The notes under the pieces were generated by a model, which searched no databases, was not told the origin of the DNA, and saw nothing but the letters and a program-made list of their open reading frames with translations. Shown here piece by piece: positions 1-64,000 of a stretch of 64,000 nt of DNA. Source of the stretch: Leptolyngbya sp. FACHB-261 (GTDB taxonomy: Bacteria; Cyanobacteriota; Cyanobacteriia; FACHB-261); NCBI RefSeq assembly GCF_014696065.1, contig NZ_JACJPL010000013.1:1-64000 (forward strand). The letters are read 5' to 3'. Both the position numbers and the translations under genes were made by a program. The first letter of the stretch is position 1, and each line of letters starts with the position of its first letter.

Positions 1-2
1 TC

Positions 3-317
3 GATTTCAGCCCCGATGGCCAGCAGTTAGCAACCGGTGGATTCGACGATGGCACAGCTCGCTTGTGGGACTTGAAGGGTAAACAGTTAGCTCAGTTTAA
101 GCATCCCACAGGCCATGTCACTAGCATCGATTTCAGCCCCGATGGCCAGCAGTTAGCAACCGGTGGATTCGACGATGGCACTGCAAAACTATGGGAGATT
201 GAGGAATTAGATGAGCTGACAGTACGTGCTTGTAATTGGGTAAAGGACTACTTGAAGAGCAATTCAACGGTCAATCGAGAGGATCGCCAACTCTGTGATG
301 GGATCGGCGGACAGTAG
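3..317 (+). CDS. C-terminal end of a WD40-repeat protein (5' truncated by window edge)
   Basis: The frame is open from the window edge and ends at 317. It encodes one and a half WD40 blades (FSPDGQQLATGG, then DDGTAKLW) and a short tail with CNWVKDYLKSN and DRQLCDGIG. That tail type is common at the end of cyanobacterial NTPase-WD40 (NACHT or AAA) and TIR-WD40 proteins, so the missing front part is probably a signalling or STAND-type ATPase domain; this is inference. Positions 1-55 and 127-181 are identical, a 126-bp (42-residue) repeat that was amplified recently. No start can be assigned inside the window. Confidence 0.8.
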   Translation, partial: DFSPDGQQLATGGFDDGTARLWDLKGKQLAQFKHPTGHVTSIDFSPDGQQLATGGFDDGTAKLWEIEELDELTVRACNWVKDYLKSNSTVNREDRQLCDGIGGQ

Positions 318-516
318 TAGTGAAGCCTACTGGCTATGAAGGGGAGCCCCCTTGGGAAGAACTCCCCAGCCCTGAATTAGCTTATTCGCCCCCATACTAG
401 CTCACTATAACTGCTTTATAGTACTAGCAACGGTATTTTCTCTTACTCTGCCTGTGCTCTAAATCTACAAGCACTACTGACAAGCTTGAGTAATCCTGAG
501 ATGTTCCTCTCTGTCT

Positions 517-933
517 CTAATCTTCCTTAGAGGAATTTGCAGAACGCCGTCTATATTGCTGCGTTCGCTCTAAGAATCCCTCCAGTTGATTAATTTTCTC
601 GATCAACCGCTCTCTTTCCTTGGCAAGTTCATCTGTAAAACGCTTGGTCCGATGCTCAATCTTCTCATCTAAAGCATGGATTCGATACTCTAACGTATCG
701 ACTTTGTTGTCGAACTCGTTGATGTGCAGTCTTAAGCGAGTGTCCAAATCCAAGATAGAGCGCTCAAGCTTACCTTTGATTTCATCAACCCCTTCAGCAA
801 CTTTGGTGCGGTTAATTAGCAGTTCCTCGCGTAAGCTACTGAACTTATGACTCAGGAAGTTGGTAACACCAACCACCATTCCCCCAACTGTGCCCAAGCC
901 AATTAGCAAAGCGATTAAATCCTGTGCGCTCAT
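517..933 (-). CDS. Membrane-anchored coiled-coil protein, unknown function
   Basis: 138 residues. Residues 5-27 (LIALLIGLGTVGGMVVGVTN) form one N-terminal membrane segment. It is followed by about 95 charged residues with heptad spacing of Leu, Ile and Val, which predicts a long coiled coil, and a basic tail (YRRRSAN). It is the last gene of the minus-strand accessory cluster, and its ATG overlaps the stop of the preceding gene as ATGA at 930-933, so the two are translationally coupled. One membrane segment plus a coiled coil fits a holin-like or anchoring protein of a phage-type module, but no family is recognised. Confidence 0.7.
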   Translation of the reverse strand: MSAQDLIALLIGLGTVGGMVVGVTNFLSHKFSSLREELLINRTKVAEGVDEIKGKLERSILDLDTRLRLHINEFDNKVDTLEYRIHALDEKIEHRTKRFTDELAKERERLIEKINQLEGFLERTQQYRRRSANSSKED

Positions 934-1340
934 GGGTTAGGGCCTTTGGTCAACTCTTCAAGCTGGATCTGCCAGTTCACATCTGGAGTTAGGCCGAGGC
1001 GGTAAGAGCGACGGCTTTTGCGCACCTCAAAAAAGCGCCTATAGAGGTTGCGCTGCAGGTAGTCGGGAGGATGGGGGAAGACGATGAGCTGCTTCTCGGG
1101 CTTAGGGTACAAGCGGATGCTCTGGGTAACTTGCGCCGGTCCCCCCAGGCCATAATCTGCCCGCAACCAGGCAAAGCTCCGCAGAGACATCGCTCTCGGC
1201 AGGGGCGGGATCAGGTAGGTGACGCGCAGGGTGGAGGTCTCGCTGAAGCCAGCAGTGGGAAAGGCAGTCCAGCCAGACTCGATGGGTCTAACTACGCCCA
1301 ACTGTAGCCAGTCCCCAAAGTCATCCGTCAGGTAAGTCAT
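930..1340 (-). CDS. Hypothetical protein of the accessory cluster
   Basis: 136 residues, no recognised domain, signal peptide or membrane segment. The protein is rich in Arg, Leu and Pro (YLIPPLPRAMSLRSFAWLRA; RRFFEVRKSRRSYRLGL) and ends in a short acidic stretch. It overlaps the next gene (ATGA) and, at its 5' end, overlaps the 3' end of the 95-residue gene before it by about 20 bases. Such packing is typical of phage-derived or mobile-element operons. It looks genuine because the tight overlaps run in one direction along the whole cluster. Confidence 0.65.
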   Translation of the reverse strand: MTYLTDDFGDWLQLGVVRPIESGWTAFPTAGFSETSTLRVTYLIPPLPRAMSLRSFAWLRADYGLGGPAQVTQSIRLYPKPEKQLIVFPHPPDYLQRNLYRRFFEVRKSRRSYRLGLTPDVNWQIQLEELTKGPNP

Positions 1341-1587
1341 CGCCCAGCTCCTCTAAGCGAGCTTCGTACTCGCCGCCTTCGAGGTAATCGCGCCACTCAT
1401 GAGGCGTGGCTGGGGTGAAAAGACCGCTTAAACCGGGCCTGACCACAAACAGCGCTTCGTTGCCCACAGCTGCGGTTTGTTGCCAGCCGGGGGGCAGGGT
1501 TGCCCCCAAGGTTGCGTTGAACAACGGGTGCCCTGGCAGGATCAGCACGCCTCTAGCCACCTCCAGCTGCAGCCGGTGTGTTGCCAT
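1321..1587 (-). CDS. Small hypothetical protein of the accessory cluster
   Basis: 88 residues from the ATG at 1587 (MATHRLQLEV). An in-frame ATG at 1608 would add seven residues and lengthen the overlap with the upstream gene; neither start has a clear ribosome site, and the shorter form is chosen because it overlaps less. The N-terminal half reads as a small beta-rich domain (GVLILPGHPLFNATLGATLP) and the C-terminus is acidic (YEARLEELGDDLPDG). No family recognised. It overlaps both neighbours. Confidence 0.6.
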   Translation of the reverse strand: MATHRLQLEVARGVLILPGHPLFNATLGATLPPGWQQTAAVGNEALFVVRPGLSGLFTPATPHEWRDYLEGGEYEARLEELGDDLPDG

Positions 1588-2227
1588 AGAGCAACGGCTG
1601 GGTGGCATTGAACCACTCGCCAGTGGTCGGCGGGTTATCGGAGTCGTAGAAGCTGCTGAACACAGAGCCGGTGTCTAGGCGAAGCGAGATCCGGCCTGGC
1701 TGGGGGAAGCGAGCACCTCTCACACAGCGGTTGCGTTCAGCGGCTGTGGTGACTGTGCTGGGCAGCTTCAGCCCTAGCTCATCGTTGTACTGGTCGAAGT
1801 CAGCTGAGTTCATCGGCCAGCAGTACAAAACCCCATCCACCTCTACCACAGCAGTTACGGTCTTGCCCGAGCTGCGGATGGCGACGCTGTTACCTGCTTT
1901 GGCGAGCCGCCATCCGGCAGAGCGAGCCGTACCCAGCTTGTTGTAAGCGCAGTAGGTGCTGACACTACCTTGAGCAGCAGCCACGGCTCCCGTAGTTAAC
2001 CGCTTGCTGACCCGAGGCGGTTTGGGAGCGTTGGCACCGACCACTTTCGGTTGCGCGGTCGCGGCTAATTGCGCTTCTGCAATGTGCCCTAACTGAGCCG
2101 TTAAGTCTGCAGGGCTGATGCCCGATAGTGCTGCTAAATCTTTGGTCGTGAAAACATAACACAGGTTTGCGTTAACCAGCACACCCGTAACCTGGTCGCG
2201 CTTCTTTCCTCTTTGTGTGGGAGCCAT
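1553..2227 (-). CDS. Hypothetical protein of the accessory cluster (224 aa)
   Basis: 224 residues. The ATG at 2227 has an AGGAGA ribosome site about nine bases upstream. Residues 25-50 (TTKDLAALSGISPADLTAQL) look like a small helical domain. A Pro/Ala linker follows, then a probably beta-rich domain with GKTVTAVVEVDGVLYCWP, and a glycine-ended C-terminus. No catalytic motif is seen. It lies upstream of and overlaps the 88-residue gene, so genes from 2227 down to 517 look like one transcript. A structural or tail-associated role is possible from context only. Confidence 0.7.
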   Translation of the reverse strand: MAPTQRGKKRDQVTGVLVNANLCYVFTTKDLAALSGISPADLTAQLGHIAEAQLAATAQPKVVGANAPKPPRVSKRLTTGAVAAAQGSVSTYCAYNKLGTARSAGWRLAKAGNSVAIRSSGKTVTAVVEVDGVLYCWPMNSADFDQYNDELGLKLPSTVTTAAERNRCVRGARFPQPGRISLRLDTGSVFSSFYDSDNPPTTGEWFNATQPLLYGNTPAAAGGG

Positions 2228-2258
2228 TTGAGGCTATCTCCTAAATGAACGAATTAAC

Positions 2259-2510
2259 TCACTGCAAAAAATCAATCGCTACAAATTCCAATCCGCCCGT
2301 TGGTCCGACTGACGCTTTAATCGGTAAGAAAGCGTCGATGTGAATCCAATCGTTCTCCTGAACTTGGACGCTGATATGCGCTCTAGTCTTGATGTTCTCA
2401 GGTGCTCCTCCCTTACTCTTGAGGCTGGCTAAAGTCGCGACTTCGATTAGAGCAGCCTCTACGCTCTTGCTCTTTAGCTCAGAGTTTTCCCCTGTATTTA
2501 AAAAAGCCAT
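2259..2510 (-). CDS. Small hypothetical protein of the accessory cluster
   Basis: 83 residues with no cysteine, signal peptide or membrane segment. The central part alternates polar and hydrophobic residues (RAHISVQVQENDWIHIDAFL), which suggests a small beta-sheet protein. It ends 31 bases before the start of the 224-residue gene. The 226 bases upstream contain the hairpins and mini-ORF described separately, so this may be the first gene of the 517-2510 transcript. No family recognised. Confidence 0.6.
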   Translation of the reverse strand: MAFLNTGENSELKSKSVEAALIEVATLASLKSKGGAPENIKTRAHISVQVQENDWIHIDAFLPIKASVGPTGGLEFVAIDFLQ

Positions 2511-2630
2511 TGACAGCTAGCTGCTCAACAACAGCCTTACGCTAATCCCGATAAAACGGGCTTGTCAAGCGGGATTCTCGGAGATTTTAAACCCTCTGCT
2601 AAGCTCGATTTAACGCTTAAGGAGAATAGA

Positions 2631-2690
2631 ATGCAACGCTTAAACCCTAAGGGTTTGTTTAATTGCACATTGGCTAAACTAAGCCAGTAG
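2631..2690 (+). CDS. Possible 19-residue leader peptide or broken gene start
   Basis: The ATG at 2631 is preceded by AAGGAG seven bases upstream, one of the best ribosome sites in this region, yet the frame closes after 19 codons (MQRLNPKGLFNCTLAKLSQ). A 16-bp perfect palindrome (2699-2714) follows, then the larger frame starting at 2737. Either this is a leader peptide, or the strong start once belonged to the downstream gene and the two were split by a frameshift: the 2737 frame is open upstream back to 2683. Evidence is sequence inspection only. Confidence 0.35.
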   Translation: MQRLNPKGLFNCTLAKLSQ

Positions 2691-2698
2691 AGGGCTCC

Positions 2699-2714
2699 TC
2701 CGTAGGCCTACGGA
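2699..2714. repeat. 16-bp perfect palindrome
   Basis: TCCGTAGGCCTACGGA is its own reverse complement. It lies between the stop of the 19-codon mini-ORF and the start of the 92-residue gene, where it could act as a protein-binding site. As RNA it would need a short central loop. Confidence 0.6.
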
Positions 2715-2736
2715 TCTTTTTCAATGGCTGAAGCTT

Positions 2737-3015
2737 ATGAACGATGAGCTGTACGCTCGCCTCTCGACTCGGAGCCGCCGCTCCCTGATCAAACGCCACT
2801 ATCAGGTGGGGCGTCGAGCCTATCGCAATTACTACTACCGACCTCGTAGGCGACTGCTCGCTCGCCTGTGTGAGGAGCTGAACCAATCAGTTGAGGCGGT
2901 GATTGAGCAGCTCTATGAGGAACGCTATGAGCGTCTGTCTCAGCTGTACGGCTCGGAGGTCAGCCGTGAACAGATTCACCACGAGCGCGATTTGGCCCTG
3001 CAGATCTACGTCTAG
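2737..3015 (+). CDS. Arg/Tyr-rich small basic protein
   Basis: 92 residues, strongly basic, with YRNYYYRPRRRLLARL in the middle and a helical, more acidic C-terminal half (AVIEQLYEERYERLSQLYG). It could be a small nucleic-acid-binding protein, but no family is recognised. It is the only plus-strand gene inside the minus-strand cluster and converges with the 515-residue membrane protein, the two stops being 6 bases apart. No ribosome site is seen at this ATG. The frame stays open upstream to 2683 without a normal start, so the true beginning may be the strong start at 2631 followed by a frameshift. Confidence 0.55.
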   Translation: MNDELYARLSTRSRRSLIKRHYQVGRRAYRNYYYRPRRRLLARLCEELNQSVEAVIEQLYEERYERLSQLYGSEVSREQIHHERDLALQIYV

Positions 3016-3021
3016 CCAGGC

Positions 3022-4569
3022 TTACACCGTGTCCTTGAACAGCTCGGTGAGGGTTTCAGCCACATCCGGCGGCTCGTGCTCAGGCCATAGCAGGATACGG
3101 GCTTGGTTTCTGACCACATCGCCTCTCACCAAGCCTCTGGCTCCTGGCGTCTGCGCTTTGGGGTTCAGCAGCTTGGCCTGGTTGATTACTGTGAAGAAGG
3201 CAGGGTAGACCCGGATGCTCTCCTTGTACAGCCGCGTATTGCTCGCCCGTCTGCCCTCTTTCTTCTCCTCAGCAATAGTCAGGGTCTGCAGAGTAGCCTC
3301 GGACAGGGCCAACAGGGCCTTGAGCCGGTCTTCAGCGTCAGTCTCACTACCGCCGTAAACCTGCATCTGCCGACCATTACTCAGCTGTGCTGTTGCTCGG
3401 AAGCGGCCCCAGAGGTAGCCGTTGAGGCCACCGCAAGCGAGTTTGACCTGTTCCCAGCTAATCGAGCGCTTCACGTCAGGGATGCTGTAGGTGGCTCGGA
3501 TCAGCTCTTTACCGTCGCGGGCTTTCCAGGGTGGTGTCTTGACCGAGTAGAAGGTGACAAGCAGCTTGCGGGCCATCGCTGCGCCTTTGACCGCCTCGAC
3601 CAGGGGAGCTCCGACAATTGCGCCGACATCACGGTTCTCTAGTAGCTGGTATTGTGTCAGCGTCTGCACCAGCGCAGGCTTGAGGAGTTGCTCGGGTCCA
3701 CTGAGCACCAAGCGCTCGTTTTCGACAGTGCGGTCAGGTTGGATCTCCACGGTGCGAGCTTTGCCCAAGGCCTGCTCTTGCACCATGCGCTGCGTGGCTA
3801 GGTAAGACTCAATCGAGCCTGCTACGACATAACCTGCCTCGACACAAGCATCGAAGGCCTCGTCGAAGAATTCCTCGACAAAGTTCTGCACAAACTGGTT
3901 ATCGATCGACTCGATTTTGTTCTCGAACGCCTGGGCAAAGCTCCAGGGCTGCGAGTTTTGCTCGCCCCACTTCGCGAGTTTCTCGGCATCCCCGCCAAAC
4001 AGGGCCAGGCCAAACTTATTGCCAGGCTGTTTCAACCACCGCCGCACATTCTTGTAGAGCCACAGGATCCCAGCTTGAACTGCACTTCTCAGCCCTGACT
4101 GCACCACCACTTGCAAATTGCCGATGAACTCCTCCATCGCTTCTTCGCCCACCTCCTTGAGTACATAAGCACCCATCGGAGCATTGAAGGAGAAGATCAC
4201 CGCGCCGGGCAGAATCCCACAGCTCAACCAGCCCACGGCATTTCCCGCGAGCCCACCTAGCAGGCCCCCAAAGCTATCCCAGAGGTTTTTCATCTGGGCA
4301 TCAATGGAGGGGTCTGTGGTGTTCCAGTTGAATTGCCAGATGTACTGCACCGTGGAAGTGAACAGCCCCCACAAACTGGTCAGGGTAAACGCGCCGATGC
4401 CAAACAGCAGCGAGAGACCTGAGGTCAGCAGGCGAGCAGCTCGACCCAGGAAACCCAGCACATTGAAGCCGCCCTCTGAGCCCCGAGAGGCTAGGTTACG
4501 AGTGCCTACCGTGTTCTTGATGAGCTTGCCGGGTAGCTCACTCTTGAGCAGCTTCAACGCTAGAGCCAT
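3022..4569 (-). CDS. Large membrane-associated protein of the tail/surface-like operon
   Basis: 515 residues, no recognised family. The N-terminal third has several hydrophobic, glycine-rich segments (LTSGLSLLFGIGAFTLTSLW; GGLLGGLAGNAVGWLSCGIL), probably membrane-inserting. A helical acidic middle part follows (NFVEEFFDEAFDACVEAGYV), then a soluble C-terminal domain with charged beta-rich stretches. Its ATG shares one base with the stop of the collagen-like gene (TAATG at 4567-4571), so the two are translationally coupled and probably made together. In a phage-like setting it could be a tape-measure-like or pore-forming part; nothing in the sequence decides this. Confidence 0.75.
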   Translation of the reverse strand: MALALKLLKSELPGKLIKNTVGTRNLASRGSEGGFNVLGFLGRAARLLTSGLSLLFGIGAFTLTSLWGLFTSTVQYIWQFNWNTTDPSIDAQMKNLWDSFGGLLGGLAGNAVGWLSCGILPGAVIFSFNAPMGAYVLKEVGEEAMEEFIGNLQVVVQSGLRSAVQAGILWLYKNVRRWLKQPGNKFGLALFGGDAEKLAKWGEQNSQPWSFAQAFENKIESIDNQFVQNFVEEFFDEAFDACVEAGYVVAGSIESYLATQRMVQEQALGKARTVEIQPDRTVENERLVLSGPEQLLKPALVQTLTQYQLLENRDVGAIVGAPLVEAVKGAAMARKLLVTFYSVKTPPWKARDGKELIRATYSIPDVKRSISWEQVKLACGGLNGYLWGRFRATAQLSNGRQMQVYGGSETDAEDRLKALLALSEATLQTLTIAEEKKEGRRASNTRLYKESIRVYPAFFTVINQAKLLNPKAQTPGARGLVRGDVVRNQARILLWPEHEPPDVAETLTELFKDTV

Positions 4570-6854
4570 TAGCGCGATCCTCCGCTCGGCGTCTCATCCG
4601 CTGGCGGTTTATCGCTAGTGTTGCCAATTTCCTTGATCTGCGGTCGGCGCTCGTAATTACGACCGTAGGGGTGCTGTGTATCGGTGATGCCTGAGGTCGT
4701 GGTGAAGCCGGTTTCTGCTTGCTCCAGAAAGGTGCTGAATTTGGATTTTGCCCCGTCATCATCCGACTTGGGCTCAGTGTCTGAGAACTTGACCGCTCGC
4801 TTCAAGATGTCGAGGATTTGCGCCCCCATCGGTTGTTTGGGATCTAGCTTCTGCCAGAAGGCGGCTCTGATAATTGCAGCCGCTTGTACCAAATCAAGCA
4901 AATCATCTTTGAGTGTGCGTTCCTGCTTCAGGTGAAAGGCTTTGATTTTCTGCTTAGATTCCTTCAGAATCTTGGCGAGGTCGTTCTTATTCAGATCATT
5001 GGCATCGACCGCTGGAACTGTGAAGGTTAACGGGATTTCTGTTTGTTTATCCTCACCCTCATAACCGAGATATTCAGAGTTTGCCCGAGTGTACAGTAGG
5101 GCTTGGGCTGAGGTTTGAGCCACGGCACCCGTTTGGATCAAGTTGCGCAAGCCTAAGTTGGTATGCACTTCGCTGTTCGCCTGTAATTGAATCAATAGAG
5201 CAATGATTTCGGTGAGCGCTTCAGCGATGTTGGGAATAATCACCTTTGTTGGCTGATTTCCCTCTTTCACATAGTCAGCATCCTCAATCTCGATCTTGGT
5301 TTGGAAGCGCCCAATAACAGCATCAAATTGCTCAATCTGCCAGGCCAGGAGTTCTGCTAAGCTGGGCAGCTTTTTAGTATTAGTTGGGCTGTATTTTCCC
5401 CAGATGCCATCAGTTTTATCGTCCTCTTTATCGAGCAACGTTTCGGGTACCTCTGCCGGGAAAACGCCATAGCCTGCACGATGATAGGGAGCTGCAGCTA
5501 AGTTCTTGAGGTACTCCAACAGGTTATGCGTCTCAACCTCGTTGATTTTCTCCTCACCCTTTTCCTCGGTGTACTGAACCTCTGCGGCTGTTTTTAGCTC
5601 AGCCTCAAAGTTTTTCTTCAGCTTAAGTTGGTCTTCCGTTCCCCAACTATCACCCCCCAATACTTTGTAAATGCGCTCGATTCTACAGCCCAGTTTGCGC
5701 AGCTCCAAAATTTGCGCAAAGTTCAAAGCAGCAGAAGTATCTGTTCCTTTGATGATTTTGACGGTCTGTTCCTCTGTCTCGAATTCAGCGCCTTTGCAGG
5801 CCTTAAAGACCGTTACTTTGAGGTCTGAAACGTCCATACCGCCTCCTACGCCTGCTCTGGCTGCGGGGATTGTGAATGAGAACGCATAGCTAGTCTTTCC
5901 GGTTTTCGCGATAGCTACAGCTGCGGTGTTACCGGTGGTGGTGCGAACTGAAGATATTGACAACGTGGGGACTGGCCCTGGATCGCCATCCTTGCCATCT
6001 TTGCCATCCCGCCCGTTCCTCGCAGGCTTGGCATCTCTGCCAGGTCTGCCGCTAATGCCTACGCCATCCTTGCCGTTCTTACCTGGCTTGCCGTCCTTAC
6101 CATCACGCGCCGGTTTCGCGTCACGACCGTCTTTGCCATCCCGCCCATTACTCGCAGGCTTCGCGTCGCGCCCGTTCCTGCCATCCCGCCCGTTTCTTGC
6201 AGGCTTCGCGTCGCGCCCATTGCGGCCATTGGTGCCGTTCCGACCATCGCGGCCATTTCTACCGTCACGGCCTCTACCACTGCCTCTAAGCTTTGAAAGC
6301 GCTTTCAAAATCTCTGCAATCGCTTTCAAAATTTCAGCGACTCGCCGAATTAATCCATTGATTTCTATTTTTAGATTCAGGGCTAGTGCTAGCGCTCTTG
6401 AAGCTTTGGCGTCTACTTCATTGATGCGGCCAATCAACTTCTGCACTAAAGTCGCTAAATCCCTTAAATCTCGCACCAAGCGAGCCACATCACCCTGCAA
6501 ACCTTTGATGTCACCCTCTAAACGATCCACCCTTGATTGCAGCTTAAACAGGATGCCAAGTATCCTGCTAATTTCGCGCTCTAGCCCAGCTACCCGCTCC
6601 TCTAGAGCTGTAACCCTAGCAGGCAGAGACAGCAAAGCAGCAATCAGATTAAACAGCTCAGACAATCGCCTTAATGCTTGCTCTGCAACACTCAACGCTT
6701 GCTCTGCTAAAGCCTTTGCAAGCTGAGCCAAAGCCTTTGCAGCTTCTGCCAGAGTAATTGCCTTACGGATATCAGGATAAAGCTCAGCCTTAGCTCTGGC
6801 AACGGCTTTGGCGATGATGCGTTCCTCGTCGATTGGCTCGCAGCAACTGGGCAT
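4569..6854 (-). CDS. Coiled-coil and collagen-like fibre protein
   Basis: 761 residues. Residues about 10-190 are alanine/leucine-rich heptads (a long trimer-type coiled coil). Residues about 194-294 are Gly-X-Y triplets (GRDGRNG, GKDGKPG) interrupted four times by AKPA blocks. Residues about 295-340 read SISSVRTTTGNTAAVAIAKT, a capping sequence of the kind found after collagen stretches in phage tail fibres. The remaining about 420 residues are an unrecognised helical domain. Coiled coil, triple helix and C-terminal domain together predict a trimeric elongated fibre. It is coupled to both neighbours by TAATG overlaps. No signal peptide, so export by the general pathway is not indicated; a phage-type particle or intracellular assembly is more consistent. 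Confidence 0.85.
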   Translation of the reverse strand: MPSCCEPIDEERIIAKAVARAKAELYPDIRKAITLAEAAKALAQLAKALAEQALSVAEQALRRLSELFNLIAALLSLPARVTALEERVAGLEREISRILGILFKLQSRVDRLEGDIKGLQGDVARLVRDLRDLATLVQKLIGRINEVDAKASRALALALNLKIEINGLIRRVAEILKAIAEILKALSKLRGSGRGRDGRNGRDGRNGTNGRNGRDAKPARNGRDGRNGRDAKPASNGRDGKDGRDAKPARDGKDGKPGKNGKDGVGISGRPGRDAKPARNGRDGKDGKDGDPGPVPTLSISSVRTTTGNTAAVAIAKTGKTSYAFSFTIPAARAGVGGGMDVSDLKVTVFKACKGAEFETEEQTVKIIKGTDTSAALNFAQILELRKLGCRIERIYKVLGGDSWGTEDQLKLKKNFEAELKTAAEVQYTEEKGEEKINEVETHNLLEYLKNLAAAPYHRAGYGVFPAEVPETLLDKEDDKTDGIWGKYSPTNTKKLPSLAELLAWQIEQFDAVIGRFQTKIEIEDADYVKEGNQPTKVIIPNIAEALTEIIALLIQLQANSEVHTNLGLRNLIQTGAVAQTSAQALLYTRANSEYLGYEGEDKQTEIPLTFTVPAVDANDLNKNDLAKILKESKQKIKAFHLKQERTLKDDLLDLVQAAAIIRAAFWQKLDPKQPMGAQILDILKRAVKFSDTEPKSDDDGAKSKFSTFLEQAETGFTTTSGITDTQHPYGRNYERRPQIKEIGNTSDKPPADETPSGGSR

Positions 6855-7402
6855 TATTTACACCTCTTACAGCAATATCCGGGATAGTAAGGGGATGGGC
6901 ATTTGACACAACCCTCCGGGCAATCGTCATCACAAGTGCCTTCAGCCGTAGGGCAAGTGTCGTAGTAGTCTGAACTCCACACGATGCCGTTTTTATCTCG
7001 AATATGCAAACGGCACTGATAAACATCTGGATCGTCATTCGGATCCATCGGCAAGACCTTACAGGATTGCGGGTTATTGTCGTTAGCATTACCAGCAAAA
7101 AAGTCGCTTGGTCCATCTTTGCCGGTGTAGTAACAGCCCCACTCTCGACCACTAATGCCTTCTAATACTAGTTTGATGATGCGTACCGGACCTCGGATAT
7201 TAATCCGGGCTGCATCACCATACTGATGCTCTCGATTCAGACAGACAATCTTATAACGAACATCCTCCTTCAATCCTTTCTCTAGAAGTTTGCGTTCTGT
7301 ATCCCAACTCACAGGAGTAGGGGAAATCTCAAGCTTTACCTTAGCGCCCGTTGGCAAATTCACCGTAACTTTTGCCCTCTCTTTCCCGGCACAAATCGCC
7401 AT
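6854..7402 (-). CDS. Cys-rich C-terminus protein of the fibre operon
   Basis: 182 residues. Residues 1-110 look beta-rich (KVTVNLPTGAKVKLEI). The last about 35 residues hold ten cysteines (TCDDDCPEGCVKC, YCCKRCK), which suggests metal binding or a disulfide knot. Its stop and the start of the collagen-like gene overlap as TAATG (6852-6856). It lies 3 bases after the LamG-like gene. No family recognised; its place between a LamG-type domain and a fibre protein suggests an accessory or cap protein of the same structure. Confidence 0.7.
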   Translation of the reverse strand: MAICAGKERAKVTVNLPTGAKVKLEISPTPVSWDTERKLLEKGLKEDVRYKIVCLNREHQYGDAARINIRGPVRIIKLVLEGISGREWGCYYTGKDGPSDFFAGNANDNNPQSCKVLPMDPNDDPDVYQCRLHIRDKNGIVWSSDYYDTCPTAEGTCDDDCPEGCVKCPSPYYPGYCCKRCK

Positions 7403-7405
7403 CGA

Positions 7406-8203
7406 TTAAAGCCCTTTGCCTGCTTTGTAGTGTGCATTGATTCGATTAGCTGGTAGAGCCGTGCTGTAGATCGCGACTTCATCAATTACAGCCTTGAGGT
7501 GGCGCACGCCTGGCCCTGCTCCAATCAAAATCGGGCCAGTAGGCGGGATGTAACGCAAAGTTCTTTTGAAGACACATCTCCCATCCAAGTAGAGAAAGAA
7601 GTCTTCAAATTGTCGAGTAATCACGACATGATGCTTTGTTTGGCCTAGCGGTTGATAGGTAGGCAGCCAGTCCACATACTCGGAAATGCCTGTGAAATAA
7701 TCACCAGCCTGGTCATAGTTGCTGCCATTGCCAACACCAAAACCATAACCATCGATTCTCGCGCCCAGATGCACGATTGAGCCCTGAACGCTGGGGGCTT
7801 TAAGTTGTACCCAGGCCTCTATCGTTGCATCCTCACGGTTGTAAAAGCGTGGCACAACGATTCTTGAATCCACACCATTAAAAGAGGCTGCGCCATCGTC
7901 ATCCGTGTCTAGTAAGCCAGGTACTCCTAGCGTGACGTTCTCATAGGCTCCGTGCCGGTCGTAGCCAGAACTATCCAGCGCTACCATTCCATCTGTTTCA
8001 CTCAGGCGAAAGTAATAGTCGGGATAATCGAGCAAAACTTGTGCTTTATAGTCTTGCCTAATGGCTTCAAAATCAACACCCCCTCCACTCCCACCGAGGA
8101 ACTCCTTACGGATGTGATGGAGGACGCCTGTTGCTTCATCTTCAATGGGAATCAAATCTCCAGCCGATGCTTTCTCTTTAGGTGGCAACTCATGAACCTG
8201 CAT
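7406..8203 (-). CDS. LamG/concanavalin-like protein, tail-fibre type
   Basis: 265 residues. The first about 40 residues (LPPKEKASAGDLIPIEDEAT) resemble the attachment leaders of phage tail proteins. Residues about 55-262 form a LamG_3-like jelly roll: YYFRLSETDGMVALDSSG, then AASFNGVDSRIVVP, TIEAWVQLKAP, FFLYLDGRCVF and the closing strand IDEVAIYSTALPANRINAHY. Such domains bind carbohydrate or surface ligands. The gene is tightly packed with the Cys-rich and collagen-like genes (3 bases) and follows the two paralogues after 10 bases. Receptor or surface binding is inferred from domain type and context. Confidence 0.8.
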   Translation of the reverse strand: MQVHELPPKEKASAGDLIPIEDEATGVLHHIRKEFLGGSGGGVDFEAIRQDYKAQVLLDYPDYYFRLSETDGMVALDSSGYDRHGAYENVTLGVPGLLDTDDDGAASFNGVDSRIVVPRFYNREDATIEAWVQLKAPSVQGSIVHLGARIDGYGFGVGNGSNYDQAGDYFTGISEYVDWLPTYQPLGQTKHHVVITRQFEDFFLYLDGRCVFKRTLRYIPPTGPILIGAGPGVRHLKAVIDEVAIYSTALPANRINAHYKAGKGL

Positions 8204-8213
8204 TTGCCCACCT

Positions 8214-8579
8214 CTAGTTCGCGTAGGTGTCGGGCGACATCATGGGAACGCTGGTCTCTTTCAGCAAGCGCACCTCGATATCGTGGCGGCTGTAGACCCG
8301 GCTGTTCTCCGAGACAATCGAATAGTTAAAAGTGGGGTCATGCACAACCACCACATTTCTCGTCGCTGGGTCGATTGCCCGGCTAGCCTCGCTAAATTCC
8401 ACCAAGCCTAAAAGCACCAGTGCAACAAACAATTCTTCAGCGGTGTCTGTTGCGCCTGGCGTGTAGGTATAACCCGCAGCTGCAAGCTTTGTTTGCAAGT
8501 CTGCTTTGGCGATTGTGAATGCGTTATTAGTCTGAGTGAAACCTGCACCAAAGAACTCAGTGACTGTTTTCTCCGCCAT
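8214..8579 (-). CDS. Small protein, paralogue of its upstream neighbour
   Basis: 121 residues. The first about 60 residues (EFFGAGFTQTNNAFTIAKAD, then GATDTAEELFVALVLLGL) match the neighbouring gene almost position by position, while the C-termini differ. No family recognised. The shared N-terminal block may be an assembly or docking domain with variable C-terminal parts. The gene sits 8 bases after its paralogue and 10 bases before the LamG-like gene, so it belongs to the same transcript. Confidence 0.7.
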   Translation of the reverse strand: MAEKTVTEFFGAGFTQTNNAFTIAKADLQTKLAAAGYTYTPGATDTAEELFVALVLLGLVEFSEASRAIDPATRNVVVVHDPTFNYSIVSENSRVYSRHDIEVRLLKETSVPMMSPDTYAN

Positions 8580-8587
8580 GATTGCCC

Positions 8588-8974
8588 CTATTTGAAAAGC
8601 TCGGGTGATAGGTGCTCAACCGTAGAAGGCAACAGGAGGTTAAGGATAAGCGTATGCATAGAGTAAGGCACTTTTTTCTCAATCGCCACAGTATAGGCCC
8701 AGTAAAACCCTTGGATTTTTGACCAGTTCTTCTGATTTGCGAAGGTGAGAGGCTCGCCTAACTCATTGATGATGGGCTCGCCTGACTCGCTGGTCAGATG
8801 TCCCTCTTGATAGGTAAGAAAACGCAGCAGCAGAGCGGTAAGCAACTGCTCTGCTGTGTTGTGGCCTGTAGGGGTAAAGCCGACGTTAACTAGATTTGCT
8901 TTTTGAACAGTAAAGCTATTTGCATCTTGGCTGAAGCTAGATCCAAACAGCTCGGAGTATGTGAAACGAGCCAT
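8588..8974 (-). CDS. Small protein, first gene of the fibre operon, paralogue of the next
   Basis: 128 residues from the ATG at 8974 (MARFTYSELFG). This start is chosen because it aligns with MAEKTVTEFFG of the paralogue; a TTG at 8986 would add four residues. The N-terminal half (SSFSQDANSFTVQKANL, GHNTAEQLLTALLL) is the block shared with the next gene; the C-terminal half is unique and ends with a hydrophobic stretch (MHTLILNLLLPS). Upstream 8975-9111 is non-coding and must hold the promoter of the operon. No family recognised. Confidence 0.7.
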   Translation of the reverse strand: MARFTYSELFGSSFSQDANSFTVQKANLVNVGFTPTGHNTAEQLLTALLLRFLTYQEGHLTSESGEPIINELGEPLTFANQKNWSKIQGFYWAYTVAIEKKVPYSMHTLILNLLLPSTVEHLSPELFK

Positions 8975-9111
8975 ATGCGTTTCCAAATGCCCTTAGGGTA
9001 GCCCAGTTGAGCTGTGTAAACCTAATTGCTGCATTCATCAATTGACTTGAAGGTGATGGAGTTTTCTCTTGATGAAAGTGATTAGCTCTTATTCTCTCTC
9101 GCATTCGTGCT

Positions 9112-9831
9112 CTATGGCCTCCAAGACCAATTGGATCTGTAAACTAAATTTACGCCTGAAACTTCTTTCCATGCCCTAGGCTCCCACATTAATTTCTTTT
9201 TATTCTTCGTCTTACTATATTTAAAGCCTTCATCTAATGAATCAAATACCTCTTTCGTAATGTATGTATGGTATGGGCTGTTTCGAATACCACTCAGTTT
9301 AGCAGCAACGTTTGGAGCACGTCCTACCCACACTAAATCATTGTTGTCTTGAATACCACTTCGAACTACTAAAACCTTACTTGTGTCTATCCCAACACAT
9401 TGAGCGAGTTTAAACGTCCCTCTGCTAAGGCTAGAATATTTAGCCTCAAGTTTAGGTTTAATGATGTTCAAAAAGGCATAGTTGATGTTGAACGCGCACT
9501 TTACAGCTGAAAAATTTTTAGAGCGGCCTAGGAAAACTCCCATAACTCGATCGCCATCAAAGCTACGGATGCTACCACCTCGTGCTCTGATGATTCTCGA
9601 TGTACACCTTAGAAAGCTCTTAAATACCTTAGCTGATACTCGACGATCTTGCTGCATTGCCAATTCAGTTGAATCTGCGAGATCTGCATAAAGCATCGTT
9701 GCATTGAGTCTGACAGCACCACCTGTTAAAGTAACATTTTTAGTCCTAGGGACAACTATACCACCACGGATATTCCATTCTTGGTTGAGGGTGATATTAA
9801 CATCTAAGGCTAGATCATCTATCAGTGCCAC
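9112..9831 (-). CDS. pycC: Pycsar-type nucleotide cyclase (class III cyclase domain)
   Basis: 239 residues with one cyclase homology domain. Asp50 in MLYADLADSTEL and Asp94 in FDGDRVMGVF are the two metal-binding positions, and VGRAPNVAAKLS (Asn174, Lys178) is the transition-state segment, with Lys where many adenylate cyclases have Arg. The protein has no sensor or membrane domain, and its partner is a cNMP-binding/TIR protein encoded 29 bases upstream. This is the layout of Pycsar defence, in which the cyclase makes cCMP or cUMP on phage infection. Which nucleotide this enzyme makes cannot be read from the sequence. The start is GTG at 9831 with AAGGTG upstream; the region is AT-richer than the genes around it. 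Confidence 0.85.
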   Translation of the reverse strand: MALIDDLALDVNITLNQEWNIRGGIVVPRTKNVTLTGGAVRLNATMLYADLADSTELAMQQDRRVSAKVFKSFLRCTSRIIRARGGSIRSFDGDRVMGVFLGRSKNFSAVKCAFNINYAFLNIIKPKLEAKYSSLSRGTFKLAQCVGIDTSKVLVVRSGIQDNNDLVWVGRAPNVAAKLSGIRNSPYHTYITKEVFDSLDEGFKYSKTKNKKKLMWEPRAWKEVSGVNLVYRSNWSWRP

Positions 9832-9860
9832 TCAGTTCACCTTTTCCATTGATACATTGG

Positions 9861-10769
9861 TTACTTAGAGCCATGTATAGCTACAACCTTCCGAATCTCG
9901 TTACAGATTGGTGCTACACGAGCTTGTAGCGTATTTAAATCGCCTGGAGCATAACTCAATATTGTGATACCTAGAAGATCAGAAGGAATCTTTATATCTA
10001 CGCCGCGAGCTTTAACTATGATTGTTCTCGCACGTCCTAAAGCACCCATAAATAGACCAAGCTCAAATACTACGTTATCGCGTGGAGCTGCTCTTTCTAG
10101 GCCGCGACTGACTATAGCATCGTCATGACCTAACACAAGAACTGCAAAATCTGAAACTTCTACAATCCTTGTGAGATCCTCAATTGTGGAACGAGAGGCT
10201 TGAAAGATGCCATCTGTCCAAACGTTAGTTAACAGATTGTCGTGGGATAAGCCAGTTTGAATTTCTCGTGCAATGTTAAGTGTTTCTGCCGACGAGCCAA
10301 TAAAGATGATTGGTTGTGGATTAGGTTGGGTAACATATTTACTACGCTCGCGTAGCCGCTCAGCTAGCTCTAATGCAAGCCGTCGCCAAAGTTTAGGAAA
10401 GCTGTTGGCCAAAGTAGTGAAAGCAGGCTCAGTGATTTTTGCAACAACTGTCTGCTCGACTGCTCGATTGGTTGCGCTTCGCCTCGCTGTTGGGTCAATT
10501 AAAGCCATCTCTCCGATGTGACACCCTGAGCCTCTACAAGCGACCAGACGTCCATTGATAAGAACACACACCTTTCCCGTGAGTATGAGATATATCTCGG
10601 AATCAATATCTCCCTGCGTTATAATATCTTGGCCGATTTCAAATTGTTGCAACTCACTCACAGAAGAAAGGACTATTGCAAGTGATTCATCATCCTGTAC
10701 AATGTTCTGTTTGCAAATTGCTGTTATTAATCGACGGGTACCATCTTCGCCCTTGAAACGGCTTAGCAC
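9861..10769 (-). CDS. pycTIR: Pycsar effector: cyclic-nucleotide-binding domain plus TIR-like NADase domain
   Basis: 302 residues. Residues about 40-145 form a CRP-type cNMP-binding domain with phosphate-binding cassette GEMALIDPTARRSAT. Residues about 152-285 form the TIR-like domain of the CAP12/Pycsar family (PF10137): PIIFIGSS at the first strand, VWTDGIFQASRSTIEDL, and VVFELGLFMG with Glu236 at the expected catalytic position. Related effectors bind cCMP or cUMP and then destroy NAD, stopping cell growth. No membrane segment or DNA-binding helix-turn-helix is present, which argues against a transcription factor. The start is GTG at 10769 with AGGAG seven bases upstream. The effector precedes the cyclase in one operon. 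Confidence 0.88.
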   Translation of the reverse strand: MLSRFKGEDGTRRLITAICKQNIVQDDESLAIVLSSVSELQQFEIGQDIITQGDIDSEIYLILTGKVCVLINGRLVACRGSGCHIGEMALIDPTARRSATNRAVEQTVVAKITEPAFTTLANSFPKLWRRLALELAERLRERSKYVTQPNPQPIIFIGSSAETLNIAREIQTGLSHDNLLTNVWTDGIFQASRSTIEDLTRIVEVSDFAVLVLGHDDAIVSRGLERAAPRDNVVFELGLFMGALGRARTIIVKARGVDIKIPSDLLGITILSYAPGDLNTLQARVAPICNEIRKVVAIHGSK

Positions 10770-11062
10770 GTTTATCTCCTATGGGGGATATTCTTTAACC
10801 CATTCGAGGCAGTGAGGTGTTGAAGTGTACTTCTAAATTTCTAAGCTTCAGTTCCGATACCTGTTCTGCAGGCCAGGGCCTACAACCTCTTTCACCATAC
10901 ATCTCTTCTCCTTTACACACGACGGAGCTAATTTAAACCCCACATCGAGACTCCTTAACTTCATTCAATCTAGACTTTTTAGCCAAGAATTAAAATCGTC
11001 TGCCAAGGGTTACAAAGTACAAGGGCCGTTTGCTAATAGGCAAAGAGAATTGAGGTTTTAAC

Positions 11063-12310
11063 TTAAAAATTCTGGATTATAAAGCTAGCTAGCTTATCAT
11101 ACTGTGCATCCATTTTCTTCATCAGAGTAGTCTGATCTCGCGCCCATGTTCTACTCTTAACATTATCGCGTGTTGGTTTTGCTTGTGGCAGGTATTTGAT
11201 CGGGATGTTCTGAACAATGCTATCGGGTGCCATTACATTCAAGTCTTCGATACTTGCAACAGGTTCTGGGCCGATAAAATCTGGAATAGCAGAATATGCT
11301 TTAATGCTTTTTAATTTGGGGATCAACTCATTATTAATAGAAAACCTCACTTTCGCAAATTGAGCTTGATCTGCACCTGTTTTTGAGACCTGTTTTGAAC
11401 CAACTTTTTTTCTAGTGTCAAATCCATTAAAAATCCAACCGCCAAATTTCGGCTGTCCCTTGTGAGGTATTATTTGGTCGTACGAATTGGATTGAAGGTA
11501 GCGAGCTTTACCTTGCTCCCAGTCTTCTATAAATCTAGGCAAAACCTGTCCAATTAGACCTACACAGTATGCAGAAAATAAATCAGGCGTACACGGAACA
11601 AGAAAATAATCTGAGGAGTACAAAGCCGCTCTGACAAGAGTGTTAAAGGACGGCGGTAGATCTATCAGCACGAAATCGTACTGTTTGCCAAATTCTCTCT
11701 CTACTGAGTTGATTAAGCTTGATGGCATTAAGAAACGATATAAACCTGCTCCTCCAATTACATCAGTCCCCACGTTCAAAATGTCAGAAAAATTATTAAG
11801 CCAGAAATCACCAGGTACAATATCAAGTTTCCCGTTTAAAGGACCACGCTTGGGTTTAGCAATATGTGGCTTTCCCGGAGCATTTTGCTGAATGTATGGC
11901 AAAGCAAAAGCTCGTATTGTCTTGCCGTAAGGTAACTCCTGAGAACTCTCTAGATACTGTGAAAACTCCTCATCTCCCAATGCAGCAATAGATAAATTGC
12001 ACTGAGGATCGAAGTCAATCACTAATACTGCCTTATCTTGCTCTGCTAATGATGTCGCTAAATTCCAAAGCGTCGTCGTTTTGCCAACGCCACCTTTATT
12101 ATTGAATAGCGCGATCACTTTTGCCATTGAACCTTCCTTTTTTCTAAGCCAGTGCAGAATTTGCCTGCACTGGAACACTGGCCCTGACTGTAATTGCCTT
12201 ACAGGCATTGGAAAATCAGCATATCTCGTTCTCCAATTTCCTACAGCAGCAGGACTAACACTTGCTAGTTGGGCTATTTCATATAGCCCAATCAAATCGT
12301 CATTATGCAT
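11063..12310 (-). CDS. ParA-family ATPase with N-terminal helix-turn-helix
   Basis: 415 residues. Residues about 8-58 (LYEIAQLASVSPAAVGNWRT) are a MerR/AlpA-like helix-turn-helix. From residue 62 an ordinary ParA sequence begins (MAKVIALFNNKGGVGKTTT), with the deviant Walker A motif, VLVIDFDPQCNLS and FVLIDLPPSFN (Walker B). An HTH-ParA fusion is typical of plasmid partition ATPases that repress their own promoter. No parB-like gene follows. Two 17-bp palindromes lie 48-97 bases upstream of the ATG and are the likely operators or centromere. Possible roles are maintenance of the mobile element or positioning of another cargo; the first is favoured by context. Confidence 0.85.
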   Translation of the reverse strand: MHNDDLIGLYEIAQLASVSPAAVGNWRTRYADFPMPVRQLQSGPVFQCRQILHWLRKKEGSMAKVIALFNNKGGVGKTTTLWNLATSLAEQDKAVLVIDFDPQCNLSIAALGDEEFSQYLESSQELPYGKTIRAFALPYIQQNAPGKPHIAKPKRGPLNGKLDIVPGDFWLNNFSDILNVGTDVIGGAGLYRFLMPSSLINSVEREFGKQYDFVLIDLPPSFNTLVRAALYSSDYFLVPCTPDLFSAYCVGLIGQVLPRFIEDWEQGKARYLQSNSYDQIIPHKGQPKFGGWIFNGFDTRKKVGSKQVSKTGADQAQFAKVRFSINNELIPKLKSIKAYSAIPDFIGPEPVASIEDLNVMAPDSIVQNIPIKYLPQAKPTRDNVKSRTWARDQTTLMKKMDAQYDKLASFIIQNF

Positions 12311-12357
12311 CGACCTCTATAAGAAGCTGTAATCAGATGGATAACACCTTCAATAAG

Positions 12358-12374
12358 TGTGAACGCTGTTCACA
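12358..12374. promoter_or_regulatory. Palindromic operator copy 1 upstream of the HTH-ParA gene
   Basis: TGTGAACGCTGTTCACA: 7-bp half-sites TGTGAAC/GTTCACA around a 3-bp spacer. It lies 48 bases upstream of the ATG, where it could overlap the promoter. A second copy with the spacer reverse-complemented is centred 33 bp away, about three helix turns. Confidence 0.7.
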
Positions 12375-12390
12375 AAATTGTCAAGGAATT

Positions 12391-12407
12391 TGTGAACAGC
12401 GTTCACA
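12391..12407. promoter_or_regulatory. Palindromic operator copy 2 upstream of the HTH-ParA gene
   Basis: TGTGAACAGCGTTCACA is the exact reverse complement of copy 1. The pair lie on the same helix face, fitting cooperative binding of two repressor dimers or a short partition site. Confidence 0.7.
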
Positions 12408-12646
12408 GGCTTGCAACTGAGGCTGCCTCAGCTACTGGACAACTAATTGCGAAGACTGCAATAGGTCAACGCTGGAATGCGTGTTTGAGGCTCCTATATC
12501 CCCTGAAGATTACGCTGTAGTACGTCAGGTCGAAGGATGTGCTAGTCCAAATTTGGGCCAGGGCTTGTAGTACACCTGCATCTAGCTCCTTGCCCTACCG
12601 TGAAGCCCGCATGACAGTAGGCAATTGTTGTTGAGAGTTATCGATT
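12408..12646. other. Non-coding stretch between operators and the hsdR relic
   Basis: No open frame with acceptable start, no tRNA-like fold and no transposase remnant is seen. Together with the relic that follows it appears to be decayed DNA. Confidence 0.4.
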
Positions 12647-12838
12647 TCAGTTTCTAGACCAGGGAATGCTATGCAGACCAATCTTTACAGAGGGTTTTGG
12701 CTTGTTTAATAACTCCTGATTTGCTTTCTCTTGCTTATCAGGTAGATAGCCATATTTCCGAAGTAGACGTTTGATGATGGCGCGGAGTTTGGCTCCTACA
12801 GCTTTTCATTCTGTCCAATTAATAGTGGCACTACGAAG
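12647..12838 (-). pseudogene. Relic of the C-terminus of a type I restriction HsdR (DUF3387-like)
   Basis: Read on the minus strand this gives SATINWTE, a TGA stop (12806-12808), then [33 protein letters not shown] and a stop at 12647. The wording INWT...VxAKLRxxIKRxLRKYGYxPDKQEKA is that of the C-terminal domain of many HsdR proteins. The intact hsdR beside it has a different C-terminus, so this is not a copy of the neighbour but the end of another, lost restriction system, interrupted by an internal stop. Confidence 0.75.
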
Positions 12839-12962
12839 CTAGACATTTACTAAATCTTCAATCATCACCCATCAGAACCATGAAATTCTAACTAATATGC
12901 TGACATGGCTGGATTTCTGGGAATATTTTAGCAATATGTGCTGAGGCTAAACCCGTTCGGCT

Positions 12963-15311
12963 ATGAGCAAAAAAGACCTGAGTGAAGCCGATATCTGCGA
13001 TCGCTACATTACTCCTGCACTCTATGAGGCAGGTTGGAAAAAGAGCCAGGTTCGCCGAGAGTATTACTTCACAGACGGTCAAATGATTGTTCGAGGTCAG
13101 ATGACAGTCCGGGGAGACAGGAAGTTCGCGGACTATCTGCTGTTCTACCAATCGAACCAGCCGATTGCAGTGATTGAGGCGAAGGACAATAACCGTAGCG
13201 TTGGAGCAGGGATCCAGCAAGCTTTGCGCTATGCGGCTGCTCTACAGGTTCCGTTTGTCTTTTCTTCTAATGGAGATGCCTTTTTATTTCATGACAGAAG
13301 TGGCACTTATAGCCAGGTTGAGCAGCAGATCGGGTTGGATGCGTTTCCATCGCCTGATGAGCTGTGGGAGCGATATAAGCAGTGGAAAAACCTGCAAAAC
13401 GCTAGCGAAGATTTGCTGACTTCTTCCTATTTCATTGAGATTGGGGGGAAGGAACCTCGCTACTATCAGCAGCTTGCAGTCAATCGCACCGTTGAGGCGA
13501 TCGCTCGTGGTCAAAAGCGGTGTTTGCTGGTGATGGCAACTGGAGCAGGCAAAACTTACACGGTTTTCAACATTATCTGGCGATTGTGGAAGACGAAGGT
13601 TTCGAGGCGGATTTTATTCCTTGCGGATCGCAATGCCCTGGTGGATCAGACGATCGTGAATGACTTTCGTCCCTTTGGGGAGGTAATGACCAAGCTTGAT
13701 CGCAGGCTGGTGGATGAGACTGGGCGGATCAATACCTCTTACGAGATCTATCTGGGGCTGTATCAGTCGATTATCGGCAATGAGGAGCGAGACAACCTTT
13801 ATGAAAAGTTCGATCGCGATTTCTTCGATCTGGTGGTGATTGACGAGTGTCACCGGGGCAGTGCGGCAGATGATTCTAATTGGCGGCAGGTGCTTGATTA
13901 CTTTTCAGATGCGATTCAGGTGGGCTTGACCGCCACGCCCAAAGAAACCAAGTACGTCTCGAATATTGACTACTTCGGCGTGCCTATCTTCAAGTACTCT
14001 CTGAAACAGGGGATTGAAGACGGCTTTCTTGCTCCGTTTCGCCGGATTCAAGTTGACCTAGATAAAGACCTAGAAGGCTGGACTCCAGAATCAGGAGAGT
14101 ACGATGACCAGGGTCAACTGATTGAGGAGCGAGACTACAACCTGAGGGACTACGATCGCACGGTTGTGTTTGACCAACGAACTCAACGAGTGGCGGAGTA
14201 TGTCACCCAGTTTCTCCATGATGGCGATCCAATGCGAAAAACAATTGTTTTTTGTGAGGATATTGACCACGCAGAACGGATGAGGGGAGCGATCGCCAAC
14301 GTCACACTCAACCGGGAATTGATCCAAAAAGATCACCGTTATGTCATGCGAATTACGGGCGATGAGAAGGAGGGCAAAGCACAACTCGACAACTTCATCA
14401 ACCCTAAAGAAACGTATCCGGTGATTGCTACAACCTCTAAGCTGATGACAACGGGGGTGGATGCTCAGACCTGTCATGTGATTGTGTTAGATCAGCGCAT
14501 CCAGTCGATGACGGAGTTTAAGCAGATTATCGGTCGGGGCACTCGTCTTCGCCCGGATTACGACAAAAATTTCTTCACGATTATTGATTTTCGAGGGGCA
14601 ACTCAGCTTTTTGAAGACCAGGATTGGGATGGTCCGCCAATGCAGGACGAGGATTTTGGCAAGGGAGGCCAATCATCTGATCCCGATCGAGAAGGGAAAA
14701 CGGATGGGGGAGATGAAGAAGACGGAGGAGATAAGGGAGAGCGAATTAAGTATCAGGTGGGTCGTCAGGAGTTCCAGGTTGCGAAGGAGCGAGTAAGCTA
14801 TTACGACAAGGATGGCAAACTCACAACCGAATCGCTGAAGGACTATACCCGCCGCACGGTGAATGAGACATATCAGTCTCTAGATAGCTTCCTTAATAAG
14901 TGGAATAAAGCCGATCGCAAGCAAGCGATTCTCGATGAGTTGAAAGCGCATGGAGTGATTTTAGAAGCTTTGGAGGGCATGGTTGGTAAGGATTATGACC
15001 TCTTCGACTTAATCTGCCATGTGGCGTTTGATCGCCCACCTCTGACCCGCAAGGAACGGGCTGAAAAGGTTCGTAAACAGGATATGTTTGCGAAGTACGG
15101 TGAAATGGCTCGTGCAGTCTTAGTTGCTTTGCTGGATAAGTACGCGGATCAGGGGGTTGTGTCGATCGAAGACAAAACCGTTTTGCAGCTTGACCCGTTT
15201 GCGAAACTGGGAACTCCGGTGGAGTTAGTTAAAAGTTTTGGCGGCAAGAAGCAGTATCAAGCCGCGATTCAAGAGCTAGAGCAACTGCTGTACGAAGACC
15301 AGGGCGCTTGA
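12963..15311 (+). CDS. hsdR: Type I restriction enzyme, R (restriction and translocation) subunit
   Basis: 782 residues, EcoEI-like size. Residues about 1-90 hold the PD-(D/E)xK nuclease core (DRKFADYLLFY, then AVIEAKDNN). The superfamily 2 helicase motor follows: Walker A MATGAGKTYT near residue 192, DECHRG near residue 294, LTATPKE, and motif VI IIGRGTRLRP. The acidic linker GKTDGGDEEDGGDKGE precedes the C-terminal domain that docks on the methylase. First gene of the hsdR-hsdM-micropeptide-hsdS operon, 56 bases before hsdM. No strong ribosome site at the chosen ATG. HIP1 octamers lie inside it at 12997, 13497 and 14289. Confidence 0.95.
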   Translation: MSKKDLSEADICDRYITPALYEAGWKKSQVRREYYFTDGQMIVRGQMTVRGDRKFADYLLFYQSNQPIAVIEAKDNNRSVGAGIQQALRYAAALQVPFVFSSNGDAFLFHDRSGTYSQVEQQIGLDAFPSPDELWERYKQWKNLQNASEDLLTSSYFIEIGGKEPRYYQQLAVNRTVEAIARGQKRCLLVMATGAGKTYTVFNIIWRLWKTKVSRRILFLADRNALVDQTIVNDFRPFGEVMTKLDRRLVDETGRINTSYEIYLGLYQSIIGNEERDNLYEKFDRDFFDLVVIDECHRGSAADDSNWRQVLDYFSDAIQVGLTATPKETKYVSNIDYFGVPIFKYSLKQGIEDGFLAPFRRIQVDLDKDLEGWTPESGEYDDQGQLIEERDYNLRDYDRTVVFDQRTQRVAEYVTQFLHDGDPMRKTIVFCEDIDHAERMRGAIANVTLNRELIQKDHRYVMRITGDEKEGKAQLDNFINPKETYPVIATTSKLMTTGVDAQTCHVIVLDQRIQSMTEFKQIIGRGTRLRPDYDKNFFTIIDFRGATQLFEDQDWDGPPMQDEDFGKGGQSSDPDREGKTDGGDEEDGGDKGERIKYQVGRQEFQVAKERVSYYDKDGKLTTESLKDYTRRTVNETYQSLDSFLNKWNKADRKQAILDELKAHGVILEALEGMVGKDYDLFDLICHVAFDRPPLTRKERAEKVRKQDMFAKYGEMARAVLVALLDKYADQGVVSIEDKTVLQLDPFAKLGTPVELVKSFGGKKQYQAAIQELEQLLYEDQGA

Positions 15312-15367
15312 GGCTTTTACCTAACTAGGGTACAACTGTCTTTTAGTTTGAGTGAGAGAACATCGGT

Positions 15368-16840
15368 ATGTCGCTGAGTGCCACCATCAAATCTATCCAA
15401 GACATCATGCGAAAAGATGTAGGGGTAGATGGCGATGCCCAGCGCATTGGACAGTTGGGCTGGATGCTGTTTTACAAAATCTTCAGCGACCAGGACACGG
15501 AGTTAGAGATCAACCAGGATGACTATGATTCTCCGATTCCGTCGGATTTGCGGTGGGATGAGTGGGCAGACAGCACCAAGCTGGGTAAACGTGCGCCAAC
15601 TGGAGATGACCTGCTGAAGCTGATCGATGGGCAGTTATTCCCCCAGCTGAAGGCACTCGATGGCAAGGACTTGGAGGGTATTGCTCAGGAGCGGGCGTTA
15701 TTGCTGCGGAGCGTATTTGAGGATGCCTACAACTACATGAAGTCGGGCACGCTGCTGCGACAGGTAGTAGACAAGATTAACGAGAGCATTGACTTTAACC
15801 AGTCGAAAACTCGCAATCTGTTTGGCGATCTCTACGAACAGATTCTTAAAGACCTCCAGAGTGCCGGAAATGCAGGTGAGTTTTATACACCTCGTGCCGT
15901 GACTCAGTTTGCGGTGGACATGGTGAATCCGCAACTGGGCGAGAAGGTGCTTGACCCGGCCTGTGGCACGGGAGGCTTTTTGACTTGTGCTTACGAACAT
16001 TTGAAGCAGCAGGCAAAATCGACGAAGGAGTTGGAACTGGCAAAGCGAAGCGTTTTTGGTGTGGAGAAGAAGCAACTGCCACACCTGCTTTGTGTCACCA
16101 ACATGATGGTGCATGGCATTGAGGTGCCGACGAACGTGCGCCACGATAATACGCTCCGCAAGCCGCTGAGAGACTATGGGCGCGAGGATCAGGTGGAGGT
16201 TGTGGTGACGAACCCTCCCTTTGGTGGCATGGAGGAGGATGGAATTGAGCGGGGCTTTCCGACTGAGTTTCAGACGCGGGAAACGGCAGACCTGTTTCTA
16301 GTGCTGGTGATGGAGCTGCTGAAGGATAGCGGCAGAGCGGCAATCGTCCTTCCCGATGGCACGTTGTTTGGCGAGGGCATCAAGACTCGCGTTAAAGAAA
16401 AGCTGCTGCGGAACTGCAATCTACATACGATCGTCCGACTGCCGAATGGTGTGTTTAGCCCCTACACCAGCATTCGCACCAACATCCTGTTTTTCACGAA
16501 GGGCAAGCCCACGACTGAGGTCTGGTATTACGAGCATCCCTACCCGCCAGGGGCAAAGTCTTACAACAAGACAAAGCCGATGCGGATTGAGGAGTTTGAG
16601 ACGGAAAAAGCCTGGTGGAACAACCGCGAGGAAACCGAGTATGCCTGGAAGGTGTCGGTGGAAACGATCGCCGCTAATGGATACAACCTGGACATCAAGA
16701 ACCCAAATGCGGTAGGAGCTAGCCACGAAGACCCGCTGTTGCTGCTGGCGCAATATCAGGAAGCAGCAGCAACAGCAGACCAAGCGCGACTGGCATTAAA
16801 GACAGCATTGCAAGCGTGTTTAGAGCAATCAGCAGGATAA
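15368..16840 (+). CDS. hsdM: Type I DNA methyltransferase, M subunit
   Basis: 490 residues, normal length. An N-terminal helical domain (LGWMLFYKIFSDQD) is followed by the N6-adenine methyltransferase fold: motif I LDPACGTGGFL near residue 196 binds S-adenosylmethionine and motif IV VTNPPFGG near residue 280 is the catalytic NPPF. With HsdS it methylates the recognition site; with HsdR it forms the restriction complex. The stop codon at 16838-16840 overlaps the ribosome site of the micropeptide gene that follows, so translation of the two is probably linked. Confidence 0.96.
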   Translation: MSLSATIKSIQDIMRKDVGVDGDAQRIGQLGWMLFYKIFSDQDTELEINQDDYDSPIPSDLRWDEWADSTKLGKRAPTGDDLLKLIDGQLFPQLKALDGKDLEGIAQERALLLRSVFEDAYNYMKSGTLLRQVVDKINESIDFNQSKTRNLFGDLYEQILKDLQSAGNAGEFYTPRAVTQFAVDMVNPQLGEKVLDPACGTGGFLTCAYEHLKQQAKSTKELELAKRSVFGVEKKQLPHLLCVTNMMVHGIEVPTNVRHDNTLRKPLRDYGREDQVEVVVTNPPFGGMEEDGIERGFPTEFQTRETADLFLVLVMELLKDSGRAAIVLPDGTLFGEGIKTRVKEKLLRNCNLHTIVRLPNGVFSPYTSIRTNILFFTKGKPTTEVWYYEHPYPPGAKSYNKTKPMRIEEFETEKAWWNNREETEYAWKVSVETIAANGYNLDIKNPNAVGASHEDPLLLLAQYQEAAATADQARLALKTALQACLEQSAG

Positions 16841-16846
16841 GGACGC

Positions 16847-16957
16847 ATGGAAACATTGAATTGGATGGATAGGATCACGGCAGCGTTGGCAATCGCCATT
16901 TTTGCAGGTGGATTATTCATGCTCGTGTCGGGTGCGTGGTCTGCACGAGATAAATAA
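16847..16957 (+). CDS. 36-residue single-pass membrane micropeptide between hsdM and hsdS
   Basis: Starts METLNWMDRITAALAIAIF and ends LMVSGAW-type residues followed by SARDK; residues about 10-31 are hydrophobic and long enough to cross a membrane. The ATG lies six bases after the hsdM stop with AAGGA placed correctly, and the stop lies five bases before the hsdS ATG, so it is a proper operon member by spacing. Its start, ribosome site and membrane segment argue against a chance frame. Standard type I systems have no such gene. Function unknown; tethering or control of the complex is only speculation. Confidence 0.6.
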   Translation: METLNWMDRITAALAIAIFAGGLFMLVSGAWSARDK

Positions 16958-16962
16958 GCGCA

Positions 16963-18672
16963 ATGGATCTCCAAACCTTTCTAGCAAACTTCGATACGAT
17001 CGCTGAAGCTCCCAACGGTATCCCAAAACTGCGATCTCTCATCCTCGATCTGGCAGTGAGGGGAAAGTTAGCCCCTCAAAATTTAGAAGATGAACCTTTA
17101 GAAAAAATATTGAAGCAGGTCAAATTAAAAAAAGAGAAATTAGTTGAAGGGAAAAAGCTCAGAAGGGATGTGCAGTTCCCTGACATTAAGGATACTGAGG
17201 TCAGTTTTGAGATTCCATCGAGCTGGACTTGGGTTAGGCTGCAGGATATTGCTTTAAAGATAACTGATGGTGAGCATCTCTCTCCTAATAAAGCATCTTC
17301 TGGCGTGCCCTTATTAACAGCAAAAAATGTTCTTGAGCAGGGTTTATCCTTCAATAATATTCAGTATATCTCCGCCAAAGATGCTCAGAAATCCAGGTTG
17401 CGTTGTGATCCAGAATTTGGTGATGTATTAATTTGTAGCCGAGGCACAATAGGGCGAACTGCCATAGTTGACACCATAGATCTCTTTTGCTTGATGGGAA
17501 GTGTAATACTTATTAAGCCTTCAGAGGCAATTCTTGGTGAATATTTAAAGCATTACTTGTCTAAGGAATCCACGCGAACTCTACTTCAAAGAATGTCTGG
17601 AGCTACGGCCGTTAAAGCTTTATACTTGAAGGATGTTATTAGTTGCCCTATTCCCCTTCCGTCTATAGCTGAGCAGAAGCGAATTATTAAGAAGGTAGAT
17701 GAGTTGATGGCGTTGTGCGATCGCCTTCAAGCTGCCAAGCAAACGCGAGACAACCTGCGGCAAAAACTGAGGGGAAGTGCGATTAATTCTCTCATGAAGG
17801 CCGAAACGGATGAGGAGTTGAAGAAGGGATGGGCGATTGTTCGCGATAACTGGCAGACTCTCAGCCAAAAGCCCGAAGATGTGGATGATTTGCGGCGATC
17901 AGTTTTGCAATTGGCTATGCGGGGAAAACTTGTTTCTCAAAGTATAGATGATGAAAATATAGATGCTCTGCTTATAAAAGCAGAACAGTATCAACCAAAG
18001 TATAAGCCTAGTGAAAAAGACTATGTAGCAGACACTATTAATGATAGCTACTTTACTTTCTATGAACTCCCCAAAAGCTGGAAATGGCTAAGATTAAGAG
18101 AGTTATCTAGTTCTATGGCAAATGGTTTGTACAAGCCTGCCAGCTTCTATTCAGATGAAGGTATAGCAAGTATTAGAATGTTCAATATTCAAAATGGTCA
18201 TTTGCTTCTTGATCAGTTAAAGAGAATTAATGTCACCAATGAAGAGTATTCTACTTATCAATTAGCTTATGGGGATATAGTTGTTAACAGAGTTAATAGT
18301 AGAGAATTAGTTGGTAAGTCTGCGATTGTAGATGTAGTTAACGAGCCTATGGTTTATGAGGCAATGAACATCCGTGTCAGGCTTATTCCTAGCGTTACGT
18401 TTCCTCACTATATCAATTTGGTTTTATTAAATGGAAGTTCTAGAAAACTATTCTTCAATGTGGCAAAACAAGCTTCTGGCCAAGCTTCTGTTAGTCAACC
18501 TCAAGTTGGTAGCCTTCCGATTCCTTTTCCACCACTTGCTGAACAGAAACGGATTGTCGCCAAAGTGGATGAACTGATGCAGATGTGTGATCGGCTTGAA
18601 GAAAGTTTGTGCCAGAGTCAGCAACGAGCAGAAGCCTTAGCTGCATCCGCTATAAGCCAACTAGCAATTTGA
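16963..18672 (+). CDS. hsdS: Type I restriction system specificity subunit
   Basis: 569 residues with two target-recognition domains. The first covers about residues 80-235 (SWTWVRLQDIALKITDGEHL), the second about 360-525 (SWKWLRLRELSSSMANGLYK). Each is followed by the same conserved helix (AEQKRIIKKVDELMALCDRL and AEQKRIVAKVDELMQMCDRL) and preceded by LDLAVRGKLA / LQLAMRGKLV, giving the usual two-fold pseudo-symmetry. The recognised sequence should be bipartite; it cannot be deduced here. The recognition domains are visibly AT-richer than the conserved parts, as expected when they are exchanged between systems. Only five bases separate it from the micropeptide. Confidence 0.95.
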   Translation: MDLQTFLANFDTIAEAPNGIPKLRSLILDLAVRGKLAPQNLEDEPLEKILKQVKLKKEKLVEGKKLRRDVQFPDIKDTEVSFEIPSSWTWVRLQDIALKITDGEHLSPNKASSGVPLLTAKNVLEQGLSFNNIQYISAKDAQKSRLRCDPEFGDVLICSRGTIGRTAIVDTIDLFCLMGSVILIKPSEAILGEYLKHYLSKESTRTLLQRMSGATAVKALYLKDVISCPIPLPSIAEQKRIIKKVDELMALCDRLQAAKQTRDNLRQKLRGSAINSLMKAETDEELKKGWAIVRDNWQTLSQKPEDVDDLRRSVLQLAMRGKLVSQSIDDENIDALLIKAEQYQPKYKPSEKDYVADTINDSYFTFYELPKSWKWLRLRELSSSMANGLYKPASFYSDEGIASIRMFNIQNGHLLLDQLKRINVTNEEYSTYQLAYGDIVVNRVNSRELVGKSAIVDVVNEPMVYEAMNIRVRLIPSVTFPHYINLVLLNGSSRKLFFNVAKQASGQASVSQPQVGSLPIPFPPLAEQKRIVAKVDELMQMCDRLEESLCQSQQRAEALAASAISQLAI

Positions 18673-18950
18673 CACCAGTAGGTTAAGCAGACAATCATTG
18701 CCACTCTGTAAACGGCAAGCACTATCTTGCTAAAAGCCCAGATACAGATATAGGGAAGCTGAATGTCCAGCCTCATCAATCAGCCTAGCGATCGTTAGTT
18801 GCTTCGCATTTACCTGGATATACGACCACCGCGCATCTTTCGGCACCCAGAAGACATTCATTACATCTAAAGAAGCGCTCAAAGCTATCGTCTAGAGCAA
18901 TGCATGAAGGCCAGCGCATCTCTACACTGGCCTACAGCACAAGCAGCAGT
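18673..18950. other. Intergenic region between convergent hsdS and primase genes
   Basis: No gene is seen. A 7-bp stem (18908-18914 with 18927-18933) lies just after the stop of the minus-strand primase gene; it lacks a T-run and is at best a weak terminator. Confidence 0.4.
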
Positions 18951-21641
18951 TCAGTTGCTGACCTTTAGATTCTTCTGCGCTTGCCTCTCCAAATACCCGC
19001 AGGAAATCCAGTATTCCACCCCAAGCCCCCAGCTCTCAGCTCGCACCAGTGCTTCATATTCCCCTTGCTCGTTTCGCCTGGTGTCTAGTACGGTCAGGTC
19101 TTTACCTCGACAGGTGACAGCAATTGCTCCAGCAGGCGCATTGCGTTTGTAGCGACACACATCACCTTTGCGCAGCGCTACGGCTCTACGACGTTTGGTC
19201 ATGGGTAGAGGTGGCTGATCACGCTGATCAGAGTTGGCGAAAGTGAGATCAGCAGCCTCTTGTGACAGTTGCTGATCGTTAAGCTGCTCGCTCAACTCAT
19301 TTTTGGGCGTTTTATTGGAGCAATTGGAGAAAGTTGGAGAAACAGTTGGAGAAACTTCTCCTTGCCCTGTCTGCGTTTCAGCCGTTTCTCCAACTGGTTG
19401 GGCCTTTTGCGGTGGGTGGGTGAGATCAGCGGTACGAAGATCAGTGAACACGGGTGTACTGATATGACAGTTTGCATTAGGCTGATCGCTGATCTGAGGA
19501 TCACTAGAGGAAAAAATGTTGTTTTTTGTTGGAGCAACGCCTGAATCGCTTGCTGTGTCTGTCTTTGCTTTCTCCAACAATTCTCCAATTTCTCCAACTG
19601 GCCTTGTAGCCGTGCGGGTTTGAGGCCCCTCTTTCTCCAACGATTCTCCAACTAGGCGACTGCGGTGATAGGTTGCTGGCGTTCCTCTACGACCTCCCTG
19701 CTTGCTGATTAGGTCGTCAGCTTGCAGCCGTCCTAAAACTGTTGCAGCCGATTTGATCGGCAACTGGCAGGCGATGGCGATCTGCTCCACAGTGCCCGAG
19801 CCAAACTCGTTGAGGTAATCCAGAACGCGCTCGCGCTGGTCCCGGTTGACAGCAGGCTTCCACTGCCCGAGCAACCGCCAAGTTAGCGTGTCTGGATTCA
19901 GCCGGATTTGTAAGTCGAGTTTGCCGTAGCCGTGTTCAACGAACAGTCGATGAGTGTCGCCCTCAGTGCCTAGAATCCAGGTCCCTCGACAAGTGGCCCG
20001 AATGGCGCTGCTACCTCGAATTGTCTCGAACACATCCAGCTCGCTCGCGTTGCTGACGTTCACCTTGGCAGTGTGGTGAATTAGCAGGATGGTCGCTGGT
20101 AGGTAGCTCGCCAACTCTTGTAGAGGTTCCAACGCTCGCGACATCTCTGCTGAGGACTCGGAGATTGAGTCGTCGCGAACGCGGCTAAGCGTGTCAAGGA
20201 CGATCAGACGGGGCTGAATTTCCTCAGCCAGCTCAATTAGATAAGGCAACTGGCTGAGCTTGAATTTGTTGAGCCAGTAAATAGGTAAGCCCGCTCCCCA
20301 TCCCTGGGCGAGCTCGCGCTCCTTGATTTTGATCTCTGAGTCCTCAAGGTTGACGTACAGAACAGGGCCTTGAGTCGTGGGTCGATCGAGAAACTTCTGA
20401 CCTGTGCCCACAGCATGAGCCAAGGTCATGCCCATCAGCGATTTACCACCTCTAGGAGCGGTGGCCAATAGAAACAGCTCGTTAGAGGGCAGCAGATCGG
20501 GAACCAGCCAGTCAACATAGTTTGCTGCCCTAGCTAGCAACTGGTCATTGGTCACCAACCAAGCTCTCAGCGGATTCTGCACTGGTGTAGGGCTAGCTGA
20601 AGCTGAGGTTGCCTTGGGCTCTGGCTGGACACACTGCTCAGCTGCTTCCTGAAACTCCCCAACCCCAAAGCCAGCATTGAGCGCATTGCTAACGTCCCAG
20701 CCTTGAACGTGTGAGAACTTCTCGCGCCAAGGCACCTGCGCTATCCAACCCCGCTCACCTAAAGCCAAAGCAACTTTCTTTGCTCCTTCCTCGCCTGGTT
20801 GCAGTCCAGTCTTAGGATGGGGTGCGTCGTTGCGGTCGTAGAACGTTACCACTCGGCCTGGCAATCGCTCTAGTTCCTCGGTTGGCGGCACCGTTCCACA
20901 GCCACTAGTGAAGGTAGCTACAGCAACTGACTCACCAGCGATGTGCTCTCGCACTGCCCAACCCAGCAGGTAGGCATCCCACTCACCTTCACAGAGCCAA
21001 GTCACAGTTGCAGCCGTAGGCTTCCAGGTGAAGTAGACCACCGGTGGCACCCCGTATTGACTCCAGGGCATGTACTCCGGCGGTTGCTCTGATTCAGGCA
21101 GCCAAGGGGCGAGCCGCGACTTCTGATAATAAGCAGTGCCATCGCGATCAGCTGGGATGTGAAGCGCAATCGCCCAGAGCATTGGGCCATCTCGACCGCA
21201 GCGCTTCCGCACTAGGCCTAGACGGTAAGCCTTGATCATCTCGACCGTAATACCCCTGCGCTCTAGCCAAGTCCGAGCTGCTTCAGCAACTAGGCCCTGA
21301 CCTAACAACCGCTGCTGCGCTTCCTTCACTTGTTGGGGAGCAATCGTAACCCGCTTAGCTGGTGCAGATGCGGTTATGTGATGAGTCAGAGCTGTGGGAA
21401 TAGCTCGGTCTTTAGGAGATCCTAGCGATTCTCGAATGTGCTCTGTTGCGCAGCCTTTGAAGCATTTGTAGGCTCCTGTGGATGTTTCTACTCGCAAGCT
21501 TGGCCGCTTAGGCTTGTGATCAGATTGGCAGCTTGGACAAGGCACGTTCACCCAACCATTTCGGCTCTGGGGTTTGGGCAGTTCAAGATGTTTGCGAATG
21601 TCGAATTGCTCCCCTGTTGGGGAGGAAGAAAGATAAGTCAT
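18951..21641 (-). CDS. Primase-helicase of a mobile element (CHC2 zinc finger, TOPRIM, RepA-like ATPase)
   Basis: 896 residues from the ATG at 21641, which has AGGG five bases upstream; a GTG two codons earlier is less likely. The CHC2-type zinc finger (CPSCQSDHK ... YKCFKGC) lies in about residues 30-70. A TOPRIM primase region follows (WLCEGEWDAYLLG, VVTFYDRND). The RepA/AAA_25 helicase domain has Walker A APRGGKSLMG near residue 395 and Walker B LIVLDTLSRV. Then comes a winged helix (VEQIAIACQLPIKSAATVLG) and a long low-complexity C-terminal tail. Such proteins start replication of plasmids and phage-like integrative elements. It lies directly downstream of the stem-loop-rich region, the probable origin or control region. 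Confidence 0.9.
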   Translation of the reverse strand: MTYLSSSPTGEQFDIRKHLELPKPQSRNGWVNVPCPSCQSDHKPKRPSLRVETSTGAYKCFKGCATEHIRESLGSPKDRAIPTALTHHITASAPAKRVTIAPQQVKEAQQRLLGQGLVAEAARTWLERRGITVEMIKAYRLGLVRKRCGRDGPMLWAIALHIPADRDGTAYYQKSRLAPWLPESEQPPEYMPWSQYGVPPVVYFTWKPTAATVTWLCEGEWDAYLLGWAVREHIAGESVAVATFTSGCGTVPPTEELERLPGRVVTFYDRNDAPHPKTGLQPGEEGAKKVALALGERGWIAQVPWREKFSHVQGWDVSNALNAGFGVGEFQEAAEQCVQPEPKATSASASPTPVQNPLRAWLVTNDQLLARAANYVDWLVPDLLPSNELFLLATAPRGGKSLMGMTLAHAVGTGQKFLDRPTTQGPVLYVNLEDSEIKIKERELAQGWGAGLPIYWLNKFKLSQLPYLIELAEEIQPRLIVLDTLSRVRDDSISESSAEMSRALEPLQELASYLPATILLIHHTAKVNVSNASELDVFETIRGSSAIRATCRGTWILGTEGDTHRLFVEHGYGKLDLQIRLNPDTLTWRLLGQWKPAVNRDQRERVLDYLNEFGSGTVEQIAIACQLPIKSAATVLGRLQADDLISKQGGRRGTPATYHRSRLVGESLEKEGPQTRTATRPVGEIGELLEKAKTDTASDSGVAPTKNNIFSSSDPQISDQPNANCHISTPVFTDLRTADLTHPPQKAQPVGETAETQTGQGEVSPTVSPTFSNCSNKTPKNELSEQLNDQQLSQEAADLTFANSDQRDQPPLPMTKRRRAVALRKGDVCRYKRNAPAGAIAVTCRGKDLTVLDTRRNEQGEYEALVRAESWGLGVEYWISCGYLERQAQKNLKVSN

Positions 21642-21665
21642 AATCACCCTAAGAATGTCTGTACT

Positions 21666-21685
21666 AGCGCTCGAACCCGAGCGCT
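21666..21685 (+). terminator. Hairpin, 8-bp stem, 4-nt loop
   Basis: AGCGCTCG and CGAGCGCT flank AACC and are followed by TTT on the plus strand. It could be a weak terminator for plus-strand RNA or part of the structured replication region. Confidence 0.4.
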
Positions 21686-21702
21686 TTTAGCTTTAGAAGC
21701 AG

Positions 21703-21749
21703 CCAGAAAAACACTGAAACCTAGGCAGTGAAGAGAGCCTAGGTTTCAG
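21703..21749 (-). terminator. Rho-independent terminator upstream of the primase gene
   Basis: Arms 21714-21726 and 21737-21749 form a 13-bp perfect stem with a 10-nt loop. On the minus strand it is followed by TGTTTTTCTGG, the T-tract of an intrinsic terminator. It would stop minus-strand RNA coming from the coiled-coil/RHH genes or the structured region before the primase gene. Confidence 0.75.
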
Positions 21750-21798
21750 CCGTTGGGTATGTACGAATTCACGTGAGGGGCATGCCATGATCAAAACG

Positions 21799-21935
21799 CT
21801 CCTATCAACGATGGTGAGCAAGTTGCGAGCGCTCTGGCCTTGATAGCTGGCAGCTGCGGACAGAGCGCCGCAACTCCAAAATGATAGGAGTGGAAACAGA
21901 TGTATAGGGTCCGTGGAATCCCTGAATCGGACCCT
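21799..21935. ncRNA. Nested stem-loop region: candidate structured RNA or replication origin
   Basis: Three stems are visible. The outer arms 21799-21807 and 21882-21890 are 9 bp. Inside is a 14-bp stem with one bulged A (21822-21836 with 21861-21874). A separate 8-bp hairpin follows (21906-21913 with 21928-21935, 14-nt loop). Nothing in this stretch codes convincingly. The position between a small coiled-coil gene and a primase-helicase gene suits a copy-control RNA or a replication origin. Which strand is functional is unknown, and no known RNA family is recognised. Confidence 0.5.
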
Positions 21936-21971
21936 GCCAACTTGAACCCAAAAGCCGAAATTATAGAAGCT

Positions 21972-22166
21972 TCAGGATTCACCATCAGTCTCATTCTCAG
22001 ACTCAGGTACAGCTGCAATTAGCCGAATGACCTGCTCCCAATCCTTGAGCACGGCTTGATATTCTTCACGGCGACGCTGTAGACGCTCGATACGCCTGTT
22101 CAGTCGCTGCAAATCTTCTTGGGCATCGGAGAGCTGATCGTTGCAGTCCTCGATCAGACTCCGCAA
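21972..22166 (-). CDS. Small coiled-coil protein next to the RHH-like gene
   Basis: About 64 residues if started at the TTG at 22166, just before the end of the RHH-like gene (overlap 13 bases). The frame stays open further upstream, but that part overlaps the more convincing RHH-like gene in another frame and has poor composition, so the short form is preferred. LSDAQEDLQRLNRRIERLQR is a strong coiled coil. The C-terminus is acidic (ESENETDGES). No family recognised; a partner of the RHH-like protein or of the primase is possible. Confidence 0.5.
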   Translation of the reverse strand: MRSLIEDCNDQLSDAQEDLQRLNRRIERLQRRREEYQAVLKDWEQVIRLIAAVPESENETDGES

Positions 22167-22396
22167 GGTTTTCCCATGAGTTCGAGGTCTAAGTCTTCGA
22201 GTGCTGGCTTCTTCGCCTTCACTCGCTCGCTCATTGGGGGAACTTCGCCCCGTGCGAGCCTCTCCACCAGTTCGCTCCGGCTCAGATTTACCGATGCTGC
22301 CCATTCGTCTAGATACCCGAGCGCCGTTGGGGTCATCAACAGGTAAACGCCCTTCTTGTTTTCCCCGTGCGCCCCGTGCTTCGTTTTCCTGGCCAT
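22154..22396 (-). CDS. Ribbon-helix-helix-like small DNA-binding protein
   Basis: 80 residues. A basic N-terminus (MARKTKHGAHGENKKG) is followed by VYLLMTPTALGYLDEWAASV and NLSRSELVERLARGEV, the strand-helix-helix pattern of CopG/Arc-type repressors (short strand, then helix, NLSRSELVE turn and second helix). These bind as dimers to short repeats. Two copies of a 14-bp sequence lie 55-101 bases upstream, between this gene and the divergent gene at 22611, and are candidate operators. It may control its own operon and copy number of the element. Confidence 0.65.
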   Translation of the reverse strand: MARKTKHGAHGENKKGVYLLMTPTALGYLDEWAASVNLSRSELVERLARGEVPPMSERVKAKKPALEDLDLELMGKPCGV

Positions 22397-22450
22397 TTCT
22401 GGGTTTCATCACATTACCTATACAAAAAATATCAAAGATCAACTTTACAT

Positions 22451-22497
22451 ATTATATATCTAATGCTAGCCTGACAGCCAAAGATTATATATCTAAT
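22451..22497. promoter_or_regulatory. Twin 14-bp direct repeats in the divergent promoter region
   Basis: ATTATATATCTAAT occurs at 22451-22464 and 22484-22497, 33 bp apart (three helix turns). The second copy is inside GATTATATATCTAATC with GATTA/TAATC half-sites. They lie between the RHH-like gene and the divergent 22611 gene and are the obvious candidates for RHH binding. Confidence 0.6.
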
Positions 22498-22610
22498 CTT
22501 TTAAGGGCTCTGCCCTAACCACAGCCTGCAGAAGCTCTAAAACCTGCTTCTGCAAAGGTGGCCGGATCCCAGAGATCAGCGGCCATCACTTTTCTATTCA
22601 TCAGAGCGAG

Positions 22611-22865
22611 ATGCCTATGACCAACTGGCCCATTTACAGGGCAGCAGTCGCAATCCTGTCGGCTCTACAAGCCCACGGCTACGACATCCACAAACTCACC
22701 CAGCAGTCAGCTTGGGAGATCAACAGACCCGATGGCTCAGCTCACTACTTGCTGATCTGGCTACCCCGACCGGTCGAAGAGTGGGCACTGCTGCCCAACG
22801 ACAGCAGCCCAGAGCATCAAGCCCTTTGGACCCTTATTCAAAACGCCTTGGAGACAAACCCATGA
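22611..22865 (+). CDS. Small hypothetical protein
   Basis: 84 residues, compact and probably globular (YRAAVAILSALQAHGYDIHK; HYLLIWLPRPVEEWALLP). No motif recognised. Its TGA overlaps the ATG of the next gene as ATGA (22862-22865), so the pair are coupled. They read away from the RHH-like gene and may share its control region. Confidence 0.6.
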   Translation: MPMTNWPIYRAAVAILSALQAHGYDIHKLTQQSAWEINRPDGSAHYLLIWLPRPVEEWALLPNDSSPEHQALWTLIQNALETNP

Positions 22866-23077
22866 ACGCAAATGACCTTGAACAGAAAAGCGAGCTTGAA
22901 CAGAAGAGGCTCAACCCTTGGGCATTGGTGAGACTATTGCCAAAAATGCAGCGGGTAACTGTTGGCCGATTCCGCAAGCGCAGCGATGCAGATGGACATC
23001 TCCAAATCCTTCGGCAAACCGTGCCCCAAGCTGACTTCATCGTGGTTTGGGATGCTCAGGAGGCACACGACCTATAA
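22862..23077 (+). CDS. Small hypothetical protein coupled to the preceding gene
   Basis: 71 residues from the ATG at 22862, chosen because it overlaps the previous stop (ATGA); an earlier in-frame start would overlap the previous gene by 150 bases. The sequence has LLPKMQRVTVGRFRKRSDAD followed by LQILRQTVPQADFIVVWDAQ, the pattern of small proteins of about 60-70 residues often found on cyanobacterial plasmids. No function is assigned. Confidence 0.6.
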   Translation: MNANDLEQKSELEQKRLNPWALVRLLPKMQRVTVGRFRKRSDADGHLQILRQTVPQADFIVVWDAQEAHDL

Positions 23078-23462
23078 GCAGCAAACCGCCTGATGAGCTG
23101 CTCTGACCCAGCAGCGAAACTTTCAGCCCCTCTGCTGGAAGTCGCGGATCGGGTTCAAACTGAGGCCTTCTATTAAGTCGCTACCCAGCAACCCTGTAAC
23201 AGGCACAGATTTGGTATGAACTTGTAACCAATCAAATCTCCCCGAGCCTCCGAACCGGAAACGCAGTCTAAAAATTCATCCGTGGATACACAGAAACCTA
23301 TTCACAGATTAAATCATAAAACTATTAATTGAAGTATTAACATGCGCAAAAACACTGAAACTCTAAAGCTATATTTCAAGGCTTATTGGTATGAAACTGG
23401 TATGAGTTCAAGGAGGAAATACGTTGAAAGCCTTGTCCGTAGGTGTTTCCAGGCGTTTATGG
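23078..23462. other. Non-coding end of the accessory element
   Basis: No gene is supported. A perfect ribosome site (AAGGAGG near 23415) precedes a 15-codon TTG frame that ends within the tRNA remnant; this may be the broken end of a gene. Short inverted repeats are present (for example AGATTTG near 23210 and its complement), of the kind found near integrase sites, but none is decisive. Confidence 0.35.
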
Positions 23463-23509
23463 CCACGTTGACATCGTGGGGGTCACTGGTTCGAGTCCAG
23501 TTGTGTCCA
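23463..23509 (+). other. 3' fragment of tRNA-Val(GAC): attachment-site scar of the integrated element
   Basis: The fragment has the exact geometry of the 3' part of a tRNA: anticodon stem CCACG/CGTGG around loop TTGACAT (anticodon GAC), a 5-nt variable loop, T arm ACTGG-TTCGAGT-CCAGT, the 3' acceptor strand TGTGTCC and discriminator A. The matching acceptor strand GGACACA and a D arm are absent upstream. Elements that integrate in tRNA genes leave this scar on the far side, with the intact tRNA at the other end. The element should therefore lie to the left, and the intact tRNA-Val with the integrase outside the window. Confidence 0.85.
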
Positions 23510-23728
23510 TGTAAGTGTAGTTGACACTGAAAAGTTAAGGCACTTTGTGTCCTCTATGCTCTCTCATTTAATTCAGAGGAAGCAATACTGAGTCTGTGAT
23601 AAATATCTTTTGTCTATGAAAGCTGTAATACATGAAAACCTGGTAGATTTTGTCTTTAGAACGGAATCTATTACCGGTACGAGTATAAGAGACTACTCCT
23701 AAGTTGTTCATAGGATTGCTGTAAATCT
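23510..23728. other. Intergenic region between the integration scar and the first chromosomal gene
   Basis: No gene or hairpin terminator is supported here. The following gene is on the minus strand and ends at 23729. Confidence 0.4.
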
Positions 23729-25099
23729 TTAGTCCAGGATATTGAAACGATTAGGAATCTCAATGCCAGCTCTTTGGCTAATCGCTTTTGCTCGCTGGAC
23801 AGCTTCTTTCAAAACTTCTGCTTCGTTCACGGTCAAAATTTTGTGATCGCGCATGAGCCAACGACCATTGCACATTACACTTTCAACGTTGTGCTCACGC
23901 ATGGCATAGACCAGATTAGCAATTGGGTCGTGCATCGGTAGCATGGTGGCAGTATTGGGGTTCACGACAACCAAATCTGCTTTTTTCCCCACTTCCAAAC
24001 TACCAATTTCGTCTTCCCACAGCAAAGCCTTAGCGCCATCACAGGTCACCATCGCTAGGATTTGTTCGGCAGGCATGACCATTGGATCTAGTAGCCGTCC
24101 TTTGTGAATGAGCGAGGCTAGCCACATGTCGTCGATTAGGGTCATGCGGTTGCTAGTGGGTGCGCCATCAGTCCCCAAAGCAACACAGATTCCGGCATCA
24201 ATCATTTCGGGAATTTTGGCGAATCCTAAGACTCGGGTCGCTGCTGCTGGATTGTGCGAAACTTTCACATTACGCTTCGCGAATAGTTGAATTTCATCTT
24301 CAGTGAGCCAGACAGAATGAACAGCTAGGAAATTTTTGTCCAATACACCCAATTTATCCAGATGCGTTACCGTTGCCGCTCCCCGCGTGGCTTGGGCAAA
24401 CTCATTTTCTTCTCGCAATTCTGCAACGTGCATATGAATGCCAGCTCCGTAGGAATCTGCTAGCTTTTTGGTGCGCACGATCAACTCATCGGAGTTGTTA
24501 AAGATGGTTCGCAGACCAAACCAAACCCGAATTCGGCCATTTGCTTTACCATGCCAGCGGTCGTAGTTGGCGATCTGTACGTCCAAGACGGCGTTGGTAT
24601 CTTCTTGCCATTGGCTAGGTAGCCCCTCACCCATGTCCATGGTTGAACGAGTGAGGATGCCGCGTAATCCCAGTTCGGCCACACCCCGTCCCATGCTGTT
24701 TACAAACTGTCCTCCGGCCTCAGCAAAGCAAGTGACACCACTCCGAATTTGCTCGATTCCACACAGAAGAGTGCTGACGTAGCTGTCTTCCTCGCTCAAG
24801 TTACTCTCGTAGGGCCAAACCCGCTTGTGCAGCCAGGTTAACAGGTCCACATCATCGGCAAGGCCCCGCCCGAGTTGTTGAGACGTATGGACGTGAGTGT
24901 TGATTAAACCGGGCAGGATCCAGTGGCCCCTTAAGTCGATGGGTTCAGTTTCTCCATCAATTTCGTTGACCAGTTCACGGCTAGGGCCGATTTTGACAAT
25001 CCGATCATCCGCAATCAGCACTGCACCATCGTTGTATTGATGGCGCTGGGCGTTCATTGTGACGACACCTGCATTCAGCAGTAAAAGGCGTTTACTCAT
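23729..25099 (-). CDS. Amidohydrolase-family deaminase/hydrolase (AtzA/TrzN/SAH-deaminase type)
   Basis: 456 residues. The metal-site motifs of subtype III amidohydrolases are in place: NTHVHTSQQLGRG near residue 68, HMHVAE near residue 222, AVHSVWL and GTDGAPTSNR. The N- and C-terminal beta parts of the composite barrel are present (WILPGLINTHVH; KKADLVVVNP). Members hydrolyse or deaminate amino groups on purines, pyrimidines, triazines or related rings; the substrate is not deducible. A strong ribosome site (AGGAAGG) precedes the ATG. It is divergent from the transporter operon and probably handles a compound brought in by it. Confidence 0.88.
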   Translation of the reverse strand: MSKRLLLLNAGVVTMNAQRHQYNDGAVLIADDRIVKIGPSRELVNEIDGETEPIDLRGHWILPGLINTHVHTSQQLGRGLADDVDLLTWLHKRVWPYESNLSEEDSYVSTLLCGIEQIRSGVTCFAEAGGQFVNSMGRGVAELGLRGILTRSTMDMGEGLPSQWQEDTNAVLDVQIANYDRWHGKANGRIRVWFGLRTIFNNSDELIVRTKKLADSYGAGIHMHVAELREENEFAQATRGAATVTHLDKLGVLDKNFLAVHSVWLTEDEIQLFAKRNVKVSHNPAAATRVLGFAKIPEMIDAGICVALGTDGAPTSNRMTLIDDMWLASLIHKGRLLDPMVMPAEQILAMVTCDGAKALLWEDEIGSLEVGKKADLVVVNPNTATMLPMHDPIANLVYAMREHNVESVMCNGRWLMRDHKILTVNEAEVLKEAVQRAKAISQRAGIEIPNRFNILD

Positions 25100-25380
25100 C
25101 GGGTTGCCTTCCTAAATTTGGTTTTTACCGCAGTTGCCTTTGGTCGGAAGTCATTTGCTCGGCAACCTGAGCCAGTTATAAGCCCTAAATACCAGGGTGG
25201 GAATCTCTTTACCCTAACGACTTAATGACTGCAGGGAGGCTGGCATGACTCACTTGCAGCCATTAAGCCTTAAGTTTTGTAAACCCCTAAAACCCTATCG
25301 GGAAGCCGTGATATCGTCATGATGCGATTTGCAACGCTACGGCTACTGAGCCTTCGAGTAGTTCCTGAACTCTACTGATC
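25100..25380. other. Divergent promoter region of amidohydrolase and tau-like operon
   Basis: 281 bases without a gene. They hold a 13-position inverted repeat with one mismatch (25221-25233 with 25255-25267, arms CTTAATG/CATTAAG plus CTGCA/TGCAG), a possible operator for joint control. No known riboswitch is recognised. Confidence 0.45.
25221..25267. promoter_or_regulatory. Inverted repeat in the divergent region
   Basis: CTTAATGACTGCA and TGCAGCCATTAAG pair with one mismatch over 13 positions, leaving a 21-base spacer. It lies between two divergent genes and could bind a regulator of both. Confidence 0.45.
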
Positions 25381-26232
25381 ATGGTTCTGAAGACACAACA
25401 GCAGGGCTCTAGTCAAAGAGAGAGCAACCTTTACTCTCTTCCCAATGTTTGGCTTAAACGGCTTTTCAACTCAGAGCGGCTCATTTCCTTAACGTCCGTT
25501 TTGATTGGATTGGCTATTTGGCTAGTTGTCACGTCTCTAAACTGGGTTGATCCCTTATTTTTGCCATCGCCCATTGCTGTTTGGGCTGCTTTTTTGGAGA
25601 TTTTAAGGGACGGGTATAAAGGCAGTTCTCTCGCTTTTCACATCTACCAGAGTATGTATCGCTTGCTGGTAGCTCTGCTTCTAGCCATAGTGACTGCTGT
25701 ACCTTTAGGCATGCTGAGTGGGGTTTCCAGCAAGGTTCGGGCTGCACTTGATCCGTGGATTGAATTTTACCGACCGCTACCGCCCCTAGCCTATTACACC
25801 CTATTGGTTATTTGGCTCGGTATTGAGAATGCGTCTAAGATCGCCCTGCTGTTTCTTGCAGCGTTTGCGCCTCTCTTTATTGCCGTAATTTCTGGGGTTC
25901 AGCGCATCCCCCAGGACCGAATTAATGGGGCTCGCTCCTTAGGCGCTTCTAACTGGCAAATTTTTATCTACGTTGTTTTTCCCTCTTGCTTACCTGAGCT
26001 ATTTACAGGATTACGGACTGCTATTGGAGTTACCTATTCCACCCTGGTAGCTGCAGAGATGGTTGCAGCAGTTTCTGGAATCGGATGGATGGTGTTGGAT
26101 GCCAGCAAGTTCTTACGAAGTGACGTAATTTTCGTTGGCATCATCATCATGGGCATCATCGCTGTACTTATTGATGCCTGTATTCGTTGGGTGCAACATT
26201 CTCAAATCCCCTGGATTGGTCACGACTCCTAA
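25381..26232 (+). CDS. ABC transporter permease, taurine/sulfonate/nitrate type
   Basis: 283 residues, about six membrane segments, with the conserved EAA loop (GARSLGASNWQIFIYVVFPS) that contacts the ATPase. Similar to TauC and SsuC. First gene of a four-gene operon (permease, binding protein, ATPase, dioxygenase). No clear ribosome site at the ATG. The substrate is inferred to be an organosulfonate because a TauD-like dioxygenase closes the operon; nitrate- or nitrile-type relatives have the same fold. Confidence 0.88.
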   Translation: MVLKTQQQGSSQRESNLYSLPNVWLKRLFNSERLISLTSVLIGLAIWLVVTSLNWVDPLFLPSPIAVWAAFLEILRDGYKGSSLAFHIYQSMYRLLVALLLAIVTAVPLGMLSGVSSKVRAALDPWIEFYRPLPPLAYYTLLVIWLGIENASKIALLFLAAFAPLFIAVISGVQRIPQDRINGARSLGASNWQIFIYVVFPSCLPELFTGLRTAIGVTYSTLVAAEMVAAVSGIGWMVLDASKFLRSDVIFVGIIIMGIIAVLIDACIRWVQHSQIPWIGHDS

Positions 26233-26303
26233 AGTTGTTGATTAAATTTCTATCCTTATTGACTTTTGTCCGGCTCAGATCAGACTCACAGGTGTTCTAA
26301 AAG

Positions 26304-27368
26304 ATGCAGTTGAAGCGAAGAAACGTTTTGTTTGGTTTGATGGGCTTGAGCCTACCGTTTGTTGCCTCAAGTTGTGCTCAAAGTGCCTCACAGATCACTG
26401 CTAATTCATCCTCCGGTACGCCTGGATCTTCGGATACCACCGCAGCTTCTGGATCAGGGCAAGCTCCAGCTAAGATTCGGGTTGGGTATCAGGTTTATGC
26501 GGGACCAGATTTGCTAGCCAAGGGGCTCGGTCTAGCAAAGCAAACATTTGCCAATTCAGAAGTTCAGTACGTGCAGTTTGATGCTGGCCGGGATGTGAAC
26601 ACCGCATTGGCTGCAAAAGGAATTGATTTTGGCGTACTTGGTTCTGTCGCAGCCTCGGTTGGACTTTCTCGCAATATTCCTTACGATGTCTTCTATATCT
26701 ACGATTTGACGGGTACCTCAGAGGCACTAGTTGTAAAGCCAGACATCAAAACAGTGGCAGATATCCGTGGCAAAAGAATTGCTGTGCCCTTCAGTTCAAC
26801 TAGCCACTTTTCCCTATTGTCGCTATTGAAGCTAGAAGGAATTAGCCCAAATGAGGTAACCGTTCTAGATATGGTACCGCCGGATATGTTGGCGGCTTGG
26901 CAACGGGGCGATATTGATGGAGGGTATCTCTGGCAACCCGGTTTGTCAAAGATGGAGCAAGATGGGGGCCGAGTCCTAGCAACCTCCGGTGATTTGGCTA
27001 AGCGAGGTTACGCAACTTTCGATGTTGCAGTCGTGCGTCGAGAATTTGCCCAGCAGTACCCTGAGGTCGTGAGACAGTACGTGGCAATGTTGGACCAGGC
27101 AGTCAAGCTTTATCGTCAGGACCCACAAGCAGCAGCCAAAGCAATTGCTCCCGAGTTGGGACTTAGCCCCGAGGAAAGCTTGTCCCAGATCAAGCAATAC
27201 ACTTGGTTCGATGCTGCTGAACAGACAGATTCCAAATATTTAGGAACTACCGATAAACCGGGAGCAGTTGCCAAACTTCTCAAAGACTCCGCCGACTTTA
27301 TGGTGGCGCAAAAAGCAATTCCCTCAGCTCCTGATCTGGAGACTGTTCAAAAGCACATTTTCTACTAA
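26304..27368 (+). CDS. ABC transporter substrate-binding protein, TauA/SsuA-like
   Basis: 354 residues. The signal has a twin-arginine (KRRNVLFGLMG) and ends in a Cys (VASSC) that may be lipid-modified, followed by a Ser/Thr/Gly-rich linker typical of lipoproteins. The mature part has the two-lobed NMT1/TauA fold (IRVGYQVYAGPDLLAKGLG; VDIRGKR-like AVADIRGKRIAVPF; GYLWQPGLSKM). It captures the ligand for the permease encoded 71 bases before it. The ligand is inferred from the TauD-like gene, not from the pocket. Confidence 0.88.
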   Translation: MQLKRRNVLFGLMGLSLPFVASSCAQSASQITANSSSGTPGSSDTTAASGSGQAPAKIRVGYQVYAGPDLLAKGLGLAKQTFANSEVQYVQFDAGRDVNTALAAKGIDFGVLGSVAASVGLSRNIPYDVFYIYDLTGTSEALVVKPDIKTVADIRGKRIAVPFSSTSHFSLLSLLKLEGISPNEVTVLDMVPPDMLAAWQRGDIDGGYLWQPGLSKMEQDGGRVLATSGDLAKRGYATFDVAVVRREFAQQYPEVVRQYVAMLDQAVKLYRQDPQAAAKAIAPELGLSPEESLSQIKQYTWFDAAEQTDSKYLGTTDKPGAVAKLLKDSADFMVAQKAIPSAPDLETVQKHIFY

Positions 27369-27429
27369 CAAACTTGCTGACCGATGGCTTCAAAACGCAT
27401 CATTTGGCAATTCCCCCAGCAGAATAACT

Positions 27430-28275
27430 ATGAATATCCATCCCTCTAGAAACATTACTACAGCCAATAGCTCAGTTGGGGGTGATGCAGTCGCTCACCT
27501 TACGGGAATCGACCTCATTTATGGCTCGGGCAGTAGTCAGGTTGAAGTCCTTCAGAAGATCAACCTGGAACTTAAACCAGACGATTTTGTCTGTGTTCTA
27601 GGTTCATCTGGCTGTGGCAAAACTACATTGCTACGAATATTGGCAGGCTATCAACGTCCAACCAATGGGTCTGTGACCGTTGAGGGCAAAGCTCATACCA
27701 AGCCAGATCCAAAGGTAGGAGTTGTGTTTCAACGACCCAACTTATTTCCCTGGTCAACAATCGCCAAGAATGTAGAATTTGGCCCCAAAATGAGAGGCAG
27801 CACAAAACTAGAGCGAAAGCAACGAGTGTCCTATTACCTAGATATGGTGGGGCTAACTCACGCAGCTAAACTGCTGCCTCATCAATTGTCTGGGGGGATG
27901 TTGCAGCGGGCAGCAATCGCTCGCACTTTGGCAGCCGATCCGAGATTGATCTTAATGGACGAGCCTTTTGGTGCTTTGGATGCGTTGACTCGTGAGTCTA
28001 TGCAGATTCAGTTGAAAGGAATTTGGGAACGAACCCACAAAACCATCTTTTTCATTACTCACGACGTCGAGGAGGCTTTGCTTTTAGCCACTCGCATTAT
28101 CGTGATGCACGCTCATCCAGGCCGCATTGTTCAGGACATTGTCAATCCTTTTGCTCGCCAGCTAGGAACCGAGTCTGCAGCTCAGTTGCGCTCGACTAGA
28201 GAGTTTGTGGACCTGAGAGAGCATTTAGTGGCCAGCATTCATGAGCCTCAGCGAGCTAGCGTTGCAGTTGTTTAA
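27430..28275 (+). CDS. ABC transporter ATP-binding protein, TauB/SsuB-like
   Basis: 281 residues from the ATG at 27430; an earlier in-frame start would overlap the binding-protein gene by 100 bases and gives non-homologous sequence. Walker A GSSGCGKTTLLR, Q-loop VVFQRPNLFPW, signature LSGGMLQRAAIARTL, Walker B LILMDEPFGALDA and H-loop FITHDVEEA are all intact. It drives uptake together with the permease and binding protein encoded just upstream. Confidence 0.93.
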   Translation: MNIHPSRNITTANSSVGGDAVAHLTGIDLIYGSGSSQVEVLQKINLELKPDDFVCVLGSSGCGKTTLLRILAGYQRPTNGSVTVEGKAHTKPDPKVGVVFQRPNLFPWSTIAKNVEFGPKMRGSTKLERKQRVSYYLDMVGLTHAAKLLPHQLSGGMLQRAAIARTLAADPRLILMDEPFGALDALTRESMQIQLKGIWERTHKTIFFITHDVEEALLLATRIIVMHAHPGRIVQDIVNPFARQLGTESAAQLRSTREFVDLREHLVASIHEPQRASVAVV

Positions 28276-28325
28276 TAGTCATCGCTCACGTCGAAACCTT
28301 ACTCACGTCATAACTTTTCATATCT

Positions 28326-29210
28326 ATGACCGCAGCAGAATTAACCATCATCCCGACCGGAGGAGCACTAGGGGCCATTGTTACAGATTTAGATACCAGT
28401 CGCCCAGTTTCATCGGAGATTATACTGCGGCTGAAGCAGGCATTGCGTGATCATCACATTCTCATCTTTAAACATCAGACGCTATCAGAAGCACAACTGT
28501 TAGAGTTTGCGACTTACTTTGGTGATGTTTTTGTGCCACCTGAGAATGTGCCGGTTTTGGGATCGAAACCCGGGAATCCACCTTTAGTAGTCACGATTGC
28601 AAATGCTGCACCTGAGTACGGATCAGGCGGGGCACTGTTAGACAATGTAGAACTCCTGCCCCATACTGACCACCAGTGGGCTCCTCGGCCTTCTAGTGGC
28701 TCTCTGCTATACGCTTTGGAGGTGCCTGAGCGCGGTGGAGACACACAATGGGCGAACTTGATCAAGGCCTATGAGGAGCTAGATGCAGGGACTAAAGAAG
28801 AAATTGCTAACTTGCAGTTGATTACCTACAATCCCTTTTTAGAGGATGAAGAAAGCGGCAACGTCACTGCTACCTATCATTCTGAAAAATCCCCTTGCAA
28901 AACACTGAATCAAACCTTATTTTCTCATCCCCTGGTTCGCACTCATCCTGAGAGTGGCAGAAAAGTTCTCTACCTTGACCGCGCTTATGAGGTGGAAGTA
29001 GTCGGCATGGAGGCCAAGACAGGTGCTGAGTTAATTGAGCGTTTAAGAAAGCATATTAGCCAACCTCAGTTTTACTACAACCATCGCTGGTCGGTTGGCG
29101 ATATCGTCTACTGGGATAACCAGTGTACCTTGCACTATCGTCCTGCCTTCGAGCAAACTGCGAGGCGAGTCATGAAGCGAGTGAGTCTTGCCGGTAGTCG
29201 CCCTTTTTAG
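28326..29210 (+). CDS. TauD/TfdA-family Fe(II)/2-oxoglutarate dioxygenase
   Basis: 294 residues, typical length. The iron-binding triad is visible: HTD (His and Asp of LLPHTDHQWAPRP) and the distal His in NQCTLHYRPAF, with a following Arg (ARRVMKRVS) that binds 2-oxoglutarate. Such enzymes release sulfite from taurine and other sulfonates. It is the last gene of the transport operon and a strong terminator follows. Taurine itself is one possibility; other sulfonates or aryl acids cannot be excluded. Confidence 0.9.
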   Translation: MTAAELTIIPTGGALGAIVTDLDTSRPVSSEIILRLKQALRDHHILIFKHQTLSEAQLLEFATYFGDVFVPPENVPVLGSKPGNPPLVVTIANAAPEYGSGGALLDNVELLPHTDHQWAPRPSSGSLLYALEVPERGGDTQWANLIKAYEELDAGTKEEIANLQLITYNPFLEDEESGNVTATYHSEKSPCKTLNQTLFSHPLVRTHPESGRKVLYLDRAYEVEVVGMEAKTGAELIERLRKHISQPQFYYNHRWSVGDIVYWDNQCTLHYRPAFEQTARRVMKRVSLAGSRPF

Positions 29211-29235
29211 GACTAAAGCGAGCTTATAAAACTTG

Positions 29236-29268
29236 TGTTCTTAAGCAAATTGCTTAAGAACATTTTTG
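29236..29268 (+). terminator. Rho-independent terminator of the tau-like operon
   Basis: TGTTCTTAAGCA and TGCTTAAGAACA form a 12-bp perfect stem with loop AAT, directly followed by TTTTTG. It lies 26 bases after the dioxygenase stop. Confidence 0.9.
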
Positions 29269-29635
29269 CGTTTTAACTACCTGTGCTCAACTAATTGCGC
29301 TAGTTCGAGCAGGGGGCTTCAGCGCTCTATCTGAAAGCAAATTTATACACTTTCAAATTAAGCTCTGCTCAAGTCGCCCCGATCTGAGCGATGACCTGTT
29401 CATACACAATCCAATGCTTTGGGCGGAGGAAAGGGTCTGATCTCTTTCCTTTATTGTTGGGTTCCTGGCTGCTCATGTAGCTGATTGCACGAGCCAAGGA
29501 ACTGAGTTCTGAAGCTTGCCTGAAGAACTTAACCTTCCCAAGGCTAAACCATTTTATGCTGGCGATATCGCCTCTAGAGCCTACTCAAGCTACAGATGTG
29601 CCTATATACATTGACACACCAGGAGTTGCATTGGT
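29269..29635. other. Intergenic region without recognised gene
   Basis: About 370 bases upstream of the permease pseudogene. No open frame, RNA fold or mobile-element remnant is supported; the promoter of the permease must lie here. Confidence 0.4.
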
Positions 29636-31563
29636 ATGGACAAGCCGCTCACCTCAGTCAGTCGGCCTAGCAAGCAGCTCATAAGTTGGCTGCTTGAAGA
29701 AGACCGAGCTGAGAAGGAAGGACGGCAGCGCAAACATGCGTGGTGGCAGGTTATGTGCCTAACTGGGGTCGACTATTTCTCCACTCTTGGCTACCAGCCT
29801 GGTATCGCCGCATTAGCAGCAGGGGAATTCTCTCCAATTGCGACATTCATTCTAGCCCTGCTGACCTTGTTTGGTGCCCTGCCGATCTACCGGCGCATTG
29901 CAGCCAGAAGTCCTAATGGGGAAGGGTCAATCGCCATGCTTGAACGTTTGCTTCCCTGGTGGCAAGGCAAGCTCCTGGTACTCTGCCTACTTGGCTTTGT
30001 GGCAACCGACTTCGTTATCACCATCACCCTCTCGGCGGCTGATGCCACCGCTCACATCGTCGAAAATCCGCTTGTACCCGGTTTTCTTGAGCACTAAACG
30101 GTTGGTATTACCCTCGTGTTAGTGACACTGTTGGGTGCCGTTTTCCTAAGAGGTTTCCGAGAAGCAATTGGTCTTGCAGTCTTCTTAGTTACGGTTTATC
30201 TGATGCTAAATCTCGTGACGATTGGCGTTGGATTCTATCAGATCTTAAATAACCCGATAGTGGTTGCTAACTGGCAGACTGCGCTTTTCGCAAGGCATTC
30301 TAACCCCCTACTCATGCTTGGTGTAGCTGCCTTACTATTTCCAAAACTGGCACTAGGCCTGTCAGGTTTTGAGACTGGCGTAGCTGTTATGCCCCTGGTA
30401 CAAGGTAGTAGCAGTGACACTCCTGGGCAGCCTAAGGGGCGCATTTATAATACTCATAAGCTGCTCACTACCGCAGCTGTGATCATGAGCTTCTTTTTAA
30501 TTACCAGCAGCTTTGTCACGACTCTATTAATTCCAGGCCCAGAATTTCAATACGGGGGTGCAGCAAATGGACGGGCTCTCGCCTATCTAGCTCACCTATA
30601 TTTAGGCAACGCCTTTGGAAACGTTTATGACCTGAGCACCATTGCTATTTTGTGGTTTGCAGGCGCATCAGCAATGGCCGGACTCCTCAATATTGTGCCC
30701 CGCTACTTGCCGCGCTATGGTATGGCTCCAAACTGGGCACGGGCAACACGGCCTCTGGTCTTGGTGTACATCGCGATTGCCTTTGCAGTCACTATTCTCT
30801 TTAGAGCTAACGTGGAAGCTCAAGGCGGGGCTTACGCAACTGGGGTGTTGATACTCATGAGTTCAGCGGCTTTTGCTGTCACTTTATCGGCTAGACACCA
30901 CAGATAAAACGCGGAGTGGTTGCCTTTAGCCTAATTACCCTGCTGTTTCTATACACAACGATTGTCAATATCATTGAGAGGCCTGAGGGAATCCGGATTG
31001 CAGCTCTCTTTATAGGCACAATTGTCGTCACCTCTCTGATCTCACGTGTGTGGCTTTCGACCGAACTCCGAGTAGAGCGGATCGAAATTGACGAAACTGC
31101 TCGTCGCTTCATTACCGAAGAAAGTCAGGGTACAATTCGCCTGATTGCGAATCGTAGAAATGAGGGTAATGCGCAGGAGTATTGTTCGAAAGAGCAAGAG
31201 GTCTGTGAGGACAATCATATTCCACCCACCGATCCAGTTCTATTTCTGGAAGTTCAGGTTCATGACGCCTCGGAATTTGCAAACATTATTAGAGTGAAAG
31301 GGGTGGAAGTCGGTAGCTATCGTATCCTACAGGCTAAGAGTGCGGCAGTACCCAACACGATTGCTACCCTACTGCTTTATCTTCGGGATCAAACGGGTAA
31401 GCTCCCACATGCCTATTTCGGCTGGGTTGAAGGTAACCCGATCCAATACTTACTGCGCTTTATCTTATTTGGGGAGGGTGATATTGCTGTGGTCACCCGC
31501 GAAGTGCTCCGCAAGGCTGAAAAGGATCCCAAGCGACGTCCCGGGATCCATGTGGGTGGATAG
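29636..31563 (+). pseudogene. APC-superfamily amino-acid permease, broken by one stop and one frameshift
   Basis: Three segments join into one about 640-residue permease. The first begins [20 protein letters not shown] and contains [16 protein letters not shown], a typical APC start, but stops at TAA 30095-30097. The second continues in the same frame (30098-30907), with several membrane segments. Around 30890-30905 one base is missing and the third segment (KRGVVAFSLITLLFLYTTIV, from about 30907) reads on to 31563 as the soluble C-terminal domain. Two independent lesions suggest a decayed gene; sequencing error at both sites is less likely but possible. Substrate unknown. Confidence 0.8.
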
Positions 31564-31655
31564 CCAAGAAGTGCAGGATGCAAAGTAACGAGGAGTCAAT
31601 AATATTGAGCTAGTGGCACAACGAGAATGCATCAATGGCTTACTCAATGACTCAC

Positions 31656-31874
31656 TCAATGGCTTAGTATTTGGAGCTCCTCAGGACATAAAGAGACTAG
31701 AATATCTTCACCCTCAAGTTGAATGAGCCAACGCTTACTAGGCCGTCCATCCGAGCGCACCTCTCGGCAGAGTACGACACCTACTTGACCTGCTAGATAG
31801 TTTGGGCAGATTACTTGAACTTTGTCCCCCTCTTGAATGTCTTCCGGCTTGCGCAATGATGCTTCTAGCTCCAT
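31656..31874 (-). CDS. Small cyanobacterial conserved-type protein, SH3/KOW-like
   Basis: 72 residues. IQEGDKVQVICPNYLAGQVG, then KRWLIQLEGEDILVSLCPEE, reads as a small five-strand barrel of KOW or SH3 type. Proteins of this shape are common in cyanobacteria, but no function is assigned. It converges with the permease pseudogene (stops 92 bases apart). Confidence 0.7.
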   Translation of the reverse strand: MELEASLRKPEDIQEGDKVQVICPNYLAGQVGVVLCREVRSDGRPSKRWLIQLEGEDILVSLCPEELQILSH

Positions 31875-31987
31875 AAATTTGCATCCTGCCTGACCTGTTA
31901 CTGAATAGACTAGTCAATCTACCTCATGGCGGTAGGATTGTCAGTTCTTTCTAGAAAGATATGGTTTGTATCAGACATTCGGCCCAA

Positions 31988-32677
31988 TCACAATCTTCGT
32001 CCTTGAGCGTAGACGAAGTAATTCTCTGTCCCTCTTACATCTGCCTGGAAGCCTGCCTCTGTAAGCTTGTCTCGAAGATCATCAGGTTGGTAGAACACCT
32101 TGATGACTTTAAATTCTTGACCATTGTTTAACTTTCGGATTTTATAAAGGCTGCCATCATCCTTGAGAATGTGATCCTTGGCGCTAGATGTTTCTGCAAA
32201 GCGAGAGTCAACGATGAATATCTGTCCTCCTGTACGAGTCGAGCAATACACTTTTGCCAAGAACGAGTCGAGCAAGGTCGGTGGCACATGGGAAAGCCAA
32301 AAGGCAAAAAAGACTAGATCGTATTGCTTCTCTGGCTCCCACGAGAATAAATCTAGCTGTTGATAGGCCACCTTAGGTGAATCTAGCTTCCGTTGATTAA
32401 TCGCAATCATTTCATAAGAAGCATCAATGGCCGTGATTTGCTCACCCAAGCTCAGCAATTCCTGAGTCCAAATGCCGGTCCCGCAGGCCAATTCCAAGAT
32501 CTGCTCAACCTTATTTATCTGACGTAGCGCCCTCTTTACAATTGCCACTTCATTGGACCAGAGCTCATTCAACTGATGCCCGTAGTCGTAGCGCCCAAAT
32601 CGGTAGAACCAGTCGTCATATTCGCTAGCTCGGGCGCGGTAATAAGCAAGCTGTTCTCGAAGAATGTCATCTCCCAT
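31988..32677 (-). CDS. Class I SAM-dependent methyltransferase
   Basis: 229 residues from the ATG at 32677 (MGDDILREQLAYYRARASEY), chosen because GGAG lies eight bases upstream and the sequence before it is not methyltransferase-like. Motif I is ILELACGTGIWTQELL and the acidic residue of motif II is in ITAIDASYEM; QYDLVFFAFWLSHVP is motif IV. The C-terminal part is a helical lid with FYQPDDLRDKL. The substrate cannot be predicted; close relatives act on small molecules. Confidence 0.85.
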   Translation of the reverse strand: MGDDILREQLAYYRARASEYDDWFYRFGRYDYGHQLNELWSNEVAIVKRALRQINKVEQILELACGTGIWTQELLSLGEQITAIDASYEMIAINQRKLDSPKVAYQQLDLFSWEPEKQYDLVFFAFWLSHVPPTLLDSFLAKVYCSTRTGGQIFIVDSRFAETSSAKDHILKDDGSLYKIRKLNNGQEFKVIKVFYQPDDLRDKLTEAGFQADVRGTENYFVYAQGRRL

Positions 32678-33086
32678 TGTTTTTTCTCCATCACTCTCGG
32701 CTTCTACAACCTCGACCTCAACTGCTCTGAGAATGGGACAGTAGTTACATTGCATCACGAGCAACGAGTCGAGCTCTCAAGAGTCAATCTATCAAACTGA
32801 TTTGAGACTGAATAGGGTATAGCATCCTCAAGTTTTAACCTCAGCTTAACCTCTTTTTAGAGACTGTTGTCACTGCTGCTCAAAGTTTGATAGTGACCAT
32901 CACCACAAATGACTTTTACATTCATACAATTCCTTCGAGCAATCTTAAGTCAAGGCTAAAGAAAGTCTAAGCTCCGTTGTGTAAAGTACAGTCTCAGCTG
33001 CACCGACCTCTGCCTAGAGGTAGTGGGAGCGGAATTTTTAGCTTGCTATGTCTGATCAATGCTGACCAATCTAAGCCCAGAAGCCA
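32678..33086. other. Intergenic region between divergent methyltransferase and archease genes
   Basis: No gene or RNA is supported. The AT-rich centre presumably carries the two promoters. Confidence 0.35.
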
Positions 33087-33515
33087 GTGGACGTTTCTCA
33101 ATCTTCTCAACCAGCCGGCTTTACAGAAATTGATCACACTGCGGATTGGTCCTATCGGGTTTGGGCCCCTAATCCTGAAGAGTTATTCATCCAAGCGGCT
33201 CAGGCTCTTTATCAGCTAGCAGACACCCATCTGGTTTCAGAACCGCGAATTGAGCGTGAGATTCACTTGCGAGGCACGGACTACGAAAGTCTTCTAGTTG
33301 CTTGGTTGAATGAGCTGCTCTATCTGGGCGAATGTGAAGGCTTAGGGTTTGATCACTTCGAGATCTCTGCTCTGAACGCAGAAAACTTTCAGATTCAAGC
33401 CAGTGGTGCCCCAGTTCAGAACTGGTCCAAAGTGATTAAGGCAGTGACTTATAGCAATCTATCTATTGACAAAACCGAAACTGGTTTGGAAGCGACATTA
33501 GTGCTCGATGTTTGA
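33087..33515 (+). CDS. Archease, activator of the RNA ligase RtcB
   Basis: 142 residues, GTG start. FTEIDHTADWSYRVWAPNPE contains the conserved D-H-T-A-D metal site and the end reads LEATLVLDV, the conserved closing strand with the last metal-binding Asp. Archease speeds guanylylation of RtcB and lets it turn over. It is the first gene of a three-gene operon with rtcB (62 bases later) and rtcA. Confidence 0.92.
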   Translation: MDVSQSSQPAGFTEIDHTADWSYRVWAPNPEELFIQAAQALYQLADTHLVSEPRIEREIHLRGTDYESLLVAWLNELLYLGECEGLGFDHFEISALNAENFQIQASGAPVQNWSKVIKAVTYSNLSIDKTETGLEATLVLDV

Positions 33516-33577
33516 TCTCGTCATTTAAAGAAACAGCCTGGAAGCAACAGCCAGAAGAGTTTGGGGGATAAAAAGCA

Positions 33578-35029
33578 ATGGTTAGCCAAAAAGATTTCAA
33601 AAAAATCAACGATTATTTATGGGAAATTCCCACCAGTTTTCACCCGGAGATGACGGTGCCAGTTTGGGTGTTTGCTGATGCAGAAATTCTAGAGAATGCC
33701 CTAGCTGACCTATCGATCAATCAAGCAATCAATGTAGCCCGTCTGCCAGGACTGGTTGGACAAGTGGTGGTCATGCCTGATGTGCATCAAGGCTATGGGA
33801 TGCCCATTGGCGGTGTGATGGCAACACGAGTCCCAGGCGGCATTATTTCGCCGGGAGCAATTGGCTACGACATCAACTGTGGCGTGCGTGTATTGGGTTC
33901 CGAAATTGAGTATCGAGCCGTCAAATCTCATTTAGGGGATTTAGCCAATGCCCTTTACAAAAACTGTCCTACCGGAACCGGGGAAAAGGGTACCTTATCG
34001 CTCTCGGCTCACGAATTTGAACAAGTATGTGTGCAGGGAGCACGGTGGGCCCTAGCTCAGGGCTACGCCGAGCCTGAAGACCTAGACCGCACTGAAGAGT
34101 CAGGCTGTTTAGAGGGGGCGGATCCCAGCAAGGTCAGCCAGCGAGCGAAAGCCCGAGGCAAAGGCCAATTGGGTTCATTAGGCTCAGGCAATCATTTTCT
34201 GGAAGTGGATGTCGTCGAAGAGGTAATCGATCTCGAAGCAGCCGATGTCATGGGTCTGCTCGAAGGCTGTTTAGCCGTGCAGATCCACTGTGGTTCTCGC
34301 GGCTTCGGCCATCAAGTCTGTACTGATTATGTGCAGGACTTTCAGTGGTCCGTTGTGCAGCACGGCATTAACTTGCCAGATCGAGAATTGGTGTGTGCCC
34401 CAATTGACTCTCCAGAAGGACAAGCCTATTTAGCAGCAATGAAATGTGCTGCTAACTTTGCCTTTGCCAATCGTCAAACTCTAGCTTGGAAAGCGCGTCA
34501 GAGTTTTCAGAATGTGTTGGGTAAATCTTTAAAATCCACCTCGCTTAGCCAGGTCTACGACATCACCCATAACATGGGCAAAATTGAAACGCACGTGGTC
34601 AATGGCGAGGAAGTTACCGTCTGCGTCCATCGTAAAGGCGCAACCCGAGCCTTTGGTCCTGGCTCTGCTGGTTTGCCACCAGAATATCAAGCGCTAGGAC
34701 AACCAGTGTTAGTCCCTGGCTCGATGGGGACAGCAAGTTGGGTCCTGCTCGGAACAGCAGCCAGCATGGAACTCTCTTTTGGCTCCAGTTGCCACGGGGC
34801 AGGACGAGTGATGAGCCGAGCCAAAGCTAAGCGCGAAGTCCAGGGGGAGCGTTTACGGGGGCAGTTGGAGCGAGAGGGCATCCGGGTGCGGGCCGGTTCG
34901 CTACCCGGCTTAGCGGAGGAAGCGCCCCAGGCTTATAAAGATGTCAACCGTGTCGTCAATGTAGTTAGCAAAGCAGGCATTGCCCGGCCAGTGGCGCGAC
35001 TGCGGCCAGTTGCTGTCATTAAGGGATGA
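33578..35029 (+). CDS. rtcB: RNA-splicing ligase RtcB
   Basis: 483 residues, full length. The metal-binding Cys and His are seen in [22 protein letters not shown] and [10 protein letters not shown], and the guanylylated His in [17 protein letters not shown] near the C-terminus. It joins 2',3'-cyclic phosphate ends to 5'-OH ends, repairing tRNAs cut by toxins or stress nucleases. Archease precedes it and rtcA follows after 25 bases. Confidence 0.97.
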
Positions 35030-35054
35030 GCCGGTTTGAACGGGAGTAGTTGAT

Positions 35055-36134
35055 ATGGCAAAACCGTTAGTGATCGACGGTTCCCACGGCGAGGGCGGTG
35101 GTCAGATTTTACGCACTTCGCTCAGCCTGTCGGCAATCTCGGGTCAGCCTATCCGCATCGAGAATGCCCGGGCGGGTCGTGGCAATCCAGGGCTCGCCGC
35201 CCAACATCTGACTACCGTCAGGGCAGTCGCAGCCCTCTGTGCGGCCAAGGTTGAGGGGGATCACCTGGGCTCGCAAACCATTAAGTTTGAGCCACAGAAA
35301 TTGCCCCAACCGGGTCACTATTGTTTTGACGTGATGGAGGCTCGCCAAGGTGGCAGTGCTGGTGCTGTCACACCGATTGTGCAGACTGTTTTGCTGCCTC
35401 TAGCTTTGGCGGCAGGCGCGTCAACAGTGGCGGTTCGGGGCGGCACTCATATTGCTTGGAGCCCACCTTTCGACTACGCGCGCCAGGTTTGGCTACCCAT
35501 GCTCGAGCAAATCGGTGTGCAGGCAACCCTAGAGCTGCATCAAACTGGCTGGTATCCAGTAGGCCAAGGCGAAGTTCAAGCAACCATTCAGGGGCTCGGC
35601 CCACACTGGCAACAGCAGCTCAGTCCATTAACGCTATATGAACGTGGCAAGCTGCAAGCAGTTGAGGGACAGGCGTTGGCAGCGAATCTGCCGGCCCACA
35701 TTCCTCAACGGATGGTGGACCGGGCTCGCACGTTGCTTGCGGAAGCAGGGCTTCCTGCCCAACTTGTCCCCAAACGATTGCGAGCCGCTTGTCCTGGCAC
35801 AGGTCTATTCCTAACTGCAAAGTACGAACATAGCTATGCCGGATTCAGCAGCATGGGAGCCATTGGTAAGGCATCTGAATTGGTCGCTGAAGAGGCGATT
35901 TCCACGCTTTTAGCTCACTATCATTCTGGAGCAGCCCTTGAAGAGCATTTAGCAGATCAATTGTTGCTCCCCCTAGCCTTAGTTGACGGTCAATCTCAGT
36001 TTTCGGTTGAGCGAATCAGCCGTCATCTCACCACCAACGCCTGGGTACTCGAACAGTTTGGTCTAGCTCATGTTCAAATCAGTTCCAGCGAAGGCCAGTC
36101 GGGTACAGTCACGCTTCAAGGGCAAAAATTCTGA
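35055..36134 (+). CDS. rtcA: RNA 3'-terminal phosphate cyclase
   Basis: 359 residues. The signature DGSHGEGGGQILRTSLSLS is at the N-terminus, and the adenylylated His is in SRHLTTNAWVLEQF near the C-terminus. It turns 3'-phosphate RNA ends into 2',3'-cyclic phosphates, the substrate of RtcB. With archease and RtcB this makes a complete end-repair and sealing operon. No RtcR-type regulator gene is adjacent. Confidence 0.95.
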   Translation: MAKPLVIDGSHGEGGGQILRTSLSLSAISGQPIRIENARAGRGNPGLAAQHLTTVRAVAALCAAKVEGDHLGSQTIKFEPQKLPQPGHYCFDVMEARQGGSAGAVTPIVQTVLLPLALAAGASTVAVRGGTHIAWSPPFDYARQVWLPMLEQIGVQATLELHQTGWYPVGQGEVQATIQGLGPHWQQQLSPLTLYERGKLQAVEGQALAANLPAHIPQRMVDRARTLLAEAGLPAQLVPKRLRAACPGTGLFLTAKYEHSYAGFSSMGAIGKASELVAEEAISTLLAHYHSGAALEEHLADQLLLPLALVDGQSQFSVERISRHLTTNAWVLEQFGLAHVQISSSEGQSGTVTLQGQKF

Positions 36135-36549
36135 GTCAGCGCCTCTTAGGGAAGCCTTTGGATTCTCTGTAATTTGGCTCGCACTTAAAATTCAAATCAC
36201 CTAGTATTGCTAGTTAATCTTTTAACAATTCGCTTGTAGGTCTCAAACTTTGCCTTGCAGGCTTTAGGTTTTTCAACTTTAGAAGACTCAGAAAAAACCT
36301 GACGATAAAGCCTACTCAATCGTTAATCGTTCCTCTCGTAATGTACTTTGCGTTCTATTCTCAGGACAGCAGCTAGGCTATCACCCAGGCATATACAACA
36401 TCTTGGAATATTTTCATATCTATCTATTGACAGAGAGTTTTACGCTATTTATTCAGAGATTATTAAAAATGCAATTCCTGCCGGTTCTGCTTCAGTATCT
36501 AAAGTAGGAAGTAAAAGCGGGTTCATATTAAGATAGTTTAAGAAACTCA
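36135..36549. other. Intergenic region upstream of the first hybrid kinase
   Basis: About 415 AT-rich bases. No gene, terminator or repeat is clear enough to call. Confidence 0.35.
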
Positions 36550-39396
36550 ATGAGTGCCGTAGCTCAGCATCAGGGTATGCCAATTGAACCGTCCAAGCCT
36601 GAGCCAAGCGCTGAGAGTAAGGTTCTGATGCCGAGTCTTGAGCTTGCTTGGTCTTCACAGGAAATTAGCGTTGCCCAACCCCTGATCGCGCCTGAACGAG
36701 CAGCTTTGGCTGAGGCTGAAAGCTTGCAGCAGGATGAAGAGCCTTTGCGTTTTTCGGACGTGGCGCTGGAGCAGATGCCAGATGCCATTTTGCTAACTGA
36801 TTTAACAGGCAAGATTCAGAAATGGCTGGGTAAAGCTGAGCAGATCTTTGGCTATACCGCTAGTGAAGCAATGGGTCAACCGATTAGCTTTCTGCAGCAG
36901 CCGTCGGTCCAAAATACGATAACCGCTGAGATCCTTCAGCAAATTCAACACCAAGAGACTGATTGCCGCGAAGTTGCTTGCTTACACAAGGATGGGTCAG
37001 CCGTCTCGATTGAGTTGACTGCAAAAGCAGTTTGTGATGCTACGGGTGAACCACTATTTTTGCTGAGCCTTAACAGCGATATCAGTGAGCGCCAACGGAC
37101 CGAGAGCCCACAGGCTCAATTGCTCCAAGCTCAAACAGCTCGGGTAGAAGCAGAAGCAGCCCAGCAGCAAGCAACATTTCTGGCTGAAGCCAGCCAAGTT
37201 TTAGCATCATCTCTTGACTATCAGACCACCCTCAGAAGTATTGCCGAGCTGGCTGTACCGGCGCTTGCTGACTGGTGCGTCGTTGATGTGGTTGAGGAAG
37301 ATGGTCAGATTTGCCGCCTAGGAGCCAGCCATGTCGATCCAGCCAAGCAAGTAATCCTGCAAGAACTTCGTCAGCGCTATCCGCTTGACCCTGACAGTGA
37401 TCATCCAGTCCTAGAGGTTTTGCGCACTGGCAAACCAATTTTTTACCCAGAGATTCCAGCCTCTGCTTGGTCAATCCCCGTTTACGACGCATATTACGTG
37501 CAGCTCGTGCAAGCGCTCGGTACTAAATCGAGCATGACCGTGCCACTCCTAGCCCGAGGGCGCACGCTGGGGATGCTTACCTTCGTTCTGGGGCAGTCTG
37601 GCCGTCTTTATCGGGCAGAAGACTTAGCCCTTGTCCAAGATTTGGCGCATCGGGCTGCTCTGGCGGTCGATAATGCTCGCCTCTATCGTGAGGCCCAGCA
37701 AGCACGACAGGCAGCGGAGCAAGCGGCGGCCCGAACGGTTCGGCTACAAACCGTGACAGCAGCGTTATCAGAGTCGCTCACACCCGAGCAAGTGGCAGCA
37801 GTGATTGTCGATCAGGGTATGGCTGCGCTGGGGGCGACTTCAGCCCTGGTTGCGCTGCTCAACGAAAGCGGCACTGAACTAGAGATTGTCCGAGCAGTCG
37901 GCTACGAGGACAATCTCATACAAAGCTGGCGCTCTTTTTCCATTGATGCGCCTCTGCCGCTCGCAGAAGCGGTACGGACGGGTAAGCCTGCCTGGACCGA
38001 GTCGACGACTGCTAGAGTCGAGCGCTATCCCCACTTGCGAGAAGCCTACAGCCGTTATAACTACGGTGCCTGGGTTTCAGTGCCTCTGATGGTCGAGGGG
38101 CGTTCTGTCGGGGGCCTCAGCTTGAGCTTTACTGAAGTTCAGGTCTTCAGTGAAGATGACCGCACGTTGGTGCTGGCCTTGGCCCAGCAATGTGCCCAGG
38201 CAATTGAACGAGCTCGGCTCTATGAAGCAGAACGGCGAACTCGAGCAGATGCGCAGGCAGCAAACCGGTTGAAGGATGAGTTTCTTTCAATTCTCTCCCA
38301 CGAAATTCGTACCCCTCTCAATGGCATCCTCGGTTGGGCCCAACTGCTGCGCCGAGGGACGCTTGATGCGGCTACAACAACAAGGGCACTCGAAACCATC
38401 GAGCGCAATGCCCGTATCCAGACTCAACTAATTGACGATCTTCTAGATGTTTCGCGCATCATTCGAGGTCAGCTGAGCCTTGAACTGCGGCCAGTCAGCC
38501 TAGGACCTGTGCTGGAGGCAGCAATTGAGACAGTGCGCCCCGCTGCTAAGGTCAAGGCTATTGACATTGCTCCAGTTCTGAAGGGTCGAGAAAGCTTGGT
38601 GTCAGGTGATGCTAATCGCCTACAACAGGTTGTATGGAATCTTCTGTCTAATGCGGTCAAATTCACTCCTGCAGGTGGACGGATTGAGATTGGCTTAGCC
38701 AGTGATCCAACCTCTGCTCGAATCTGGGTCCGAGACACGGGCATGGGCATCCGGGCCAACTTTTTACCCTACGTCTTTGAGCGCTTTCGTCAGGCCGATA
38801 GCGCAGCTACAAGGCTATATGGTGGCTTAGGATTGGGGCTAGCCATTGTTCGTCATTTAGTTGAACTGCACGGCGGCAGTGTTGAGGTCGAGAGCCCTGG
38901 CGAAGGACAGGGGGCTACCTTCACAGTCCGCTTGCCGCGCCTGTCAATTCCTGAGGAGCCAGCAGCCTCAGAACCCAAGTCACCCGAAATCGCAGAGTCG
39001 GTTTGGCTCACTGACCTGCGGATCTTAGTCGTCGATGACGAAGCAGACGCCCGAGATCTACTAAGCACAGTGCTAGAGCAGTACGGTGCTCAGGTCACAG
39101 CGGTTGCTTCGAGCGTTGAGGCACTAGCTGCCTTTCAGCACTCTAAGCCCGACATTTTGCTATCTGATATCGGCATGCCTGTTGAAGATGGCTATGCACT
39201 CATTCGCAAAATCAGAACTCTTGAGGCTGGGCAAGACCGGCTCACACCAGCTGCGGCCCTTACAGCCTATGCTAAAGCCGAAGATCGGACTCGCGCCCTA
39301 CTCGCAGGCTTTCAAACTCACATTCCCAAACCGATTAATCCCCAAGAACTAGCTATTGTTATCGCCCATTTAGCAGGACGGACCAGTTTAACTTAG
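36550..39396 (+). CDS. Hybrid sensor histidine kinase: PAS-GAF-GAF-HisKA-HATPase-REC
   Basis: 948 residues, no membrane segment, so a soluble sensor. PAS near residues 70-180 (VALEQMPDAILLTDLTGKIQ), two GAF domains near 215-380 and 395-560, phospho-acceptor His in LSHEIRTPLNG near residue 583, ATPase boxes [12 protein letters not shown] and GLGLGLAIV, and a C-terminal receiver with DDEADA and Asp in LLSDIGMP near residue 872. The GAF domains lack an obvious chromophore Cys-His pair, so a phytochrome role is not indicated. No response-regulator gene is next to it. Signal unknown. Confidence 0.92.
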   Translation: MSAVAQHQGMPIEPSKPEPSAESKVLMPSLELAWSSQEISVAQPLIAPERAALAEAESLQQDEEPLRFSDVALEQMPDAILLTDLTGKIQKWLGKAEQIFGYTASEAMGQPISFLQQPSVQNTITAEILQQIQHQETDCREVACLHKDGSAVSIELTAKAVCDATGEPLFLLSLNSDISERQRTESPQAQLLQAQTARVEAEAAQQQATFLAEASQVLASSLDYQTTLRSIAELAVPALADWCVVDVVEEDGQICRLGASHVDPAKQVILQELRQRYPLDPDSDHPVLEVLRTGKPIFYPEIPASAWSIPVYDAYYVQLVQALGTKSSMTVPLLARGRTLGMLTFVLGQSGRLYRAEDLALVQDLAHRAALAVDNARLYREAQQARQAAEQAAARTVRLQTVTAALSESLTPEQVAAVIVDQGMAALGATSALVALLNESGTELEIVRAVGYEDNLIQSWRSFSIDAPLPLAEAVRTGKPAWTESTTARVERYPHLREAYSRYNYGAWVSVPLMVEGRSVGGLSLSFTEVQVFSEDDRTLVLALAQQCAQAIERARLYEAERRTRADAQAANRLKDEFLSILSHEIRTPLNGILGWAQLLRRGTLDAATTTRALETIERNARIQTQLIDDLLDVSRIIRGQLSLELRPVSLGPVLEAAIETVRPAAKVKAIDIAPVLKGRESLVSGDANRLQQVVWNLLSNAVKFTPAGGRIEIGLASDPTSARIWVRDTGMGIRANFLPYVFERFRQADSAATRLYGGLGLGLAIVRHLVELHGGSVEVESPGEGQGATFTVRLPRLSIPEEPAASEPKSPEIAESVWLTDLRILVVDDEADARDLLSTVLEQYGAQVTAVASSVEALAAFQHSKPDILLSDIGMPVEDGYALIRKIRTLEAGQDRLTPAAALTAYAKAEDRTRALLAGFQTHIPKPINPQELAIVIAHLAGRTSLT

Positions 39397-39564
39397 TAAA
39401 TTTAATCTAGGTTAAGGAGATAAATACAAGCCAACTCGGAACTGGTCGCACCTGAGGCGATGAGTTCAGCAGCGAGGTTGGCAGAGACAGAACTTGTAGA
39501 GGGTTAGCTTAACAGGCTACACGGGCATCCTGAGGTAGCCAATAGCAGGCGTTAAATTAGGTCG

Positions 39565-42492
39565 ATGAAGCCTCAACTGCCAGCCCCAATGACCCAGGTT
39601 CCACATCATCTGAACCTTAGCCGACTGACAGCTGAATCAAGTTTGGCAGAAATCCCCTTCCACGACTGCCAGATCCAATTCTCAGCCTTGGGACAAATGG
39701 TTGCGACAGAGTTTGAACAACGGCCAGAACTCCCAGGAATTTTTGTCGTTGATGGCTCTGAGCTGAGAGGCATGATTTCTAGGCAGAAATTTTTCGAGTG
39801 CATGAGCCGTCGTCATAGCCTAGAGCTTTACATGAATCGCCCTATTCAGACTGTTTTAGACCAGGGTCTGAACGGGTTTAAGTTTCAGCCGCTACAACTA
39901 CCCAGTCATTGCAAAGTTGACGAGGCTGTCCGCATAGCGCTTGGGCGTCCTGCGGATACTATTTACGAACCTATTGCAATTGTTGCCGAAGATCAAAGCC
40001 TGCGTTTGATTGATTTTCAAGTTTTGCTCTTGGCTCAATCCAAAATTGTGGAGCTAACTAACCACAAGCTTCAGCAGCAGCAAACGAAGACTCAACAATA
40101 TCTAGAAAGGCTGCAACAACAAGAAAAGGCATTACAAGAAAAAGAAAGACAACTCCGCCAAGTTATTGACCTGGTGCCTCATTTTATCTTTGCTAAGAAC
40201 CAAGACGGCGAGTTTATTCTAGCCAATCAGGCCGTAGCAGATATTTATGGTACTTCTGTTGAGAACCTATTAGGCAAGCGAGACGTTGATTTTGTTCAAT
40301 CTGAGGAGGAAGCTCGCCAGTTTCGTGAAGAGGATTTACAGGTAATCCGTGATGGACAGCATAAACATGTTTCTGAGCCAATCATCAAAGATCGCCAGGG
40401 CAATGTTCATATTCTTGAAAGCACGAAAATTCCTTTCTTTTTAACGGGGACAGAAACATCCGCCGTATTAGGCGTTGCTATTGATATCACTGAGCGTAAG
40501 CGCACAGAGGAAGCCCTGCGTAGAAGCGAGGCCAATAACCGAGCGCTACTAGAGGCATTACCAGACTTAATGATGCGGATGACTAGGGACGGAACCTATC
40601 TTGATTTTAGGCCATCCAAAGACTTCAAAACTTTGATGGCTAGCCCGAACATGGTCGGCCAGAATGTGTACGATAGCATGCCGCTAGAAATTGCCCAGCA
40701 ACGCATGGATTATGTGGGGAGAGCCCTGGCGACCGGCAAAACACAAATTTATGAGTTTCAGCTAATTGTAGACGGAAATATTCGCTATGAGGAAGCCCGA
40801 ATTGTAGTCAGCGGCGAAGACGAAGTTCTCGTTATTGTGCGCGACATTACCGAGCGCAAGCAAGCCGTTATCGATTTAGAAAAAGCTCGCGATGCTGCCC
40901 TGAGTGCAACCCGAGTCAAAAGCGAGTTTTTGGCGAACATGAGCCACGAGATTCGGACTCCCATGAACGGCATTATTGGCATGACTGGCTTGCTAGGCGA
41001 GACTGAGCTAACCTCTCAGCAACAGGATTTCGTTGAAACCATTCGCAGTAGTAGCGATGCTCTACTCACAATCATCAATGACATCTTGGATTTCTCCAAA
41101 ATTGAATCTGGGAAGCTGGACTTAGAAGAGCAACCATTTGAGCTACGAACTTGCCTGGAGGAAGCTCTTGACTTGCTAGCTCACAAAGCCACAGAAAAAG
41201 GCTTAGAAGTAGCTTACTTAATCGAATTACAGACTCCAAACACATTTGTAGGGGATGTCACGCGACTGCGCCAAATTCTAGTGAACCTGCTCAGCAATGC
41301 GGTCAAGTTTACAGACATCGGAGAAGTTCTGGTTTCAGTCACTGCCCAAAGACTCGCAGAAGCGAACAGCTCCGAGCCTTACCCATCGCCCACTTATGAG
41401 CTCCAATTTGCCGTTAAGGATACTGGCATTGGCATACCCCTGAAGCGCATGGATCGCCTGTTTAAGTCCTTTAGCCAAGTTGATTCCTCAATGACTCGCC
41501 AATATGGAGGCACTGGTTTAGGGCTTGCCATTAGTAAGCAATTGTGTGAGCTAATGGGTGGCAAAATGTGGGTTGAGAGCCAGGTCGGTCAGGGGTCCAC
41601 TTTTTACTTCACCATCGTTGCCAGGTCAGCGCCCAATACCTTATCCACTGAATCTACTGAGCGTTCTGGTAACGAGTCCTGCTTAGACGGTCAGCGATTA
41701 CTGATTGTGGATGATAACGCCACAAACCGACAGATTCTCACCCTACAAGGTCAGTTATGGGGCATGATCACGCATGCTGTTGAGTCTGGTCCTGAGGCTC
41801 TAGCTTGCCTTAGCCAAGGGCAACGGTTCGACCTCGCCATTCTAGATATGCAGATGCCGCAGATGGACGGTTTGGCTCTGGCAATAGCCATTCGTCAACT
41901 GTCTGGCTGTCAAGATCTACCCTTGGTCATGCTCACGTCTATAGGCAGACTAGAGGTTGATTCTCAAGCAGCCCAAGTTGAGTTTGCAGCCTTTCTTAAC
42001 AAGCCAATTAAACAATCACAGCTTTATAACATCTTGGTTACTGTCTTAGGCGGGGGCTCGGTGCCAAGAAGGCCAGCTTGCCCCATCTCTCCTCAGCCCA
42101 TTCCACAGCTTGCAGCTGAGCAACCGCTCCGGATCCTAATAGCTGAGGACAATGTGGTGAACCAGAAAGTTGCCCTACATCTGTTGAAGCGATTGGGATA
42201 TCAGGCTGATGTTGTAGCGAATGGACTAGAGGTCCTTGAAGCCCTACGCCGCCAGTCCTACGATGTAGTGTTCATGGACGTGCAGATGCCAGAGATGGAC
42301 GGTTTAACCGCGACTCGCCACCTCTGCCAGGAATGGTCGCCCTCCTCACGCCCCTGGATTATTGCCATGACTGCCAATGCCATGCAGGGAGACCGAGAGT
42401 TGTGTCTAGAGGCAGGCATGAATGGCTACATTAGCAAGCCTGTCCATTTAGAAGACTTAATTCAGTCTCTCTCGCAGTATGCTTCCCGTTAA
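39565..42492 (+). CDS. Hybrid histidine kinase with two receiver domains
   Basis: 975 residues. The first about 165 residues (CBS-like; [20 protein letters not shown]) form a domain often seen at the front of cyanobacterial kinases. A coiled coil follows, then two PAS domains (about 195-315 and 320-435), the HisKA His in [11 protein letters not shown] near residue 459, the ATPase ([22 protein letters not shown]) and two receivers with Asp in [13 protein letters not shown] (near 760) and [13 protein letters not shown] (near 905). No HPt domain is present, so the output must pass to a separate protein. The gene lies 168 bases after another hybrid kinase on the same strand; the two may work together. 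Confidence 0.92.
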
Positions 42493-43193
42493 TAGGTTTA
42501 GCATTCAGCCTGTTTTCTTTTTGCCCGTAATAGCTTGATAGGATAGAGCTAATTTCAGCATCAAGGCCGCCTCAAAGCTATCACCTACTTTTGCATACAT
42601 CACTTGACACATCACTCACATACAGCACGAGAGTTTCATCCAGATTCATACAAGAACAACTCTTATTTTGTATTAGCCGGTACAAAGCAACTTAACACGA
42701 CTTCCCACCCATTGAGAGGCAAAATCGTATCGCATTAGCCCTAAAGTAAAAATCATGTGCTCCTGAACGCTAATCGAGAGGTTAGCAGGCGCTTGCTCTA
42801 ACTCAGTACACCATTCCTGGTAAGTTCTTGCCAGGTTTTTTTTGCATTAGTTTTTGCATTTACTTTCTTCAGAATTGGCTGGCATTAATTTGTTGATATC
42901 AAAATCTATTTGACCGTACTTCATAGCTCTGCTTCACTGGTGCCTATCCCCCCAGATAGAGGAAGCAACAAAATATTACATCTAGATTTCAAAAATCTAT
43001 ATTTTTTGTGCTTACTAGCTGCTTATATGCCAGGATGTAATAGCATCCAATTCAGAATAGCGTGGGTTCTTGCCAGTTTTTTCTTCCTTTCCAAACGTTT
43101 TTGGGTTTGAAATAAATCTCAGGCCACTTCTTGCAAATTCTCGGTCCGTCCGTTACAAAAAAATCTTGTTTACACCCCTCTACTGATTCGATT
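42493..43193. other. 700-base intergenic region with an orphan terminator
   Basis: No protein-coding gene is supported; frames in it have poor composition. A strong terminator lies at 42816-42843, more than 320 bases after the kinase stop, so either the kinase has a long 3' region or a small RNA ends there. Downstream of it is an AT-rich stretch that should contain the hflX promoter. Confidence 0.45.
42816..42843 (+). terminator. Rho-independent terminator in the kinase-hflX gap
   Basis: CCTGGTAAG and CTTGCCAGG pair (one T-G) with a very short loop and are followed directly by eight T. Confidence 0.75.
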
Positions 43194-45035
43194 ATGGCCA
43201 ATGCAACTGAGACTATTTACGGTAATACATCGGGGCTCAAGGCCAACCAGCTTAAAACACTCCAGAAACTATACACACAGCGTCTCCCTGGTGACTCTCT
43301 AGTCACTGCTGAGTTTGCCCAACGATTAGGGGCGAGTAGCAACGAGCTCCAGCAACCGCTTTGCGTTTACGTCAATCGCCGTGGTCAGGTGGTGCGAGTG
43401 GGGGTGGGCACTCCCAATCAAACTCAGATCCCACCTCTAGAGTTACCTCGCCAGAGCGCCGAACGGCTGAGTGGGATTCGCTGCTTGGCCACTCAGTTGA
43501 AAGATGCTCCTCCCAGCACAGCCGATCTGACTGCAATGGTGTTGCAACGCCTAGATGCTCTCGTGCTGCTGTCTGTAACTGGGCAGGGCTTTGAGCGGCG
43601 CGGTGGCGGCGCGACTGGCTATGTAGGCAGTACCTACCTGTCTTACCCCATTCCTCAAGCGGACCCAGGTGAGACTGAAGCCCCCGCTTACTGGCACGTA
43701 TCGCCAGCCCAAAGCTTAGATGCCCTCTCTAAACTTGATTTTCCCGCTTGGGTGGAGGAACTAGAAGCTAACTTTCAGCACGAACACAGTACAGCCCAAG
43801 AAATCGCTACTAATAACGATCGGGCTCTCTTGGTAGGTTTGCTCACAGACCGGCACAACGAACAGCAGTTTCAGTACTCGTTAGCTGAGTTGCAACGGTT
43901 GGTCGAGAGCGCTGGTGGGCAAGTATTGGCAGTTGTTCAGCAGAAGCGCGACCGTCTTGATCCAAAAACCGTCGTGGGTGAAGGCAAGGTCCAGGAAATT
44001 GCTCTTACTGCTCGCACCCTAGGCGCGAATCTAGTGGTGTTCGACCGGCAGATTTCCCCATCCCAAGTGCGCAACTTGGAAGAGCGCATTGGTGTGCGCG
44101 TAGTTGACCGGGCTGAGGTGATTCTCGACATCTTTGCGCAGCGTGCTCAGTCTCAGGCTGGCAAGCTTCAAGTTGAGCTCGCTCAATTGGCCTACATGAT
44201 GCCACGGCTGGCAGGACGTGGGGCAACCCTATCCCGCTTAGGCGGTGGTATTGGCACCCGTGGCCCTGGTGAAACGCAACTAGAAACCGAACGGCGAACT
44301 ATTCAAGGCCGCATTACCCGGCTACAACACCAGGTAGATGACCTGCAAGCCCATCGCTCCCGCCTACGACAGCAGCGCCAACATCAAGAGGTACCGACAA
44401 TTGCCTTGGTGGGCTACACCAATGCGGGCAAGTCGACCCTCCTGAATGTGCTCACGCAGTCAGAGGTTTACACTGCTGACCGACTCTTCGCCACGCTTGA
44501 CCCCACAACCCGACGGCTTAGACTGCCTGAAGGCGAGACCATTCTACTGACCGACACTGTGGGCTTTATCCATGAATTGCCTCCCCCCCTCGTCAATGCC
44601 TTTAGAGCCACGTTAGAAGAAGTCTCCGAAGCAGATGCTCTGCTGCATGTTGTAGATCTGTCCTACCCTGACTGGCAAAGTCACGTTGAGTCAGTGAAAA
44701 AGTTGCTAGGTGAGTTGCCAATTCAGCCCGGTCCCAGTTTGTTAGTGTTTAACAAAATCGATCGAGTTCCTAGTAGGGAACTCGATCAAGTCCGCAGCGA
44801 GTTCAAAAATGCAGTCTTTGTCTCTGCTATTCAGCGGCAGGGATTAGATGAGGTTTATGCCGCTTTGGCTCGCCTAGCAAAGGACAATACGAGGAAAGAC
44901 AAACCCAAAATATCAGGACAGACAGACTCACAACCAGAGGGTGCAGATTGGTCAAAGATAAAAACTGATGATAGAAGCATGACTGAGCCGGACTCTATAG
45001 ATTCCCCTACAGGTCTCCCTGACAGCTCTCTGTGA
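43194..45035 (+). CDS. hflX: Ribosome-associated GTPase HflX
   Basis: 613 residues from the ATG at 43194 (MANATETI); an earlier in-frame start adds a non-conserved leader. The HflX N-terminal domain has VVGEGKVQEIALTARTLGAN, then a coiled linker and GGIGTRGPGETQLETERR, followed by the G domain: VGYTNAGKSTLLN near residue 406, TDTVGFI and FNKID. An N-terminal extension of about 190 residues and a C-terminal tail of low complexity make it longer than the usual form, as in other cyanobacteria. HflX splits stalled or stressed ribosomes. Confidence 0.94.
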   Translation: MANATETIYGNTSGLKANQLKTLQKLYTQRLPGDSLVTAEFAQRLGASSNELQQPLCVYVNRRGQVVRVGVGTPNQTQIPPLELPRQSAERLSGIRCLATQLKDAPPSTADLTAMVLQRLDALVLLSVTGQGFERRGGGATGYVGSTYLSYPIPQADPGETEAPAYWHVSPAQSLDALSKLDFPAWVEELEANFQHEHSTAQEIATNNDRALLVGLLTDRHNEQQFQYSLAELQRLVESAGGQVLAVVQQKRDRLDPKTVVGEGKVQEIALTARTLGANLVVFDRQISPSQVRNLEERIGVRVVDRAEVILDIFAQRAQSQAGKLQVELAQLAYMMPRLAGRGATLSRLGGGIGTRGPGETQLETERRTIQGRITRLQHQVDDLQAHRSRLRQQRQHQEVPTIALVGYTNAGKSTLLNVLTQSEVYTADRLFATLDPTTRRLRLPEGETILLTDTVGFIHELPPPLVNAFRATLEEVSEADALLHVVDLSYPDWQSHVESVKKLLGELPIQPGPSLLVFNKIDRVPSRELDQVRSEFKNAVFVSAIQRQGLDEVYAALARLAKDNTRKDKPKISGQTDSQPEGADWSKIKTDDRSMTEPDSIDSPTGLPDSSL

Positions 45036-45109
45036 AGGCTATGAGTTAATGAGTTAGGTCTGGTTTAAGCCTAGAACCCCGATAACACTTCTGATAACAC
45101 TAGATAACC

Positions 45110-45156
45110 AATAACAAAACCCGGCTTGGAACTTCTCCAAGCCGGGTTTTGTTATT
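45110..45156. terminator. Bidirectional terminator between hflX and atpC
   Basis: Arms 45110-45130 and 45136-45156 are perfectly complementary over 21 bp with loop ACTTC. The ends carry A-runs on one side and TTTTG on the other, so it works for the convergent genes on both strands. Confidence 0.95.
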
Positions 45157-45202
45157 GAGCTGCTATCTGCTGAGACTAACGCTTATCGCACCTACTGAGC
45201 AC

Positions 45203-45610
45203 TTAGGCGGTGGTGCCTTTAGCAGCCTGGTAACGAGCGCGAGCACGCTTGAGAGCTTGATCGGCTTGGAATTGCTCCTGCCGGTCGCCACTCTTAGCGC
45301 CAGCACGCGCCTCGGCCTCTGAGAGCGCCACCCGTGCTTCATCAGCATCGATGCGGTCCCCACGTTCGCCACCATTGACTAGAACGATGACTTCGTTCTC
45401 TTCAACCTCAGCAAAGCCGCCGTTGATTGCGATAGAAACCCAGTTCTTGTCTTGGCGCACTCGCATCACGCCTGTGTCTAAGGCAGTGAGCATGGGGGCG
45501 TGGCCCGTGAGCACACCAAGCTGACCGGTAGTACTGGGCAGAATCACTTCTTCGGCTTCAGAATCCCAGACGGTACTGCCGGGAGAAATTACCCGTATAG
45601 TGAGAGCCAT
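45203..45610 (-). CDS. atpC: ATP synthase F1 epsilon subunit
   Basis: 135 residues. The N-terminal beta sandwich (LTIRVISPGSTVWDSEAEEV; TGQLGVLTGHAPMLTALDTG) and the C-terminal helical hairpin (ARVALSEAEARAGA) are complete. It regulates ATP hydrolysis within the F1 stalk on the thylakoid membrane. One base separates it from the beta-subunit stop; together they form the beta-epsilon unit that in cyanobacteria and chloroplasts lies apart from the main atp operon (there named atpB-atpE). Confidence 0.96.
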   Translation of the reverse strand: MALTIRVISPGSTVWDSEAEEVILPSTTGQLGVLTGHAPMLTALDTGVMRVRQDKNWVSIAINGGFAEVEENEVIVLVNGGERGDRIDADEARVALSEAEARAGAKSGDRQEQFQADQALKRARARYQAAKGTTA

Positions 45611-45611
45611 C

Positions 45612-47517
<1,906 letters not shown>

Positions 47518-47796
47518 ATGCAAAAACTAGGTCCTCAAATGGAAAACCCTGCTTGGATTATCCAAGTTTGGGCAGCGTTTATGATTTCAATTACCTTTAC
47601 TTCTGTTGGCATTGCAAACCTGCCAGTGGATGGTTGGATCAAAGGCTTTATGGGTATGGGATTAACCTTTTCGGTTGGCTCTACGTTTAGCTTGGCCAAA
47701 ACTTCCAGAGATGCTTATGAAGCCAAACGACTAGCGGCTCGCATTGATGAAGCCAGAGTTGAGAGACTACTGACTGATCACCATCCTTTAAAGTGA
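47518..47796 (+). CDS. YiaA/B two-helix domain membrane protein
   Basis: 92 residues with two membrane helices (WIIQVWAAFMISITFTSVGI and GFMGMGLTFSVGSTFSLAKT) joined by a short turn, then a basic tail (RDAYEAKRLAAR). This is the PF05360 pattern. The ATG at 47518 is preceded by GGAGG, so it is preferred over the ATG seven codons later. Function of the family is unknown. Confidence 0.85.
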   Translation: MQKLGPQMENPAWIIQVWAAFMISITFTSVGIANLPVDGWIKGFMGMGLTFSVGSTFSLAKTSRDAYEAKRLAARIDEARVERLLTDHHPLK

Positions 47797-47980
47797 ATTT
47801 AGAAACAAAGAATTCTGGCAGTTGTTAAGCCTAGCCACTCAAGGTCTCAAAGTATTTGCGCTTATTAGCCTTTGTTAGAGTTCAGTGAAAAGGAAGTAGG
47901 GGCTTGGTTGTTTTCTGACCAGTCTTTGAACTCGTTGGAAAAAGCAGAGTGTAGGATTAAGCCCGTCTGAGGATATACCA

Positions 47981-48019
47981 ACAGAGGGGAGAGTTAATGT
48001 TGATAACTCTCCCCTCTGT
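47981..48019. terminator. Long hairpin between the YiaA/B-like gene and the Arg/Asp repeat gene
   Basis: Arms 47981-47996 and 48004-48019 are a 16-bp perfect stem with a 7-nt loop. No T-run follows on either strand, so it may be an RNA-processing or repeat element rather than a classic terminator. The genes on both sides converge on it. Confidence 0.6.
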
Positions 48020-48094
48020 GTATGTTTAAAACCTGGTGTCAGACATATTAAATATGACACCTGTGTCGTAGCATTGCAGGCTAGCGGACGAGTA

Positions 48095-48532
48095 CTAACG
48101 GATCCAGTCGTCCCGCTCCTGATTGCGCTCCTGGTTTCGATCCCGATCTCGGCGACGTTCCTGCTCTCGATCCCGATCCCGATCTCGGGCCTCTTCGCGT
48201 CGGCGTTCTTGCTCTCTCTCCCAGTCTCGGTCGCGATCTCGGTCTCTATCCCTGTCTCTGTCTCGATCCCAATTAACATCGCGGTTTTCACACAAGCGGC
48301 TACGCTCCCGCTCGCCACGGTCTATACCTCGACATAGACGGTCGAGATCCCGACGAAAATCTCCCCGGTCACGGTCGCGGTAGCCATCGTAGCGATCGCT
48401 ACGCCCTTCCCGGCTGGGATAGTTATCGGGGCGAGCTTGACCACCACCTGCAGCTGAAGCCGGACCGGCAGCCAAGCCAATGGTGGCAGAGGCGCTCACC
48501 AACATGAGCAAGTAAGTTGTACGACTGAACAC
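48095..48532 (-). CDS. Secreted Arg/Asp/Glu low-complexity protein
   Basis: 145 residues. A signal peptide (MFSRTTYLLMLVSASATIGL, cleavage near ASA-A) is followed by a Gly/Arg part and by about 85 residues made almost wholly of Arg, Asp and Glu, including seven or more RD pairs in a row and many ERR/RDR units. Two cysteines (LCRGID, LCENRD) could form one disulfide. Such charge-balanced repeats are disordered; polyanion or metal binding at the cell surface is possible. The minus-strand frame fits the signal peptide; frames on the other strand are reflections of the repeat. Confidence 0.7.
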   Translation of the reverse strand: MFSRTTYLLMLVSASATIGLAAGPASAAGGGQARPDNYPSREGRSDRYDGYRDRDRGDFRRDLDRLCRGIDRGERERSRLCENRDVNWDRDRDRDRDRDRDRDWEREQERRREEARDRDRDREQERRRDRDRNQERNQERDDWIR

Positions 48533-48689
48533 TGTTACGCCCCTCCAATGACGACCGTCAAGTTAGACGAGAGCTTAGAACCAGCATTTCAAAGAACCCA
48601 CGGTTTGAGACCATTTAAAACCAGTGGAACTTTTGACCCTCCGTCCTAAAGAGCAATGACTGTAGAACCGGCTGATTTGTTCCCGGTGT

Positions 48690-50189
48690 TCAGTATCCTT
48701 GCACTTGGCTGAGAGCGGCTCCGCGGTAGTAGTAGCCTAAGATTTGCTGGTAGTTGTAGCCACGGCTCGCTAAAGCATAGGCCCCCCATTGGCTCATGCC
48801 TACAGCGTGACCATTGCCCCGCCCCACCACTTGCAACACGGGTGGCACGCTGGGAGCAGATCTGCCCTTAATATCGCCCATCTCCTCATCTGCCTGCGGC
48901 ATCACTCGGAATAGCGTACTTGGCAGGTCTAAAGCTTGACGCACAGCACTGGCACTCATCACCTTGCTGCCCCGCTCTCCCACCAACTTCACACTCACAA
49001 CTCGACCTGAAGCCAAAGTCTTGACTGGGGTAAGGCTAATCACTTCCCCCACTCCCCCCAAGCGACGTTGCAAATCCTGCTGCGAATAGGTTTTGGTCCA
49101 TTGGAAATTGGGAGCGACCGTATCAAAGTCCGGAACCCCGCGAAGGTAGGGGAAATTGTTACCCCAAATATCTTGGGCAGACTCAGTATGTCCGCCAGAA
49201 CTAGCGGAGTAAACGGCTTCTGCAACTTCCCCACGGTAGGTTAGCACTAAGCCCGCAGTCTCTCGGACAGCCTGGTGCGTAGTGTTGTACTCAGCTTGCA
49301 AACCTCCGTAAACCTGATCAGCCTCAGTTGGACCTAGATCGTAGAGGTCACCTGCCCTTTCACGACGAAGCAGGGCATAGGAGCGAGCTGCGATTGCTTG
49401 AGCTTTTAGGGCTTCCAGAGGCCAACTTGCTGGCATTTCTGAACCCACCACTCCATAAAGGTAATCGCGCAGGTTGACATAGTTGACCGCTAATACGCCA
49501 TTGCCTTGAACCAATAGCAGCAGCCGACCCCGATACCAGCGCTCGCCAACGTAGAGACTGCCATCGGCTGAGGGATCAATCCAAACGGCATTCAGTCCTT
49601 GCCAGTCTCCGACCCGCAAGGTTTGCCGCTCAGCCTGGGTCCAGGTCCCCTGCATTGCGGGCAATTGACCAATCGCTTTGCCTTGAAGGTTCGTGACCGT
49701 GGCCTGGGTCGAGCTGCCGATGACCAGGGAGGGAACTCCGCTGGCAAGGGCAACCCTCATCTGCAACCCTACATCGGCATTGCTGTTGACCTTGATCGAC
49801 TGGACAGCTTGGCGCTGAGGTAGCTTCGCTGGCGGCTTAGATGCTTCTGCTTTGGCTGTAGACGCGGGTTGAGGTACCTGCGGGATTTGCACTGGCGGGC
49901 GATTGAGCGGTGGCAAAACGCTAGGCTCAGCAGAAGCTAAGGGCGAGGCCACTGGCGATGGGTTCGCCTCCGTTTGTAGCAAGGCTTGACTGACTGAAAT
50001 TAGACCCCAAAAACCACCCAGGGTCATGCCCAGCAACAGGATCACCTGTGGTTTCAGCAGTTTAGATGACAGCCTGAACAGCTTGGGTGAGAATTTTTTT
50101 GAGTTGTTATCCAAAGACTGCTTCGATTGAGCTGTGGGTTCGGATCTAGGTCGGGACAAGTTGCTTCTCCGGCTCATCGTAGAGGTCAC
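48690..50189 (-). CDS. SpoIID/LytB-domain protein
   Basis: 499 residues. A Ser/Arg-rich cytoplasmic start is followed by one membrane segment near residues 48-70 (PQVILLLGMTLGGFWGLISV), a Pro-rich linker, and the SpoIID domain: VNYVNLRDYLYGVVGSEMPA, PLEALKAQAIAARSYAL, SASSGGHTESAQDIWG and the closing GNGHAVGMSQWGAYALASRG. SpoIID enzymes cut glycan strands lacking stem peptides; in cyanobacteria related proteins help cell-wall remodelling. An N-terminal membrane anchor is expected to place it in the periplasm. Confidence 0.9.
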   Translation of the reverse strand: MTSTMSRRSNLSRPRSEPTAQSKQSLDNNSKKFSPKLFRLSSKLLKPQVILLLGMTLGGFWGLISVSQALLQTEANPSPVASPLASAEPSVLPPLNRPPVQIPQVPQPASTAKAEASKPPAKLPQRQAVQSIKVNSNADVGLQMRVALASGVPSLVIGSSTQATVTNLQGKAIGQLPAMQGTWTQAERQTLRVGDWQGLNAVWIDPSADGSLYVGERWYRGRLLLLVQGNGVLAVNYVNLRDYLYGVVGSEMPASWPLEALKAQAIAARSYALLRRERAGDLYDLGPTEADQVYGGLQAEYNTTHQAVRETAGLVLTYRGEVAEAVYSASSGGHTESAQDIWGNNFPYLRGVPDFDTVAPNFQWTKTYSQQDLQRRLGGVGEVISLTPVKTLASGRVVSVKLVGERGSKVMSASAVRQALDLPSTLFRVMPQADEEMGDIKGRSAPSVPPVLQVVGRGNGHAVGMSQWGAYALASRGYNYQQILGYYYRGAALSQVQGY

Positions 50190-50289
50190 CTATCCAGCAA
50201 TCGCACCTTGGCTAGCTTAATGAAAGAAAGGGTGTTTTTGCCACGGGCAACTCTTTCCCCGGCAGCCCCACTGAAGATGCCACGGTGCC

Positions 50290-50329
50290 CTCCCACTGTC
50301 CTCAGCCCTAGGGCTGAGGACAGTGGGAG
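50290..50329. repeat. 40-bp perfect palindrome
   Basis: Each 20-base half is the exact reverse complement of the other, with no spacer; the centre lies between 50309 and 50310. On RNA it would form a long hairpin. No T-run follows it on either strand. Confidence 0.8.
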
Positions 50330-50351
50330 AAAGTCATTGCAAGCAACGGAT

Positions 50352-50383
50352 GCTTCAGGTGGCGGAGCTGCCTCACCTGAAGC
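50352..50383. repeat. Hairpin with 10-bp stem
   Basis: GCTTCAGGTG (50352-50361) and CACCTGAAGC (50374-50383) flank a 12-base loop. It lies 22 bases after the palindrome and may belong to the same element. Confidence 0.6.
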
Positions 50384-50659
50384 TCCAACCTCTTTTCTGT
50401 TTTTCTGTGAATTGAGTATTGAAATGGTAGAAAAGATTAATCAAAGATTGATCTCGGTTTCTATTGAATACTCAGCATTTTCATCAACTTTCTAGCTAGT
50501 ACTCTAGTTTTGTTGTGGTCAAGCTCCTACGCTCAACAATCGAAATCTTACCTGCGGTTGATGCCTTTAAAGAGTGGAATTTGTAAACAGTGTAAAGGTT
50601 CTCTGCTGGGAGAGCACTCAGCCAGTCGCAAATTGCAGGTCTAAGCGAACGGATGTGAT

Positions 50660-53140
50660 ATGACTCTCTTGAAGCAACTCTCGCTGAGATGGAAATTTTT
50701 TCTCGGCTCACTGTTCTATATGAGTTTTGCTCCCAAAGCACTTCTCTATTCGATTAAACGAGACCGTGTAGAACGAGAAATTACCGCTCCTCCCAGTTCA
50801 GAAGCCTTTGATAATCCAGGCAAGTTAATTCGGACTGAAGCATCTGCTAGAGGCGCCCATTTCTACTTTGAACAAGCGGAGTTAGAGATTAATTTTCTCA
50901 CTGAAGACTTTGTTCAAATTGATTGGAAACCGGGTATTCCTCCCATTCCCTATGCCATCGCTCGCCAAGACTGGCCGCAACTGGAAACAACCCTAGAGGA
51001 AACTGGCGATAGCTGGACAATTGCCAGTGTTGGAGCGAGTGATGGTGCCAGCACTGGCGCGACGGCTTTGAGCATCAAAGTTGGGGTAGATGGCAGTTTG
51101 CGATTCACTGATGCAGCTGGACAGATTCTACGGCAAGAATTGCCGCCGCAGCGCAAAGATGAAGGTTGGATCCATCGCGCTCAATTGCGCCCAGAAGAGC
51201 AGATTTACGGCTTAGGTGAGCGGGCAGCTCCTCTAAATTTACGTCTGGCTAAAGAGACAACCGAGAAGGGAGAGGTCACCGACCAAGCCAAAACATTTCG
51301 CATGTGGAATTACGATGCGGCTGGCATGTATGGGCCAGGTGCAGACCCTATGTATATTTGCATTCCCATCTACTTAGGGTTACATCAGCAAGGGGGCTAT
51401 CTAGTCTTTTATGAAAACACTTTTGAGGCTTATTTTAAGTTTGAGGATGTTGCCACAGCTGACTTTTTAGGGGGCTCACTTCGTTACTACTTTACGGCTG
51501 GCTCTCCGCCTCAACTGATAGAGCGCTATACAGAGCTAACCGGTCGTTCGCCGCTGCCACCGCGTTGGGCATTAGGCTATCACCAATCGCACTGGGGCTA
51601 TCGCACCGAACAGGCAATCCGCGAAGAGGCTCAAGCGTTTCAAGCTCGTCAGGTACCTTTGAGCGCTATTCACCTAGATATCGACTGTCAAACCGGTTAT
51701 CGCGCTTTCACAATCGACCCAGAACGCTTTCCCAAACTTGCCAGTTTTACGCAAGAATTGGACGAGCAAGGCGTGAAATTCATTGCCATTCTTAATCCTG
51801 GAGTTAAGTACAGCCGTCAGAGCAATCTCTTTTTAGAAGGTCAAATTCTAGAGGCATTTTGCAGATTCCCCAACGGCGATCTGGTGGTGGGTCCAGTTTG
51901 GCCAGGTTGGTGTGTGTTTCCCGATTTCACTAATCCCAAAGTGCGTAAGTGGTGGGGCCGACAGTATGAATATCTCCTGGATGTCGGCGTGACCGGTTTC
52001 TGGCACGACATGAACGAACCGGCAGCCTTCATTCTCTGGGGCGACCGCTCTTTACCTAAGCCAACCCAGCACTTCATGGAGGGTCGGGGTGGCGACCACC
52101 GAGAGGCGCACAACGTCTACGGCTTGATGCAAGCCAAAGCGGGCTACGAGAGCCTTAGCACCTATCGGCCCCAGCAACGACCCTTCATCGTCTCACGGGC
52201 AGGTTGGGCAGGGCTTCAACGCTACGCCTGGACCTGGACCGGCGACATTGAATGTACGTGGGCGGCTCTGCGCCAAACCGTGGCCACAGTGGTTGGCTTA
52301 GGTCTTTCCGGCATCCCCTATAGTGGCCCAGACATCGGTGGGTTTCAGGGCAATCCCAGTGCTGAGCTCTATTTGCGCTGGTTTCAGATGTCCACCTTCC
52401 TCACCTTCTGCCGCACCCACTCGTCGAACAACGTCGAGAACCGAACGCCCTGGACCTACGGCGAGCCTTATTTCACAATTATTCGCCAGCTCTTGCTCTT
52501 GCGCTATCGCCTACTGCCCTATTTCTACACGCTCTCCTGGGAGGCTAGCCAAAAAGGTCATCCGCCAGTACGCCCAGTATTCTGGGCTGACTCGACTGAC
52601 CCCGCTCTCTGGGGTGTAGACGACGCCTTCTTGCTGGGTGAGGCGCTATTGGTTTGTCCAGTGTTTGAAGAGGGCGCGCATTCCCGGCAAGTTGTTCTAC
52701 CGCAAGGGCGTTGGTATAGCCTCTGGGACGGTGCACCTGTAGAGGGTCCCGGAAGCGTTGAACTGGCAGCGCCGCTATCCCAGCTTCCTCTATTGGTAAA
52801 AGCTGGCACAGTTCTGCCAATGGAGGACCAGGAACGTCAACAGCTCACGCTCCATCTCTACCCACCCGTCCAAGGTAGCAGTGAGAGCCAGTTATATCTC
52901 GATGCTGGCGATGGTTATGCTGAGTCACGACTTGACCGGTTCCACCTACAGCGTGACGCCGACACTTTAGAATTGCATTGGCAAGAGCAAGGCGATTACG
53001 CATTTCCTTACCCTAGAATTCAGTTGCATGTGCATGGCGTGGAACTGCAACAAGCTTGGGTCGACGGGGAGCAAATCACGCTTCAGGAAGCCATGATTGA
53101 GGTCAAGAAATTCCAACACGTTCGCTTCACTTTAGGCTGA
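50660..53140 (+). CDS. Alpha-glucosidase-type glycoside hydrolase family 31
   Basis: 826 residues. An N-terminal beta domain (residues about 60-270; YGLGERAAPLNLR is the usual GH31 loop), then the catalytic barrel with the nucleophile Asp in FWHDMNEPAAFILWGD near residue 450 and the acid/base in YSGPDIGGFQGNP near residue 560. C-terminal beta domains follow. No signal peptide is evident, so it probably acts inside the cell on malto-oligosaccharides or related glycans. It lies on the opposite strand to the SpoIID gene, sharing the intervening repeat-rich region. Confidence 0.9.
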   Translation: MTLLKQLSLRWKFFLGSLFYMSFAPKALLYSIKRDRVEREITAPPSSEAFDNPGKLIRTEASARGAHFYFEQAELEINFLTEDFVQIDWKPGIPPIPYAIARQDWPQLETTLEETGDSWTIASVGASDGASTGATALSIKVGVDGSLRFTDAAGQILRQELPPQRKDEGWIHRAQLRPEEQIYGLGERAAPLNLRLAKETTEKGEVTDQAKTFRMWNYDAAGMYGPGADPMYICIPIYLGLHQQGGYLVFYENTFEAYFKFEDVATADFLGGSLRYYFTAGSPPQLIERYTELTGRSPLPPRWALGYHQSHWGYRTEQAIREEAQAFQARQVPLSAIHLDIDCQTGYRAFTIDPERFPKLASFTQELDEQGVKFIAILNPGVKYSRQSNLFLEGQILEAFCRFPNGDLVVGPVWPGWCVFPDFTNPKVRKWWGRQYEYLLDVGVTGFWHDMNEPAAFILWGDRSLPKPTQHFMEGRGGDHREAHNVYGLMQAKAGYESLSTYRPQQRPFIVSRAGWAGLQRYAWTWTGDIECTWAALRQTVATVVGLGLSGIPYSGPDIGGFQGNPSAELYLRWFQMSTFLTFCRTHSSNNVENRTPWTYGEPYFTIIRQLLLLRYRLLPYFYTLSWEASQKGHPPVRPVFWADSTDPALWGVDDAFLLGEALLVCPVFEEGAHSRQVVLPQGRWYSLWDGAPVEGPGSVELAAPLSQLPLLVKAGTVLPMEDQERQQLTLHLYPPVQGSSESQLYLDAGDGYAESRLDRFHLQRDADTLELHWQEQGDYAFPYPRIQLHVHGVELQQAWVDGEQITLQEAMIEVKKFQHVRFTLG

Positions 53141-53376
53141 AGAATTCAGAATAGACAGTAAAGGCAGTGCGGCGAATTTGCTGGTTATTCAGCTTGTTCT
53201 AAGTCCGCTTGTTCTAAGGAGTGTTCAAACTACAGGCTCAAACTAAAACAGATGCTGACAGTGCGCTAGTCCGCCCTGAAACAGTTCGGTTATCTAGACT
53301 GTCTTAAAGTGGGCCTGAGAGCACCAGAATGCCACAATAAGAGTATACAAATTTTAGTAAGCGAGCTAGCAGAGCG

Positions 53377-53724
53377 ATGATGAACTTTAATTCGAATGCC
53401 GCTGGTCTTCCAGGTGGCGATGCTACGCAGGAATCCACCAATCCTCTGCTTCAGTACATGCAGCAGCAATCACCCGAAGTGCTAGCCAGTGTTGGCAATT
53501 CGGCTAGCCCCGAAGTCCGAGAAGCCGTGTTGCGCAACGTTCGGGGTTTACTGGGCATGTTGCCACCCGAAGGATTTCAGGTTGAAATTACAACCGATCG
53601 AGAGCACTTAGCATCTCTGCTTGCGTCTGCCATGTTCACTGGCTACTTCTTGCGCAGTATGGAGCAGCGGATGGCATTGGATCATCAGTTAGCTTTGATC
53701 GACTCCGAGTCAACTGAGGCGTAA
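53377..53724 (+). CDS. DUF760 family protein
   Basis: 115 residues. LLQYMQQQSPEVLASVGNSA, then VREAVLRNVRGLLGMLPPEG and REHLASLLASAMFTGYFLRS, is the DUF760 (PF05542) pattern found in cyanobacteria and plastids. The function is unknown; plant relatives are chloroplast proteins. Two adjacent ATG codons are present; the first is taken. The next gene, a DnaJ-type chaperone, starts 103 bases after it on the same strand. Confidence 0.88.
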   Translation: MMNFNSNAAGLPGGDATQESTNPLLQYMQQQSPEVLASVGNSASPEVREAVLRNVRGLLGMLPPEGFQVEITTDREHLASLLASAMFTGYFLRSMEQRMALDHQLALIDSESTEA

Positions 53725-53827
53725 GAGGCATAATTAGTCGGCTCAATCGAGCCAAACAGTTGAACTTTGATGATTTGCAGGATTAGCACAGGCAGGTAAA
53801 CAAACGGGCGCGGGAAGGAGCGAGCGG

Positions 53828-54871
53828 ATGGCAGCAACTGACTTCAAAGACTATTACGCAGTACTGGGCGTGAGCAAAGACGCCAATCAAGAAGAACTTA
53901 AGCGTGTCTACCGCAAATTGGCCCGTCAGTATCACCCCGACGTTAATCCTGGCGACCAACAGGCCGAGGCTCGTTTCAAAGAGATCAACGAAGCCTACGA
54001 AGTTCTTTCTGACTCCGAAAAGCGCCAGAAGTACGACCAGTTCGGTCAGTATTGGAAGCATGCCGGTGAGGGCGGTGTACCCGGTACTGGGGTCGACTTC
54101 GGCGGTTATGATTTTGGTCAATATGGCAGCTTTGATGAGTTCATCAACGAACTGCTAGGCCGTTTTGGCAATGCTAGCGCTGGACCGGGGGCTGGAGCTG
54201 GCTCTGGACGCCGTGTCTACTATCGCACTGGGCCTGGTGGTTCGGGCGCTGCCGGTGGCGGCTTTGGCGGTTTTGAAGACCTGTTTGGGGGAGGCGGATT
54301 TGGTGGTAGTGGCTTCCAAACCCAAGCGCCCCCTACTTCTGATGCCGAGGCAGCAATTACGCTCAGCCTATCTGAAGCCTTCCACGGCGTTCAAAAGCGG
54401 TTGCAATTGGAGGGTGAATCCCTGGATGTTCGTATTCCCGCTGGCGTCCGACCGGGCAGGCGCATTCGGCTCAAAGGCAAAGGCCCGTTCAACCCGCTAA
54501 CGCAACAGCGTGGAGACCTATACCTGATTACAGAAGTCCAGGCTCATCCCTTCTTTCAATTTGAGGGAGAAGATATTTTCTGTGAACTGCCGCTCTCACC
54601 CGATGAAGCCGTTTTGGGAGGGCAGATTCCAGTACCTACTGTCGATGGTAGCGTCACAATGACCATCCCAGTGGGTGTACGCTCTGGACAGTCTCTCCGG
54701 TTGCGCGGTAAGGGTTGGCCGAAACCCAAAGGCGGGCGCAGTGACCAAATTGTCAAACTTCAGATTGTGCCGCCCAAAGAACTTAGCCCTCTAGAGCGGG
54801 AGTGCTACGAGAAAATTCGCAGCAATCGTAGTTTTGACCCGCGTGCTCAGCTCAAAGACATCAAGCTCTAG
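53828..54871 (+). CDS. DnaJ/CbpA-type chaperone (type B J protein)
   Basis: 347 residues. J domain at residues 1-75 with HPD in [11 protein letters not shown], a Gly/Phe-rich linker about 100-175 ([18 protein letters not shown]), then two C-terminal substrate-binding domains ([40 protein letters not shown]). It has no zinc finger, so it is of type II/CbpA class and not DnaJ itself. It delivers clients to DnaK. The ATG is preceded by GGAGCG; the next gene (murD) converges. Confidence 0.94.
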
Positions 54872-54914
54872 CTCTGGCGCCTGCTTCTTTAAGCGCATGA
54901 CCTAAACGCAATTC

Positions 54915-56294
54915 TTAAGCGCAGAACTCTAAGCACAGTTGGCGGAAGTGGTCGCCGCGCTGCTCGAAGTTGCGATACTGGTCGAAGCTGGCGCAGGCTG
55001 GTGAGAACAGCACCACAGCATCCTTGTAAGCCTGAGCGAGTTCCGCTGCTCGGAGAACTGCCCGGTCCAGAGTTTCAACCATTTCGACCTGGTTGTAGCC
55101 TACTGCTGCTAAGCGTTGGGCAAACTGAGGTGAAGCTGCGCCGATTAGCAGCACGGTAGCAACCTTACGCTGGATCGCCTGCAACCATGCATCATCACTG
55201 CCAACCTTCGGCTCACCCCCTGCGATCAGAATTACGGGTGCCGTAACCGCGCTCAGCCCAACCAGCGCGGCATCATAGTTGGTAGCTTTACTGTCATTGA
55301 TAAAGTCGATACCGCGCCATGTGCAGATGCGTTCCAAGCGGTGCGGCAACCCAGGAAACTGCTCTACGGCATGGGCAATGGCATCGGGTTGAATACCCGC
55401 CAACCGGGCGGCGGCCACTGCCATTAGCAGGTTGGCCCGGTTGTGCTGACCCGGCATCTTGAGGAAACTAGTGGGCACAATCGGCTGAGCCACCCGATCC
55501 CGATGATCCATCACCCAGCCATCCCGGATATAGAACCCTTTCGGCGCAGGTAGATGGCTAGGACCTTCGGTACTGACCCAGTAAGCTGAGGGCCAACGAA
55601 CAGGTCCGTGCTCCGCCAGGAAATCATCATTCCCGTTGAGAACAATGTGCTGCGAGTTTTCTACTAGATGCGCTTTGATTTGGCTGTAGCGTTCTAGAGT
55701 GCCGTGGCGACTAAGGTGATCAGGCGTAAAGGTCGTCCAGATGCCGATGTAAGGAGCAACACTGGGAGCGCTCTCGATCTGGTAGCTGCTCAGCTCAGCC
55801 ACAATCCAGTCAGGGCTACGTCCGGTTGTCGCCACTGAGTAGGCCAGCTCACAGAGGGGATAGCCGATATTGCCACAGGCTGGTGCGTCGTGGCCCGCAG
55901 CTTGGAAAATCGCAGCAGTCAGTGCTGTCGTCGTCGTTTTGCCGTTGGTCCCCGTGATGCCAATCCAGGGGATGCGGTGGAGGTAGCGCCAAGCCAGCTC
56001 AACCTCCCCAATGGTTTCAATGCCTAATTCTCGCGCTCGCATCAAGCCTGCCCGATCCCAGGGCACGCCAGGGCTCACGACCAGCATTTGGGGCAAAGGC
56101 TCAGTCCAGGTGTCGGGGTTGAAGTCAGCATTGAGATGCGCTTCGATTCCTAACGGCGCCAGCTCAGCCGCTCTCGCGTTGAGTACCTCGCCCTTGCCCC
56201 GGTCACTTACACTAACCTGCCAGCCCTGCATATGAAGAAGACGAGCGGCAGCGAGACCGGAGGCCCCGAGGCCGATGATGTGAGCACTAGACAT
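54915..56294 (-). CDS. murD: UDP-N-acetylmuramoylalanine-D-glutamate ligase
   Basis: 459 residues from the ATG at 56294 ([20 protein letters not shown]); a GTG two codons earlier is possible. [14 protein letters not shown] is the ATP loop near residue 120; the central ligase domain and [27 protein letters not shown] and [20 protein letters not shown] (the MurD C-terminal glutamate-binding part) are complete. It adds D-glutamate to the peptidoglycan precursor in the cytoplasm. No other mur gene is adjacent. Confidence 0.95.
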
Positions 56295-56420
56295 GGGCAC
56301 GGCGGGAAGCGTAACGAGAACTTGGTGAAATTACTGTACGCTCTCCGGTGCCCTAATTTGCAACCCCAAAGGCCTTTGCTTCGACCTAATGCTAAACTGG
56401 TTCAGCCCGCATGAGCCCCT

Positions 56421-56505
56421 GGAGAGGTGGCAGAGTGGTCGAATGCGCCTGACTCGAAATCAGGTATGGTGCAAGCCATCGGGGGTTCGAATCCCCCCCT
56501 CTCCG
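56421..56505 (+). tRNA. tRNA-Ser(CGA)
   Basis: Acceptor GGAGAGG/CCTCTCC, anticodon stem CCTGA/TCAGG around CTCGAAA (anticodon CGA), a long variable arm as expected for a serine tRNA, T arm GGGGG-TTCGAAT-CCCCC and discriminator G. The 3' CCA is not encoded. 85 nt. It is intact and shows no integrated element. Confidence 0.95.
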
Positions 56506-56534
56506 TCCCCAACTGCAATACCTGCAACGCCTAT

Positions 56535-56590
56535 GTTAGGGGCTTGGTAATCTCTGTGATAGTAGGGGCTTGGCGATGCCAAGCCCCTAC
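56535..56590. repeat. Perfect hairpin repeat of a common cyanobacterial type
   Basis: Arms 56562-56574 and 56578-56590 form a 13-bp perfect stem with loop GAT (core GTAGGGGCTTGGC). A partial copy (GTTAGGGGCTTGG at 56535-56547) precedes it. Short GTAGGGGC-type palindromes are scattered in many cyanobacterial genomes. Confidence 0.7.
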
Positions 56591-56662
56591 GGTGTCTGAT
56601 GAACTTATAGAAGCCAGAAGCAAATCAGAATAAATTGGGCGGATTAAACAGGGCTCAAGGGA

Positions 56663-58789
56663 CTAACCTAAGCGACGCAACAGGAGCAATGATCGGGCTG
56701 TCACTGGCACCTGCTGAGTACCGGTATAGGAACGTCCGGTCTTTAGGAAGCGGGGCTCTTTTGTATCAATGACTGTAGACCACTCCCGGTCTTCTAACCC
56801 AACAGGTAGGCTAAATTCAATCACGTCGTAGTGAGCATTGAAGAACAGCAGAAAGCTTTCATCGATGATGCGTTCACCGCGCGGTCCAGGCGTTTGCATT
56901 GCTTCCCCATTTAAAAACACACCAACAGCTTTGGCAAAACCAATAGTCCATTGTTCATCGGTCATCTCACTACCGTCAGGATTGAACCAGCTGATATCGA
57001 TAACGCCAGAACCATGAATGGCTCGCCCCTGAAACCAACGCCGCCGTCGAAACACAGGATGCTGATGGCGGAAGTAGATTAGCTGGCGGCTGAAATTGAG
57101 CAGGTCTTCATTAGCATCCGGTAACTCCCAATTGAGCCAGGAGATTTCGTTATCCTGACAGTAAGCATTATTGTTACCCTGCTGTGAGCGCCCCATCTCA
57201 TCGCCCGAGAGTAACATTGGTACGCCTTGGGACAGCATCAAAGTCACCAAAAAATTTCGTCGCTGCTGCTCCCGCAACTGCAAAATCTCGGGTTCATCGG
57301 TCTCACCCTCAGCACCACAATTCCAGGAGCGATTGTGGCTTTCACCATCCCGACTTTCTTCGCCATTGGCCTCATTATGCTTCTCGTTATAACTGACCAA
57401 ATCATTCAGAGTGAAGCCATCGTGGGCAGTGAGAAAATTGATGCTGGCATGGGGTCGGCGTCCATTAGATTGGTATAGATCCGAGCTACCTGTAAACCGA
57501 TATGCAAACTCGCCTAGAGTCTGATCTTCCCCCCGCCAAAAGTCCCTTACTGTATCTCGATATTTGCCATTCCACTCAGACCACAGCAGCGGAAAATTGC
57601 CGACCTGATAGCCTCCTTCGCCAATATCCCAGGGTTCGGCAATGAGTTTCACATTATCTAAAACTGGGTCTTGATGAATGATGTCAAAGAAAGCCGCCAG
57701 GCTATCCACCTCATAGAGCTCTCGGGCCAAAGCCGAAGCTAGATCAAAGCGGAAGCCATCGACGTGCATCTCCAAAACCCAGTAGCGCAGGCTATCCATG
57801 ATTAACTTCAGGACTTGGGCATGTTGCACATTTAGAGAATTGCCACAACCCGTAAAGTCCATGTAGTAGCGTGGATTATCTTCAACCAAACGGTAGTAGG
57901 TAGCATTGTCAATGCCGCGCAAAGATAGGTTTGGCCCTAAATGATTGCCTTCCCCTGTGTGGTTGTAGACAACATCTAAAATGACTTCAATACCAGCGAA
58001 GTGCAGGGCCTTCACCATTTTCTTGAATTCAATGACCTGCTGCCCCAAAGAACCGCTAGCACTGTAGCCAGAATAGGGAGCAAAATAGTTAATTGAATCG
58101 TAACCCCAATAATTGCTCAAACCCTTGTCTACTAAATAGCCGGGGCGGGATAAAAAGTGGTGGACGGGCATCAATTCAATCGCTGTAATGCCTAGAGATT
58201 GCAAGTGCCTAATCACGGCTGGATGGGCTAGCCCAGCGTAAGTACCCCGCAGTTCCTTAGGGATATCGGGGTTTAACTTAGTGAACCCTTTGACATGGGC
58301 TTCGTAGATGATCGTTTCATGCCAAGGAGTTCGTAGCAGTTTATCATCTCCCCAATCAAAGGTTGGATCAATCACAACCGCTTTGGGGACTAAATGGGCG
58401 TCATCAGTCTCAGAGAAAGATAAATCTTTTTCTGGATCAGCCAAATCATAGGCGGAAATTTCAGGTCCATTGCCAATTTCACCATCGAGCGCTTTGGCAT
58501 AGGGATCAATCAGAAGTTTATTGGCGTTGAAGCGATGCCCTGTTTCTGGGGACCAGGGACCATGCACACGAAAACCATAGCGCTGACCAGGCCCTACCCC
58601 TGGTACATATCCATGCCAGACAAAGTTGTTCACCTCTGTGAGGGCTAAGCGTATTTCATCACCCTGCTTATCAAACAGACAAAGTTCAACCCCAGTTGCA
58701 TTTTCTGAGAACAAAGCGAAGTTGGTTCCCTTGCCATCCCAGGTGGCTCCCAGGGGGTAAACGTTACCAGGCCAAAGTGCTACGTACAT
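56663..58789 (-). CDS. glgX: Glycogen debranching enzyme, isoamylase type
   Basis: 708 residues, usual GlgX length. An N-terminal CBM48 domain (YPLGATWDGKGTNFALFSEN) is followed by the GH13 barrel: VVYNHTGEGN, nucleophile Asp in VDGFRFDLASALARE near residue 348, acid Glu in KLIAEPWDIGEGGY and FLTAHDGFTLNDLVS. It cuts alpha-1,6 branches of glycogen. The region upstream (58790-59803) is divergent and empty. Minus-strand neighbour of the tRNA-Ser. Confidence 0.95.
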   Translation of the reverse strand: MYVALWPGNVYPLGATWDGKGTNFALFSENATGVELCLFDKQGDEIRLALTEVNNFVWHGYVPGVGPGQRYGFRVHGPWSPETGHRFNANKLLIDPYAKALDGEIGNGPEISAYDLADPEKDLSFSETDDAHLVPKAVVIDPTFDWGDDKLLRTPWHETIIYEAHVKGFTKLNPDIPKELRGTYAGLAHPAVIRHLQSLGITAIELMPVHHFLSRPGYLVDKGLSNYWGYDSINYFAPYSGYSASGSLGQQVIEFKKMVKALHFAGIEVILDVVYNHTGEGNHLGPNLSLRGIDNATYYRLVEDNPRYYMDFTGCGNSLNVQHAQVLKLIMDSLRYWVLEMHVDGFRFDLASALARELYEVDSLAAFFDIIHQDPVLDNVKLIAEPWDIGEGGYQVGNFPLLWSEWNGKYRDTVRDFWRGEDQTLGEFAYRFTGSSDLYQSNGRRPHASINFLTAHDGFTLNDLVSYNEKHNEANGEESRDGESHNRSWNCGAEGETDEPEILQLREQQRRNFLVTLMLSQGVPMLLSGDEMGRSQQGNNNAYCQDNEISWLNWELPDANEDLLNFSRQLIYFRHQHPVFRRRRWFQGRAIHGSGVIDISWFNPDGSEMTDEQWTIGFAKAVGVFLNGEAMQTPGPRGERIIDESFLLFFNAHYDVIEFSLPVGLEDREWSTVIDTKEPRFLKTGRSYTGTQQVPVTARSLLLLRRLG

Positions 58790-59803
58790 GGATGACTTTT
58801 AATGTAAAAGGCGGTTGTTACTGACATTACGCTTCGGTCCTGCGCTACTTGGCACAAAAGTTTCTGATGGCACTCCACTTGCTCCACATTCATTGAATCT
58901 TGCAAAGCTCTTGATTTCCTGGCAACGTGTCCGAGCCAATTTAGCCTGTGAGGATCAACACCAAGCCTCTCTCAGTACAGCTTCCTGCAAGCCTGTCGGG
59001 TTGGCAACAGGAGGGCAGAACCCGAGGGTTTAGTCTGTGTAGCAATCTAATAGGGGCACTAAGCAGCAGGAGCCCTACAGTTAAAAGTATCAAGTGTGGA
59101 GATAAGGTATAGACAACGCTAGCCAATATTAGAGCACTTGCCCATCTTTTGGGGGGCTTAAACCCTTACTTTGAATAACCTCTCTGTGAATATTGCTGCA
59201 TCTGATATATATAAATTCTCTTATAATTCTTAGGCTCTCTAATCTACTCCAGCTGTAAAGTTCTCATTCTAGAGCTAGCTTTTGAAGCTGTAGTCAACCC
59301 AACTAACAGATACAATACAGAGACAACCATCATTTGGACTTGTCCATTGACATTTGCCTTGGACAAGCTTAGTGAAGCTAAATCCAGGACTTTTAGGTAG
59401 TGGTCACAGCCCTGATGGACCTCTCACCGTAGACGGAGCAATCTCTCGCCTGATAAGGTGTTGGGTAGCACGTCATTGTCTACTGCCCCTGGAAAATATG
59501 AAATGGTTCCGTGCAGTAGCCAATTGGTCCAGTCAGGCAAAATCACAACAAAGACAAGGGTGATCGCGAATTGCTCCGACGCATGAGGCAGGGACATCAC
59601 CAGGGTTGCCTAACTCTGCCCAATCGAGTAGTCCGTCGAGTGGCAACTGAGCCATGCTTCAGCTTGGCAGGGGCTGCATCCAGCAGAATTACGTTGAGGG
59701 CTTCTACTTCTGGCGTGAGGCAAATTCGCACGCCCGGTGAGCGGATGGCAGGTCTATCTCCTGCAATTCGGCAGTTTTAAACGTGCAGCTTGAGGTGACC
59801 TCA
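58790..59803. other. 1-kb region between divergent glgX and the WD40 kinase
   Basis: No coding frame looks real: the longest have no ribosome site, poor codon composition and no recognisable sequence. One small hairpin is present (59339-59346 with 59360-59367, CTTGTCCA/TGGACAAG). Nothing else is identified. Confidence 0.4.
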
Positions 59804-61720
59804 ATGGAGTCAGGTACGGTGTTGCAAGACCGCTATCAGATTGTCCGGTCGCTAGGCAAAGGTGGCTTCGGCCAGACATTCGAGGTCAAGGATAAAGGCC
59901 CCTCTGGAGGCCGGACTTCTAAGGCCAAGGTTTTGAAGATTCTGACTCTGGATCGCTTTCAAGAGTCTAAGAATCGTCAAAAAGTGGTTGCCCTATTTCA
60001 GCGAGAAGCTGAGGTTTTGATCCGTCTAAATCATCCTGGCATTCCTAAAGTAGAGCCAGATGGTTACTTTACCTGGGCGCGGCAGGAGCAAGAGCTGCTG
60101 CATTGCTTGGTAATGGAAAAAATTGAGGGCCAGAACCTACGCAGTTGGCTGAGAAGTCGCGCAGACCAGCCCATCCTGCAAGACCAAGCCATCCTCTGGT
60201 TGAAGCAGTTACTAGACATTCTCAACCAGTTACATCACCAAGAGCTATTTCACCGCGACATCAAACCACCCAACATCATGCTCAGGCCCGATGGGCAAAT
60301 GGTCTTGGTTGATTTCGGCGCAGTTCGAGAAATTACGGAGACTTATCTACAAAGACAAAAAGGGGATGAGACTGGCACAGTCATTGTTTCTGCTGGTTAT
60401 ACACCTCCCGAGCAGGCAGAGGGACGAGCGGTGCTGCAGTCTGATTTCTTTGCCCTTGGACGCACCTTTGTTCACCTGCTAACCGGCCAACACCCCACTA
60501 ACTTCGACACTGATCCACGTACGGGTCGGCTTAACTGGCGAGACAGTGCCCCTCAAATCTCTAAAGCCTTAGCCGGTCTAGTCGACTACCTGATGGAACC
60601 TTTTCCGGGTCGACGGCCTCAAACGGCAGAGGAGGTTATGCGTTGTTTAGCAGAAGTGACGGCGAACGGCTCCGAATCGACAGCGTTTGCCTCTTCTGGC
60701 TCTCCTCCCCCCCAACGCCCCCCACTCAATCGCTCGGCCCAATCCGTCGACTCTCGCGATTCCACACCATCCCGCCGTTCAACCCCTTCTCGCCCCAACG
60801 CCATTGCCAGTTTTCTGCCTACCCTGGCCCTACTCCATCCCTGGCAAAACGCTCAGTTTCGCCGCTCTCTGCTGGGACATTTAGGCTCGGTTAGAGCTTT
60901 GGCAGTGAGTCCCGACGGAGAGATCCTCGCCAGTGGCGGCTACGACCGCACGGTCAAGCTTTGGAACTTGAACACAGGGGAGCAGCTGCAAACTCTGAGC
61001 GATCATCGAGAGCGGGTCACCTCACTCACGATTAGCTCTGATGGCAAACTGCTCGCTAGTGGCAGTCATGACCGCACTATCAAGCTTTGGAATCTAGCCA
61101 CCGGGGACTTGATCCACACTCTGGATGGCCGGTTTGGCCCAATTCACTCTGTCGCTTTTGACCCCAAAGGTCAGACCCTACTAAGTAGCAGTGGCACCGA
61201 AATCAAGCTGTGGGCTGTGTTGACGGGCCGTTCAGTTGCGGCCTTTGCAGGCGGCTCAGAATCAATTCGCTCCATTGCCATCAGTCCCGATGGGCGATTG
61301 CTTGCGGTCGGTAGTCTAGATGGCACGGTTGAATTCCGGCACGCTCAAACGGGTAAGCTCCTGCACAGCCGCTCTGCGCAGGTGGGCGGCATCGTGTCAT
61401 TAGCCTTTAGCCCCGATGGTCAACTCCTAGCCAGCAGTAGTGGAACCAGTATCGAAATCTGGGGCCTGCGCTTGGGCAAACGCCTCCACCTCTTGCCTAG
61501 TCAGTCAGGCGAGATTGCCTCGGTCGCCTTTAGTCCTGATGGACAAACCCTGGCCAGTAGCGGCGGACCCGCCATCGATCTTTGGAATTTACAGACTGGC
61601 AGGCGGCTAAGCAGCCTCACTGGGCACACCAGCTTAATCCGCTCAGTAGTATTCAGCCCCGTGGGCCGGACCTTGATCAGTGGGGCTCAAGACAAGACCA
61701 TTCGGATTTGGCAGCCTTGA
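59804..61720 (+). CDS. Ser/Thr protein kinase fused to a WD40 propeller
   Basis: 638 residues from the ATG at 59804 (MESGTVLQDRYQIVRSLGKG), with GAGGTG upstream; a GTG seven codons earlier is less likely. Kinase domain about residues 10-280: LGKGGFGQTFEV, catalytic HRDIKPPNIML, VDFGAVRE, and the Lys in VLKILTL-type context. A Ser/Pro-rich linker follows, then seven WD40 blades from about residue 355 (DRTVKLWNLNTGEQLQTL and repeats). Such kinases are common in filamentous cyanobacteria; the propeller should bind the substrate or partner. No membrane segment. Confidence 0.93.
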   Translation: MESGTVLQDRYQIVRSLGKGGFGQTFEVKDKGPSGGRTSKAKVLKILTLDRFQESKNRQKVVALFQREAEVLIRLNHPGIPKVEPDGYFTWARQEQELLHCLVMEKIEGQNLRSWLRSRADQPILQDQAILWLKQLLDILNQLHHQELFHRDIKPPNIMLRPDGQMVLVDFGAVREITETYLQRQKGDETGTVIVSAGYTPPEQAEGRAVLQSDFFALGRTFVHLLTGQHPTNFDTDPRTGRLNWRDSAPQISKALAGLVDYLMEPFPGRRPQTAEEVMRCLAEVTANGSESTAFASSGSPPPQRPPLNRSAQSVDSRDSTPSRRSTPSRPNAIASFLPTLALLHPWQNAQFRRSLLGHLGSVRALAVSPDGEILASGGYDRTVKLWNLNTGEQLQTLSDHRERVTSLTISSDGKLLASGSHDRTIKLWNLATGDLIHTLDGRFGPIHSVAFDPKGQTLLSSSGTEIKLWAVLTGRSVAAFAGGSESIRSIAISPDGRLLAVGSLDGTVEFRHAQTGKLLHSRSAQVGGIVSLAFSPDGQLLASSSGTSIEIWGLRLGKRLHLLPSQSGEIASVAFSPDGQTLASSGGPAIDLWNLQTGRRLSSLTGHTSLIRSVVFSPVGRTLISGAQDKTIRIWQP

Positions 61721-61847
61721 GAAGGTCATGGCCTTGGCAACAGTCCAGCGAGTCGTCGCTAAGTGTTTATGCAGGCTAGACGCAGGAAAGGCAGGAGTTA
61801 CACTGGTAGCCGAGTCAACCTGAGCTCGTGAGGCACAGTACGTCAGC

Positions 61848-62291
61848 ATGTTTTGGTTTTTCCGCAAGCGAGAATCCTGCACCGTTATTAGCGAAGTAAC
61901 GGAACTGACGGGCGAGCTCAGAGCCAAAGGCACTGTGCAAATTCAGGGCATCGTCCGGGCAGACATTGATGTCGATGGCCTACTAGAAATTTTGCCTAGT
62001 GGAGAGGTTGAGGGTCAGATCGTCCGAGCAGATATTGTGCGCATTTCAGGCAAGCTCAGGGCCTTTGTGCAGGCGAAACGGGTCGAAATCCTCAAGAGCG
62101 GCAAACTGCTCGGCGACGTCGAGACTCAGGCGTTGGACATTCAATCAGGAGCTATCTTTGCCGGTCGCTCTCAGATGAACCCTGGTGAAACACCCAGTGT
62201 TGGTCCCGGTAATGGCCTGACCTTAGAAGTGCCAGCTCTGCCGCAACGAGAGGCTAGCCCTATGACAGAAGTTCACGGTCAAGAATCCTAG
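61848..62291 (+). CDS. Bactofilin-family polymer-forming protein
   Basis: 147 residues. The right-handed beta-helix repeats are clear: VISEVTELTGELRAKGTVQI, then VDGLLEILPSGEVEGQIVRA, AKRVEILKSGKLLGDVETQA. A hydrophobic N-terminus (MFWFFRKRES) may bind membrane, and the tail is disordered. Bactofilins assemble into filaments that help shape cells or place proteins. It follows the WD40 kinase by 127 bases; the two could be co-transcribed. Confidence 0.9.
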   Translation: MFWFFRKRESCTVISEVTELTGELRAKGTVQIQGIVRADIDVDGLLEILPSGEVEGQIVRADIVRISGKLRAFVQAKRVEILKSGKLLGDVETQALDIQSGAIFAGRSQMNPGETPSVGPGNGLTLEVPALPQREASPMTEVHGQES

Positions 62292-62651
62292 GCAGGCCAT
62301 TCCTGGCTGTCTGCCGATCTTTATTCGTTTATTCCTTCAGTGGCTCTAAGCTACCAGCAGGCCTTTATCATGTCTTGCTAAGTGCAACAGCTTTTGCTGC
62401 CTGAAAGCGAGCTTTGTAATTCGCTGAGGTGAGTCTAGGTTAAAACCAAGACCTGCTCACGCCGCTCCTGTCTATTTTGCTAGTGGCCATGATCTTGTAC
62501 GAACTCAGCCACCGAGGGCCAATAATTCGGTGGCTTGGTTTGTTTTGAGCATTGGCTTTGATCATTGTTTCAGTTGCGTTGAACTTACAATTTCCAGAGA
62601 CGTTAGGCTGAGATCAATGCTCGCTGAGACAGCTTTGAATACAGCCTGACT
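62292..62651. other. Intergenic region with a terminator-like hairpin
   Basis: 360 bases without a gene; the hairpin at 62507-62535 is the only feature seen. Confidence 0.4.
62507..62545 (+). terminator. Probable terminator after the bactofilin gene
   Basis: AGCCACCGA (62507-62515) and TCGGTGGCT (62527-62535) form a 9-bp stem with an 11-base loop, followed by TGGTTTGTTTT. It is about 215 bases after the stop. Confidence 0.55.
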
Positions 62652-63881
62652 ATGTTGCGCAAGCCTCACATCTTCTTCAATCCGTTTTATGCAGGCGGTA
62701 CGGTTCGGCCCCGCTTGGTTGCACCAGGGCCAGAAACTAAGCAGGCAGCCCGTGATGTGCGCTTGATTCTGGAGACTTTTGCGCAATACATTGGCCAGCC
62801 ACAGAGTGAAGCTTACAAAGCCCTCAACACCTTGCGCCAACAGAAAGTGGGCGTAGAAGATAAGCGCTGGCAGGGTTTAGTCCACCTGATTGGCAAAGAG
62901 TATATCGATGCCGAGATGCAATCGCCGCTCAGCCCCCAAGAGGTGCGCAAAGAAGTCTTTGAAAGAGCGGCAGTTCTACACCCGCTCAACCTTGAGTCGC
63001 GGAGTCATTTGTTGCTGCAAATTGCTTCAGAGTGGGGCTGCACGCCTGCGGAGATTGAACATAGCCTTTATGCCGATCTGGCCGACCGCAAAATTCTCCA
63101 GTCCTTTGAGGTGCCTACCCCCGAAGCCGTCCTCAGCCGTTACAATCTGGCTCAAGCTCAGGGTCTACTCTACTGGGCACGACGCCTGACAATTACGCTG
63201 CGGCGCACAGAGCCCTTTCAAGTCAAATACCTGTTCAAGCACATCAAACGCCTGCGTCTGATGCACGATGTGCGCGGCAATCCGGAGTTGGGCTACGAGA
63301 TCAGCCTGGATGGGCCTATTTCGCTACACAGAGCCAGCACCCACTATGGCGCCGATCTCGCCCAACTGCTGCCCGCGCTGCCTCACATTCAAGATTGGAG
63401 TTTCAGTGCCAGCCTAGAGCACAAAGGCAAAAGCTTCACCTGGACCAGTAGCCCCAGCCAGTTTCCGTCTTATAGCCACTACTTACCGCCCAATAATTAC
63501 GACAGCCCTGTAGAACTAGCCTTTGCTAACGCATGGGCCAAACTTGACACGCCTTGGAGCATGCTACGGGAGCTAGAGGTCATTGATTTGGGCAGCACTG
63601 TCCTCATCCCCGATTTTGTCTTGGAGAACCCAACTGCGAACCCATCACGAGTGAGCTTAGAGATCGTCGGCTACTTCAATCAGGCGTACTTCGAGCGCAA
63701 GTACAGTAAGCTACTGCGCTCTCCCCATCCAGCCCTGATTCTGGCCATTTCGCGCAAGTTTCGCGAGTTTGCACCATTGCTGGAACAGCTACCCTGCCCT
63801 GTAGTTTGGTACTCCACTGAGGTCAGTGCACGCAGCGTGCTTCAGGTGCTTGGACAATTGCCCCAGTCAGAGGCTATCTAG
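62652..63881 (+). CDS. DUF790/Bax1-like PD-(D/E)xK nuclease
   Basis: 409 residues. The N-terminal half is helical (VRLILETFAQYIGQPQSEAY), while the C-terminal half carries the nuclease core: Glu in SPVELAFANAW, VLIPDFVLEN and VSLEIVGYFNQAYFERKYSK, the D...E-x-(V)-G pattern of DUF790. In archaea the relative Bax1 works with the helicase XPB in nucleotide excision repair. The gene downstream is outside the window; an XPB-like helicase there would support this role. Only 119 bases remain to the window edge. Confidence 0.8.
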   Translation: MLRKPHIFFNPFYAGGTVRPRLVAPGPETKQAARDVRLILETFAQYIGQPQSEAYKALNTLRQQKVGVEDKRWQGLVHLIGKEYIDAEMQSPLSPQEVRKEVFERAAVLHPLNLESRSHLLLQIASEWGCTPAEIEHSLYADLADRKILQSFEVPTPEAVLSRYNLAQAQGLLYWARRLTITLRRTEPFQVKYLFKHIKRLRLMHDVRGNPELGYEISLDGPISLHRASTHYGADLAQLLPALPHIQDWSFSASLEHKGKSFTWTSSPSQFPSYSHYLPPNNYDSPVELAFANAWAKLDTPWSMLRELEVIDLGSTVLIPDFVLENPTANPSRVSLEIVGYFNQAYFERKYSKLLRSPHPALILAISRKFREFAPLLEQLPCPVVWYSTEVSARSVLQVLGQLPQSEAI

Positions 63882-64000
63882 GCCAGGGACAAAATCAAGC
63901 AATCTGAAACTATACAGTGAGCAGAAATACTTATTTGTATGATAAGCTACAAATATGGGAGATGCTCGCTGGAGCTGCACCCCAGTTTTACTGCACACAC

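Follow-up and report, generated by a model that had tools for sequence, protein, structure and literature searches.

The left part of the window, the 64,000-nucleotide stretch analysed here (C13:1-64000, starting at the contig end), almost certainly belongs to an integrative element (a genomic island) that is at least 33.4 kb long and was inserted into the single tRNA-Val(GAC) gene of the genome by a tyrosine integrase. We directly observe an exact repeat of the 3′ part of the tRNA, its orientation, an adjacent integrase, putative arm repeats at both ends, contigs that abut, and relatives built in the same way. During integration, the tyrosine integrase would carry out recombination between a tRNA-like core in the attP of the element and the anticodon arm of tRNA-Val(GAC) in the chromosome. 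The tRNA 3′ part carried by the element, with a terminator behind it, would join the chromosomal 5′ part and thus restore a working tRNA beside the integrase, and the original chromosomal 3′ part would be displaced to the far end, where it forms the 47-nt fragment. The element may still be active today. This mechanism is already known and has reached the textbooks; the present island is a new instance of it. Islander-type tRNA-gene genomic islands, among which an anticodon-centred 'A' crossover is described, likewise combine an intact tDNA, an integrase, cargo, a same-orientation 3′ tDNA fragment and an anticodon sub-site (PMC4383910). The mechanism is identical, whereas the host lineage and the cargo are particular to the present element.

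The right end of the element is marked by the fragment, which corresponds to a true end piece of the tRNA (positions 28-74 of 74) rather than an internal one (Table 1). Its anticodon stem CCACG/CGTGG encloses a 7-nt loop, TTGACAT, with the anticodon GAC, and is followed by a 5-nt variable loop (GGGTC), a T stem (ACTGG/CCAGT) enclosing TTCGAGT, and the acceptor 3′ strand TGTGTCC with the discriminator A. Neither a D arm nor a matching 5′ acceptor strand precedes it, confirming the original prediction of a piece that folds as the 3′ part of a tRNA. ARAGORN does not call the fragment as a tRNA, and the Rfam tRNA model scores it at 25.0 bits against a gathering score of 29, the proper 5′ half being absent. 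The runner-up ungapped 47-mer in the window matches tRNA-Val(GAC) at only 26 of 47 positions, compared with 47 of 47 for the fragment; judged from the sequence, the match is not a chance one. The folding energy of the fragment is unremarkable (z -0.67), and the evidence is therefore sequence identity, not stability. An antisense match to Rfam HPnc0260 on the minus strand, below threshold and overlapping the tRNA piece, was set aside.

Table 1 Features of the element and of its insertion site. Positions refer to the window unless a contig or locus is named.
Feature	Position	Strand	Basis
Intact tRNA-Val(GAC)	C10:9959-10032	-	ARAGORN and fragment match
Tyrosine integrase ORF	L019 8626-9807 (C10)	-	Phage_integrase and Arm-DNA-bind_2 domains
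TIR-nSTAND1-WD40 gene, 3′ end (gene begins on C10, L019 ~3908 down to 1)	1..317	+	Repeat array, open frame
Small cargo ORFs; one weak PHROG match (unknown function)	517..2227	-	
Collagen-like protein (weak phage tail-fibre matches), LamG-domain protein, further ORFs	3022..8986	-	
Pycsar cyclase PycC	9112..9831	-	PADLOC E 1.4e-88
Pycsar TIR effector with cyclic-nucleotide-binding domain (PycTIR)	9861..10769	-	
ParA-like ATPase	11063..12310	-	
Type I restriction subunit HsdR	12963..15311	+	
Type I methyltransferase HsdM	15368..16840	+	
Type I specificity subunit HsdS	16963..18672	+	
Primase-helicase-like replication protein	18951..21647	-	AAA_25; PHROG DNA primase/helicase
Putative integrase arm-type site TTGGTATGAA, right end	23211..23220	+	
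Putative integrase arm-type sites, right end: TTGGTATGAA then CTGGTATGA	23386..23405	+	
Displaced tRNA-Val(GAC) 3′ fragment (tRNA positions 28-74); element right end, attR core	23463..23509	+	Sequence identity
Anticodon loop TTGACAT within 5-bp stem CCACG/CGTGG; inferred crossover (overlap) region	23468..23474	+	Sequence; 5′ identity limits in relatives and phage attP

A search of the whole genome with the fragment (6.95 Mb, 36 contigs) returned a single strong match at C10:9958-10005 on the minus strand, where identity extends one flanking T further, to window position 23510, giving 48 nt at 100% (E 5e-18). This match is the 3′ end of an intact tRNA-Val(GAC), as had been predicted, and all 47 positions of the fragment are found in it. 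The GAC anticodon occurs in just one of the 43 tRNAs called by ARAGORN in the tRNA loci of this genome, which also contains only one such fragment. A tyrosine integrase was likewise expected beside the intact tRNA, and an ORF with the corresponding domains begins 151 nt beyond the tRNA 3′ end. It retains the invariant residues R245, K276/K279, R347, H370 and Y379; the HxxR histidine is replaced by tyrosine, as it is in most of the aligned relatives. At E ≤ 1e-10, this integrase has no second match in the genome. A strong terminator hairpin stands behind the restored tRNA, followed by three tandem copies of TTGGTATG and then the integrase ORF, and nothing comparable to the hairpin lies behind the fragment.

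The same repeat recurs in the two ends of the element. TTGGTATG is present in five copies within the 2 x 260 nt of the element ends, three after the tRNA and two before the fragment, where a first-order Markov model gives an expectation of 0.008 copies. From their sequence and placement, the TTGGTATG(AA) repeats probably serve as arm-type sites of the integrase. Two of three related elements also carry short repeats at both ends, of different sequence and recognised by eye (GGTACGGAATTGGTACGG-like in G046 and TTGGGGGA-like in G012).

The intact tRNA and integrase had been placed to the left of the window, and they lie on a separate contig, C10, since base 1 of the window is also base 1 of its contig. 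Read from the tRNA, C10 carries the integrase, small ORFs, a gene for a 416-aa protein, a gene for a pentapeptide-repeat protein and a TIR-nSTAND1-WD40 gene, which is still open at C10:1, where the contig stops within the repeats. C13 opens with the terminal part of a WD40 gene, in open frame, and a search of the whole genome finds the WD40 repeat unit at these two contig ends only. The assembly therefore appears to have broken within the array, so that C10 and C13 would abut at a junction where the repeats are left unclosed. Reversing C10 and joining it to C13 gives, in order, the intact tRNA on the plus strand, the integrase, the cargo and the fragment on the plus strand; given this join, the fragment lies downstream of the tRNA and in the tRNA's own orientation. 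The element is then at least 9,958 + 23,462 = 33,420 bases long, not counting the missing repeats. Together with the unassembled repeat gap, this falls inside the Islander range of 2-200 kb. Base composition is uninformative, the GC fraction being barely different between the element (0.49-0.50) and its flanks (0.51-0.53). The WD40 units (L019 1-3908 and window 1-317) are 87-95% identical at the DNA level, suggesting that the sensor array was recently expanded or homogenised.

Were the fragment an old remnant of some other integration, the right end of the C10 island would lie elsewhere and the link between C10 and C13 would be a coincidence between two similar repeat genes. The two contigs are indeed not joined in the assembly, and tRNA-Val(GAC), which 16 further genomes of the class carry at 100% identity, is so conserved that an old fragment could seem fresh; since the gene is identical across much of the class, the identity of the fragment cannot date the insertion. 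Against a remnant, however, stand the restriction of the WD40 unit to two contig ends, the continuation of the open frame on C13, arm repeats of one sequence at both ends, and the presence of one such fragment and one such integrase in the genome. We consider a remnant very improbable.

Integration of this one element into tRNA-Val(GAC) is also consistent with the anatomy of related elements. Integrases 44-53% identical to that of C10 follow closely behind tRNA-Val(GAC), Val(TAC), Pro(GGG), Pro(CGG) and Gly(CCC). Where sufficient DNA was read, three genomes of the class combine a full-length tRNA and a related integrase with a 3′ fragment displaced in the same orientation: at tRNA-Val(GAC) in G012 (fragment 49 kb away), at tRNA-Val(TAC) in G046 (15 kb) and at tRNA-Pro(GGG) in G024 (27 kb). 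In G017, 12.2 kb separates the two pieces of tRNA-Val(GAC), and the recombinase, a more distant one, has the opposite orientation; in G002 and G007 no displaced fragment was found within the stretches read. Among viruses, the tRNA 3′ half lies 126-169 nt upstream of a related integrase in the Planktothrix phage PaV-LD and in four viral IMG/VR contigs, two of them near-identical, and always starts at tRNA position 30.

In every related element and phage attP-like site, the 5′ limit of identity falls in the anticodon stem or loop, and the crossover is therefore placed in the anticodon arm. The related elements and phage sites thus lend support to the predicted crossover in the anticodon region, a position also taken by 2083 of the 3919 islands in the Islander survey (PMC4383910). 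The exact crossover base is indistinct here, since identity begins at tRNA position 28; from the sequence, it probably lies in the anticodon loop. A partial tRNA sequence can have other origins, a CRISPR spacer being one example (PMC9897764), and the fragment might in principle be a degraded tRNA gene or a partial duplication that owes nothing to site-specific recombination. Such an origin is barely credible, as the break falls in the same tRNA sub-site as in the related elements and phage attP-like sites, and the fragment is paired with an intact tRNA and an integrase in the required orientation.

Two further genomes carry related integrases in other arrangements. In G058, one contig has an intact tRNA-Val with no integrase (L170 4094-4167), and another has a tRNA-Val 3′ half followed by a related integrase (C248 17098-17142, L169), the form expected of an attP. 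This suggests an unintegrated or tandem element, and a tandem array or a mixed bin may also explain it; a search for an end overlap that would make C248 circular found none. In G022, contig C60 (L175) holds two full tRNA-Val copies, 2985-3056 and 9669-9740, which are 6.7 kb apart and share identical upstream sequence, and a related integrase adjoins one of them. The viral contigs L182, L183 and L185 have tRNA-Val halves upstream of the integrase with a T arm unlike that of the window genome (TCTCCCGTTCGAGTCGGGA), so integration into a tRNA like the one in the window genome would leave a chimeric tRNA body.

Comparison of the flanks drew on genomes from orders other than that of the window genome. 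Among the loci scanned, which comprised the FAD gene of the left flank plus 7-10 kb downstream of it in 20 relatives from the class, together with 37 loci of named cyanobacteria, none had a tRNA-Val beside that gene. No uninterrupted site was seen in them, and the order of the flanking genes is not kept among the class relatives and named cyanobacteria compared. Everything to the right of the fragment had been taken for core chromosome, which is not established by this comparison: the amidohydrolase gene at 23729, adjoining the fragment, is present in only 4 of 59 class genomes at E ≤ 1e-60. Further right, genes for an RtcB RNA ligase and an RNA 3′-phosphate cyclase are adjacent in the window (33578-36134). 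Orthologues of both in L108, and of the cyclase in L083, lie ~8-10 kb from an orthologue of the FAD gene that flanks the element on C10, which hints weakly at an ancestral linkage of the two flanks. This proximity in Nodosilinea-type genomes, the sole linkage seen between genes of the left and right flanks, was set aside as too weak, the loci being rearranged and the tRNA-Val lying elsewhere.

The cargo on C13 includes a complete hsdRMS set of type I restriction genes and a PycC-PycTIR pair, as in known type I restriction-modification and Pycsar defence islands; here their carrier is an integrative element with defined ends, again a common situation. C10 adds the TIR-nSTAND1-WD40 gene and the pentapeptide-repeat protein, a membrane protein. 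Among the element ORFs tested, which do not cover the repeat gap, there was no match to terminase, portal or capsid, and no Pfam match to relaxase or type IV secretion; a comparison with plasmids at the DNA level gave no match. The element is most aptly described as an integrative genomic island carrying defence genes. It is possible, if short of probable, that it belongs with defective prophages or phage satellites and not with plasmid-like or mobilisable islands; this reading is compatible with integration into the tRNA as described. Its tail-fibre-like genes and primase-helicase point this way, as does the integrase, whose closest isolated relative is that of cyanophage PaV-LD (42%) and which is closer still to those of the four viral contigs (47-53%), whereas the unmatched terminase, portal and capsid speak against it and ParA suggests a plasmid-like phase.

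The genomic island also bears comparison with two kinds of known element. The integrase of PaV-LD (HQ683709) has the same domains, its identity to the C10 integrase spanning 95% of the protein, and in this phage a tRNA-Pro(GGG) 3′ half from position 30, 126 nt upstream of the integrase, is the likely attP. PaV-LD differs in being a 95-kb phage with another tRNA target and cargo unlike that of the present element. Tycheposons of Prochlorococcus and Methylophilaceae (PMC10872708) share a tRNA at the border, a tyrosine recombinase and cargo, a likeness of layout; they are described with nutrient cargo, unlike the present element.

In an isolated cyanobacterial lineage, these results define the two ends of an island with several defence systems (TIR-STAND, Pycsar and type I restriction) and name its integrase. 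With ends and integrase known, the island can be treated as one mobile unit, whose excision and att sites are testable. The results also document a family of cyanobacterial integrases that act at the anticodon arm of several tRNA genes and are shared with isolated and metagenomic phages. More speculatively, and in our estimate rather unlikely, a single integrase lineage may be common to temperate cyanophages and anti-phage islands, having moved between tRNA targets (Val, Pro, Gly) through exchange of the tRNA 3′ half in attP, with the crossover staying in the anticodon arm. If this is true, such islands could be satellites that travel with the very phages they defend against.
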